Shown: positions 1-40,183 of the stretch, piece by piece
How the letters are laid out: the number at the start of each line of letters is the position of its first letter
Position numbering within the stretch: the stretch's first letter is position 1
Source of the DNA: an uncultured Bacteroidales bacterium
Lineage (GTDB): Bacteria > Bacteroidota > Bacteroidia > Bacteroidales > F082
Assembly (NCBI GenBank): GCA_900318465.1
Contig: ONKQ01000023.1
Coordinates: forward strand, 1 to 40,183
Direction: 5' to 3'
Length of the DNA stretch: 40,183 nt
Program-made: the position numbers and the translations under genes
Notes under the pieces: model-generated
Told to the model about the DNA's origin: nothing
The model's input: the letters and a program-made list of their open reading frames with translations, nothing else
Database searches by the model: none

Positions 1-111
1 TTCCTTGGTCTTGAAAGGCTTAAAGTGTTCCTGTATCATAAACGAGAACAGGAAGACCATCAGGAGGCCGAAGAGAATGCCGTAGAATATGTTGCCGTTG
101 CCTTTTTTCAT
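1..111 (-). CDS. Partial membrane-anchored protein, N-terminus only (runs off the window)
   Basis: Only the first 37 residues are present; the gene continues beyond the left edge. They contain a short Lys-rich start, then one hydrophobic segment of about 18 residues (IFYGILFGLLMVFLFSFM) followed by a polar stretch. This fits an uncleaved signal anchor such as those starting the neighbouring AlgX-like proteins, so it may be a further member of the same O-acetylation operon. The start codon overlaps the stop of the upstream gene as ATGA (108-111), which supports translational coupling and fixes the start. The product family cannot be named from the visible part. Confidence 0.6.
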   Translation of the reverse strand, partial: MKKGNGNIFYGILFGLLMVFLFSFMIQEHFKPFKTKE

Positions 112-1454
112 TGCTCGATTTGGGGTTGCTTAATTTTATTCTTTTGTAAGTCAAGCCAATAACGTACACTACGCGAAAGGCATTCTTCCTCAGAAATCTC
201 CCACTCTATGGCTTTTTCCTTGACTTTGCTGTACCAAACTGAATCCGAAATGATCATCTCTTCGACGATGGCAAAGGCTTCTTCTTCATTGAAATATCCT
301 TTTTCCAGCAATTCCTGACCGGTTTGGGCAAAGCCAAACATAAAGTCGTAATACATCGGTGCGGTGAAAATGGCCATTACGATATCAGCCTCTTGTAGAA
401 CGATAACGGCGTCAAATTCTCTTTTCAGTTGGTTCCAGTTGAATCGCTCGCGCGAGGAATAGATGTCGCGATTGTACAACCAATTGTCCCAATGGTTGAA
501 GGCTTTTACGAAGGGGGATTCTCTGAGTTGATTAAAATAGCTGTCGCTTACCACAAGCAAATTGGGTTTGTCGGCATCTAACGTGTCGGTTAGGGTGAAG
601 ATGGGACGCGGAATGGCAGGCCTATTCAGTGGAAAAAGCAGGTTCATTGTGGCTTCTAATTCGCTGTCTGGTCCGGAATAATGTTTAGTGATGTTTTCAT
701 CGACGACTTTGACGGAAGGCATTTTCAGGTCTGTGATTTCTTCTATTTTGCGGTAAATGGAGTCGGCAACAAACGGTATGACAGATTCGGCCCAATGGCT
801 GCCTGCTCGTGGATACAAAGGATAGGTCACCGTATCTTTGATGGCCCTGAAATAGTTAAGGAAGTCGATGTGTGGGATGTCGTTTTCCTTGAATAGTTCG
901 ATATAATATTCCTGCAATGAAAAATCGAAAATGCTGTCACGGTAGTTTTTGGGCATGTTTTCAGGATAAACCAATGTCTTAGAAGGGGCAAAGACATAGA
1001 GGAACTTGATGTTGTGGAGGCTGAGGGCTTTTATGAGACGCAAGGTTTCCTGGGCATTCCTTTGCGCGTCGGCCTTGGCCTCTTCGACGGTCGAATAATG
1101 GTCTTTCAAGGTTTTTCCTGTAATGTCGTCGAGATACATGTTCAGATATAGTTCGTGGTTGCGACCTTCTTTGATGTTCTCGTTGGTGATTGTCCCAAAA
1201 CAAGTATAGGCTGCTTGGTTATATGTCCTGATAAAGAACTCACGAAAGCCGAAATTCTCTCGGATATAATCCTCGCAACAGTTTTGGTAGTTGCCCGAGG
1301 CAAAGTTGTCGATGGTGAAATCAGGCTTTTCGGTGACTGGGATGTAGCCATAGAGCGGTTTCAATGGAAAAAGATGCCATTGCCCTTGCACGAATAATGC
1401 GACAAAGCCGAGCATTGTAAGCAAGCATAATATGGCACAAATGCGGCTTTTCAT
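108..1454 (-). CDS. AlgX/DHHW-like SGNH-fold O-acetylation protein (AlgX-C)
   Basis: This 448-residue protein has an N-terminal membrane anchor (about residues 5-23) and then a periplasmic domain resembling AlgX/AlgJ and DHHW-family proteins, which transfer or assist transfer of acetyl groups onto exported polysaccharides. A motif shared with its two paralogues in this window (TEKPDF, then ENFGFRE, then YNQ) follows the anchor. Candidate catalytic residues are Ser305 in a degenerate GDS motif (VVSDSY) and His220 in GSHW, where AlgX-type proteins usually have DxHW. The start overlaps the upstream MBOAT stop as TGATG at 1454-1456. The Asp missing from the HW motif is odd but is shared by all three paralogues. 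Family assignment comes from motif reading, and the sugar substrate is unknown. Confidence 0.75.
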   Translation of the reverse strand: MKSRICAILCLLTMLGFVALFVQGQWHLFPLKPLYGYIPVTEKPDFTIDNFASGNYQNCCEDYIRENFGFREFFIRTYNQAAYTCFGTITNENIKEGRNHELYLNMYLDDITGKTLKDHYSTVEEAKADAQRNAQETLRLIKALSLHNIKFLYVFAPSKTLVYPENMPKNYRDSIFDFSLQEYYIELFKENDIPHIDFLNYFRAIKDTVTYPLYPRAGSHWAESVIPFVADSIYRKIEEITDLKMPSVKVVDENITKHYSGPDSELEATMNLLFPLNRPAIPRPIFTLTDTLDADKPNLLVVSDSYFNQLRESPFVKAFNHWDNWLYNRDIYSSRERFNWNQLKREFDAVIVLQEADIVMAIFTAPMYYDFMFGFAQTGQELLEKGYFNEEEAFAIVEEMIISDSVWYSKVKEKAIEWEISEEECLSRSVRYWLDLQKNKIKQPQIEQ

Positions 1455-2938
1455 CAGAACCTAAAGTAAATGAACGGACTAAAACCGCTGGCGTTCAACG
1501 CGCCAAGGCAGAAGACGAAAGCGCAGATGCTGACCACGAAGGCGATAATATGCTGCCGCTTGTTGTATTCGGTGAAATAGACCTTGTCCTGCACCTTGAG
1601 GCCGAACTTCGACAGGGTGAAGAACGAGAAGAAGGCCGCCACGAGCATGGTGACGTAAAGGTGTGGGTTGTCGCTGAAGTGGAACGGCGCAAAGTCGAAG
1701 GCGAAGAGGCGCTTGATGAAGAGCCACGATAGGTCGATGCGCTCGATGCGGAAGAAGCAGCGTGTCAACACGATGATGAGGAAAGTGAAGAACACGCTTG
1801 GGATGCGCCCCAACCGCTCGTTGAATTTCTTCAAGAACAGCTTGTCGGCGCAGATGAAGATGCCTTGCAAAGCGCCATAGACGACGAAGTTCCATGCCGC
1901 GCCATGCCACAAGCCACTGACTAAGAAGCAGAACCAAAGGTTGAAGTATTTCCTCGCTTCGGTTTTCACGCGGCTGCCGCCCAAGGGGAAGTAGAGGTAG
2001 TTCTTGATGAACACGCTGAAGGTTTGGTGCCAACGACGCCAAAACTCCGAAATCGTGGTGGAAACGTAAGGATTGTCGAAGTTCTCAGGGAACTTGAAGC
2101 CCATCATGCGGCCTAAGCCTATGGCCATGTCGCTGTAGCCTGCAAAGTCGAAATAGATTTGGAAGGTGAAGGCGAAGATGGCAATCCAAGCCGTGGTCGA
2201 GTCGATGGTGGCAATCTTGTTGGCGATGTCGGCAAGCTGGGCCGAGGTCAAAACATCATAGTTCGATGGCCCCAGCACCTGATCGACTTGGAAACCAATG
2301 ACATCGGCAATCAGCACTTTCTTTGCCAAGCCGATGACAAAGCGGTAAAAACCATGCAAACGGTCAGTATAAAGCGATTCGCGGTTGCGGATTTGGTCGG
2401 CAATGTCGCAATAGCGCACGATGGGGCCTGCGATGAGCTGCGGGAACATGACGATGTAGAGCATGTAGTCGCTCAACCGTTTCATCGGGGCATTGACACC
2501 ACGGTAGGTATCGAGGGTATAAGTCACACTTTGGAATGAGAAGAACGAGATGCCGATGGGCAATAAAATAGTTGAAAGTTGAGAGTTGAGAGTTGAGAGT
2601 TCCACTCCTGTAATCCAACTTCGTATGGCATTGATGTTGTGCATCGTGAAGTTGCCGTACTTGAAGTAGAACAGCAACCCGATGCTGATGGCAATGCTGA
2701 TGCCGCAGAGCAGTTTCTTCAGTCCAGGTTTCTCTGTTTTGTTCATCCATCGCACCAAGTAGAAGTTGGCGATGACCGACACGATGAGATGAATGATGAA
2801 CTCAGGCGCGCCGTAGGCGTAGAAGACCAACGAGGCCAGCAGCAGGAAGTAGTTGCGGACTTTCCTCGGCAGGATGAAATACACCAGGAAGAACACTGGC
2901 ATGAAGTAAAGGAGGAAGACGTTGCTGCTGAATACCAT
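1454..2938 (-). CDS. MBOAT family membrane O-acyltransferase (MBOAT-2, AlgI/DltB-like)
   Basis: This 494-residue polytopic membrane protein belongs to the AlgI/DltB branch of membrane-bound O-acyltransferases, which pass acyl groups across the membrane to a periplasmic partner. Family hallmarks visible are PQLIAGPIVRY, FWRRWHQTF, NYLYFPLGGSR and GLWHGAAWNFVVYG, with the expected catalytic His at residue 345 of WHGA. It is a close paralogue of MBOAT-1 at 4931-6388. One inter-membrane loop differs: a heptad DNA repeat at 2571-2602 encodes LSTLNSQLST there. It lies 35 bp after AlgX-B and its stop overlaps the start of AlgX-C (TGATG), so an acyltransferase and its presumed periplasmic partner are translationally coupled. 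Confidence 0.9.
   Translation of the reverse strand: MVFSSNVFLLYFMPVFFLVYFILPRKVRNYFLLLASLVFYAYGAPEFIIHLIVSVIANFYLVRWMNKTEKPGLKKLLCGISIAISIGLLFYFKYGNFTMHNINAIRSWITGVELSTLNSQLSTILLPIGISFFSFQSVTYTLDTYRGVNAPMKRLSDYMLYIVMFPQLIAGPIVRYCDIADQIRNRESLYTDRLHGFYRFVIGLAKKVLIADVIGFQVDQVLGPSNYDVLTSAQLADIANKIATIDSTTAWIAIFAFTFQIYFDFAGYSDMAIGLGRMMGFKFPENFDNPYVSTTISEFWRRWHQTFSVFIKNYLYFPLGGSRVKTEARKYFNLWFCFLVSGLWHGAAWNFVVYGALQGIFICADKLFLKKFNERLGRIPSVFFTFLIIVLTRCFFRIERIDLSWLFIKRLFAFDFAPFHFSDNPHLYVTMLVAAFFSFFTLSKFGLKVQDKVYFTEYNKRQHIIAFVVSICAFVFCLGALNASGFSPFIYFRF
2571..2602. repeat. AACTCTC-type heptad array inside the MBOAT-2 coding sequence
   Basis: Tandem copies of a 7-bp unit (GTTGAGA on the plus strand) lie in frame within MBOAT-2. 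The same unit occurs between genes at 6395-6447, at the 3' end of AlgX-A (6635-6652) and between susD and the PNGase gene (12501-12545). MBOAT-1 lacks it at the equivalent position. Confidence 0.8.
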
Positions 2939-2973
2939 GATCTATCGTTTGTTTTAGGTTGCAAAAGTAGTAA

Positions 2974-4689
2974 TTATTTCAATTGTGGTATTGGAATTTC
3001 GGCATCGGGGTCGTCGATAAGAAGGTAACGGTCAAGGCCGTATTTTTCCCTGACCAACCAGATGGCGGCATCTTCAATGGCTTTCTCCATCGGTTTGTGG
3101 CGTTTTTCAGCATCTTTGCGAATGTGTTCCATGAGTTCCGCATTGCTCGGAATCCTTTCGATGCGTCCCCTGACTTCCTCTTGGCATTGCCGCGCAAACT
3201 GAATTTCGGCAGTTTGGTCCTTATAGAGCGGCTTGACTGCCTTAATACGGTCCACCTCGGCATGGAGCATCTGATTCATGTTGGCGCCACGCAAAAACGC
3301 CTGCGCCTCCAAAGCGGCCATCCAAAGGCTGTCCTTGCGGATGTCCTTGATGACCTTGGCGTAGGGGATGTTGCGGTTTTGGGTGTTCAAGTTTTCACTG
3401 TTGAGTTCGGGAATAAGTTCGGGATGGTTGTTGAGGATGCTGATGGCCTTTTGTCGGCGGATGGTGTCAGTCGTGAACAAGGAAAGTGTGTCGGCAATGC
3501 GTTCAATGTAGGCCTGCCTGATGCTGTCGTCAATGCCCAGGGTAAGGATGGCAGAATTGGCGAAACCATTGGTGCCTTTGTTCAATTGGTTGCCCGTGGT
3601 GAGCCACACGATGTAGTCGAAATCCAATAGTTTTTCCAACAAGTTATAGTTGACGACGTGACCGATAGGCTGCAACGGGTCGCCGGTATAAACCGTTGAG
3701 AAATAGTACCAAAACTCCACCTCGCTGAACACTTCCGACAAAGGGACATGGTTCGCTATGCCCCACATGAAGGAATTTCCAATAAACAGCACCTTGGGGT
3801 TGACGCTGTTAGGATTAGTCTCCACCGTGACCTCAGCCGTGGGGCTGTAGCCTTGGCGTTTCCTAATGGGCAGCGTGAGGTTGAGCAGTTGCTCCAGGTC
3901 GTTGTCGGCACCGTGGTTGTCGCTTTCGTGCAACTCCCCCATCTTGAGTTTCGGGAGCTCGGCACCTTTCAATTCGCCCATGAAACGGAACAACGAATCG
4001 GCGGCATACACGGCAGGGAAGACCCAGTGGCCTCCCGTTTGCGGTATCAACGGATAGTCAACGGTGTCTTTCATCTGCTGGAACCAACGGTTCATGTCGA
4101 TGCAAGGAAAACCGATATCTTCAAACTGTTGCATGAAATAGGAACAAGCATTGAAGGTGGTCGTATCACGCTCGCGTTCAGGCAAATATTCAGGATAGAG
4201 AAAACTCTTCTCAGGGGCGATGAAAGCCAACAGCTCCACGCCGTTTTCCTTGAGAATGGCACGCACACGGTTCATGTATTTGATTTCTCGGTCGAAGTTG
4301 CGTTGGGCGGCTTTGGGCGAAGGTTGCCAGCGGAGCATCTCTGTCCCATAGTAATCGCTGACACTTTCAGGGGTGTAGAGCCACCCTTGCCGACCCGCCA
4401 CCACATTTTGGGCGTAAGTCTTTTTGTAACAAGTCCATAGATATTGGTTGTAGAGCCGGATGACAGACTCGCGAAAGCCGAAATGCTCGCCCACATAGGC
4501 TTCTTCTTGCTTGGCATAATCGCCTGAACGATAGGATTCCATGCCAAACTTGGGCTTTTCCGTTTCGATGGTCATTCCGTTCAAAGGCTTCAAAGGGATG
4601 TGCAAGACGTGAGCTTGCAGCATAGGCAAGAAGAGCAACACCATCAAAATGGCGAACAGGACGATGTCGTATATTGGCTTCTTACTCAT
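2974..4689 (-). CDS. AlgX/DHHW-like SGNH-fold O-acetylation protein (AlgX-B, long form)
   Basis: This 571-residue paralogue of AlgX-A and AlgX-C has an N-terminal anchor (about residues 6-26), then the shared TEKPKF, HFGFRE and YNQ motifs. The putative catalytic residues are His221 (GGHW) and Ser306 (FIGNSF, a degenerate GDS motif). It is about 120-170 residues longer than its paralogues: after the SGNH core it carries a charged, probably helical C-terminal extension from about residue 370 to the end. It sits between MBOAT-1 (242 bp upstream) and MBOAT-2 (35 bp downstream). The likely role is acetylation of a cell-surface or exported glycan together with an MBOAT partner. The extension has no function I recognise. 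Confidence 0.75.
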   Translation of the reverse strand: MSKKPIYDIVLFAILMVLLFLPMLQAHVLHIPLKPLNGMTIETEKPKFGMESYRSGDYAKQEEAYVGEHFGFRESVIRLYNQYLWTCYKKTYAQNVVAGRQGWLYTPESVSDYYGTEMLRWQPSPKAAQRNFDREIKYMNRVRAILKENGVELLAFIAPEKSFLYPEYLPERERDTTTFNACSYFMQQFEDIGFPCIDMNRWFQQMKDTVDYPLIPQTGGHWVFPAVYAADSLFRFMGELKGAELPKLKMGELHESDNHGADNDLEQLLNLTLPIRKRQGYSPTAEVTVETNPNSVNPKVLFIGNSFMWGIANHVPLSEVFSEVEFWYYFSTVYTGDPLQPIGHVVNYNLLEKLLDFDYIVWLTTGNQLNKGTNGFANSAILTLGIDDSIRQAYIERIADTLSLFTTDTIRRQKAISILNNHPELIPELNSENLNTQNRNIPYAKVIKDIRKDSLWMAALEAQAFLRGANMNQMLHAEVDRIKAVKPLYKDQTAEIQFARQCQEEVRGRIERIPSNAELMEHIRKDAEKRHKPMEKAIEDAAIWLVREKYGLDRYLLIDDPDAEIPIPQLK

Positions 4690-4930
4690 GCTTTTACATT
4701 AGTATTCAAAAACGAAGAACCTGTTATTTAACAATGTGAATGAAACGATGCGTCGCTTTGCGTCATTGCGAGGAGGAACGACGAAGCAATCCAGGGTAAT
4801 GCTTCATGAACGATTGGCACAACAACTTGTATTGAGGCTTCATGCCTGGATTGCTTCACTGCGTTCGCAATGACGCGAAGCGGCAGACGAGTCTCTCGCA
4901 ATTTATGTAAGCTAAACACGCTCATTATTT
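4690..4930 (-). other. Intra-operon spacer with conserved segment, repeat R1 and short reading frame
   Basis: The spacer between MBOAT-1 and AlgX-B carries the R1 inverted repeat (4761-4875). Near the MBOAT-1 end is a short conserved sequence, ATGAGC followed by TTTAG, that is also seen in the spacers at 6389-6628 and 7823-8041. A 65-codon reading frame runs through it, but its peptide is just the translated repeat, so I do not call it a gene. Confidence 0.6.
4761..4875. repeat. Dispersed inverted repeat, copy R1 (CGTCATTGCGAGGAGG family)
   Basis: The ends CGTCATTGCG and CGCAATGACG are inverted, and further inside CAATCCAGG is matched by CCTGGATTG. At 115 bp it is the longest of the four copies in the window. 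It is a non-coding, REP/MITE-like element with no transposase nearby, able to form a long hairpin in the operon mRNA. Confidence 0.85.
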
Positions 4931-6388
4931 TTAGAATCTAAAGTAAATGAACGGACTAAAGCTCGTAGCATTGAGTGCAGCCACGCAGAAGATGAACATG
5001 ATGGCAGCCACAATCCACACCCAGATATGCTGGCGGTCGGTGAAGTCGGTGTAGTAGGCCTTTTCTTGCCAGCGTTGCCCGAATTTCGTCAGTGTGATGA
5101 AAGAGAAGATGGCTGCAATCACCATAATGGTATAGACATGGGCATTGCCATCAAAGGCGAATCCGCTGAAGTCGAAGGCGAACATGCGTGTGACGAAAGT
5201 CCAGGCCAAGCCGATGTTCTCGATGCGGAAGAAGACCCAGATGATGCACACCGTAATGAAGGTAAGGACGACAGACGGGAGTGTTCCTATCCGTTTCATC
5301 ACCTTGCCGAGGAAGAGTTTGTCGGCGCAGATGAAGAAACCGTGCAGCGCGCCCCAAACGACAAAGTTCCAGCTGGCACCGTGCCACAATCCAGAAAGAA
5401 GGAAGCAAATCCACAGGTTGAGGTACATCCGGCTTTTGCCTTTGCGGTTGCCGCCAAGCGGGATGTAAAGGTAGTTCATGATGAAAGCGCCGAGGGTTTT
5501 GTGCCAACGTCTCCAAAACTCGGAGATGCTGCGCGAAGTGTAAGGATTGTCGAAGTTTTCGGGGAACTTGAAGCCCATGATGCGACCCAAACCGATGGCC
5601 ATATCGCTGTAGCCAGCAAAGTCGAAATAGATTTGGAAGGTGTAGGCCAAAGCGACGAGCCAAGCCGTACCTGTGTCCAAGGTGGCAATACGGGTGGCGA
5701 TTTCAGAAAGCGCACCGGCGCTGAGGTCGGCGGCACCAAGAATCTGGTCGACACGCAAACCGATGACATCGGCAATAAGGACCTTTTTGCACAAACCTAT
5801 GACGAAGCGATAGAACCCCTGCAAGCGGTCGGCCCAAGTCGACTCACGATGGCGGATTTGTTCGGCCACGTCGCAATAGCGCACGATGGGGCCAGCAATC
5901 AGCTGCGGGAACATGGTGATATACAGCATGTAGTCGCTCAGCTTGCGCAATGGCTGGTTGACGCCTCGGTAGGTGTCCAAAGTGTAGGTGACGCTCTGGA
6001 ACGAGAAGAACGAGATGCCAATGGGCAGCATGATGCGTTTCCACGTCAAAGGGGCATGTCCTGTGAGGCCTATCAGGGCGTTCAGGTTTTGCATGGTGAA
6101 GTTGCCGTATTTGTAAACCAGCAACAATCCCAAGGGTATGGCGATGGAAATGCCACAGAGCCATTTTCGCTTTCGAGGATTCGTGGTGACACACATCCAT
6201 TTCACCAAGAGGAAATTGAGTATGGTGGAGACCACAAGTTGGATGATAAACTCGGGAGCGCCCCAAGCATAAAAAATCAGCGAGGCCAGCAAAAGCACAT
6301 AGTTGCGCGTCTTCTTCGGCATCAGGAAATACACCAAGAAGAAGGCTGGCATGAAGTAGAGAAGAAATACGTTACTGCTGAAGACCAT
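4931..6388 (-). CDS. MBOAT family membrane O-acyltransferase (MBOAT-1, AlgI/DltB-like)
   Basis: This 485-residue polytopic membrane protein is the paralogue of MBOAT-2. It shows the MBOAT signatures PQLIAGPIVRY, FWRRWHKTLGAF, NYLYIPLGGNR and GLWHGASWNFVVWG, with the expected catalytic His at residue 336. The family moves acyl groups, usually acetyl, from a cytoplasmic donor to an extracytoplasmic carrier; in the alginate system AlgI works with AlgJ, AlgF and AlgX. The N-terminal segment MVFSSNVFLLYFMP is identical in the two paralogues and supports this start. Spacers of about 240 bp with related repeats lie on both sides, unlike the tightly packed MBOAT-2/AlgX-C pair. Confidence 0.9.
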   Translation of the reverse strand: MVFSSNVFLLYFMPAFFLVYFLMPKKTRNYVLLLASLIFYAWGAPEFIIQLVVSTILNFLLVKWMCVTTNPRKRKWLCGISIAIPLGLLLVYKYGNFTMQNLNALIGLTGHAPLTWKRIMLPIGISFFSFQSVTYTLDTYRGVNQPLRKLSDYMLYITMFPQLIAGPIVRYCDVAEQIRHRESTWADRLQGFYRFVIGLCKKVLIADVIGLRVDQILGAADLSAGALSEIATRIATLDTGTAWLVALAYTFQIYFDFAGYSDMAIGLGRIMGFKFPENFDNPYTSRSISEFWRRWHKTLGAFIMNYLYIPLGGNRKGKSRMYLNLWICFLLSGLWHGASWNFVVWGALHGFFICADKLFLGKVMKRIGTLPSVVLTFITVCIIWVFFRIENIGLAWTFVTRMFAFDFSGFAFDGNAHVYTIMVIAAIFSFITLTKFGQRWQEKAYYTDFTDRQHIWVWIVAAIMFIFCVAALNATSFSPFIYFRF

Positions 6389-6394
6389 ATTTGT

Positions 6395-6447
6395 CAGTTT
6401 AGAGTTTAAAGTTAAGAGTTGAGAGTTAAGAGTTGAGAGTTAAGTGA
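6395..6447. repeat. AACTCTC-type heptad array upstream of MBOAT-1
   Basis: About seven imperfect copies of GTTGAGA, GTTAAGA and GTTTAGA lie between repeat R2 and the MBOAT-1 start. Related to the arrays at 2571, 6635 and 12501. Confidence 0.75.
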
Positions 6448-6495
6448 GTGTTTAAAATTCAACTGTTTTATCTTTTGACTTCGGGACACGCTTCG

Positions 6496-6573
6496 CGTCA
6501 TTGCGAGGAGGAACGACGAAACAATCCAGGGTTTAAGCTGATTGTATAGACTGCTTCGTGCCTTGCAGTGACG
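6496..6573. repeat. Dispersed inverted repeat, copy R2
   Basis: Same family and orientation as R1 and R3: it starts CGTCATTGCGAGGAGG and ends GCAGTGACG. About 78 bp, the same length as R3, to which it is most similar. Confidence 0.85.
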
Positions 6574-6628
6574 CAAAGCGCGTCTCGTGTCTCGCAGTCT
6601 AATATGTAAACTAAATTTGCTCATCTAC

Positions 6629-7822
6629 TTAATAATTTAAAGTTGAAAGTTCTTGTTTTTGTCTTATTTTCCGCAACAGGGTCTCACTGAAGCCGTTGCT
6701 CATCTCGTAGAGTGTCCCTGTGGAATAGGATAGCATCACAAAATCAGCGTCAATGACCTCTTGTAGCACGTCCAATTCGCCGATTTTATGGGTCACTTTA
6801 AGGTCGTCGTCATCGAAAAAAGCAGTGCTGAAGTAATACCAATAGGGAACTTTCTCGAACAAGTCCCACACGGGGATGAAGTTGAGGATGTTCCAATAAA
6901 ACGAGTCGCCGATGGTTATGAGGGTGGGTCGCACTACGGTGCTGTCGTAGTCGGGATAGGCGAATGACAAGCGGTTGGGCTGTTTTTTCACGGGCCAGAT
7001 GAGGTTGAGCAGGCTCTCAAGGTCGGCGTCGGGTTTCAAGGTTCGCTGAAAGTCTTTATCTAACAGGATGTTCATCATATTGATGCCTGCAAGGTTTTCC
7101 ATATAGCGCACCAAAGTGTCGGTGGCATGTTGGGCGGCAAGGTTGCTCCAGTGGGTTCCCGTTTGCGGGAACAGAGGCCAACTCACCGTGTCTTTCATCT
7201 GCATGAACCATTCGGCGAAATTCACATGATTGATTCCCAGCTCCTTAAAACGTTTGGCATAAAACTCGTATGCCGTGATTTTTTTCTCCCTACTATAATG
7301 AAAGCCTTTCGGGATATGCTCGCCACAAATCTGCTCCTTGCCAGGCAACAAAGCCACAAAGAGATGGGTATTGTAAGGCTCAAGGGCTTGTTGCAATTCA
7401 AGTATCCTTTGTGCTTCAGCCTCAAGCTTTTGGGCCATTTCCAACGAATCTACGGCATAGTTGTAGGAACGGCTTTGGTAGTATTCCTCCACCGTCCAAG
7501 GTTCAAACATCCAATTGTCGTCGGTGATGATAACGCGCTTGTCCTCAACCACTTTGGCATAACGGAAGAAAGTCCAGAGAATCTGGTTGTAAAGTCGGGT
7601 CAAAGGCTCGCGGAAACCGCAGTTTTGCTTGAGATAAGCCTCAACGTCACGCTGGAAAGTCCCGTGGAGGAAGCTCTCTGAGGTCAACTCAGGTTTTGTT
7701 TGCGTTTCCGTCACGCCGTTCAACTCCTTGAATTTGAAAAGCCCCGTCCCCTGCTGTATCGCAAAAGCGCACAACATCAGGATGGTCAAAACAATCAATA
7801 TGGCTTTCGTTCTGCTTTTCAT
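6629..7822 (-). CDS. AlgX/DHHW-like SGNH-fold O-acetylation protein (AlgX-A), C-terminus probably shortened
   Basis: This 397-residue protein is the first gene of the minus-strand O-acetylation operon. It has an N-terminal anchor (about residues 6-24), then the shared TKPEL, NCGFRE and YNQ motifs, His224 in GTHW, and Ser307 in an intact GDS motif (TIGDSFYW). It is 51 residues shorter than AlgX-C and 174 shorter than AlgX-B. Its last residues, ELSTLNY, and its stop are encoded by heptad-repeat and spacer DNA (6629-6652) rather than by sequence resembling the paralogues. The SGNH core is complete, so it may still work. A TAnnTTTG box lies upstream at 8034-8041. Confidence 0.75.
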   Translation of the reverse strand: MKSRTKAILIVLTILMLCAFAIQQGTGLFKFKELNGVTETQTKPELTSESFLHGTFQRDVEAYLKQNCGFREPLTRLYNQILWTFFRYAKVVEDKRVIITDDNWMFEPWTVEEYYQSRSYNYAVDSLEMAQKLEAEAQRILELQQALEPYNTHLFVALLPGKEQICGEHIPKGFHYSREKKITAYEFYAKRFKELGINHVNFAEWFMQMKDTVSWPLFPQTGTHWSNLAAQHATDTLVRYMENLAGINMMNILLDKDFQRTLKPDADLESLLNLIWPVKKQPNRLSFAYPDYDSTVVRPTLITIGDSFYWNILNFIPVWDLFEKVPYWYYFSTAFFDDDDLKVTHKIGELDVLQEVIDADFVMLSYSTGTLYEMSNGFSETLLRKIRQKQELSTLNY

Positions 7823-7872
7823 TAGTCAGTGTTCAGAAGTACATTTTTTACTACAGGACTTTTCCCGCTTCG

Positions 7873-7950
7873 CGTCATTGCGAGGAGGAACGACGAAGCA
7901 ATCCAGGGGTTAAGCTGATTGTCTGGACTGCTTCGTGCCTCGCAGTGACG
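7873..7950. repeat. Dispersed inverted repeat, copy R3
   Basis: Starts CGTCATTGCGAGGAGG and ends CGCAGTGACG, 78 bp, same orientation as R1 and R2 relative to the operon. Confidence 0.85.
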
Positions 7951-8033
7951 CAAAGCGCGTCCCACAGTCTCGAAGTCCCGCAGTCTCGCAGTCTATTATT
8001 ATATTTGCTCATCTACTTAGTTGGTAAAACTTG

Positions 8034-8041
8034 CAAAAATA
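8034..8041 (-). promoter_or_regulatory. -7 box of the O-acetylation operon
   Basis: TATTTTTG on the minus strand matches the Bacteroidetes TAnnTTTG consensus. No clear TTTG -33 box at the usual distance. It is divergent from the U32 promoter, whose -7 box begins 32 bp further on. Confidence 0.5.
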
Positions 8042-8072
8042 GGAAAAAACCGCGCTGCATGACCTTATTTCT

Positions 8073-8080
8073 TAATTTTG
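8073..8080 (+). promoter_or_regulatory. -7 box of the U32 gene, very short leader
   Basis: TAATTTTG ends only 4 bp before the ATG at 8085. Since transcription normally begins several bases after this box, the mRNA would start at or very near the AUG and may be leaderless. Confidence 0.5.
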
Positions 8081-8084
8081 CGGC

Positions 8085-9824
8085 ATGAAAACCACGAAAC
8101 TCGAACTTCTGTCACCCGCCAAAGACTGTGCGGTGGGCATTGCTGCCATCAATCATGGTGCCGATGCCGTCTATATCGGTGGCCCCGACTTCGGCGCCCG
8201 CGAAAAGGCATCCAACTCAATTGAGGACATTGAAAAACTGTGCCGTCATGCGGCCTTGTATGACGCCAAAGTGTACGTCACGCTGAACACTTTGCTGTAT
8301 GACAACGAATTGGAACGCGCCCGAAAGATGGCCTACGACTGCTGGAATGCCGGCGTCGATGCGCTCATCGTTCAGGACATGGTATTGCTCCAATTGGACT
8401 TGCCCCCTATCCCACTCCACGCCAGCACCCAATGCGACAACCTGACCGTCGAAAAGGTGCAACAGCTTGAAAGCCTTGGATTTAGCCAAGTGGTCTTGGG
8501 TCGAGAGTTGAGTCTCAAGCAAATCAGGGAGATTCGGGAAAAGACGACGGTGCCTTTGGAGTTTTTCATCCACGGCTCGCTTTGCGTCAGCCATAGTGGG
8601 CGATGCTACTTGAGCCAATATGTGGGCAACCGCAGCGCCAACCGAGGTGCCTGTGCCCAGCCCTGCCGCCTGCCCTACGACCTTTTGGACGTCAAAGGGA
8701 AGGTGTTGGTCAAAAACCGCCACCTGCTTTCGTTGAAAGACTTGAACAACAGTGCCCACCTTGAAGAACTCATCGACGCGGGCATCACGAGCTTCAAGAT
8801 TGAGGGTCGCCTGAAAGATGCTGACTATGTGAAGAATGTGACGGCATATTACCGCCAGAAATTGGACGACATTATTGAACGCAGGGAGGAATATGTACAA
8901 TCCTCACGTAGAGACGTACGGCCGTACGTCTCTACGTTTGAGGTCAATCCTGAGAAATCGTTCAACCGAGGCTTCACCGATTTTTTCATCAACGGACGAC
9001 AAAAAGGCATCGATTCGCCCTTTACTCCGAAATCAATGGGAGAATACATCGGCACGGTCAGCTGGTGCAATAGCCTCCGTATGGAAATCGACACCGACAA
9101 GACCCTGCACAACGGCGACGGGCTGTGTTTCCTAAACGAGGACAACGAACTACAAGGGCTTCGTGCCGATGTGGTGAATGGCAACACGGTTTCGTGCAAC
9201 CGTCCTCACGGCGCGCAACGCGGCACGAAACTCTACCGCAACTACGACATCGAATGGCAACGCCAAGTGGATGCCTCGACGGGAAACCGAAAGATGGACA
9301 TTGATTTGGTGTTGGCCGAAACAGAAAACGGCTACGAGTTGAGTTGTAAAGACACACGGACGTGTGTCTCCACCACCATCCAATGCGACAAAATAGCGGC
9401 AACCAACCCCGAAAAGGCTACCGAAAACATCAAAAAGAAGGCCTTGCAATGGGGCGACACAGCGTTCAACCCCGTAAGTTTGAAGCTGGACTTTCAGGAG
9501 CCGCGCCTCATCCCCGCATCCATCTTGGGCGAATTGAAACGCGATTTGGTGACCAAATTGGAAACGGAACTGATTGAGTCACACAAAAACAACAGACCCC
9601 AACGCAAGGAAAGCGTGTTGCCCGCCGATGCCATAAAGAGAACCGACCCCGACGAAATACCGGATGCATTGATGACTTCGCACCATTGCATCCGGTATGC
9701 TAACGGGATGTGCAGCAAAGAGACAGGGCTGCGGGCCGAACCACTCTATCTGCGCAACGGCGACCGCCTGTTCCGCCTTGAGTTTGACTGCCGCAATTGC
9801 CTCATGCGCGTTCTTACTGTATAA
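8085..9824 (+). CDS. U32 family protein, RlhA-like (predicted 23S rRNA C2501 hydroxylation)
   Basis: This 579-residue protein belongs to the U32 family; its E. coli relative RlhA makes 5-hydroxycytidine in 23S rRNA. Visible are the N-terminal barrel start ELLSPAKD, a GADAVYIGG turn, and the cysteine-bearing signature GSLCVSHSGRCYLS then RGACAQPCR, whose cysteines may hold an Fe-S cluster. These are followed by SFKIEGRLK and a collagenase-like/DUF3656-type region around FNRGFTDFFINGRQKG. The C-terminus has further cysteines (HHCIRYANGMC, FDCRNCLMR). Two related palindromic DNA repeats are in frame at 8906-8937 and 9346-9373. The 3' end overlaps the convergent PNGase gene by 11 bp. Family sure; exact rRNA target inferred. 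Confidence 0.85.
   Translation: MKTTKLELLSPAKDCAVGIAAINHGADAVYIGGPDFGAREKASNSIEDIEKLCRHAALYDAKVYVTLNTLLYDNELERARKMAYDCWNAGVDALIVQDMVLLQLDLPPIPLHASTQCDNLTVEKVQQLESLGFSQVVLGRELSLKQIREIREKTTVPLEFFIHGSLCVSHSGRCYLSQYVGNRSANRGACAQPCRLPYDLLDVKGKVLVKNRHLLSLKDLNNSAHLEELIDAGITSFKIEGRLKDADYVKNVTAYYRQKLDDIIERREEYVQSSRRDVRPYVSTFEVNPEKSFNRGFTDFFINGRQKGIDSPFTPKSMGEYIGTVSWCNSLRMEIDTDKTLHNGDGLCFLNEDNELQGLRADVVNGNTVSCNRPHGAQRGTKLYRNYDIEWQRQVDASTGNRKMDIDLVLAETENGYELSCKDTRTCVSTTIQCDKIAATNPEKATENIKKKALQWGDTAFNPVSLKLDFQEPRLIPASILGELKRDLVTKLETELIESHKNNRPQRKESVLPADAIKRTDPDEIPDALMTSHHCIRYANGMCSKETGLRAEPLYLRNGDRLFRLEFDCRNCLMRVLTV
8906..8937. repeat. Perfect 32-bp palindrome within the U32 coding sequence
   Basis: The half-site ACGTAGAGACGTACGG is followed by its exact reverse complement. 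It encodes about RRDVRPYVST in frame. It belongs to the same family as 9346-9373 and 36475-36503 (ends GTAGAGACG and CGTCTCTAC). Confidence 0.9.
9346..9373. repeat. Second palindromic element within the U32 coding sequence
   Basis: Arms AGACACACG and CGTGTGTCT around a 2-bp centre, encoding KDTRTCVST in frame. Aligned over 28 bp, it differs from the core of the 8906 copy at only a few positions. Confidence 0.85.
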
Positions 9825-12480
9825 TCACCTTCTTGGTCACCACCTGGCCTCCGATGACATGGACAAAGTAGAGACCCGACGAAAGGTCGCTTACATCGAT
9901 GGTACGCTTGCCATCAACGCTGAAGCCTTTCACCTTGACACCTTGCGAGTTGATGATGACAACGCTGGCTTTACCTTTGTCGTAATCGGTCGTGATGGTC
10001 ATTTGGCCTTTCACGGGGTTGGGGGTGATGCTCACTTGGAAGGGTTCCGCATCCACATCGGGCATCTCAGGGACTTCCGTCAGGATGTCGGTGTTGTGGC
10101 TGTAGGTCACTAACTTACCTGAAACCCTCAGAATCGGGTTGCTGGAATTGTCGCAGTTCGGGCAACTGTTCTGGCCGCTCACACAGTCGGGATAGTTGGG
10201 GTGGCATTGGTCGACGTAGGTCGGGTCGAACTCATAAAGCAGGTCGGCGTGACCATCGGCGAGGTAATCGTCGAGGCTGTAATTCCACACCATGGCCATA
10301 CTGCCAGGGCACCATCCTGCACGGGAATAGGTCCAGGTGCCGTTTTGGGGCTGGCAACCAGCCGGATTAGGAGTACAAGCCTCCCACAAGTGCTGCGTAT
10401 AAGTCGTGGCACCATTAATCTTGACATTGTGCGTGGCTTCGTAGAACTCGGCGGCATTGCCTGTGTTGTAGGCACCGTTTTGGGTATCGCTCCAGTTGTG
10501 GCCAGAAGTCGTGATTTGCAGTTTGGCCTTCTCAACACAGGGGTCAAACTCGACATTGCGCGTCGGTACGGGGCAAAGGTTTTCGTAATCTCCGAAGGAA
10601 TAGTTGCCATACCACAGTTCCCGCAGGTCGACGTAAGGATACTCTGGTGTGCCTTTGGTGTACTCGAAAATGGCGGTGGGATTGTAGCCCTGACCCGTTG
10701 CATATTGCTCGCTATAGTATTCAAATTCAACAAGTCCCTGCAACACTGAGGTGAAGTCGGTCACATCGAGGTCGTCGATACATTCCACACCAAACGGGGT
10801 GATATAGCGGCAAAGTTCCACCCATTCGCCACGGTAGTTCTTCACACGGACGTAACTAATGTGGTCGTAGGTGTTGCAATCACCGTTCACGCAATTGTGG
10901 AGATAATGCAAGTTGATACCATTGAAGGCGTTGACATGGGTCGGGAAGGGGAATTCGCCGTAGGCCGTGAAGTCCTGAGTGGTGGCTACCACTTCGCCAT
11001 TGAGGGCTGAAACTACCATGTCGTCATAGTCGGTGGTCACTTCAAAGGTGTTGGAGGCCGTCGTGACTTTGCCGCCGGTTTGGGTGATCGAAACAGTCAT
11101 GTTGTAGGTGCCTACGCCCGAAGGAGTCCATGTGGTGTACCAATAGCCGTTGTCGGGGTTGTCGGGATAGTCGGTCTTCAAGTACAGTTCTTGTCCGTCG
11201 ACGGAGCATTTCACCTGTTCAAACTTGAGCACGGTACCGTGGTCGATATACGCACTCAGCACCACCATTACGGGGTTCTCGAAGTTGGGCATAAAGACCT
11301 TAGTGCCTTCGTAAGGACGGCGGATAGTGATTTCGGGAGCATAATTCTCAGGGTCAACCACATAGAAGGTGCGCGTCACCGTGGGAGCGGCCTGCCATTG
11401 AGTGCCGTCGCCAGCCTGGATGGCACTAACTCTCACAGTACCTTCCTCGCCAGTAAGGGTCAGGATGTTGCCCTCAACGGTGGCAGGGCCTTGAACGACC
11501 TCAAAGGTCACAGGAAGTCCTGAAGTTGCAGTAGCTTGCAGGTTGATAGGCTCATTGTAGACCAACTGGTCGGGGATTTCGGCAAAGTCGATGAACTGAG
11601 CCGTCAAACCACCAGGGATATGGCGCAGGGTAAGGTTGTCGAAGCCGCACCAGCCGCTGTTGAGCATAAAGATGTAATGCCATGTTGCGGGGTCAAACTT
11701 GTCGCCGCTGCCAGGGGTCAAACCAATATTGATGCCTTGACATTCTGGCACAGCTTCCCATTCGCCTCCAAGAATGTCGTACTTCACGTAAAGGGTAACG
11801 GCACCAGCGCCGCCATTGGCGTCAAGGTCGATGGAGACCTTCCAGCGAATCCAAGTGTTATCAGGAACGGGGGGATTCAAATCACAAGTCTTGGTGTTGT
11901 TAGGCAACACTACACCGCAAAAGAAGTCAGTGTCTTCGGTATTACCCGTGGTCAGCATGTAAATACCGCCGTCAGGCGAAGTGCTTTGGTCGTCGGGCCA
12001 GATAGGCTCGTAGTTCGCGTTGTGGTTAGGAGCTTTGCGAATTGGGGGAAGGACAGAACCGTCGCCATTGCCGTCATATCCGATGCCGAAGAGGGTGCCC
12101 CACCATTGGCGCAACACATCACATTCGACCTCGATGATGCCTCCGTCCGAGAAATCGAAACCATACTCTGTAATGTCGTGAGTGGCGATGTCGCCAAAGC
12201 CGGTACCCGAGGCATGTGAGAACACACCTATGGTTTCGTCAGCCGTTGGCGTCATTGGCGTGTTACCCCAGAAATGCCCTAAGTAATCGGTGTACATGGG
12301 ACCCATGTTGTTGCCACCGTTACCGGCACTGTGAGCCTTTACATACCACCCATCCTGGCCATTAAGGCGATTCAGCGGTTCACCAGATCCATAGTCGTTG
12401 AAGTCGAAAGTCTTTTCAACTTGGGCCATCAGCCCGATGCTCATTAGCATCATCATAAGGAAGAATAATGTCTTTTTCAT
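9814..12480 (-). CDS. Secreted PNGase F-like N-glycosidase with T9SS sorting domain
   Basis: This 888-residue protein has a signal peptide ending ...GLMAQ, a lectin-like N-terminal half, and an Ig-like linker region (about 290-490). A region from about 500 to 770 then resembles peptide-N-glycosidase F, which removes whole N-glycans from Asn. Local matches include a CxxxxC-x3-D-x4-YVRVKN block, an EWVELCRYITPF block, DVTDF, GTPEYPY and RAGWCPGS. The three PNGase F catalytic residues D60, E118 and E206 correspond by my alignment to D539, E591 and E678, with near-equal spacing (52 and 87 residues against 58 and 88). The C-terminus is a T9SS type A sorting domain. The MKK start at 12480 is chosen for its signal peptide. 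Last gene of the susC-susD unit. Confidence 0.85.
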   Translation of the reverse strand: MKKTLFFLMMMLMSIGLMAQVEKTFDFNDYGSGEPLNRLNGQDGWYVKAHSAGNGGNNMGPMYTDYLGHFWGNTPMTPTADETIGVFSHASGTGFGDIATHDITEYGFDFSDGGIIEVECDVLRQWWGTLFGIGYDGNGDGSVLPPIRKAPNHNANYEPIWPDDQSTSPDGGIYMLTTGNTEDTDFFCGVVLPNNTKTCDLNPPVPDNTWIRWKVSIDLDANGGAGAVTLYVKYDILGGEWEAVPECQGINIGLTPGSGDKFDPATWHYIFMLNSGWCGFDNLTLRHIPGGLTAQFIDFAEIPDQLVYNEPINLQATATSGLPVTFEVVQGPATVEGNILTLTGEEGTVRVSAIQAGDGTQWQAAPTVTRTFYVVDPENYAPEITIRRPYEGTKVFMPNFENPVMVVLSAYIDHGTVLKFEQVKCSVDGQELYLKTDYPDNPDNGYWYTTWTPSGVGTYNMTVSITQTGGKVTTASNTFEVTTDYDDMVVSALNGEVVATTQDFTAYGEFPFPTHVNAFNGINLHYLHNCVNGDCNTYDHISYVRVKNYRGEWVELCRYITPFGVECIDDLDVTDFTSVLQGLVEFEYYSEQYATGQGYNPTAIFEYTKGTPEYPYVDLRELWYGNYSFGDYENLCPVPTRNVEFDPCVEKAKLQITTSGHNWSDTQNGAYNTGNAAEFYEATHNVKINGATTYTQHLWEACTPNPAGCQPQNGTWTYSRAGWCPGSMAMVWNYSLDDYLADGHADLLYEFDPTYVDQCHPNYPDCVSGQNSCPNCDNSSNPILRVSGKLVTYSHNTDILTEVPEMPDVDAEPFQVSITPNPVKGQMTITTDYDKGKASVVIINSQGVKVKGFSVDGKRTIDVSDLSSGLYFVHVIGGQVVTKKVIIQ

Positions 12481-12500
12481 AATATTAAATTTTATAACCA

Positions 12501-12545
12501 TTAACTCTTAACTTTTAACTTTAAACTATTAACTCTAAACTATTA
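12501..12545. repeat. AACTCT-type heptad array between susD and the PNGase gene
   Basis: Repeats of TTAACTCT, TTAACTTT and AAACTATT fill nearly all of the 62-bp gap and reach the susD stop codon. Opposite orientation to the arrays at 2571, 6395 and 6635. Confidence 0.75.
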
Positions 12546-14231
12546 AAAATCCATCCACCACACCTTGGTCTGCCTCGTGTCGCCATGAGACATACGGGCA
12601 AGTTGGTTGGTATAGTTCTCATAATTGTATTCGATTTCCTTCTGAGGATATTCCATGCGGTAGGAAGTCAGTTTGGCGTGGTCGGTGGTGGTAGGTGTCG
12701 CCTTGGTGCGGCGTGCCAATGCCCAGGCCTCCCAAGGCTGACGGAAGAGGTTGAGCCAACGTTGCTGATAGACCATCTTCAAATAAAACTCCTGACTGCC
12801 GTCATATTCAGGATTCATCCATACGGCATAGTTCATCACATTGGCTGCCATGTTGTTGCAATACGACCAAATATCCAAATTGCCGATATAATTAGTGTAC
12901 TGGGGATAGAAATACTGCCAGCGGCTGGTGTACTGCGGAATGTGGGTCCAGAAGAGGAAGGACTGATACACTCCAGCGCGGATGGACTCGTCGGCATTGA
13001 GGGGTGGCGTGATGCCGCCGATGTTTCTGACCTCAATCTCGGCCTTCATGAAGAGCACGTCGGCGTAGGTCACAAGAATCTGGGGCATATATTTCTCATC
13101 CCTTGTCAGATAGTAATTGAACGGCGAGAACAGGCACGAAGGGCCTTTGAAGGTGTAGCTGCCGTCGCGACTCTGTGCGTAAGGCGATCCGCCTTCAGTG
13201 GGAGTCTCATCGGTGCGAATCTGGGGATAGGGCTTCCATGCGCCATCGGGGAAGCTGTCGGTCTTGTGACTGGTGTCGAAGAAGAGGTAGGTACGGTAGT
13301 CAAAGATGCCGCTTCCGTCCATGTCGTCGGTCGAAGAGAGACAGCTCCACACGGTTTCGCCCATACGGAGGTGCTTGTGCTCGCGGAACGACCAGTTGAT
13401 GTCCCAATTGGTACCCAACACACTGGGCCACAGACAGATGCCACCACCTGTAGCACCACCGCCCGAAGAGCTCATCTTGGTGTAGATGAAGTTGTAAGCC
13501 TCCACCAAAACGGGCGTGGCGTATTCTGAATCCTTATCGTACATTCGCAAGGCATGGCGCAAGATGAGCGAGTTGGCAAACTCAGCCCAGAGGGTGTAGT
13601 CGTTGTTGAGCAACACATCGTAAGGCAGCTTGTAATACTCGTTGCCGCTTGCGGTGGTTACCGAGTCGGCACGAAGAACGTCACGCGACCACACCAACTC
13701 CTCCAACAGCGATTTGTAGATGCTTTCTTGGGTGTCCCATTCGGGTTTCATGGTGGCCTGCGAAGAGGGGTTCTCCCAAATACGGCCCGCCTGCGAATAA
13801 GGCATGTCGCCGAAGATGTCCGTGACTTTGAAAGTCTGATAGGCCTTCAGTATGTTGAGCTGGGCGCGCACCTTGTCGCAAATGGCAGGGTCGGCCTGCT
13901 CTTCGCCGTAGGCATCTAAACGTTTTTCCAACTCACGGATATTGGTCAACATAAGGTAATAGTCCGACCAAACATTTGAGGTTCCGATTTGCGAGTTTCC
14001 CCAAGCCTCTGAAGTCAAGGCACCAAGTTCGGTTTCGGGATACCAAATCTCGTTTTGCAGATAGAACTGCTCGTTCATGCTCTGCTGCAATGAACTCACC
14101 ACGCCGTTAAACAAAGCCTCAACCGTGGTTCCCGTCGGCGAGAACGGGTCTTGGTTCATCTGTTCGAAATTCTTGGTGCAGGAGGTGAAAACCAACGTGG
14201 CTGCACAAATTATTAATAAACTCTTTTTCAT
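12543..14231 (-). CDS. SusD/RagB-like nutrient-binding outer-membrane lipoprotein
   Basis: This 562-residue lipoprotein has a signal ending in the lipobox VFTSC and then KNFEQMNQDPFSPTG, typical of the SusD-like_2 branch, which caps a SusC transporter at the cell surface and binds the substrate. The middle and C-terminal parts contain the helical repeats of the family, and near the end TSYRMEYPQKEIEYN, a conserved terminal block. The start at 14231 gives a compact signal peptide; an upstream ATG seven codons earlier would add a poor hydrophilic lead. It lies 161 bp after susC, with a hairpin-forming spacer between. The substrate is likely a glycan, glycopeptide or peptide exposed by the downstream PNGase; this is inferred from context. 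Confidence 0.9.
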   Translation of the reverse strand: MKKSLLIICAATLVFTSCTKNFEQMNQDPFSPTGTTVEALFNGVVSSLQQSMNEQFYLQNEIWYPETELGALTSEAWGNSQIGTSNVWSDYYLMLTNIRELEKRLDAYGEEQADPAICDKVRAQLNILKAYQTFKVTDIFGDMPYSQAGRIWENPSSQATMKPEWDTQESIYKSLLEELVWSRDVLRADSVTTASGNEYYKLPYDVLLNNDYTLWAEFANSLILRHALRMYDKDSEYATPVLVEAYNFIYTKMSSSGGGATGGGICLWPSVLGTNWDINWSFREHKHLRMGETVWSCLSSTDDMDGSGIFDYRTYLFFDTSHKTDSFPDGAWKPYPQIRTDETPTEGGSPYAQSRDGSYTFKGPSCLFSPFNYYLTRDEKYMPQILVTYADVLFMKAEIEVRNIGGITPPLNADESIRAGVYQSFLFWTHIPQYTSRWQYFYPQYTNYIGNLDIWSYCNNMAANVMNYAVWMNPEYDGSQEFYLKMVYQQRWLNLFRQPWEAWALARRTKATPTTTDHAKLTSYRMEYPQKEIEYNYENYTNQLARMSHGDTRQTKVWWMDF

Positions 14232-14270
14232 AGTGATATTCTTTTTTGTCACAAAACCTTCAAAACCCGA

Positions 14271-14369
14271 CTAAACCATGTTTGAGTTAAGGAAAGTATG
14301 CCAACCGGCTGCTTTCCTGCGGCGACACGGTTGTGGAGCCGCTACATCTATTTCTTTGAAGTCTTGCAT
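14271..14369 (-). other. susC-susD spacer: 32-codon reading frame and hairpin
   Basis: The spacer contains a short open frame beginning MQDFKEIDVAAP and a potential hairpin (GGAAAG with CTTTCC, inner GCC with GGC). There is no ribosome site and no recognisable product, so I list it as structure rather than a gene. A hairpin here could affect relative SusC and SusD expression. Confidence 0.3.
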
Positions 14370-14392
14370 TGTTTTGTGTATTTTGTGATTAA

Positions 14393-17300
14393 CTATAGAC
14401 TGACTTTAAGGTTTAACATAAACGACCGTGAACCGGGATAGGAGGCATACTCCAGACCTTGGGCATTGCCTGAGCCTTGGGTGCCTTCGGGGTTGATGTT
14501 GTCGGGCAGGGTCTTGTAGATATAGAACAGGTCGCGACCCACGAGGGAGATGGAGGCCTGCTTGAAGAGGTTCTGCTTGTCCATCCACTTGCGCGGGAAA
14601 TCGTAGGTGAGCGAAATCTCGCGCATCTTGATCCATGAGTTGTTGACGATGCCAGGCGTGGTGAGGTAAGGACCCCAGCCGCCAAAGTTGGGCATATATT
14701 TATAAAGGTAATGCACCACATTCTCGTTTTGGTGCGCCTCACCCGTCTCGGTGTTGATGCAGTAACCCGGCAAAATGATGCCATAATTGCCGAAGAACTC
14801 GCCGTTTTCGTAATACGGCAGGCCGTTGCCTTCGCGCTCGTAGAGCGTCTCAAGGCTCTGACCCGTCTGCATGGCCACCACGTAGGAGGCGCAATAAATC
14901 TGTCCGCCCAACTTGGCATCAACCAAGGCATAAAGCGACCAGTTCTTGTAGGAAGCCCTCAGATTGATACCGCCTGTCACCAAGGGGGCGCAATTGCCCA
15001 CCGGCACACGGTTGTCAGTCTTCAGGTAAGTGGTTCCTGTTTCATTCAGCAAAGGCATGGGTTTGCCATTGGCGTCGTAGAAGGGTCCCACGGTGGTGCC
15101 GTCGGGCATGGTGTATTCATACACATAATCCCATCCGTAGATGGTGCCATACTCCTCCCCTTCTTCCACAGCGATGGCCGGGCCATTCGAGCCCCAAATC
15201 TCCGAGAGCATGTACATATTGGCACCCGCCAAATCGACGATGCGGTTCTTGTTGCGAGCCAAGTTCAGGCCAACCTGTACGCCGTAGTCCTTGCCTTGTG
15301 CAACGTCGTAGGTCAAAATGGCCTCGATGCCCTTGTTGGTCACCATGCCCGTGTTGATGGTCACGTTGCTGGCACCTGACGAAGGTGCAAGTGGCGACGA
15401 AAGAATCTGGTCCCAACTGTAGATGTCGTAATAGGTGAAGTCCATATTGAACCTTGCCCCTAATCCGATATCGAAGCCCAATTCAAAGGAGCGTTGCCGT
15501 TGGGGTTTCAGCTCTAAGGGCGGCACGGTGGAAGGCAAGACTGCCGACAGCTGATGTCCGAACGAACCCGTGTTGTAGGTGTAGGTCAGCTGATACGGCT
15601 CGGTGTCGCTTGCGGTCTGAGCCCATGAACCTCTAAATTTCAGGAAACTGACCGGACCCCAGTTCCAGTTCTTGAAGGCTGAAGTGGGGACAAAACTCAA
15701 AGTGGCCGAGGGATAGAAGTAGCTGTTGTTGTTGATGGGCAAGGTCGACGACCAGTCGTTGCGGCCTGTCACATCGAGGAACAGCCAATCGCTATAACTG
15801 AGGTTGAGGAAGGAGTACAACGAATTGACCTGCTTCTCCCACTTCGACTCACCGAAAACGCGCTCGGTAGCGGCTGAATAGTTGTAGATAGTGTATAAAT
15901 TAGCATACGCCCAAGTGCCTGACGTGCCGTTCAGTCCATCGCGGTAGCCGTAGTATTGCTCACCGCCTACCGAGAAACGCACATTGAGCTTTGTGTCGAA
16001 AATCTTTTCCTTATGCGCCGTGATGAGGAAGTCCATATCGCGGGTCATCGAGCTTGACTTGCTCTTCGAGTAGTAGCCGCCTGCCATACCGTCAATGGTG
16101 GTGGGCTTGTGCGTAGTGATGTAATTGTCTCCAGTCCAGTCTAAGGCTACCTTGGCCGAGGCAGTCAACCACGGTGTGACATCGTAAAACAGGCGTATCG
16201 ATCCGTACATCTTGTCGCGGTCGAGGGTCGTGTTGTTGTTGAAGAAGGTCCAGAATGTGCTGCTGTAAATATAAGGATAAGGATAGCCGTCAAATTGGTT
16301 CATCGTGCCGTCCTCGTTCTCGTAAGTCGTGGCCTCAATGCCTTTCCAGCTGCGGGGCCAGCTGTAGAGCAAGCCCTTGTTGAAGTTGCTGTTCGACTCA
16401 CCAATTTCAGGCGAGTTGAGGCGGTGGTAGTCCAAATAGGTGAAGGCCACATCGGCTTTGATTTTCTCCGACACATTAATTAATGTACCCACATTGACGG
16501 TGGTCTGCCGCAGGTCGCAGTTGTCGATGATGGCGTCGGTGCGCGAGTCGGTGAAGGAAACGCGGACGCTGCCGAAATCGCCGGCATTCTGGAAGGCCAC
16601 GTTGTGGTTCATCGTGTGTCCGTTCTTGAAGAGCATCTTCAAGTTGTTGGGCTGCGGGTCGAATTTGCGTATCTGGCCGTCCCACCACAGCACACTCTCG
16701 CCGTTCATCGATGGACCCCAACTCTGGGCGCCGCCATAGTAACCGAAGGTGGTGTTGGTGGGTTCGCCCGCCGGACCGTTGTCGACGCTATAAGTATACG
16801 GAAATTCATACACTTGGTTGCCGTTTTCGTCGGTCATGCCTTCGATGGGTGTCAAAGTAGGCGTTTGGAAAATGATGGGGCCGCAACCGCCGTATTTGTT
16901 CTGCACTGTGCGGTAGAGATAAGGCGTAGTAATCTTGAAGCCAGCCGAATAGCTGATGCCGAGGCCGCGTTGCTTCGAGCCTTTCTTTGTGGTGATGAGC
17001 ACCACACCGTTGCCGCCACGCGAGCCGTAAAGAGCCGCTGCCGTGGGGCCTTTCAGGATGTCGAGGCTCTCAATGTCCTCCTGGTTGATGTTGTTGAGGG
17101 CCGTACCCCAGTCGCGTCCGCCGCTCCATTCAGTAACGCCGCCTTCGTTGGTCATCGGCACACCGTCCACCACGATAAGCGGCTGGTTGTCGCCAAAGAT
17201 GCTGTTGTTGCCACGGATGGTGATACGCGCCGCGCCGCCGTCAACGCCGTTAGGGTTGATGATTTGCACACCCGCCGAGCGGCCGCTCAAGGCGTTGATG

Positions 17301-17719
17301 ACATTGCCCGAGCCTGATTTGGCAATCACGTTGCCGTCGATTTCCTCGGTAGCGTAGCCCAGCTCGCGTTTCTGTCGTTTGATGCCAAGAGCCGTAACCA
17401 CCACATCGTCAAGCATCTGGTTGTCCGACTCAAGCGTGACATTGATTTTCGTTTTGCCTTTGATGGCAACCTCCTTGGTCTTATAGCCCACGAAGCTAAA
17501 GGCCAACACATCATTGCTGTCGGCAGTCAACGAGTAATTGCCATCAAAGTCGGTGACAGTTCCTGTTGATGTGCCTTTCACCCTGACGGCAACACCTGGT
17601 AGGCCCATGCCGTCGTCGCCTGAAATGACCTTGCCGCTCACCGTCAGGCTTTGTGCGAGCACAGAAAGGGGCGAGACCATCAAGGCCAAAAAGAGTAAGA
17701 GTAAGAATTTTCTGTTCAT
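14393..17719 (-). CDS. SusC/RagA family TonB-linked outer-membrane transporter
   Basis: This 1108-residue protein has a signal peptide (MNRKFLLLLFLALMVSPLS) and then a carboxypeptidase-regulatory-like domain (about 27-105, GMGLPGVAVRVKGTSTGTVT, TDFDGNYSL). A TonB-box-like DDVVVTALG precedes the plug domain (about 115-240, with RGNNSIFGDNQPLIVVDGVP and GPTAAALYGSRGGNGVVLIT). The remainder is a large beta-barrel ending in the aromatic-rich FMLNLKVSL. Together with the adjacent SusD it forms an uptake complex powered by TonB. It is the first gene of the unit and has a TAnnTTTG -7 box at 17745-17752. No ECF sigma/anti-sigma pair is next to it. The downstream PNGase-like gene suggests glycoprotein-derived substrates. 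Confidence 0.95.
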   Translation of the reverse strand: MNRKFLLLLFLALMVSPLSVLAQSLTVSGKVISGDDGMGLPGVAVRVKGTSTGTVTDFDGNYSLTADSNDVLAFSFVGYKTKEVAIKGKTKINVTLESDNQMLDDVVVTALGIKRQKRELGYATEEIDGNVIAKSGSGNVINALSGRSAGVQIINPNGVDGGAARITIRGNNSIFGDNQPLIVVDGVPMTNEGGVTEWSGGRDWGTALNNINQEDIESLDILKGPTAAALYGSRGGNGVVLITTKKGSKQRGLGISYSAGFKITTPYLYRTVQNKYGGCGPIIFQTPTLTPIEGMTDENGNQVYEFPYTYSVDNGPAGEPTNTTFGYYGGAQSWGPSMNGESVLWWDGQIRKFDPQPNNLKMLFKNGHTMNHNVAFQNAGDFGSVRVSFTDSRTDAIIDNCDLRQTTVNVGTLINVSEKIKADVAFTYLDYHRLNSPEIGESNSNFNKGLLYSWPRSWKGIEATTYENEDGTMNQFDGYPYPYIYSSTFWTFFNNNTTLDRDKMYGSIRLFYDVTPWLTASAKVALDWTGDNYITTHKPTTIDGMAGGYYSKSKSSSMTRDMDFLITAHKEKIFDTKLNVRFSVGGEQYYGYRDGLNGTSGTWAYANLYTIYNYSAATERVFGESKWEKQVNSLYSFLNLSYSDWLFLDVTGRNDWSSTLPINNNSYFYPSATLSFVPTSAFKNWNWGPVSFLKFRGSWAQTASDTEPYQLTYTYNTGSFGHQLSAVLPSTVPPLELKPQRQRSFELGFDIGLGARFNMDFTYYDIYSWDQILSSPLAPSSGASNVTINTGMVTNKGIEAILTYDVAQGKDYGVQVGLNLARNKNRIVDLAGANMYMLSEIWGSNGPAIAVEEGEEYGTIYGWDYVYEYTMPDGTTVGPFYDANGKPMPLLNETGTTYLKTDNRVPVGNCAPLVTGGINLRASYKNWSLYALVDAKLGGQIYCASYVVAMQTGQSLETLYEREGNGLPYYENGEFFGNYGIILPGYCINTETGEAHQNENVVHYLYKYMPNFGGWGPYLTTPGIVNNSWIKMREISLTYDFPRKWMDKQNLFKQASISLVGRDLFYIYKTLPDNINPEGTQGSGNAQGLEYASYPGSRSFMLNLKVSL

Positions 17720-17744
17720 ATCTTTGACATTTTGTTATTTCGGG

Positions 17745-17752
17745 CAAAAATA
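17745..17752 (-). promoter_or_regulatory. -7 box of the susC-susD-PNGase unit
   Basis: TATTTTTG on the minus strand, 25 bp before the susC ATG. No clear TTTG -33 box. Confidence 0.5.
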
Positions 17753-17793
17753 GGAATTATTCTTGATGATGACGCGAATTAATTGAATAATGT

Positions 17794-19164
17794 TCACACC
17801 AGCTCCAATTCAGGCAGTATAACTTGGGTATCGTCCACATGGTCATGCTCAAGGAACATGCAATAATAAACAGGCATATATACGATGCCGTCTTCCTTGC
17901 TAATTTGACGCTCGTTAGAAAAAACAATGGCGCGGTCGATGCCATATTCTGCCGTGTTGACGAATTTTGTTAATGCACTATGTTCGGTGTAGTCCTTGCC
18001 CGACTTGATTTCCAAAGGTAAAACCCTCAGCCGTTCAAAGTCATCGATTAGGAAATCCACCTCACCTTTTTGCTTGTTGTCGTAATAATGCAATGGAAAT
18101 CCATGTGCATGAAGCTCTTGCGCCACTACCGATTCATAGACCGTTCCAAGATTGATGCTTCGGAGGTCTTGCAAAACGGCATTGACATTCAGTCCGTACA
18201 AAAGGTTTGTCAGCAGCCCCACATCGTTGAGATACAACTTCAAAAGGCGTTTTTGTTCCGACTCTCGCAACGGAAACTTGGGGTTGCTGATAGCCAAAAC
18301 ATCCACTGCCACTCCCGAATTGGTGAGATACTCAAATTCATCTGCATAATCGGCAAAATGCTTCCCCGTCTTGTTTTCAATCTGCTTATAGACAATGCGC
18401 TTTTTTTTGTTTTCCAAATTACTGGGAATCAAGTCGTAAATGCGTCGGATTTTCAGTTTGTGCTCGTTGTCATATTGCGAGGCATCAATACGATATAGTT
18501 CATGCACATCTCTATGGACGGCCCGCACCCGCACCATGTTCCTATCCTCCAAATACCGATTGACTGCATCCGGCAAACCACCGACAAGAAGATAATACTG
18601 AAAACGTTTCAGCAACAGATTGTGGGTATTCTCTTCCAAAGCCTCTTCGAACTTGAACTGCTCACGAACACGGCCTATCCATTCAGCACCGATGCCTGTC
18701 GCCCATAAAAACTCTTCAAAATCAAGAGGAAACATCTGTTGGATTTCCACACTGCCGATAGGCACCGAAGGCGTTTGGGAAAAAGCCACACCGAGTTGCG
18801 AACCACTGGCAATGAAACGGTAACGCCCTTCTTGGTTGAGAAATTTCAACATGGTAAGCAGATGAGGATAACTCTGTATTTCGTCCAAAAACACCAAAGT
18901 ATTTATCTTATTGCCCAAAGGTTTTGTATAGTAATTGCTCAGGCGCATATACAGGTCGTCGGTTGAACGGACATCGGCGAAGATACGCTCGCCCTCTTTG
19001 TCTTCCTTGAGATTGATTTCGACAAAATTCGCAAACAGTTTCTGTCCCACATAGCGAATCAAATACGATTTGCCAATTTGTCGGGCACCATTGACCAAAA
19101 GGATTTTATCTTGCTTCTTTTGGAGGAACTCTTCCAAATAGGACGTAAATTTTCGTTGCAGCAT
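17794..19164 (-). CDS. AAA ATPase with DUF4143-type C-terminal nuclease-like domain
   Basis: This 456-residue protein belongs to the AAA_14/DUF4143 group, common in Bacteroidetes and of uncertain function. It has a Walker A GARQIGKS (Lys32) and a Walker B LVFLDEIQ. The C-terminal domain carries GEVDFLID and LPLEIKSG, the Asp and ExK of a PD-(D/E)XK nuclease fold. The start at 19164 (MLQRKF) is preferred over 19191 because the upstream ATG overlaps the probable -7 box at 19189-19196. Just upstream lies a three-copy 33-bp repeat array. The gene stands alone between susC and polA. It could be a defence, toxin-antitoxin or mobile-element gene; nothing local decides this. Confidence 0.85.
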   Translation of the reverse strand: MLQRKFTSYLEEFLQKKQDKILLVNGARQIGKSYLIRYVGQKLFANFVEINLKEDKEGERIFADVRSTDDLYMRLSNYYTKPLGNKINTLVFLDEIQSYPHLLTMLKFLNQEGRYRFIASGSQLGVAFSQTPSVPIGSVEIQQMFPLDFEEFLWATGIGAEWIGRVREQFKFEEALEENTHNLLLKRFQYYLLVGGLPDAVNRYLEDRNMVRVRAVHRDVHELYRIDASQYDNEHKLKIRRIYDLIPSNLENKKKRIVYKQIENKTGKHFADYADEFEYLTNSGVAVDVLAISNPKFPLRESEQKRLLKLYLNDVGLLTNLLYGLNVNAVLQDLRSINLGTVYESVVAQELHAHGFPLHYYDNKQKGEVDFLIDDFERLRVLPLEIKSGKDYTEHSALTKFVNTAEYGIDRAIVFSNERQISKEDGIVYMPVYYCMFLEHDHVDDTQVILPELELV

Positions 19165-19188
19165 AGCTAATAAGTTGAAAAACTGCGG

Positions 19189-19217
19189 CAAAAGTACAAA
19201 TAATTCCTTAATTCAAA
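19189..19217 (-). promoter_or_regulatory. Complete Bacteroidetes-type promoter of the DUF4143 ATPase
   Basis: On the minus strand TTTG (19217-19214), 17 bp, then TACTTTTG (19196-19189). This is one of only two promoters in the window for which I can see both boxes, and it fixes the start at 19164. Confidence 0.65.
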
Positions 19218-19220
19218 AAC

Positions 19221-19306
19221 AAAATAAACACTTATTCCGTTTTTTCATTAGACAAAATAACCACTTATTCCGTTTTTTTGCTGATAAAAATAACCACTTA
19301 TTCTAT
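19221..19306 (-). repeat. Three 33-bp tandem iterons upstream of the DUF4143 ATPase promoter
   Basis: Minus-strand units with core GAATAAGTG followed by G or T and then TTATTTT are spaced exactly 33 bp apart (ACTTATTC on plus at 19230, 19263 and 19296). The array ends beside the -33 box. The spacing is about three helical turns, suggesting a protein-binding array. Confidence 0.75.
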
Positions 19307-19414
19307 TAATTGAAGAAGAATTGATAAAAATGGCGTCCATAAGCTTCATATATCTTATCATTTGTAGTGTTTACAAAATTAGAAAAAACTCATCCGTGGT
19401 ATTCCGAAACTTCG

Positions 19415-19422
19415 TATTTTTA
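19415..19422 (+). promoter_or_regulatory. Possible -7 box of polA
   Basis: TATTTTTA, one base off the TAnnTTTG consensus, 19 bp before the polA ATG. No clear -33 box. Confidence 0.35.
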
Positions 19423-19441
19423 CACCATAAAACGAAACACT

Positions 19442-22321
19442 ATGGAAACCACAGAGAAAAAACTCTTCCTTTTGGATGCCTACGCCTTGATTTACAGGGC
19501 TTTCTTCGCCATGAACAAGAACCCTCGGATGACCTCGAAAGGCCTCAACACCTCGGCGGTGATGGGCTTTTTGAACTCGCTTTATGAAATCCTGAAGAAC
19601 GAGAAACCCACCCACATCGGCGTGGCCTTCGACGTGGCCGGCACTGCGCAACGGCAGGCCGAATACAGCGAATACAAGGCCAACCGCGAGAAGATGCCCG
19701 ACGACCTCCGCGAGTCCATACCTTATATAATAAGGCTCATCGAGGCTTTCAACATCCCGATTTACGGCGTGGAAGGCTACGAGGCCGATGATGTGATTGG
19801 AACTTTGTCTAAAAAGGCTGAAAAACAAGGATTTACTACCTATATGATGACTCCCGACAAGGACTTTGGGCAACTCGTTACGGACAAAGTCTTGCTCTAC
19901 AAACCCGCCAAGTTCGGCGAGCCGGCTCAGGTTTGGGGACCTAAGGAAGTCTGTGAGCGCTACGGCATCAGCGAACCCAAGCAACTGATTGACATTCTGG
20001 GGCTTTGGGGCGATGCCGCCGACAATATTCCAGGCATTCCGGGCATAGGCGAGAAGACCGCCGCGCAATTGGTGCAGAAATACGGCAGCGTGGAGAACCT
20101 CATCGCCCACGCCGACGAGCTGAAAGGCAAGCAAAAAGAAAATGTCATCAACTTCGCCGAGCAAGGGATGATGTCGAAGATGCTGGCAACCATCAACTTG
20201 GAGGTGCCCGTCGAGTTCGACGAGGAAGAACTTCGCGCCAAAGAACCCGACCTGCCTGCGCTGATGGCACTCTTCGAAGAATTGGAGTTCAAGACGTTTG
20301 CCAAGCGTTTTTTGGAGGATTATAAGAAAAGGACTGGGGTTGACTCCCCCCTGCCCCCCTCTGAGAGGGGGACGCCTGCAGGGGTCATGCCCCCCCTTGA
20401 GAGGGGGATTAAGGGGGAGTCAAATCAACCCGACCTGTTCTCCAACGCTGACCAATTCAACCTTTTCAGCCAAAGTGAAAACAATGGCAATCTGCTGGAT
20501 TTCAGCGACAAGAACTCCGCCAAGACGATGGAGCACGACTACAAACTTGTGGAAACCGAAGCCGACATCAAGGCCTTGGTGGAACATTTGAAGTCGCAAA
20601 AGCAATTCGTTTTTGATACGGAAACGACCAATGTGGATGTGTATTCCGCTGATTTGGTGGGTGTTTCGTTTGCGATAAAGGCGCACGAGGCTTGGTATCT
20701 GCCTATGCCCGCCGAGCGCGAGGAGTGCCAGAAAAAACTGGAATTGCTAAGGCCGTTGTTTGAGGACGAAAGCATCCTGAAAATCGGGCAAAACTTGAAA
20801 TACGACATCTCCATGCTGGCGCAATACGGCATCAACGTGAAAGGCAAGATGTTCGACACGATGTTAGCGCATTACCTTTTGGAGCCCGAGCAACGCCACA
20901 ACATGGACTATTTGGCAGAGGTGTATCTCAACTACATCACCATCCCCATCGAAGACCTGATTGGCAAGGGCCGACAACAGAAAACCATGCGCGAGGTGCC
21001 CGTGGAATTAGTGAAGGAATACGCCGCCGAGGACGCTGACATCACTTTGCAACTCTATGAAAAGCTGTTGCCCTTGTTGAAGGAAAACGGCGTGGAAAAG
21101 CTGTTTTACGACATCGAGATGCCGCTTGTGCCCGTGCTGAGCCGCATGGAAGGCAACGGCGTGCGCATTGATACACAGAACTTGCAGCAAATCAGCGAGG
21201 AGTTTGGCGGTGAAATCCGCAAGATTGAGGAGGAGATTTACACGCTGGCGGGCACACCTTTCAACATTGCCTCGCCGAAACAGTTGGGCGAAGTCCTTTT
21301 CGAGAAACTGAAAATCGACGAGAAAGCCAAGAAAACCAAGACGGGGCAATACGCCACGGGCGAGGAAGTGCTGCAAAAACTCTTGCACAAGCATCCCATC
21401 ATCCAGAAGATTTTGGACTACCGCTCGTTCACCAAACTGAAATCGACTTATTTGGATGCGCTTCCAGCATTGGTCAATCCAAAAGATGGACTAATTCACA
21501 CTTCTTATAATCAAGCGGTTACGGCCACAGGGCGACTGAGTTCCAACAATCCAAATCTGCAAAACATCCCCGTGCGTACAGAAAAAGGTCGCGAAATCCG
21601 TCGCGCCTTCGTGCCGCGTAGCGAGGCATACACATTGCTTGCCGCCGACTACAGCCAAATCGAGTTGCGCATCATCGCCCATTTGAGCCAAGACCCAGCC
21701 ATGGTCGCCGACTTCAATCTTGGCCACGACATCCACGCGGCCACGGCTGCCAAGGTGTTCCATGTGCCTATGAATGAGGTCACTAAGGAGCAGCGCAGCC
21801 GGGCAAAGGCGGTCAATTTTGGCATCATTTATGGCATGTCGGCTTTCGGTTTGGCCGAAAGGATGGAACTCTCGCGCAGCGAAGCCGCCGACATCATCAA
21901 AAAGTATTTCGAGGAATATGCGGGCATCAAGGAATATATGAACCGTAGTATCGCCTTGGCGCGTGAACGTGGCTATGCCGAGACCATCTTGGGTCGCCGC
22001 CGCTACTTGCGCGACATCAACGGGGCTAACAGCGTGGTGCGCGGTTTCGCCGAGCGCAACGCCATCAACGCGCCCATCCAAGGCAGCTCCGCTGACATGA
22101 TCAAAATCGCGATGATCGGCATCCACGAAGAGATGCAACGCATGAAAATGCAGTCGAAAATGATGCTGCAAGTACATGACGAATTAGTCTTCGACGCGCA
22201 CTTGGACGAACTCGACACGCTGAAAGCCATCGTCAACGATAAGATGGTGAACGCCTTGCCGCTGTCGGTGCCGGTGGTGGTGGAGATGAATACGGGTAAC
22301 AACTGGCTTGAGGCGCATTAA
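19442..22321 (+). CDS. polA: DNA polymerase I
   Basis: This 959-residue protein fills gaps and removes RNA primers in replication and repair. It has an N-terminal 5'-3' exonuclease domain (about 5-290), then a 3'-5' exonuclease domain whose metal ligands are present (D392 and E394 in FDTETT, later Asp in NLKYDISML and in AEDADIT), so proofreading should be active. The polymerase domain has D736 in DYSQIELR, the O-helix RAKAVNFGIIYG, and D913 in QVHDEL. The start METTEKKLFLLDAYALIYR at 19442 matches the family; an upstream in-frame ATG would overlap the promoter region. Residues about 300-327 between the two exonuclease domains are encoded by an 82-bp inverted repeat (20341-20422). Confidence 0.97.
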   Translation: METTEKKLFLLDAYALIYRAFFAMNKNPRMTSKGLNTSAVMGFLNSLYEILKNEKPTHIGVAFDVAGTAQRQAEYSEYKANREKMPDDLRESIPYIIRLIEAFNIPIYGVEGYEADDVIGTLSKKAEKQGFTTYMMTPDKDFGQLVTDKVLLYKPAKFGEPAQVWGPKEVCERYGISEPKQLIDILGLWGDAADNIPGIPGIGEKTAAQLVQKYGSVENLIAHADELKGKQKENVINFAEQGMMSKMLATINLEVPVEFDEEELRAKEPDLPALMALFEELEFKTFAKRFLEDYKKRTGVDSPLPPSERGTPAGVMPPLERGIKGESNQPDLFSNADQFNLFSQSENNGNLLDFSDKNSAKTMEHDYKLVETEADIKALVEHLKSQKQFVFDTETTNVDVYSADLVGVSFAIKAHEAWYLPMPAEREECQKKLELLRPLFEDESILKIGQNLKYDISMLAQYGINVKGKMFDTMLAHYLLEPEQRHNMDYLAEVYLNYITIPIEDLIGKGRQQKTMREVPVELVKEYAAEDADITLQLYEKLLPLLKENGVEKLFYDIEMPLVPVLSRMEGNGVRIDTQNLQQISEEFGGEIRKIEEEIYTLAGTPFNIASPKQLGEVLFEKLKIDEKAKKTKTGQYATGEEVLQKLLHKHPIIQKILDYRSFTKLKSTYLDALPALVNPKDGLIHTSYNQAVTATGRLSSNNPNLQNIPVRTEKGREIRRAFVPRSEAYTLLAADYSQIELRIIAHLSQDPAMVADFNLGHDIHAATAAKVFHVPMNEVTKEQRSRAKAVNFGIIYGMSAFGLAERMELSRSEAADIIKKYFEEYAGIKEYMNRSIALARERGYAETILGRRRYLRDINGANSVVRGFAERNAINAPIQGSSADMIKIAMIGIHEEMQRMKMQSKMMLQVHDELVFDAHLDELDTLKAIVNDKMVNALPLSVPVVVEMNTGNNWLEAH
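20341..20422. repeat. C/G-rich inverted repeat in frame inside polA
   Basis: Outer arms TGACTCCCCC (20341-20350) and GGGGGAGTCA (20413-20422), with two inner near-copies of CCCCTYTGAGAGGGGG. It encodes a Pro/Gly-rich segment containing PPSERG and PPLERGIKG, which PolA homologues are not expected to have, in the linker before the proofreading domain. Confidence 0.85.
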
Positions 22322-22341
22322 CGACGGCGAAAATAAACAAA

Positions 22342-22412
22342 CGGCGAATTAAACGAATTTTGCGAATTTCTTTTGAGACAAGAATAATTCGTTTAATTCG
22401 ACTAATTCGCCG
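22342..22412. repeat. CGGCGAATT palindrome, copy a
   Basis: Begins CGGCGAATTAAACGAATT and ends TAATTCGCCG, 71 bp. Both arms are built from iterated CGAATT units. First of four copies around the GxxExxY gene. Confidence 0.85.
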
Positions 22413-22466
22413 ACCATACAAACAGAAAACACATAGAGCAACAGTAGACAACAGAGACACAATCAA

Positions 22467-22533
22467 CGGCGAATTGAACCAATTAAGGGAATCTTTTGAG
22501 AAGAAAATTTCGTTTCATTCGGAAAATTCGCCG
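22467..22533. repeat. CGGCGAATT palindrome, copy b
   Basis: 67 bp, CGGCGAATTGAACC to AAAATTCGCCG, ending 25 bp before the GxxExxY start codon. Confidence 0.85.
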
Positions 22534-22558
22534 ACTCATAACAACAAAAGCAGAAACA

Positions 22559-22948
22559 ATGGAAGACAGTATCTTATTCAAAGAAGAATCCTACAAGATT
22601 ATCGGGGCAGCGATGGAAGTTCACAAAGTGCTTGGCTGCGGTTTTACGGAACCCATCTATCAAGAGGCTTTGGAACTTGAATTCCAATTGCGCGACATTC
22701 CTTACGAACGCGAAAAGACGTTTCATGTCCATTATAAAGGCCAGTTGTTGGAAAGAGATTTTCGTGCAGATTTCGTTTGTTTTGATGAAATCATCGTTGA
22801 ATTGAAAGCGGTTTCTGATATAACGGACGAGCATTACACACAAGTTTACAACTACCTAAAAGCCAGCGGTATGGATTTAGGACTCCTGATTAATTTCGGC
22901 AAAAAGTCATTGGAACACAAAAGAATTCCATGCACCCAAAAATGGTAA
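22559..22948 (+). CDS. GxxExxY family putative PD-(D/E)XK nuclease
   Basis: This 129-residue protein shows the name-giving motif as G28-x-x-E31-x-x-Y34 (GFTEPIY). It also has a PD-(D/E)XK-type core: D71 in FRADFV, then E81 and K83 in VELKAV. The family is widespread in Bacteroidota and is assigned to the nuclease superfamily on structural grounds; its biological role is not established. The ATG at 22559 is chosen because the open frame upstream only translates repeat copy b. The gene has two copies of a 67-74 bp palindromic repeat on each side (22342-22412, 22467-22533, 22976-23044, 23058-23131) and no other gene in that 840-bp island, so gene and repeats look like one unit. Confidence 0.85.
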   Translation: MEDSILFKEESYKIIGAAMEVHKVLGCGFTEPIYQEALELEFQLRDIPYEREKTFHVHYKGQLLERDFRADFVCFDEIIVELKAVSDITDEHYTQVYNYLKASGMDLGLLINFGKKSLEHKRIPCTQKW

Positions 22949-22975
22949 CTGTAGCGGCAAAGGAGTTTATTACAA

Positions 22976-23044
22976 CGACAAATTAAGCCAATTATGCGAA
23001 TTACTATTGAGACGGATAATTCGTTTAATCCACTTAATTCGCCG
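22976..23044. repeat. CGGCGAATT palindrome, copy c
   Basis: 69 bp, left end slightly diverged (CGACAAATTAAGCC), right end CTTAATTCGCCG. Begins 27 bp after the GxxExxY stop. Confidence 0.8.
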
Positions 23045-23057
23045 ACAAAATAATAAC

Positions 23058-23131
23058 TGCGAATTATACGAATTTTGAAAATTTCATTTCGGAAGACAAG
23101 AAAAAATTCGTTTAATTCGCTAAATTCGCCG
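23058..23131. repeat. CGGCGAATT palindrome, copy d
   Basis: 74 bp, TGCGAATTATACGAATT to TAAATTCGCCG, ending 11 bp before the dnaG -7 box, so it replaces the region where a -33 box would lie. Confidence 0.8.
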
Positions 23132-23142
23132 ACAAAAAGACG

Positions 23143-23150
23143 TAATTTTG
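23143..23150 (+). promoter_or_regulatory. -7 box of dnaG
   Basis: TAATTTTG, 15 bp before the ATG at 23166. The -33 position falls in repeat copy d and has no TTTG. Confidence 0.5.
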
Positions 23151-23165
23151 CCGAAAATTAGCAAA

Positions 23166-25121
23166 ATGGCCATTCCAAGGGAAACAGTAGAACAAATCCT
23201 GCAAGCCGCTCATATCGAGGAGGTTGTGGGAGAGTTTGTCACGCTGAAAAAGCGCGGGTCGAACATGTGGGGCAATTGTCCGTTCCACAATGAGAAAACG
23301 CCGTCGTTCAGTGTGAATCCTGCGCGAAACATCTTCAAGTGCTTCGGCTGCGGCAAGGCCGGCGACTCGGCCAAGTTCCTCATGGAGCATGAGCATCTCT
23401 CATATTGGGAAGCATTACGTTATTTGGCAAAGAAATATAACATCAAAATCGAGGAGAAAGAACAAACCGCCGAGGAAATCATGCAGCAGAGCCTCCGCGA
23501 AAAGATGTTTAACATCAACGAGTTTGCGGACAAGTATTTTGTTGATACACTTTGGAATACGGACGAAGGCAAAACCATCGGTCTTGAATATTTCCGCGAG
23601 CGTGGCTACTTCGACCCCATCATCCAGAAGTTTCATCTTGGCTATAGTCCAGCCAAATGGGATGCATTCACCGAACACGCCAAGAAAAACGGTTATAGCG
23701 AAGAACTTTTGGAGCAAATCGGTCTGTCCATCAAGGGGCAAAAGGGGCTTTACGACCGCTACCATGGCCGCGTGATGTTCCCCATCCATAACCTGACAGG
23801 ACATGTCATCGGCTTCGGTGGCCGCATCCTCGTGAACGACAAGAAAAGCCCGAAATACCAAAACTCACCCGAGTCGGAGATTTACGACAAGAAACAGACG
23901 CTCTACGGCATCTATTTCGCAAAAAACGCCATCGCAAAAAACGACGAATGCATCCTCGTGGAAGGCTATTTCGATGTGCTTCGAATGCACCAAATCGGCA
24001 TTGAGAACGTAGTGGCCAGCAGCGGCACCTCGCTCACAATGGAACAAATCCGCCTCGTGAAACGGTACACCAAGAACATCACCATGCTCTACGACGGCGA
24101 CGCAGCGGGCATTCATGCGGCCTTGCGCGGCACCGACATGATTCTCTCCGAGGGAATGAATGTGCGAGTAGTAGTGTTGCCTCCCGAACATGACCCTGAT
24201 ACTTTTGGCAAGGAGTTTTCAACAGAGCATGTCACCAATTATCTGAAAGACAATGCCAAAGACTTCGTCCGTTTCAAGACAGAATTGCTGCTGAAAGATG
24301 CCGAAAACGATCCCATCAAGCGGGGGCAGGTCATCCGCGACATCGTGGAAACCATATCGGTGATTCCTGACAGCATATTCCGTATCACCTACGTCAAGGA
24401 ATGCAGCCGCCTTTTGGACATGCCCGAACAAACACTCACCAACGAGCTAAACAAACTCCTGCGGGCAAAACTCAAGAAAACATTAGGCATAGAAGGCGAT
24501 GCGATTCCCGAGACGGAAACCACGACAACAACTCCCAAACAAGACGAAACCCTTGAGGAACAACTCCCTGCCGGCTATTACCAGGAACGCGAATTGGTGA
24601 AACTTTTGCTGATGTACGGACAAGACGTGATTACCGACGAGCGCATCGACGAGGAAGGACAACGGATTTTGGAACAAGTCACGGTGGCACAGTTCATCAT
24701 CGATGACCTGAAAAACGACGGTTGCCTCTTCCTTAACCCCGTCAACCGCAAGATTTTCGACCTTTTCGACAAAGCCATCGATGAAGGTCGTATCCCTGAT
24801 GACCAGGTTTTCATCTCCAACGAGGACACGGACATTGCACAACTCGCTGCCGACCTGCTCTCCTCTCCCTACAAACTCGACCAGTGGGAGAAACACGGCA
24901 TTTTCGTCAAGCGCGAGGAAGATGTGCTGAGAACCACGGTGTTGTCGTCGATTTACCGTTACAAAGACCTCATCATCGAAGGCCGCCGCAAGGCCATTGA
25001 GGAAGAGCTGAAAGTCACCTCCGACCCCGACGGCCAACTGATTTTGCTCAAGCAGAAAAAAGACCTCGATGACATCCGCAAGCAGTTCAACAAGCAATTG
25101 GGCATCGTCATCGCGAAATAA
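23166..25121 (+). CDS. dnaG: DNA primase
   Basis: This 651-residue protein makes the RNA primers for DNA replication. It has the CHC2 zinc finger (C38, H41, C59, C62; CPFH and CFGC), the catalytic core with ILVEGYFDVL and the TOPRIM metal site LYDGDAAG. A long helical C-terminal domain for binding the DnaB helicase follows, preceded by a Thr-rich linker near residue 450. An ATG six codons earlier (23148) lies in the -7 box, so the start is 23166 (MAIPRETVEQI, typical for the family). It is convergent with the small protein gene at 25147. Confidence 0.97.
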   Translation: MAIPRETVEQILQAAHIEEVVGEFVTLKKRGSNMWGNCPFHNEKTPSFSVNPARNIFKCFGCGKAGDSAKFLMEHEHLSYWEALRYLAKKYNIKIEEKEQTAEEIMQQSLREKMFNINEFADKYFVDTLWNTDEGKTIGLEYFRERGYFDPIIQKFHLGYSPAKWDAFTEHAKKNGYSEELLEQIGLSIKGQKGLYDRYHGRVMFPIHNLTGHVIGFGGRILVNDKKSPKYQNSPESEIYDKKQTLYGIYFAKNAIAKNDECILVEGYFDVLRMHQIGIENVVASSGTSLTMEQIRLVKRYTKNITMLYDGDAAGIHAALRGTDMILSEGMNVRVVVLPPEHDPDTFGKEFSTEHVTNYLKDNAKDFVRFKTELLLKDAENDPIKRGQVIRDIVETISVIPDSIFRITYVKECSRLLDMPEQTLTNELNKLLRAKLKKTLGIEGDAIPETETTTTTPKQDETLEEQLPAGYYQERELVKLLLMYGQDVITDERIDEEGQRILEQVTVAQFIIDDLKNDGCLFLNPVNRKIFDLFDKAIDEGRIPDDQVFISNEDTDIAQLAADLLSSPYKLDQWEKHGIFVKREEDVLRTTVLSSIYRYKDLIIEGRRKAIEEELKVTSDPDGQLILLKQKKDLDDIRKQFNKQLGIVIAK

Positions 25122-25146
25122 GGAGCCCGCGTCTCGCAGTCCAAAA

Positions 25147-25446
25147 TTACCAAAAATAAAAGAAACTCACCACGCGGCAAAACAGTTCCCGATACCAAGT
25201 CTGTTTCAGTTCCAAGTCGACATCCTTTGTGCGGCTGCGAAACACGTGGATGCGGTAGAAAAAGTTGTGCGACCGCCATTCGCGCAGCATCGACTCTATA
25301 TCACGCTGGCACACAGCCATTTCAGGAGACGATTGTCGCCTCACTGTTTCCAAAAACTCGCGCATTTCATCCTTGGTCCTCACCATGCTGGAGTCGAGGA
25401 TATGGGTGTTGGTTGGTGTTGTTATGGCGTTTTCGACGGGTATCAT
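25147..25446 (-). CDS. Small conserved-looking protein coupled to a MATE exporter
   Basis: This 99-residue protein is soluble, with no signal or membrane segment. It is rich in Arg and aromatic residues near the end and has a block HILDSSMVRTKDEMREF followed by RQSSPEM and REWRSHN. I do not recognise a characterised family, though the sequence reads like a genuine protein. Its ATG overlaps the stop of the MATE gene as ATGA (25443-25446), so the two are probably co-translated from one mRNA. A role linked to the exporter is possible but not shown. Confidence 0.7.
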   Translation of the reverse strand: MIPVENAITTPTNTHILDSSMVRTKDEMREFLETVRRQSSPEMAVCQRDIESMLREWRSHNFFYRIHVFRSRTKDVDLELKQTWYRELFCRVVSFFYFW

Positions 25447-26810
25447 TCTGCGGGACGAAACACATGGCGTTGAGTGAGCATAAGCAGGAAGGCCAACAAA
25501 GCACCCAAGACATCAGAGATGGTCATGGAAGCCCAAACGCCCGTGAGTCCGTTGCCGCCCGCATTGATGAAAATGGTGGGGACAACGTAAATCATCGGGG
25601 CGAGGAAAAGCACCTGTCGCGAGAGGCTGGTGACAATGGCAATCCAAGGCTTGTCGATGCTTTGGAAGAAGTTGGAATTGGTGATGGTGAAGCCCACCAA
25701 AGGGAACATCACCAACATGAAGCGCATGGCAGGCACGGCGATTTGGATGAGTTCGTCCTCCTTGGTAAAAGCACGGAGTAGAATCTGGGGAATGGTCAAA
25801 GCCAATAACGCTCCCGCCAAACCTATCAACACATTGACTTTCATGGTCAAAGTGTAGACGGATTTCAGCCTGTGTGGATGGCCTGCGCCATAGTTATAAC
25901 CCGCAATGGGCTGCATCCCCTGACAAACTCCGAGGATGAGCATCACGCTGAGGCTGCCAAAAGTGTTGACGATGCCGTATGCCCCCACAGCAAGGTCGCC
26001 GCCATAATGGATGAGTTGACGATTAAGCAAAGCCACCACACCCGAAGCCGCCACATTCATCAGGAAGGGACTCATGCCGATGAGCAGGATATTACGGAAG
26101 ATATAGAGTTTGGGCTTCCATGCATGACGACGGAAGCGGATGAAAGAACTGCGTTGCAGGAAATGCCAGATAGCGACGACACCCGTACAACTCATGGAGA
26201 TGGTAGTGGCCCATGCCGCACCAGCGATGCCCCAGTCCAAGGCGTAGATAAACAAAGCATCAAGAGCGATGTTGAGGATGGCACCGCTCACCATGATCCA
26301 CATTGATTTCTTGGGATAGCCTGTGGCTCGAATCAAACCTGTCAAGTTGAAGGTGACGGTGGTCATGAACATGCCAGGCAGCACAATGTCCATGTACTCG
26401 CGGGCGAAGGCGATGGTATCCGCCGAGGCACCGAACATGGTCAGAATCTTGTCCATGAAGATGTAACCACCTGTGACAAAAAGGAAACCGAAAATGAAAG
26501 TCAACAGCATACTATTGCCCAAAATGTCCTCGGCCCATTTGTAGTCCTTCTTGCCAAGCACAATCGACATTCGGGCAGAAGAGCCCACGCCCACCAACGA
26601 GCCAAAAGCATGGATGATGTTCATAATGGGCATGGTGATGGCCAAACCCGCAATGGCGAGCGCACCCACGCATTGCCCTAAAAACATGCGGTCGACAATG
26701 TTATAGACCGAAGCAATGATTTGGCTGACGATAGAAGGCAGTGCATACATCCATAGCAAACGGCGTATACTCTTGGTTTCTAATTCCTTAGTCCTGTCAA
26801 TCTGATTCAT
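25443..26810 (-). CDS. MATE family efflux transporter
   Basis: This 455-residue membrane protein has about 12 transmembrane segments in the two-bundle MATE pattern, for export of drugs or metabolites with sodium or proton exchange. Typical stretches are LPSIVSQIIASVYNIVDRMF near the start, GLAITMPIMNIIHAFG, NLTGLIRATGYPKKSM, GVCQGMQPIAGYNYGAG and FPLVGFTITNSNFFQSI. The start MNQIDRTKELETKS at 26810 is preferred to an upstream ATG that precedes the likely transcription start. A TAnnTTTG box lies at 26833-26840. The substrate cannot be predicted. Confidence 0.93.
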   Translation of the reverse strand: MNQIDRTKELETKSIRRLLWMYALPSIVSQIIASVYNIVDRMFLGQCVGALAIAGLAITMPIMNIIHAFGSLVGVGSSARMSIVLGKKDYKWAEDILGNSMLLTFIFGFLFVTGGYIFMDKILTMFGASADTIAFAREYMDIVLPGMFMTTVTFNLTGLIRATGYPKKSMWIMVSGAILNIALDALFIYALDWGIAGAAWATTISMSCTGVVAIWHFLQRSSFIRFRRHAWKPKLYIFRNILLIGMSPFLMNVAASGVVALLNRQLIHYGGDLAVGAYGIVNTFGSLSVMLILGVCQGMQPIAGYNYGAGHPHRLKSVYTLTMKVNVLIGLAGALLALTIPQILLRAFTKEDELIQIAVPAMRFMLVMFPLVGFTITNSNFFQSIDKPWIAIVTSLSRQVLFLAPMIYVVPTIFINAGGNGLTGVWASMTISDVLGALLAFLLMLTQRHVFRPAE

Positions 26811-26832
26811 ACCCTGACTGTTTTTGAGGGCG

Positions 26833-26840
26833 CAAAAGTA
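26833..26840 (-). promoter_or_regulatory. -7 box of the MATE gene
   Basis: TACTTTTG on the minus strand, 22 bp before the ATG at 26810. It lies just past the DUF2461 stop, so any -33 box would fall within that gene's end. Confidence 0.5.
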
Positions 26841-26859
26841 CAAAATTTCGGCGAAAAAG

Positions 26860-27525
26860 TTACTCCATGCGTACCGCCCGATTCAACCATTGGGAAAAAT
26901 CCTTGGTTTTCTCGAACTCGGTCAGCACCCAGTCGACGAGATGCGGATCGAAAAGTTGCTTGTCGCTCATCTCTTGCACAAGGAGCCAGTCGCGCTGCTT
27001 GAAGAGGTCGGCCTGCGGATGGTCTTTCGGATAGCCGTTGGGCACTCGTTTCATGGCACGACTCGTGTCAAGGTAGAAACCGTGGGCCTTGGCGATGTTT
27101 TCGGCCAAAGGCTCGCCATTGAAGAGAATTTCGTCGCGAATGGCCTTCAGCATGGCCGTGTCGGGCATGTACATCCCCGTGCAAAGCATGTTATGGCCAA
27201 AGTATTCCGACTCCTTTGCCTCCACATGGAAATAATAGCCCGCCAGCATCGACTTCTTGCCTTCGGGACAAACGAACACACCGAAATGGGTCTTGTAAGG
27301 TCGCTTGTCGGGCGAGAAACGTGTGTCGCGATAGAAGCGATAGGTGCAGTCCTTCAACGTCAGGCCTTTGCAATTGTCGTCAAACTTCTGCACACCGGCG
27401 ATAATCTGCTCGGCAAGGGCGTTGAAGTTGGCCTGCGCCTTCTGATATTCTTTCTTATGCTCTAAAAACCATGGTCGGTTGTTGTTGCAGAGAACGTTCT
27501 CCAAAAATGTTGTTATTTCTTCCAT
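26860..27525 (-). CDS. DUF2461 domain-containing protein
   Basis: This 221-residue protein matches the DUF2461 family along its length, with NNNRPWFLEHKKEYQKA near the N-terminus, YRFYRDTRFSPDKRPYKTHF in the middle and YYFHVEAKESEYFGHNM further on. Proteins of this family are found in many bacteria; their biochemical role is not known. No signal peptide, so probably cytoplasmic. It is 50 bp upstream of the MATE gene on the same strand, but the MATE gene appears to have its own promoter. Confidence 0.88.
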   Translation of the reverse strand: MEEITTFLENVLCNNNRPWFLEHKKEYQKAQANFNALAEQIIAGVQKFDDNCKGLTLKDCTYRFYRDTRFSPDKRPYKTHFGVFVCPEGKKSMLAGYYFHVEAKESEYFGHNMLCTGMYMPDTAMLKAIRDEILFNGEPLAENIAKAHGFYLDTSRAMKRVPNGYPKDHPQADLFKQRDWLLVQEMSDKQLFDPHLVDWVLTEFEKTKDFSQWLNRAVRME

Positions 27526-27559
27526 AGAATCAGTGTTTATATATATTTCTGCCGCTGCT

Positions 27560-27622
27560 CGTCATTGCGAAGAGGACGACGAAGCAAACAAACCTTGGAC
27601 TGCTTCGTGCCTCGCAGTGACG
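27560..27622. repeat. Dispersed inverted repeat, copy R4
   Basis: 63 bp, CGTCATTGCGAAGAGG to CGCAGTGACG, a slightly diverged and shortened copy of R1-R3, filling the gap between the DUF2461 and EEP-family genes. Confidence 0.8.
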
Positions 27623-27632
27623 CAAAGCGTCT

Positions 27633-28934
27633 TCATTGTTTCATTAGTTTAAGTGTCTCACAATAGCCACTTCCACTTTCCATCCGCAAAAGGTAGAACC
27701 CTTTGGCCAAGTCGCTGAGGTTCAACTCAAACTGTTGTTCGCCTTCGCCAAAAAAGCCAGTTTCCTTCGCCACCACCTGACCTTGAAGGGAATACACCTC
27801 AAACCTCATTGTTCCATCCTTAGGTTGATGGAAAAAGACTCGTACATCACCCTTCGTCGGATTGGGCGCGAGGGTAGCTTGCAAGGTGGGCTTATCATCT
27901 TCAGCGACACCCAATTTCACATCAACAGCAATCTTCATCGTCACCGGCAGATGGTCGGAGGCATCGAAGAGGGCTTCAGCCACCTCAACGGGAACAGCGG
28001 CGTTGCCATACTGGTTGACGCTTTGATTGAAGTGGTTGCCATCGTTGCCCACAGCATGATAAGAGTTCGGAACATAGCGCAAGTGGTTGTAACTGAATGC
28101 AATCTCGTCGGCCATCAAAATGAAGTCGAAACGGTCGTCGAGGCCGCCGGAAGAGAAGCACTCGTCAGAATAGCTCCGCGTGGACTGGGTGTGAAATCGG
28201 GTATACCGGTTGTTGCTGCTCCACTCTCCCACCCCGCCGACGCTATAAAGCGGATCGATGAAACAGATTTGGGGATTGCTATAGGTTTGGGTCAACAGCC
28301 GATAGCCGCTCTCACTTGCACCATACATATTGAAATCGCCCATAATCAACACGTTTTCAGAAGCATAATGTTGGTTCACATAATCCATCGCAATCTGCAT
28401 CAGCGCACGTCGCGAGGCTTCGTAGCCTTGTCCCGCCTTGGGATGTGCCACGATGCACACAAGTTTAATGGTGTCGCCAGCAGCCAAACTGGGTGTCTTC
28501 AGATAAAGTTCGTAAATATCGGTATCTCTCGGATTGGTGCGCAAAGCCACATGCTTTTTCAGTTCCATCTTGCGCGAGTCGTAGAAAATATGGTTGATGA
28601 TATTGCTATTCGCGTAGTTGATAATATTATCTGATTTCCAATAGTTTACACCATTTACATTCAGGTTGTGCCTCAAAAAATTGCTTTGCAACGCCGCCGT
28701 CGCGCCAAACTCGCACACGGTCAGGATGTCGGGCTTCACATAGTCCACAAGCGTTCTGACGCACTCATCCTTCCGCTGCGTGTTGTTGTTAGTCTCATAG
28801 CAGTCGGCAAAACCACTGTTGTAGTTGCCATAATACAACAAGTTATACTGCATCACGGTAAGGGTGTCTTGGGCTTGTGTCGGCAAAGCCATTCCAAAGA
28901 AACACAATATTAAAAGGAGTGTAGCGTTTTTCAT
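27633..28934 (-). CDS. Secreted endonuclease/exonuclease/phosphatase-family hydrolase with T9SS sorting domain
   Basis: This 433-residue protein has a signal peptide ending PTQAQ, then an EEP fold (DNase I, sphingomyelinase and phosphatase superfamily; about 23-345). Catalytic blocks are VMQYNLLYYGN, MGDFNMYG and ASDHLPV, supplying the Asn, Asp-Asn and Asp-His residues of the family. The last 80 residues are a T9SS type A sorting domain (LAPNPTKGD, then LSDLAKGFYLLRM), so it should be exported to the surface or released. Its target could be extracellular DNA or a phosphoester; the sequence does not distinguish them. Its -7 box overlaps the divergent promoter region of the lipoprotein pair. 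Confidence 0.88.
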   Translation of the reverse strand: MKNATLLLILCFFGMALPTQAQDTLTVMQYNLLYYGNYNSGFADCYETNNNTQRKDECVRTLVDYVKPDILTVCEFGATAALQSNFLRHNLNVNGVNYWKSDNIINYANSNIINHIFYDSRKMELKKHVALRTNPRDTDIYELYLKTPSLAAGDTIKLVCIVAHPKAGQGYEASRRALMQIAMDYVNQHYASENVLIMGDFNMYGASESGYRLLTQTYSNPQICFIDPLYSVGGVGEWSSNNRYTRFHTQSTRSYSDECFSSGGLDDRFDFILMADEIAFSYNHLRYVPNSYHAVGNDGNHFNQSVNQYGNAAVPVEVAEALFDASDHLPVTMKIAVDVKLGVAEDDKPTLQATLAPNPTKGDVRVFFHQPKDGTMRFEVYSLQGQVVAKETGFFGEGEQQFELNLSDLAKGFYLLRMESGSGYCETLKLMKQ

Positions 28935-28951
28935 TCGAGAAAAATTTTCAG

Positions 28952-28959
28952 CAAAAGTA
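28952..28959 (-). promoter_or_regulatory. -7 box of the EEP-family gene
   Basis: TACTTTTG on the minus strand, 17 bp before the ATG. Confidence 0.5.
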
Positions 28960-28964
28960 AGAAA

Positions 28965-28997
28965 TTTGGCGTGATATTTGAATAAATCCTATTTTTG
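28965..28997 (+). promoter_or_regulatory. Promoter of the lipoprotein pair
   Basis: TTTG (28965-28968), 21 bp, TATTTTTG (28990-28997), 16 bp before the ATG at 29014. Divergent from the EEP-family promoter only 5 bp away. Confidence 0.6.
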
Positions 28998-29013
28998 CAA
29001 CGCAAATATCATT

Positions 29014-29496
29014 ATGAAGAATTACATTAGAATCGGATTTTGGAGTCTTTTCTCCTTCCTGATGATGGCTCTGACCAGCTGTCACAAACCAGTAGAATCA
29101 GCCAACAAATTGCTTGCAGGACATTGGGGCTGTGAGCAATACGTCAGCTACCGCACCTTCGAGGACGGCACCGACCGCTGGGACACGCTGAATTATGAAG
29201 TGGGCCCGGGCAAGGGATATGAGGTGTTTTTCTATGAAGACGGCACAGGGCGATTGTTGCTGAACGACAGTCCCGCCTACATCAAAAAGTTCGATTGCAA
29301 CTTCGACTATGACACGGTGACCAAAAAACTCACGCTTTACAACACTTCGTGGATCCTTTCCATCTTTTCGAGCGAAACGAGTGCCGACATGGACATTGAG
29401 GAACTGACCGACAGCCGTTTGCAGTCTTCGTGGATCAACCATTTCTCCGAACCCACGCCGTTCTTTGAACGTTTCTTCCTAAAACGAATTGATTAA
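29014..29496 (+). CDS. Small lipocalin-like lipoprotein (first of a pair)
   Basis: This 160-residue protein has a signal peptide with lipobox ALTSC, so it is probably anchored in the outer membrane. The mature part begins LLAGHWGCEQY, a pattern found at the start of lipocalin-like beta-barrel domains, and ends FERFFLKRID. The downstream neighbour has the same layout (FVGTWGVEKIEYY to YVERAYLKRL), so the two look like diverged duplicates in one operon, 28 bp apart. Function unknown. The start at 29014 gives a standard lipoprotein signal; an earlier in-frame ATG begins at the promoter. Confidence 0.8.
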   Translation: MKNYIRIGFWSLFSFLMMALTSCHKPVESANKLLAGHWGCEQYVSYRTFEDGTDRWDTLNYEVGPGKGYEVFFYEDGTGRLLLNDSPAYIKKFDCNFDYDTVTKKLTLYNTSWILSIFSSETSADMDIEELTDSRLQSSWINHFSEPTPFFERFFLKRID

Positions 29497-29524
29497 CAAC
29501 AAAATAACTAAAATCACAATTACA

Positions 29525-30097
29525 ATGAAAAAAGTAAGCATTATCACTTTGTGCGTCCTTTGCGCCGCATTCTTTGCCTCTTGCAACAAGATTAGTTATA
29601 ACAACTTCGTTGGCACTTGGGGCGTTGAGAAAATCGAGTATTACAACATCGACTATGCCGGTAACCCTATTCCCGCCACCATGGAAACTTACACCTACAA
29701 CCCCGATGACATCGGACACGGCATCCAGTTGGTCTTCTTTGAGGACCAAAACGGCGAAATGCGCGACAACGACGTTGATTCTGTTCAGGTTGTGCAAGGC
29801 AATGATACGGTTTACGTCTACTGCCCTGACACGACCATCGTGACGAAATTCGTCTGTTCTTTCGACAAGCGCACCTCGACGCTTTACATGACCACCGAGA
29901 AAGACCCACGTCCCTACTCGTTAGACATTCACAACATGACCAACAATTCGTTCATCTACGAGAACGAGTATTGGGGCGACTATGTGGAAAGGGCCTACCT
30001 GAAACGCCTCAGCAATTCGACATCAAAGGAGACCGCGAGCAGAAGCCAATCATCGACACGGCCAAACAAACCGGGAGCATTTCTCAGGAGAAGATAA
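29525..30097 (+). CDS. Small lipocalin-like lipoprotein (second of a pair)
   Basis: This 190-residue protein has a signal peptide with lipobox FFASC. The mature part starts NKISYNNFVGTWGVEKIEYY, resembling lipocalin-like domains, and beta-rich sequence follows to YVERAYLKRL at about residue 160. The last 30 residues (SNSTSKETASRSQSS and onward) are Ser/Arg-rich and look like an appended tail rather than folded domain; the paralogue at 29014 lacks it. Function unknown. A strong bidirectional terminator follows. Confidence 0.8.
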   Translation: MKKVSIITLCVLCAAFFASCNKISYNNFVGTWGVEKIEYYNIDYAGNPIPATMETYTYNPDDIGHGIQLVFFEDQNGEMRDNDVDSVQVVQGNDTVYVYCPDTTIVTKFVCSFDKRTSTLYMTTEKDPRPYSLDIHNMTNNSFIYENEYWGDYVERAYLKRLSNSTSKETASRSQSSTRPNKPGAFLRRR

Positions 30098-30101
30098 AAA
30101 G

Positions 30102-30136
30102 AATGGCGGGTTTCACAAAGCCCGCCATTTTCATTT
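30102..30136. terminator. Bidirectional terminator between the lipoprotein operon and rlmI
   Basis: Stem AATGGCGGG (30102-30110) and CCCGCCATT (30121-30129) with a 10-nt loop, then TTCATTT on the plus strand; on the minus strand the stem is followed by CTTTTTATC. It lies between two convergent genes. Confidence 0.85.
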
Positions 30137-31340
30137 ATTCTACCATGAGTACCAATCCCTTCAGATAAGCCCCCTCGGGGTGGAAGATGTTGATGGGGTG
30201 ATCGGCAGGCTGCGACAATTGGCCCAAGATGCGCACATTGCGTTTGGCCTCGATTGCGGCAGCGGTAACGATGCCTTGGAAGGTAGACTTGTCGACGGCC
30301 TGCGAGCAACTGAAGGTGACAATCAAGCCGCCTTTTGAGACACGTTTGATGGCCTCGGCATTGATGAAACGATAGCCACCCAAGCCACGGTGCCGGTCTT
30401 GATGGCGTTTGGCAAACGCAGGCGGGTCGAGGATGATGATGTCGAAAGCACCTTCGCGCAGGTCTTTCACATAGTCTTTCATGTCGGCCACAACGCAGGG
30501 ATTATCCTCTTTCGAATAGCCATTGAGTTCGAGATTGGCCTCAGCCATGGCCAAAGCCTTCTTCGACGTGTCGACGGTGACGGCACGGTGGGCGCCACCT
30601 TTCAGAGCCGTGATAGAGAAACCGCCCGTATACCCGAAAGCATTGAGCACCGTCTTGCCCTCGGCCAACTGCCGAACCAGCTCGCGGTTGTCGCGCTGAT
30701 CGAGGAAAAAACCTGTTTTTTGTCCTTCTTCCCAATTGGGGAGATAGAGGCTGTCGTTCTCCAAAATCTTCTCATCAATCTGGCCGCCAAAGAGATAGCC
30801 GTCCTCAACCGCTTCGTCCTCCTTGCCCATACGTTGCATGGCCTCGGCACTTTTGTTGTAGATGGCTTGCAGGCCAAGCTCGTTCATTAGCTTTAGCGCA
30901 CGCACAATCTCTTTCAGATGGAGCGCCATGCCTTCGGTTTGGGCCTGCACCACAGCGGTATGACCATAAACGTCGACGATGAGGCCCGCCAACCCGTCGC
31001 CTTCGGAATGAACAAGGCGGTAGCAGTTGGTATGCAGATTGCCGACCAAGCCCATGCGCTTGCGCACCTCAAGGGCACGGTTGAGCTTGTCCAAAAAGAA
31101 CCATTCGTCGATCCTGCGGTTGTCGAAACTGAGCATCTTGACGGCGATGCTGTCCGACTCGCAAAAGCCCGTGCCAAGGATTTCGCCCTTATAGTCGGTG
31201 ACCGTGACTGTATCGCCAGCCTGAAGGCCTTCGGCGGCCTCGTGGATGGCACCTGAAAACACCCAAGGATGGAAACGGCGCAAGGCATCGTCTTTGCCCT
31301 GACCGAGTCGAATGACTGGATAGAAAGGTTTCTGTTGCAT
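30135..31340 (-). CDS. rlmI: Class I SAM-dependent rRNA methyltransferase, RlmI-like (23S rRNA m5C)
   Basis: This 401-residue protein has an N-terminal PUA domain (about 8-80, HPWVFSGAIHEAAEGLQAGD), a linking domain, and a Rossmann methyltransferase domain from about 190. SAM-binding and catalytic blocks are LNAFGYTGGFSITAL, VDTSKKALAMAEANLELNGY, IILDPPAFAK and FSCSQAV (catalytic Cys). RlmI methylates C1962 of E. coli 23S rRNA; the same site is inferred here. It is divergent from the adenine deaminase gene. Confidence 0.9.
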   Translation of the reverse strand: MQQKPFYPVIRLGQGKDDALRRFHPWVFSGAIHEAAEGLQAGDTVTVTDYKGEILGTGFCESDSIAVKMLSFDNRRIDEWFFLDKLNRALEVRKRMGLVGNLHTNCYRLVHSEGDGLAGLIVDVYGHTAVVQAQTEGMALHLKEIVRALKLMNELGLQAIYNKSAEAMQRMGKEDEAVEDGYLFGGQIDEKILENDSLYLPNWEEGQKTGFFLDQRDNRELVRQLAEGKTVLNAFGYTGGFSITALKGGAHRAVTVDTSKKALAMAEANLELNGYSKEDNPCVVADMKDYVKDLREGAFDIIILDPPAFAKRHQDRHRGLGGYRFINAEAIKRVSKGGLIVTFSCSQAVDKSTFQGIVTAAAIEAKRNVRILGQLSQPADHPINIFHPEGAYLKGLVLMVE

Positions 31341-31357
31341 TTCTTACGATTTTTCGG

Positions 31358-31365
31358 CAAAAGTA
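31358..31365 (-). promoter_or_regulatory. -7 box of rlmI
   Basis: TACTTTTG on the minus strand, 17 bp before the ATG. Confidence 0.5.
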
Positions 31366-31387
31366 CAGTTTTTTTCAAACGATTCCC

Positions 31388-31395
31388 TAATTTTG
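31388..31395 (+). promoter_or_regulatory. -7 box of ade
   Basis: TAATTTTG, 19 bp before the ATG. The rlmI -7 box lies where this promoter's -33 box would be, so the two divergent promoters overlap. Confidence 0.5.
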
Positions 31396-31414
31396 CACGA
31401 TAAAAGACAAGTTT

Positions 31415-33049
31415 ATGAGCAATAGTTTCACCATTGAAGGCCAGATTGTCGACCTTGTCAATTCAAGGGTATACCCTGGCGTAGTCGTCATCGAGGCCGG
31501 TAAAATCACCAAAATCAAGGAACAACCCGTTGACAACACACAATACATCATGCCCGGCTTCGTTGATGCGCACGTGCATATCGAAAGCTCGATGCTTGTA
31601 CCCTCGGAGTTCGCGAGATTGGCCGTCTGTCATGGCACGGTGGCCACCGTCAGCGACCCGCACGAAATCGCCAATGTGCTTGGCAAAAACGGCATCAGAT
31701 ACATGATCGAAAATGGCAGGAAAGTGCCGTTCAAGTTCTTCTTCGGCGCGCCAAGTTGTGTGCCCTCCACCGCCTTTGAAACGGCAGGAGCCACCCTCGA
31801 TGCCGACGACATTGAGGAATTGTTAGCCAGCGATGACATCTATTATCTCTCGGAGGTGATGAACTATCCCGGCGTCATCAACGAGGATCCCGAGCTGATG
31901 CGTAAAATCGCTGCCGCCAAAAAGCACGGAAAGCCCATCGACGGACACGCGCCAGCGGTGACAGGCGACAACTTGCAGAAGTACGTGAGTGCGGGCATCA
32001 CCACCGACCACGAGTGCTTCCGTCTGGCAGGAGCCTTGGAGAAAATCAGCCTCGGCATGAAAATCCTCATCCGCGAAGGCAGCGCAGCCCGCAACTTCGA
32101 AGCCTTGATACCTCTGATGGCCACCCACCCCGACAAGTTGATGTTCTGCTCCGACGACAAGCATCCCGACGAGTTGGACGACGTCCATATTGATGTGCTG
32201 GTGCGCAAGGCCATTGCACTGGGCTACGATGTGATGGATGTGTTAAGAGCGGCCTCGCTCAATGCCATCAGGCATTACAAACTCAATGTGGGCTTGTTGC
32301 AATTGGGCGACGACGCCGACTTTATCGTGGTCGACGACTTGCGCCATCCCGTCGCCAAACAGACCTATATCAGAGGAATGTTGGTGGCAGAAAACGGCGT
32401 GTCGAACATCAATTACAAGGAAACCCTGATTCCGAATATCTTCAAAGCGGAGTATATCCACGCCGACGACATCTTCCTGCCCGATGTGGGCAAGAAAATC
32501 AAAGTCATCCAATGCCGTGACGGACAACTGATTACCCAGTGTCTCGTTGCCCAGCCAAAGGTGGAAAACGGCGGCATCGTGAGCGACATTGAGCGTGACA
32601 TCTTAAAAATCGTGGTTGTCAACCGCTACCAACCCACCAAGCCCGCCGTGGCTTTTATCAAGGGCTTTGGGCTAAAGCGCGGTGCCTTGGCTTCGAGTGT
32701 GGCCCATGACAGCCACAACATCGTGGCAGTGGGTGTCACCGACAAGGACATCCTTCACGCCGTCAACCTGCTCATTGAACACACAGGCGGTGTGACGGCC
32801 TATTGCAGCACGGAGATGATAGCGGTGCCGTTGCCAGTGGCCGGACTGATGAGCAATGAAGACGGCTATGAGGTGGCGCTTGCCTACCAAAACGCCAATG
32901 CGCTTGCAAAACGTTTGGGTTCAACGCTTTATGCACCCTTTATGACTTTGTCGTTCATGGCCTTGCTGGTCATTCCTGAGTTGAAAATCGGCGACCAAGG
33001 CCTCTTTGACGTTACGAAATTTGCAATCACTTCAATTTATGAAGACTGA
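31415..33049 (+). CDS. ade: Adenine deaminase
   Basis: This 544-residue amidohydrolase converts adenine to hypoxanthine and ammonia in purine salvage. It has the metal-binding HVHIES after MPGFVDA, then GTVATVSDPHEIANVLG, the substrate region SCVPSTAFETAGA, DGHAPAV and TTDHEC. The late CSDDKHPDEL carries further metal or active-site Asp residues. The C-terminal Ade-specific domain (about 370-544) includes HDSHNIVAVG. Length is close to other Ade proteins. Its stop overlaps the next start as TGATG. Confidence 0.95.
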   Translation: MSNSFTIEGQIVDLVNSRVYPGVVVIEAGKITKIKEQPVDNTQYIMPGFVDAHVHIESSMLVPSEFARLAVCHGTVATVSDPHEIANVLGKNGIRYMIENGRKVPFKFFFGAPSCVPSTAFETAGATLDADDIEELLASDDIYYLSEVMNYPGVINEDPELMRKIAAAKKHGKPIDGHAPAVTGDNLQKYVSAGITTDHECFRLAGALEKISLGMKILIREGSAARNFEALIPLMATHPDKLMFCSDDKHPDELDDVHIDVLVRKAIALGYDVMDVLRAASLNAIRHYKLNVGLLQLGDDADFIVVDDLRHPVAKQTYIRGMLVAENGVSNINYKETLIPNIFKAEYIHADDIFLPDVGKKIKVIQCRDGQLITQCLVAQPKVENGGIVSDIERDILKIVVVNRYQPTKPAVAFIKGFGLKRGALASSVAHDSHNIVAVGVTDKDILHAVNLLIEHTGGVTAYCSTEMIAVPLPVAGLMSNEDGYEVALAYQNANALAKRLGSTLYAPFMTLSFMALLVIPELKIGDQGLFDVTKFAITSIYED

Positions 33050-33549
33050 TGGAACTGCGCCGTTGCCAACCTTCTGATTTACAAGCCGTCATCGACTTGA
33101 ACGAAACCATCTACGCTGCCTTGCCCGACAAGTCGGTGTTGCGTCACAACTCGCCTGAAATGATTGCTTCCTGCCTCGAAGAGCCGAATGTGACTTTGGG
33201 TGTATGGGATGGTAATTTGTTGGTAGCCATTGGGGTGCTTTATGTGCCGCAATGCATTGAAGAAGACCATTTCCACGACCTCGGGCTTCATGGCGACTAC
33301 CGTCCGGCCAACCAAAAGTTGTTCTTGGTGCGCGAGGGCTATCGAGGCTTAGGCTTGCAACGGCAACTCATCCGCGAAGTGGAAAAAGTCGCGATTTCGC
33401 GAGGCTACAACCTGCTTTGCACCACAGTTGCACCTAACAACGCATTCAGCATCAACAATTTCCTGAAAGAAGGCTACGTTTACGCCAAAACCGAAGAAAA
33501 ATATGGAGGGTTGGTAAGAAACCTTTATTACAAGACACTTACCTATTGA
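33049..33549 (+). CDS. GNAT family N-acetyltransferase
   Basis: This 166-residue protein has the GNAT fold, with acetyl-CoA binding loop around VREGYRGLGLQRQLIREVEK (about 92-111) and a late NNFLKEGYVY strand. The family acetylates small molecules or protein N-termini; the substrate here is unknown. The start overlaps the ade stop (TGATG at 33047-33051), indicating coupling. The 3' end overlaps the convergent esterase gene by 11 bp. Confidence 0.88.
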   Translation: MELRRCQPSDLQAVIDLNETIYAALPDKSVLRHNSPEMIASCLEEPNVTLGVWDGNLLVAIGVLYVPQCIEEDHFHDLGLHGDYRPANQKLFLVREGYRGLGLQRQLIREVEKVAISRGYNLLCTTVAPNNAFSINNFLKEGYVYAKTEEKYGGLVRNLYYKTLTY

Positions 33550-34702
33550 TAACCAGTTTCTTGCAAACGTATCCCGTCTTCACAAAATACAGCCCACAAG
33601 CGAGCGAACTGACATCAATTTTCCCCTTGCCTTTCAACACCATCTGGCCCGTAAGGTCATAAATGTCGACTTCCTCTTCCGATTCAACTTGGATGAAGTC
33701 TGTGGCTGGATTGGGATAGAACGTCAGGTTTTCCTCTGTCTGTTCGGGTAAATCGGTAACATCCAACGAGTTGGTGAAGAAACGGACGATTTCCTCACAA
33801 TAGTTGATGTCGAAACCATTAGCATACCAGCGGTGCAGTCCGTTGTTGGCTTTCAGGAAGCCCACACGTGAGTCGTTGTCGCCATTCAGGTAACTATACA
33901 TCTCAAAAGTAAGTCCATCGTTCTGGGTGTCAGGATATTGCTCCAAAACGGCTTCCTCGTTGCATTGGTTTGCCCTTACCCAATATCCAACGGTTTCTTC
34001 GGCAGGCAAGCCCAAGCGGAATTCGCCAAAGCTCTGATACGAAATCATCGCGCTGTCGTATGAAATCATCTCGTCATTGGTGCCATAGAGTTCCAGCACA
34101 TTGACATTGGCCACGGGCGAAAAGCTCTCCATGTCGTTGCCCACCAAGCCGCTGGCCGATGCAATGCCGTTGATCTTATCGCCATGCTCAATGGCCATCC
34201 GGTGGCTCATAAAACCACCCAACGAGAAACCCGCGAAGAACAGGCTATCGGCACAAACGCCGTGTTCTTCCCCGACAGCATCCAAAGCCGCGAAGAGGAA
34301 ACCGACGTCGTCAACATTCTCGTTGACTGTAATGTCGTAATTGAACGGGAAACCATAGACGTTAATGGTGACATGGATGGTCACTCCCGCCGCCCAGCAG
34401 GTGCCAAAGTCTTGAGAAACCACGCCTGGAATCTCGAAGGTGAAATCGAGGGCCTGAGGCGCAATGACAATCCAGCCTTTCTGTTCAGCAACAGACTGGA
34501 TGCCAGAGACATGGAAGAAATTAAGGGCTTGGTCGCCCATGCCATGCAGCATAAAGAGGACGGGGGCTTCTTCAGCGGCGGTGGCGGGCAAATACTGCAC
34601 ATATTGCCGTTCCTGACCGCCCCACGTTAGGGTTTTCATTTCTTGCGCTTGAAGCGAAAAAACAGCCAGCACAAGCAGAATAAGGGATAAAATTCTTTTC
34701 AT
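33539..34702 (-). CDS. Secreted alpha/beta-hydrolase esterase (PHB depolymerase/feruloyl esterase type) with T9SS sorting domain
   Basis: This 387-residue protein has a signal peptide ending SLQAQ, then an alpha/beta hydrolase domain with the nucleophile elbow GFSLGG (Ser160), LYGTNDE as the probable Asp region and NNGLHRWY as the probable His region. Such esterases include feruloyl and acetylxylan esterases and polyhydroxybutyrate depolymerases. The last 75 residues are a T9SS type A sorting domain (FYPNPATDFIQVE, then VSSLACGLYFVKTG). The natural ester is unknown. A TAnnTTTG box lies at 34726-34733. Confidence 0.88.
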   Translation of the reverse strand: MKRILSLILLVLAVFSLQAQEMKTLTWGGQERQYVQYLPATAAEEAPVLFMLHGMGDQALNFFHVSGIQSVAEQKGWIVIAPQALDFTFEIPGVVSQDFGTCWAAGVTIHVTINVYGFPFNYDITVNENVDDVGFLFAALDAVGEEHGVCADSLFFAGFSLGGFMSHRMAIEHGDKINGIASASGLVGNDMESFSPVANVNVLELYGTNDEMISYDSAMISYQSFGEFRLGLPAEETVGYWVRANQCNEEAVLEQYPDTQNDGLTFEMYSYLNGDNDSRVGFLKANNGLHRWYANGFDINYCEEIVRFFTNSLDVTDLPEQTEENLTFYPNPATDFIQVESEEEVDIYDLTGQMVLKGKGKIDVSSLACGLYFVKTGYVCKKLVINR

Positions 34703-34725
34703 TGCTGTTCTATTTTTAGATTAGG

Positions 34726-34733
34726 CAAATTTA
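34726..34733 (-). promoter_or_regulatory. -7 box of the esterase gene
   Basis: TAAATTTG on the minus strand, 23 bp before the ATG. Confidence 0.5.
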
Positions 34734-34775
34734 GGAATTATTTTTCATTCTCAGATAAAGAGGTCGAGAATTTAT

Positions 34776-34783
34776 TATTTTTG
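34776..34783 (+). promoter_or_regulatory. -7 box of the CYTH-hydF operon
   Basis: TATTTTTG, 22 bp before the CYTH gene start. Confidence 0.5.
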
Positions 34784-34805
34784 CAAAACAAATCAAAACA
34801 ACCCC

Positions 34806-35282
34806 ATGTTTCAGGAAATCGAAAGAAAGTTTTTGGTGAGTGGTGACTTCGGCTCGGAGGTTTTTGAGTCGACGGACATCAAGCAGGGTTACCTCTGCGG
34901 CAGTGCGGGGGTATCGGTGCGGGTGCGGGTGCGCGGCGACAAAGGCTATCTTACCATCAAGGGTCGACGCAGTCCCAACGGCCTCTCGCGCTTCGAGTGG
35001 GAAAAGGAAATCGCCCGCGAAGAAGCCGAAGCCCTACTTGCCCTTGCTGAAGGAGGCCTCATCGAGAAGACACGACACTTGGTGAAAAACACCGACGGAC
35101 GCCACACTTGGGAAGTCGACGTGTTTCATGGCGACAACGAGGGCTTAGTCGTGGCCGAAATCGAGCTGTCGTCAGAAGATGACACCTTCGACCACCCCGA
35201 ATGGCTCGGCATGGAAGTCACCGGCGACCCGCGCTACCACAACTCGCATCTACTGAAACAACCTTACAAAACTTGGAAATAA
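34806..35282 (+). CDS. CYTH domain protein (predicted triphosphatase)
   Basis: This 158-residue single-domain protein starts MFQEIERKFLV, the ExExK signature of CYTH proteins, which bind triphosphate substrates with metal ions inside a beta-tunnel. Further conserved charged strands are VRVRVRGDKGYLTIKGR, FEWEKEI and AEIELSSEDD. Bacterial single-domain members are mostly tripolyphosphatases or of unknown role; the ATP-cyclising activity of class IV cyclases is less likely at this length. The stop overlaps the hydF start as TAATG, so expression is probably linked. Confidence 0.9.
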   Translation: MFQEIERKFLVSGDFGSEVFESTDIKQGYLCGSAGVSVRVRVRGDKGYLTIKGRRSPNGLSRFEWEKEIAREEAEALLALAEGGLIEKTRHLVKNTDGRHTWEVDVFHGDNEGLVVAEIELSSEDDTFDHPEWLGMEVTGDPRYHNSHLLKQPYKTWK

Positions 35283-36478
35283 TGGCAAAAGACTTGAAAC
35301 CCCATATCGGCATCTTTGGTCGCAGGAATTGCGGCAAGAGCAGCCTCATCAACTGCCTCACGGGACAGCCCGTCGCCATTGTGAGCGACACGGCAGGCAC
35401 CACCACCGACCCCGTCAAAAAGAGCATGGAAATCTTCGGCATCGGCCCCTGTGTTTTGGTCGACACGGCGGGCATCGACGACGTGGGCGAACTTGGAATG
35501 CAAAGGGTGGAAAAATCCATGAAGGTGTTGGCCGAAATCGATTGCGCCATCCTCGTCATCACAAGCAACCAATTCGGTGAGCCTGAAAGGAAACTCATCG
35601 CCCGGATGAAGGAATTGGCCGTGCCGTTTCTCGTTGTCCACAACAAGGCGGACGTGGAGCCCTTGTCCATGGAATTGAAGTCTGAAATCGAAAAGAGTTT
35701 TGAAGTCAAGATATTGGATTTCAGTGTATTGAAAAACAACGACATTGCTCCATTGGTTGAAGTGTTGAAGAAAACCATCCCTGAGAGCGCATATCAGAAA
35801 GTGTCATTATTGGGTGGAATCATCAAGCCGAATGAGGTGGTGGTTTTGGTCTGTCCCGTCGATTCCGAGGCTCCCGAAGGCCGCCTCATCCTTCCCCAAG
35901 TGATGGCCATCCGCGATGTTTTGGACAACGAGTGTATCTGCGTCGTTTTAAAGGAAACCCACTTGCAGCAATACTTGGACACCATGCCGCAACCCGCCTT
36001 GATTGTCACTGACAGTCAAGTGTTTGGCTTTGTGAGCAAAATCGTGCCCAAGACAATTCCCCTGACCAGTTTCAGCATCGTCATGGCGCGGTTGCGCGGT
36101 GATTTCGACAATTATGTCAAGGGAACGCCGCATCTCTCGCAATTGCAGGACGGCGACACGGTTCTACTGCTCGAATCATGCACCCATCACAGCACTTGCG
36201 AGGACATTGGCCGCGTGAAATTGCCCCGCATGATTCTGAAATTCACGGGAAAAGACATCCATTTTGAGTATGTGGCAGGTCTTGCACCCATTGAGCATCC
36301 TGAACGTTATGCCATGGCCATCCAATGCGGCGGCTGCATGAGCACGAGGAAACAACTGCTCAACAGAACCAATCTTTTTGTCAATCAAGGCATTCCGATT
36401 AGCAACTACGGCATGGCCTTGGCTTATATGAACGGGATTTTCGAGCGGGTGATGGAGCCATTTGCCACCACCTTGTAG
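35282..36478 (+). CDS. hydF: [FeFe]-hydrogenase H-cluster maturation GTPase HydF
   Basis: This 398-residue protein has an N-terminal GTPase domain (P-loop GRRNCGKSS, Switch II DTAGIDD, base-recognition NKAD), a dimerisation domain, and a C-terminal Fe-S domain with C300 and H302 in CTH and C349 and C352 in CGGC. The positions match the cluster ligands known for Thermotoga HydF. HydF is the scaffold that receives the HydE/HydG-made two-iron unit and delivers it to [FeFe] hydrogenase, so the organism probably makes H2; hydE and hydG are not in this window. The start at 35282 is set by the TAATG overlap with the CYTH gene. The stop codon TAG lies in a palindromic repeat. Confidence 0.93.
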   Translation: MAKDLKPHIGIFGRRNCGKSSLINCLTGQPVAIVSDTAGTTTDPVKKSMEIFGIGPCVLVDTAGIDDVGELGMQRVEKSMKVLAEIDCAILVITSNQFGEPERKLIARMKELAVPFLVVHNKADVEPLSMELKSEIEKSFEVKILDFSVLKNNDIAPLVEVLKKTIPESAYQKVSLLGGIIKPNEVVVLVCPVDSEAPEGRLILPQVMAIRDVLDNECICVVLKETHLQQYLDTMPQPALIVTDSQVFGFVSKIVPKTIPLTSFSIVMARLRGDFDNYVKGTPHLSQLQDGDTVLLLESCTHHSTCEDIGRVKLPRMILKFTGKDIHFEYVAGLAPIEHPERYAMAIQCGGCMSTRKQLLNRTNLFVNQGIPISNYGMALAYMNGIFERVMEPFATTL

Positions 36479-36503
36479 AGACGCCGATTTATCGCGTCTC
36501 TAC
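36475..36503. repeat. GTAGAGACG palindrome overlapping the hydF stop codon
   Basis: Arms GTAGAGACG and CGTCTCTAC, inner CGA with TCG. It belongs to the same family as the two copies in the U32 gene. The hydF stop TAG is bases 2-4 of this element. It sits between convergent hydF and the HTH gene and may also act as a terminator hairpin, though no T-run follows. Confidence 0.85.
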
Positions 36504-36522
36504 CGAATTATTGCGTCTCAAG

Positions 36523-36771
36523 TTATTCTTCTCCAATACGTGCTTTCAAATTTTCAAGGAAAGCCGCTGTATAGTATTGGAAAAAGTTGAAATTCATGGC
36601 CAAGGAAATGCTGAGCAGCAGTTCGCCATCCAACGAAGGCTTGCGAAACACCTTGTAAAGATGGTTGCGCGAGCAGCCAATCTCGCGTGCCAGCCAGCTT
36701 GTGCTGCGCTGGTCGGCTTTGAGTTGCTCACGGATAAGTTGCCCGATGTGGATGTTGCAGTTGTGTACCAT
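36523..36771 (-). CDS. Small helix-turn-helix DNA-binding protein
   Basis: This 82-residue protein is a single HTH domain; SWLAREIGCSRNHLYKVFRK (about 25-44) reads as the helix-turn-helix, and the rest is short helices ending FFQYYTAAFLENLKARIGEE. It resembles the short XRE/AraC-like regulators common in Bacteroidales. There is no effector domain. Its targets are unknown; the structured region upstream (36815-37033) could be a target, a leader or an independent RNA. Confidence 0.85.
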   Translation of the reverse strand: MVHNCNIHIGQLIREQLKADQRSTSWLAREIGCSRNHLYKVFRKPSLDGELLLSISLAMNFNFFQYYTAAFLENLKARIGEE

Positions 36772-36814
36772 TGCCTGCTTGTTGCTAGAACTTTGGCTCG
36801 TTTTCCACGGGCAA

Positions 36815-37033
36815 TGAAAAAAGCGTGAGGCTTAAATCACTTATGTCCGTAGTAGGCTCTGGAATGCCTTTCACACCATAAACGACTAAGATTCACGCTA
36901 AAAGCATGAACCTTTGCCTGCTTATTCCCGTGTGAGAAATTTTCCAGATTTACTACGAAAGGAACAAGAGCAAAAGCTCAGTTAGTATTTCAGTTGGTTA
37001 TCTCTTTTCCGTTTTTTTGACTTTTAAGATTTA
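36815..37033 (-). ncRNA. Candidate structured non-coding RNA, about 210 nt
   Basis: Three nested stems with nearly symmetric internal loops are visible: 36848-36854 with 36951-36957, 36859-36864 with 36942-36947, and 36871-36876 with 36930-36935. A hairpin at the tip pairs 36892-36898 with 36904-36910. An outer closing stem pairs 36833-36843 with 37025-37033. On the minus strand a T6 run (36817-36822) follows, and a TATTTTTG box (37039-37046) sits just upstream, giving a transcript of about 210 nt. Size and rod shape recall 6S RNA, but I cannot confirm the family. It could instead be a leader of the HTH gene. Confidence 0.45.
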
Positions 37034-37038
37034 GGCTT

Positions 37039-37046
37039 CAAAAATA
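37039..37046 (-). promoter_or_regulatory. -7 box of the candidate RNA
   Basis: TATTTTTG on the minus strand, 6 bp upstream of the outer closing stem. No good -33 box at standard spacing. Confidence 0.4.
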
Positions 37047-37108
37047 CGGAAAATATCCAAAATGGATATAGGTTTCATGTTGGTATCCGATAAAAAGTTC
37101 GTTTTTTT

Positions 37109-37163
37109 CGTCAGAAACCAGCGAAATCTGCCTTTTTTTTCAACATTTCGCTGGTTTCTGACG
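37109..37163. repeat. Hairpin repeat, copy 1 (GTCAGAAACCAGCGAAAT arms)
   Basis: Perfect 19-bp arms (37109-37127 and 37145-37163) around a 17-nt loop with a T-run. It lies 17 bp past the ATPase stop at 37181. The arms are shared with copy 2 at 38813-38864. Confidence 0.9.
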
Positions 37164-37180
37164 GGAAATGACGAGAAGCT

Positions 37181-38629
37181 CTATTCTTCAACTTCAGCGA
37201 AAAGGCCTTTGGCAGTTATCTCACTATGTATCAATGAGGAATGTGTTCCTTTCGACACACCTCTTGGTGTAACGAAAGTGATCACCGTTCCTCTGGCCAA
37301 ACCCGTAATCTCCATAAAGAGGCTTTTGCGTTCAATTAGTTGTTGCTCGTAAGCTTTGGTGATATTATACGGAGTTTCCGAGAATTTCATCTCGACAAGA
37401 TGGATGATTTTATCGGCCCGTTTGATGACAAGGTCGATTTGTGCCCCTTTTCTCGGGTCGCCTTTTTGTGGTACGAAACGCCACGAGGATGCCTCGGTTG
37501 CCATGCCAGAAATCCCCAGACCCTTCTTGATATGAGACAGATGACGCAAGCAGACTTCCTCGAAGGTGAAGCCTTCCCATGATGCCACGCCACGGTCGGT
37601 GTAATGATGCTGCCAATAATGTTCGTCGCGCGTGCGGTTGCCTTCGACATAGCGAAAATAGAATAAGGTATAGAAGTCTGCCAAGCGGTAGAGCGTGTGT
37701 TTGGTCTTGTTTCCGAATTGGGCATAAGAAACGATGAAATCGCAGCACTCCAGATTTTCAAGCATTTTGGAGAGCCCGCCACCACTGTAGCCCGTGCCCT
37801 GCTCAATCTCGTCCCTTGTGAAGCCTTCCCTTTTGGTCGATAATAGTTTCACGATGGCGATGTAGCGGTCGGCCTTGTTGAAAAGGGCGTTGTAAAGCTC
37901 GTTGAACTCGTCGCTCAGGTCGCCGCCGCGTCGGAAAACCAACGAATCGACATTTTGAGGCAGGCTTAATGATGGGCGCAACAAACTAAGGTAATAAGGT
38001 ACACCACCGAACAACATGTAGCATTGCAGAATCTGGTAATCGTCCCAGTCGAAGCCGTGTTCGATAAGATAAGCCTTACATTCGCTCAAGAAAAACGGAC
38101 GGAGGTAGATGCGATGTGTAATGCGGTTGTGAAGCCCTCCTTGGTTGTCTTCCAATTTGTCCTTCATCCAACTGGTTGCACTGCCGCAAGCCACAAAAAC
38201 GATGTCGTCGCGGTTTTGCACCCAGTTGGACCAGAAATATTCCAGTTCATCAACGAACTCACTGCCTTGCGTGTCAATCCATGGCATCTCGTCGAAAAAG
38301 ACGATTTTCCGTTTTTCTTTGCATTTTTCCAAGTATTCCGCCAACTGCAAGAAAGCATCATGCCAAGATTTCAGCTCGGGGATGCTTTTGTCGCCAGAAT
38401 AGCGCGCCAAGGCTTCTCTGAAATTTTGGAGTTGGATAATCTTCTTTTGTCGGTGTGCTCCAACATAGTGAAAGCTATAGGTGTCGTTGAAGAAACGGCG
38501 CACTAGGAAGGTCTTGCCGACACGACGGCGACCATACATGACGATAAATTCAGAACGGTGAGAGTTTACCGCCCATTCCAACTCTTTCCATTCCCGTTCT
38601 CTTCCAATGAGTTTGTCTTCGTTTCCCAT
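37181..38629 (-). CDS. AAA ATPase with DUF234-type C-terminal nuclease-like domain
   Basis: This 482-residue protein has an archaeal-type ATPase domain with Walker A GRRRVGKT (Lys39) and Walker B VFFDEMPW. A winged-helix region follows, then a C-terminal domain with AQIDLVIKRAD and HLVEMKFS, the Asp and ExK of a PD-(D/E)XK nuclease fold. This architecture is widespread in archaea and Bacteroidetes with no settled function. The start at 38629 (MGNEDKLIGREREW) is preferred, since the earlier ATG overlaps the probable -7 box. Upstream are four TTTGTCCAAAT-type elements, and identical hairpins lie beyond both ends (37109-37163, 38813-38864), so it may be a mobile or inserted cassette. Confidence 0.88.
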   Translation of the reverse strand: MGNEDKLIGREREWKELEWAVNSHRSEFIVMYGRRRVGKTFLVRRFFNDTYSFHYVGAHRQKKIIQLQNFREALARYSGDKSIPELKSWHDAFLQLAEYLEKCKEKRKIVFFDEMPWIDTQGSEFVDELEYFWSNWVQNRDDIVFVACGSATSWMKDKLEDNQGGLHNRITHRIYLRPFFLSECKAYLIEHGFDWDDYQILQCYMLFGGVPYYLSLLRPSLSLPQNVDSLVFRRGGDLSDEFNELYNALFNKADRYIAIVKLLSTKREGFTRDEIEQGTGYSGGGLSKMLENLECCDFIVSYAQFGNKTKHTLYRLADFYTLFYFRYVEGNRTRDEHYWQHHYTDRGVASWEGFTFEEVCLRHLSHIKKGLGISGMATEASSWRFVPQKGDPRKGAQIDLVIKRADKIIHLVEMKFSETPYNITKAYEQQLIERKSLFMEITGLARGTVITFVTPRGVSKGTHSSLIHSEITAKGLFAEVEE

Positions 38630-38646
38630 TTGCTGTAAATTTGTCG

Positions 38647-38654
38647 CAAAGTTA
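38647..38654 (-). promoter_or_regulatory. -7 box of the DUF234 ATPase
   Basis: TAACTTTG on the minus strand, 17 bp before the ATG at 38629. No -33 box at standard spacing; the operator-like array begins 25 bp further upstream. Confidence 0.5.
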
Positions 38655-38679
38655 TAACATATTTCCAAAACAGAAAACG

Positions 38680-38775
38680 ATTTTTGTCCAAATCCAATAA
38701 AAAATCATAGATTTGGACAAAAAACGAATAGTTTTTGTCCAAATGTATATAAAAACACATGGATTTGGACAGAAA
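38680..38775 (-). repeat. Two inverted-repeat pairs (TTTGTCCAAAT) upstream of the DUF234 ATPase
   Basis: ATTTTTGTCCAAAT (38680-38693) pairs with ATTTGGACAAAAA (38711-38723); TTTTTGTCCAAAT (38732-38744) pairs with ATTTGGACAGAAA (38763-38775). The two pairs repeat with a period of about 52 bp. They look like operators or hairpins upstream of the promoter. Confidence 0.75.
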
Positions 38776-38812
38776 TCGATTTAATGAGGGTTGAACTTTT
38801 TGAGATTTTTAT

Positions 38813-38864
38813 GTCAGAAACCAGCGAAATCTGTCTTTTTTTCGGGATTTCGCTGGTTTCTGAC
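38813..38864. repeat. Hairpin repeat, copy 2 (GTCAGAAACCAGCGAAAT arms)
   Basis: Perfect 18-bp arms (38813-38830 and 38847-38864), identical to those of copy 1, with a similar T-rich loop. It begins 5 bp past the stop of the Fib_succ_major lipoprotein gene. Confidence 0.9.
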
Positions 38865-38869
38865 GGAAA

Positions 38870-39634
38870 CTAGTTGGACGAACGCACAGGGCGGACGGAT
38901 AGGCCTTCATATCGATCATAGTAGAGAGGACCCATCTCCCATCCACTTGTATTAATATGCGTCCCTCCCGCACTTACAGTTAAACCATCGGATGGATAGT
39001 AACGATCGCCTTTTGACCAATAGACACCAGTTTGTCCAACGCCATTCAAGCCATTTGTGTTTATTCTTCCCGCATAAGGCAAGAAAATACTATTACCATT
39101 TGCGCTCGCAAAAACTCTACCATTAACATTGTTTTGATACGAGTTTATGCATGTAGTGTAACGAAATAGTTCAACCCATTGTTCTGCAGTAGGTGTACAC
39201 CATCCACTCCCCCAATTGGCAGTGGCGGCATCGTCTTCGGGCAGCAATTCGGTTAAATTGTCGTGGAATCCGTTTAGGCCCCAGAAAGAATCACTACAAT
39301 ATTTTGTCAACTCGTAGCAAACCCCATTATTCTCAACATTTCCACTGCACCATTTATATGTAGTCCAATTATATGTTTCTTTGGGAGCAGTTTCGCCCCA
39401 AGCAAAGTAAGAACCATACCCTTCTGGCATATTTGCCCCTACATTGCATGTAGCCCATAAAGTACCACTTGGTAGGCCTAGGTCGACATAGGCGTGATTG
39501 TTGTAGGTATTGCCACCGCCATTGTTGTTGCCACCGTTATTGCCATTGTTTGAATTGTCTTTTGTGCATGAGCACATCACCGCCATTGCTGCCGCACACA
39601 GCAACAAGGTAATCTTGTTAAGTTTCTGTTTCAT
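38870..39634 (-). CDS. Fib_succ_major-domain lipoprotein
   Basis: This 254-residue protein has a signal peptide with a lipobox ending MCSC, a Asn/Gly-rich linker (about 26-46), then a domain of the Fibrobacter succinogenes major paralogous type. Typical blocks are YVDLGLPSGTLWATCNVGA, GSYFAWGETAPKETYNW, EDDAATANWGSGWCTPTAEQW and the ending EGLSVRPVRS. These surface lipoproteins are abundant in Bacteroidota, often in many copies; their function is unknown. A second, incomplete paralogue follows at 39676. No TAnnTTTG box was found upstream. Confidence 0.88.
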   Translation of the reverse strand: MKQKLNKITLLLCAAAMAVMCSCTKDNSNNGNNGGNNNGGGNTYNNHAYVDLGLPSGTLWATCNVGANMPEGYGSYFAWGETAPKETYNWTTYKWCSGNVENNGVCYELTKYCSDSFWGLNGFHDNLTELLPEDDAATANWGSGWCTPTAEQWVELFRYTTCINSYQNNVNGRVFASANGNSIFLPYAGRINTNGLNGVGQTGVYWSKGDRYYPSDGLTVSAGGTHINTSGWEMGPLYYDRYEGLSVRPVRSSN

Positions 39635-39675
39635 AATGCTTTAGTTTTAATTATTATTAAAAACAAAACATCTAT

Positions 39676-40116
39676 TTAAGGAGTACATATAGGACGTATG
39701 GGAAGTCCCCAACACCGTTTTGCGACCCACCACCAATCGTCATGAGACCATTCATAATCATCCCAATTTTCATCAATTGTCCCAGAAAAAACATATGCTT
39801 TAGATGCTTCATCATAGTAAATTCTATCACACCAATATCTATAACCTTGACCACTTGAATGTCCCGATAAAGGCAAAAAAAGAAAATGGCTGTTGCGTGA
39901 CACAAACACATACCCCTCAACTCCATGATATATGGATTTGCCATGAAAGCAACATCTCATCAATTCTTCCCAATCTTCCGTTGAAGGCACATGCCATCCT
40001 CCGCCCCAATTTACCACAGCGGCATCATCAGAGGGTTCAAGTGTAGTACGACTGTCTGTAAAACCATTATAACCATATTCACTTAAACTCGTTGGCGGAA
40101 TTAAAGTAGCGCATAT
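39676..40116 (-). pseudogene. Fib_succ_major-domain fragment, N-terminal part missing
   Basis: The open frame covers 146 codons and clearly aligns with the neighbouring paralogue: the stretch EYGYNGFTDS then EPSDDAAVVNWGGGWHVPST, and an ending GLPIRPIC. It lacks a signal peptide, the LPSGTLWAT block and any ATG; a TAA (40117-40119) closes the frame just before the family sequence begins. Upstream codons in the remaining 64 bases do not resemble the missing part in any frame. Most likely a degraded copy or a recombination product; a frameshift with the rest beyond the window is possible. A GTG at 40017 could start only a truncated protein. Confidence 0.65.
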
Positions 40117-40183
40117 TTAATTTGACCAATAGGTTTGTTGTTTGTTTTGTTGATGTATTGTAACACGGTAAACGCGCTGATTT

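Follow-up and report, generated by a model that had tools for sequence, protein, structure and literature searches.

Among the described systems, the type I enzyme PNGase F from Elizabethkingia meningoseptica (1pnf, 1pgs, 3pms) shares with the protein reported here the domain of two jelly-rolls as well as the residues Asp60, Glu118, Glu206, Arg248 and Trp251. The crystallised PNGase F lacks the lectin-like and sorting domains that are both present here, and its Trp59 and Arg61 are exchanged for Tyr538 and His540, which flank the catalytic Asp. We know of no SusCD operon for PNGase F. Type I enzymes exclude core α1,3-fucose, since Glu118 blocks it, whereas a Gly at this position makes room (available text of PMC9522356). 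According to the same text, the type II enzyme PNGF-II (4r4x) and the plant-glycan PNGase 7zgn carry such a Gly and an N-terminal bowl-like domain, in contrast to Glu591 of the present protein. Zebrafish Ngly2 (9lwg), unlike the protein described here, is an animal enzyme of the lysosome that carries a PA domain (PMC12753239, accessible sections). PNGaseDo from Draconibacterium orientale contains, as here, a PNGase domain with three β-sheet modules and a C-terminal T9SS signal (PMC12381499, accessible sections) and may belong to the same family, judged by description rather than by sequence. Most of the six PNGase genes treated in those sections are orphans, while an operon is described for PNGaseRz. 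An aromatic-Asp-positive/aromatic motif is broadly common to the PNGases examined in that paper, as is, with the exception of PNGase F, a His together with a Glu on another loop. In the literature covered, which did not extend to subscription papers and preprints, PMC12381499 was the only paper found on a PNGase with T9SS, and none was found that joins SusD, N-glycanase and T9SS, that treats PNGase, rumen, N-glycan and Bacteroidales together, or that deals with PNGase E118Q.

Uptake of glycoprotein products by a SusC-SusD pair, as proposed here, is known from the Bacteroides N-glycan loci and from RagAB. These N-glycan loci encode GH18, GH92 and other hydrolases, and Bacteroides species possess dozens of SusCD pairs. 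In the operon described here, by contrast, the PNGase is the sole enzyme seen. The operon lies in the window, i.e. the whole stretch of 40,183 nucleotides from an uncultured Bacteroidales bacterium that was analysed. An earlier note had singled out the PNGase gene as such; its setting in a dedicated SusCD-PNGase operon, which is new, carries more weight. Besides the operon, that note does not cover the tandem paralogues or the exchanges at Trp59 and Arg61.

Table 1. Coordinates of the SusCD-PNGase operon, its encoded domains and selected active-site codons in the window
Feature	Position	Strand	Basis or remark
Lectin-PNGase F-like protein, T9SS cargo, 888 aa	9814..12480	-	reading frame and profile searches
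Putative signal peptide, residues 1-20	12421..12480	-	hydrophobic run
ConA-like/legume-lectin-like domain, residues 21-291	11608..12420	-	structure and sequence comparison
β-strand-rich, possibly Ig-like linker, residues 295-485	11026..11598	-	weak basis
PNGase F-like catalytic domain, residues 486-794	10099..11025	-	profile, sequence, structure
T9SS type A C-terminal sorting domain	9817..10029	-	TIGR04183
Asp539 codon, PNGase F Asp60 equivalent	10864..10866	-	kept in 114/114
His540 codon, where PNGase F has Arg61	10861..10863	-	alignment
Glu591 codon, PNGase F Glu118 equivalent	10708..10710	-	kept in 69/114
His661 codon, [ST]GH run, probable place of PNGase F Trp191	10498..10500	-	run of letters and PMC12381499 (accessible sections)
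Glu678 codon, PNGase F Glu206 equivalent	10447..10449	-	kept in 114/114
SusD-like lipoprotein	12543..14252	-	PF12771, PF12741
SusC/RagA TonB-dependent transporter	14393..17719	-	TIGR04056, 571 bits

The reading frame of the PNGase spans 9814-12501 and is thus open beyond the presumed start at 12480; this start is likely because the Met encoded there is unchanged across 13 aligned family members. The N-terminal domain adopts the ConA-like fold of legume-type (L-type) lectins, which bears out the lectin-like region proposed earlier. In its loop D-x-[DN]-x-[DN]-G the first Asp and the last Gly are invariant in 34 sequences, and the loop looks like a metal site. The domain may bind sugar, but a ConA-like fold alone is no proof thereof. 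The Ig-like region that had been proposed next to it stands on weaker ground: the structure model contains β-strands within residues 295-485, the Big_1 match of the window protein stays below threshold (14.5 bits, cut-off 34.9) and a Big_7 match barely above its cut-off (27.3 versus 24.1 bits) is found in the relative L117. The sorting domain, in turn, is confirmed by TIGR04183 with 46.2 bits (cut-off 23), and the T9SS translocon protein SprA (TIGR04189) is encoded in the same genome by a single frame of 2533 amino acids (1923.6 and 556.3 bits). At its 3′ end the gene overlaps that of a convergently oriented U32 peptidase by 11 bases (9814-9824).

Profile, sequence and structural matches all support the PNGase F-like catalytic domain. 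The sequence match to PNGase F (E 3.6e-28) rules out a chance resemblance, and the Pfam search proposed by the earlier note returned N-glycanase_C at 44.9 bits (cut-off 25). N-glycanase_N is not listed at E 0.1; the structural match spans residues 1-314 of PNGase F. The model predicts the double jelly-roll fold of the PNGase F superfamily, whereby absence of a chain from the structural match lists is no evidence against other folds. Counted from the start at 12480, residues 539, 591 and 678 are indeed Asp, Glu and Glu, and the four sequence motifs named previously are present. Asp539 and Glu678 form the Asp60/Glu206 pair of the superfamily, and Glu591 supplies the acidic residue that defines type I at position 118. 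For the Trp191 equivalent MAFFT places Trp663, while the run of letters points to His661. With Tyr538-Asp539-His540, and probably His661 along with Glu678, the protein fits the wider PNGase family. A His near the catalytic Asp has been suggested to aid activity in acid (PMC12753239, accessible sections). As Glu118 is described as the block to core α1,3-fucose (PMC9522356, available text), we infer that the Glu591-bearing window enzyme would prefer cores lacking this sugar.

Across the family, 165 reading frames with a catalytic-domain match yielded 114 distinct full domains, the other 51 being dropped as partial, weak or identical. The equivalents of Asp60, Glu206, Arg248 and Trp251 are invariant in all 114, each of which also contains the [ST]GH run (preceded by two Ser/Thr in 109 and by one in the remaining five). 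Position 59 is Tyr in 93 and Trp in 21 domains, and position 61 is Arg in 76, His in 31 and another residue in seven. At position 118, near which the alignment of distant members is less certain, Glu occurs in 69 domains, Gln in 16, Pro in seven, Gly in six, Asp in four, Val, Ser and Ile in three each, Thr and Ala in one each, and one domain has a gap. Consequently, the statement that all three catalytic residues are kept holds for the window copy and not for the family as a whole, and in print Glu118 is also a specificity gate; the residue was therefore abandoned as a basis for family membership. Positions 61, 118 and 120 vary whereas the catalytic residues do not, and nothing more is claimed, as their entropies (0.92, 1.08 and 0.82) are close to the column median of 0.92 in 89 near relatives. 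Among the same 89, a His at 61 is always paired with Glu at 118 (30/30). The pairing sits in two separate clades of a quick tree, so that few events are involved, and a coupled active-site change is possible.

The retention of Glu118 in just 69 of 114 domains, along with the replacement of Trp59 and Arg61 by Tyr and His in the window copy, could mean that copies with Gln, Asp or Val at 118, or even the entire family, are binding proteins or amidases of altered specificity in which deglycosylation is lost or changed. We consider this improbable, given the four invariant residues mentioned above. Moreover, type II PNGases are active despite their Gly at 118 (PMC9522356, available text), and fish Ngly2 is active with His in place of both Trp59 and Arg61 (PMC12753239, accessible sections). 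Paralogues bearing Gln, Asp or Val at 118 may nevertheless differ from the window enzyme in specificity.

The PNGase gene is the third in the order SusC-SusD-PNGase, with both transport genes upstream on the same strand, and the three genes are presumably co-transcribed; the operon claim is independent of promoter or terminator patterns. Although the SusC-SusD pair typical of a polysaccharide utilisation locus (PUL) is present, among the window proteins submitted to Pfam no glycoside hydrolase or other carbohydrate-active hydrolase or lyase turned up next to the operon. The locus is therefore termed a SusCD-PNGase operon rather than a PUL, and is not a usual N-glycan locus. Defining SusD linkage as a same-strand chain with gaps under 500 bp, 56 of the 114 domains are linked, 48 are not and ten lie at contig edges. 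In the clade of the window protein (YDH/EY) 17 of 22 are linked and four are at edges; the only unlinked copy, L060, has a SusCD pair 3.3 kb upstream. Of the YDR/QW copies, 14 of 16 are without SusD linkage. The order SusC-SusD-PNGase is repeated in relatives, with a single PNGase gene or up to four tandem copies; in a few clusters PNGase genes are located ahead of SusC (e.g. L043, L115, L117). The window genome itself has a second copy (L039) without SusD linkage.

In the 198 genomes of the order, the window SusD was matched at E≤1e-40 in 19 genomes (22 matches). The catalytic-domain profile A3 at 1e-40 detected 21 genomes, including all 19 with SusD, and the two PNGase-only genomes represent weak matches (1e-54 and 1e-57). 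Adjoining PNGases accompany 21 of the 22 SusD matches, L152 being counted solely on a 29-bit PNGase start at a contig edge: in 17 the PNGase comes next within the fetched 1.5 kb, and in L150, L154, L155 and L156 SusD lies in clusters with PNGase. The exception is L140, whose genome encodes a PNGase on another contig. Fisher's test for this co-occurrence gives 1.4e-24, a value which, like that for the genus below, overstates the association, since the genomes have common ancestry, which leaves fewer independent events than genome counts imply, and many of them are incomplete.

With TIGR04056, the window genome (98.9% complete) yields a single SusC above cut-off, at 571 bits against 77 bits for the next candidate, and genome-wide searches with PF12771 and PF14322 returned the window's SusD as the sole match. 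By these profiles, the pair seems to be the only importer of its kind in the genome. Within the genus, SusC (E≤1e-50) occurs in 72 of 99 genomes and is lacking in 27. Exactly one match is present in 70 of the 72; G256 has two and G277 two fragments, counted as a single locus (the second fragment is on C355) among 73 SusC loci. Genomes of the genus thus seem to hold at most one SusC-SusD pair, or none. Of the 41 SusC loci in the genomes also searched for PNGases, 28 have a same-strand PNGase no more than 12 kb away among the matches listed. One is present at 34 of the other 45 loci (the 13 left over from these 41 plus the remaining 32), so that 62 of the 73 lead into a PNGase in total. Three of the 11 exceptions are truncated at a contig end (L236, L245, L275), one (L260) is an unlike second SusC with 172 bits to that of the window, and seven SusCD pairs (L239, L242, L244, L246, L255, L257, L277) show no PNGase in the roughly 0.8-8.3 kb of available flank. 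Long-type PNGases, i.e. N-glycanase_C matches outside the strong, type II-like set, are found in 41 of 41 SusC-positive and in two of 19 SusC-negative genomes (G014 and G059; Fisher 4.4e-13, 60 genomes, among the matches listed). The type II-like PNGase, used as control, is untied to SusC with 29/41 and 15/19 genomes, respectively, again among the matches listed.

A lectin-PNGase beside an apparently sole SusC-SusD pair suggests dedicated feeding on glycoproteins. Probably, the protein acts at the cell surface, strips N-glycoproteins by a predicted PNGase activity and feeds the dedicated SusCD. The type IX system would export it and hold it at the surface, where the ConA-like domain could bind a glycan of the glycoprotein. 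The PNGase F-like domain would cut the GlcNAc-Asn amide, with Asp539 as key acid and Glu678 as its partner, while Glu591 would close the pocket towards C3 of the core GlcNAc. The product would pass to the channel and lid formed by SusC and SusD, whose genes lie directly upstream and which may have little or no other task in this lineage. Breakdown of the freed glycans would fall to enzymes from other loci. Of 60 genomes from the genus, 59 contain GH92 and likewise 59 contain GH20, so that N-glycans would be usable; both also occur in SusC-negative genomes, and GH130 was found in none of the 60. In relatives, additional tandem copies differing at 61, 118 and 120 would allow more kinds of glycan core to be attacked. 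We lean slightly towards the broader view that this genus of gut Bacteroidales retains no more than one SusC-SusD pair, reserved for what surface lectin-PNGases release; these enzymes would have multiplied in tandem (up to four) and changed their gates at 61, 118 and 120, one importer thus being supplied by enzymes for different N-glycan cores without a glycoside hydrolase of its own. SusCD cargo is seldom guessable from sequence; here the tight co-inheritance and the near lack of any other SusC permit a guess that can be put to the test. For glycobiology, the tandem copies, which differ at the published gate for core α1,3-fucose, amount to a ready-made set of candidate enzymes for N-glycan release.

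As imported product we rank the glycan (or glycopeptide) first and the peptide second. Removal of glycans might merely expose the protein, with the SusCD importing peptides like RagAB and the sugars being left or used by others. By sequence, BT2264 is the nearest SusC of known structure (260 bits, followed by 178 bits for the next and 138 bits for RagA), and the accessible part of PMC7782687 describes RagAB as a peptide importer and refers to a complex of Bt2263/64 with peptide; SusC similarity, however, is a weak guide to cargo. The absence of an adjoining glycoside hydrolase among the scanned window proteins would also agree with peptide import, as would T9SS-tagged M28-peptidase-related genes that abut a family member at four distinct loci (L050, L087 = L051, L094 and L102; the M28 assignment was checked with Pfam in L087 and L102), but three of these four neighbours adjoin copies without SusCD. 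Taking into account the near-universal GH92 and GH20 as well, peptide import is regarded as a tentative and rather doubtful alternative to uptake of the glycan.

The 77 named related loci are nearly all from uncultured Bacteroidota, the best segment of L079, filed as Candidatus Alcium sp. F082, being 87% identical. A herbivore name or the label RUG, which we take to mean rumen uncultured genome, appears in the titles of 40. Together with the predicted surface display, this would suit an operon for interaction with hosts or competitors, in which N-glycans are taken off secretory IgA or surface proteins of protozoa, with nutrition in second place. In view of the tight link to a nutrient importer this is very unlikely, and feeding on glycoproteins stays the preferred reading.

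Strong N-glycanase_C matches were at first taken for ordinary type I enzymes, which proved wrong, since those examined have another N-terminus and type II-like motifs; loci L009-L038 gave no phmmer match to PNGase F at E 10. Of the 60 genomes from the genus, at least 44 carry this type II-like PNGase with its different N-terminus; in the window genome it is a separate gene on C27 (G000:C27:3937-4353; L032, L040). In G005, G015 and G054, among the matches listed, a GH20 match lies about 1 kb or less from it. Elsewhere in the window, a run of MBOAT and AlgX-like SGNH genes (108-7822, minus strand) probably serves O-acylation of a surface polysaccharide. Two further T9SS-tagged proteins are encoded on the same strand, one of endonuclease/phosphatase fold (27633-28934) and an α/β hydrolase (33539-34702).
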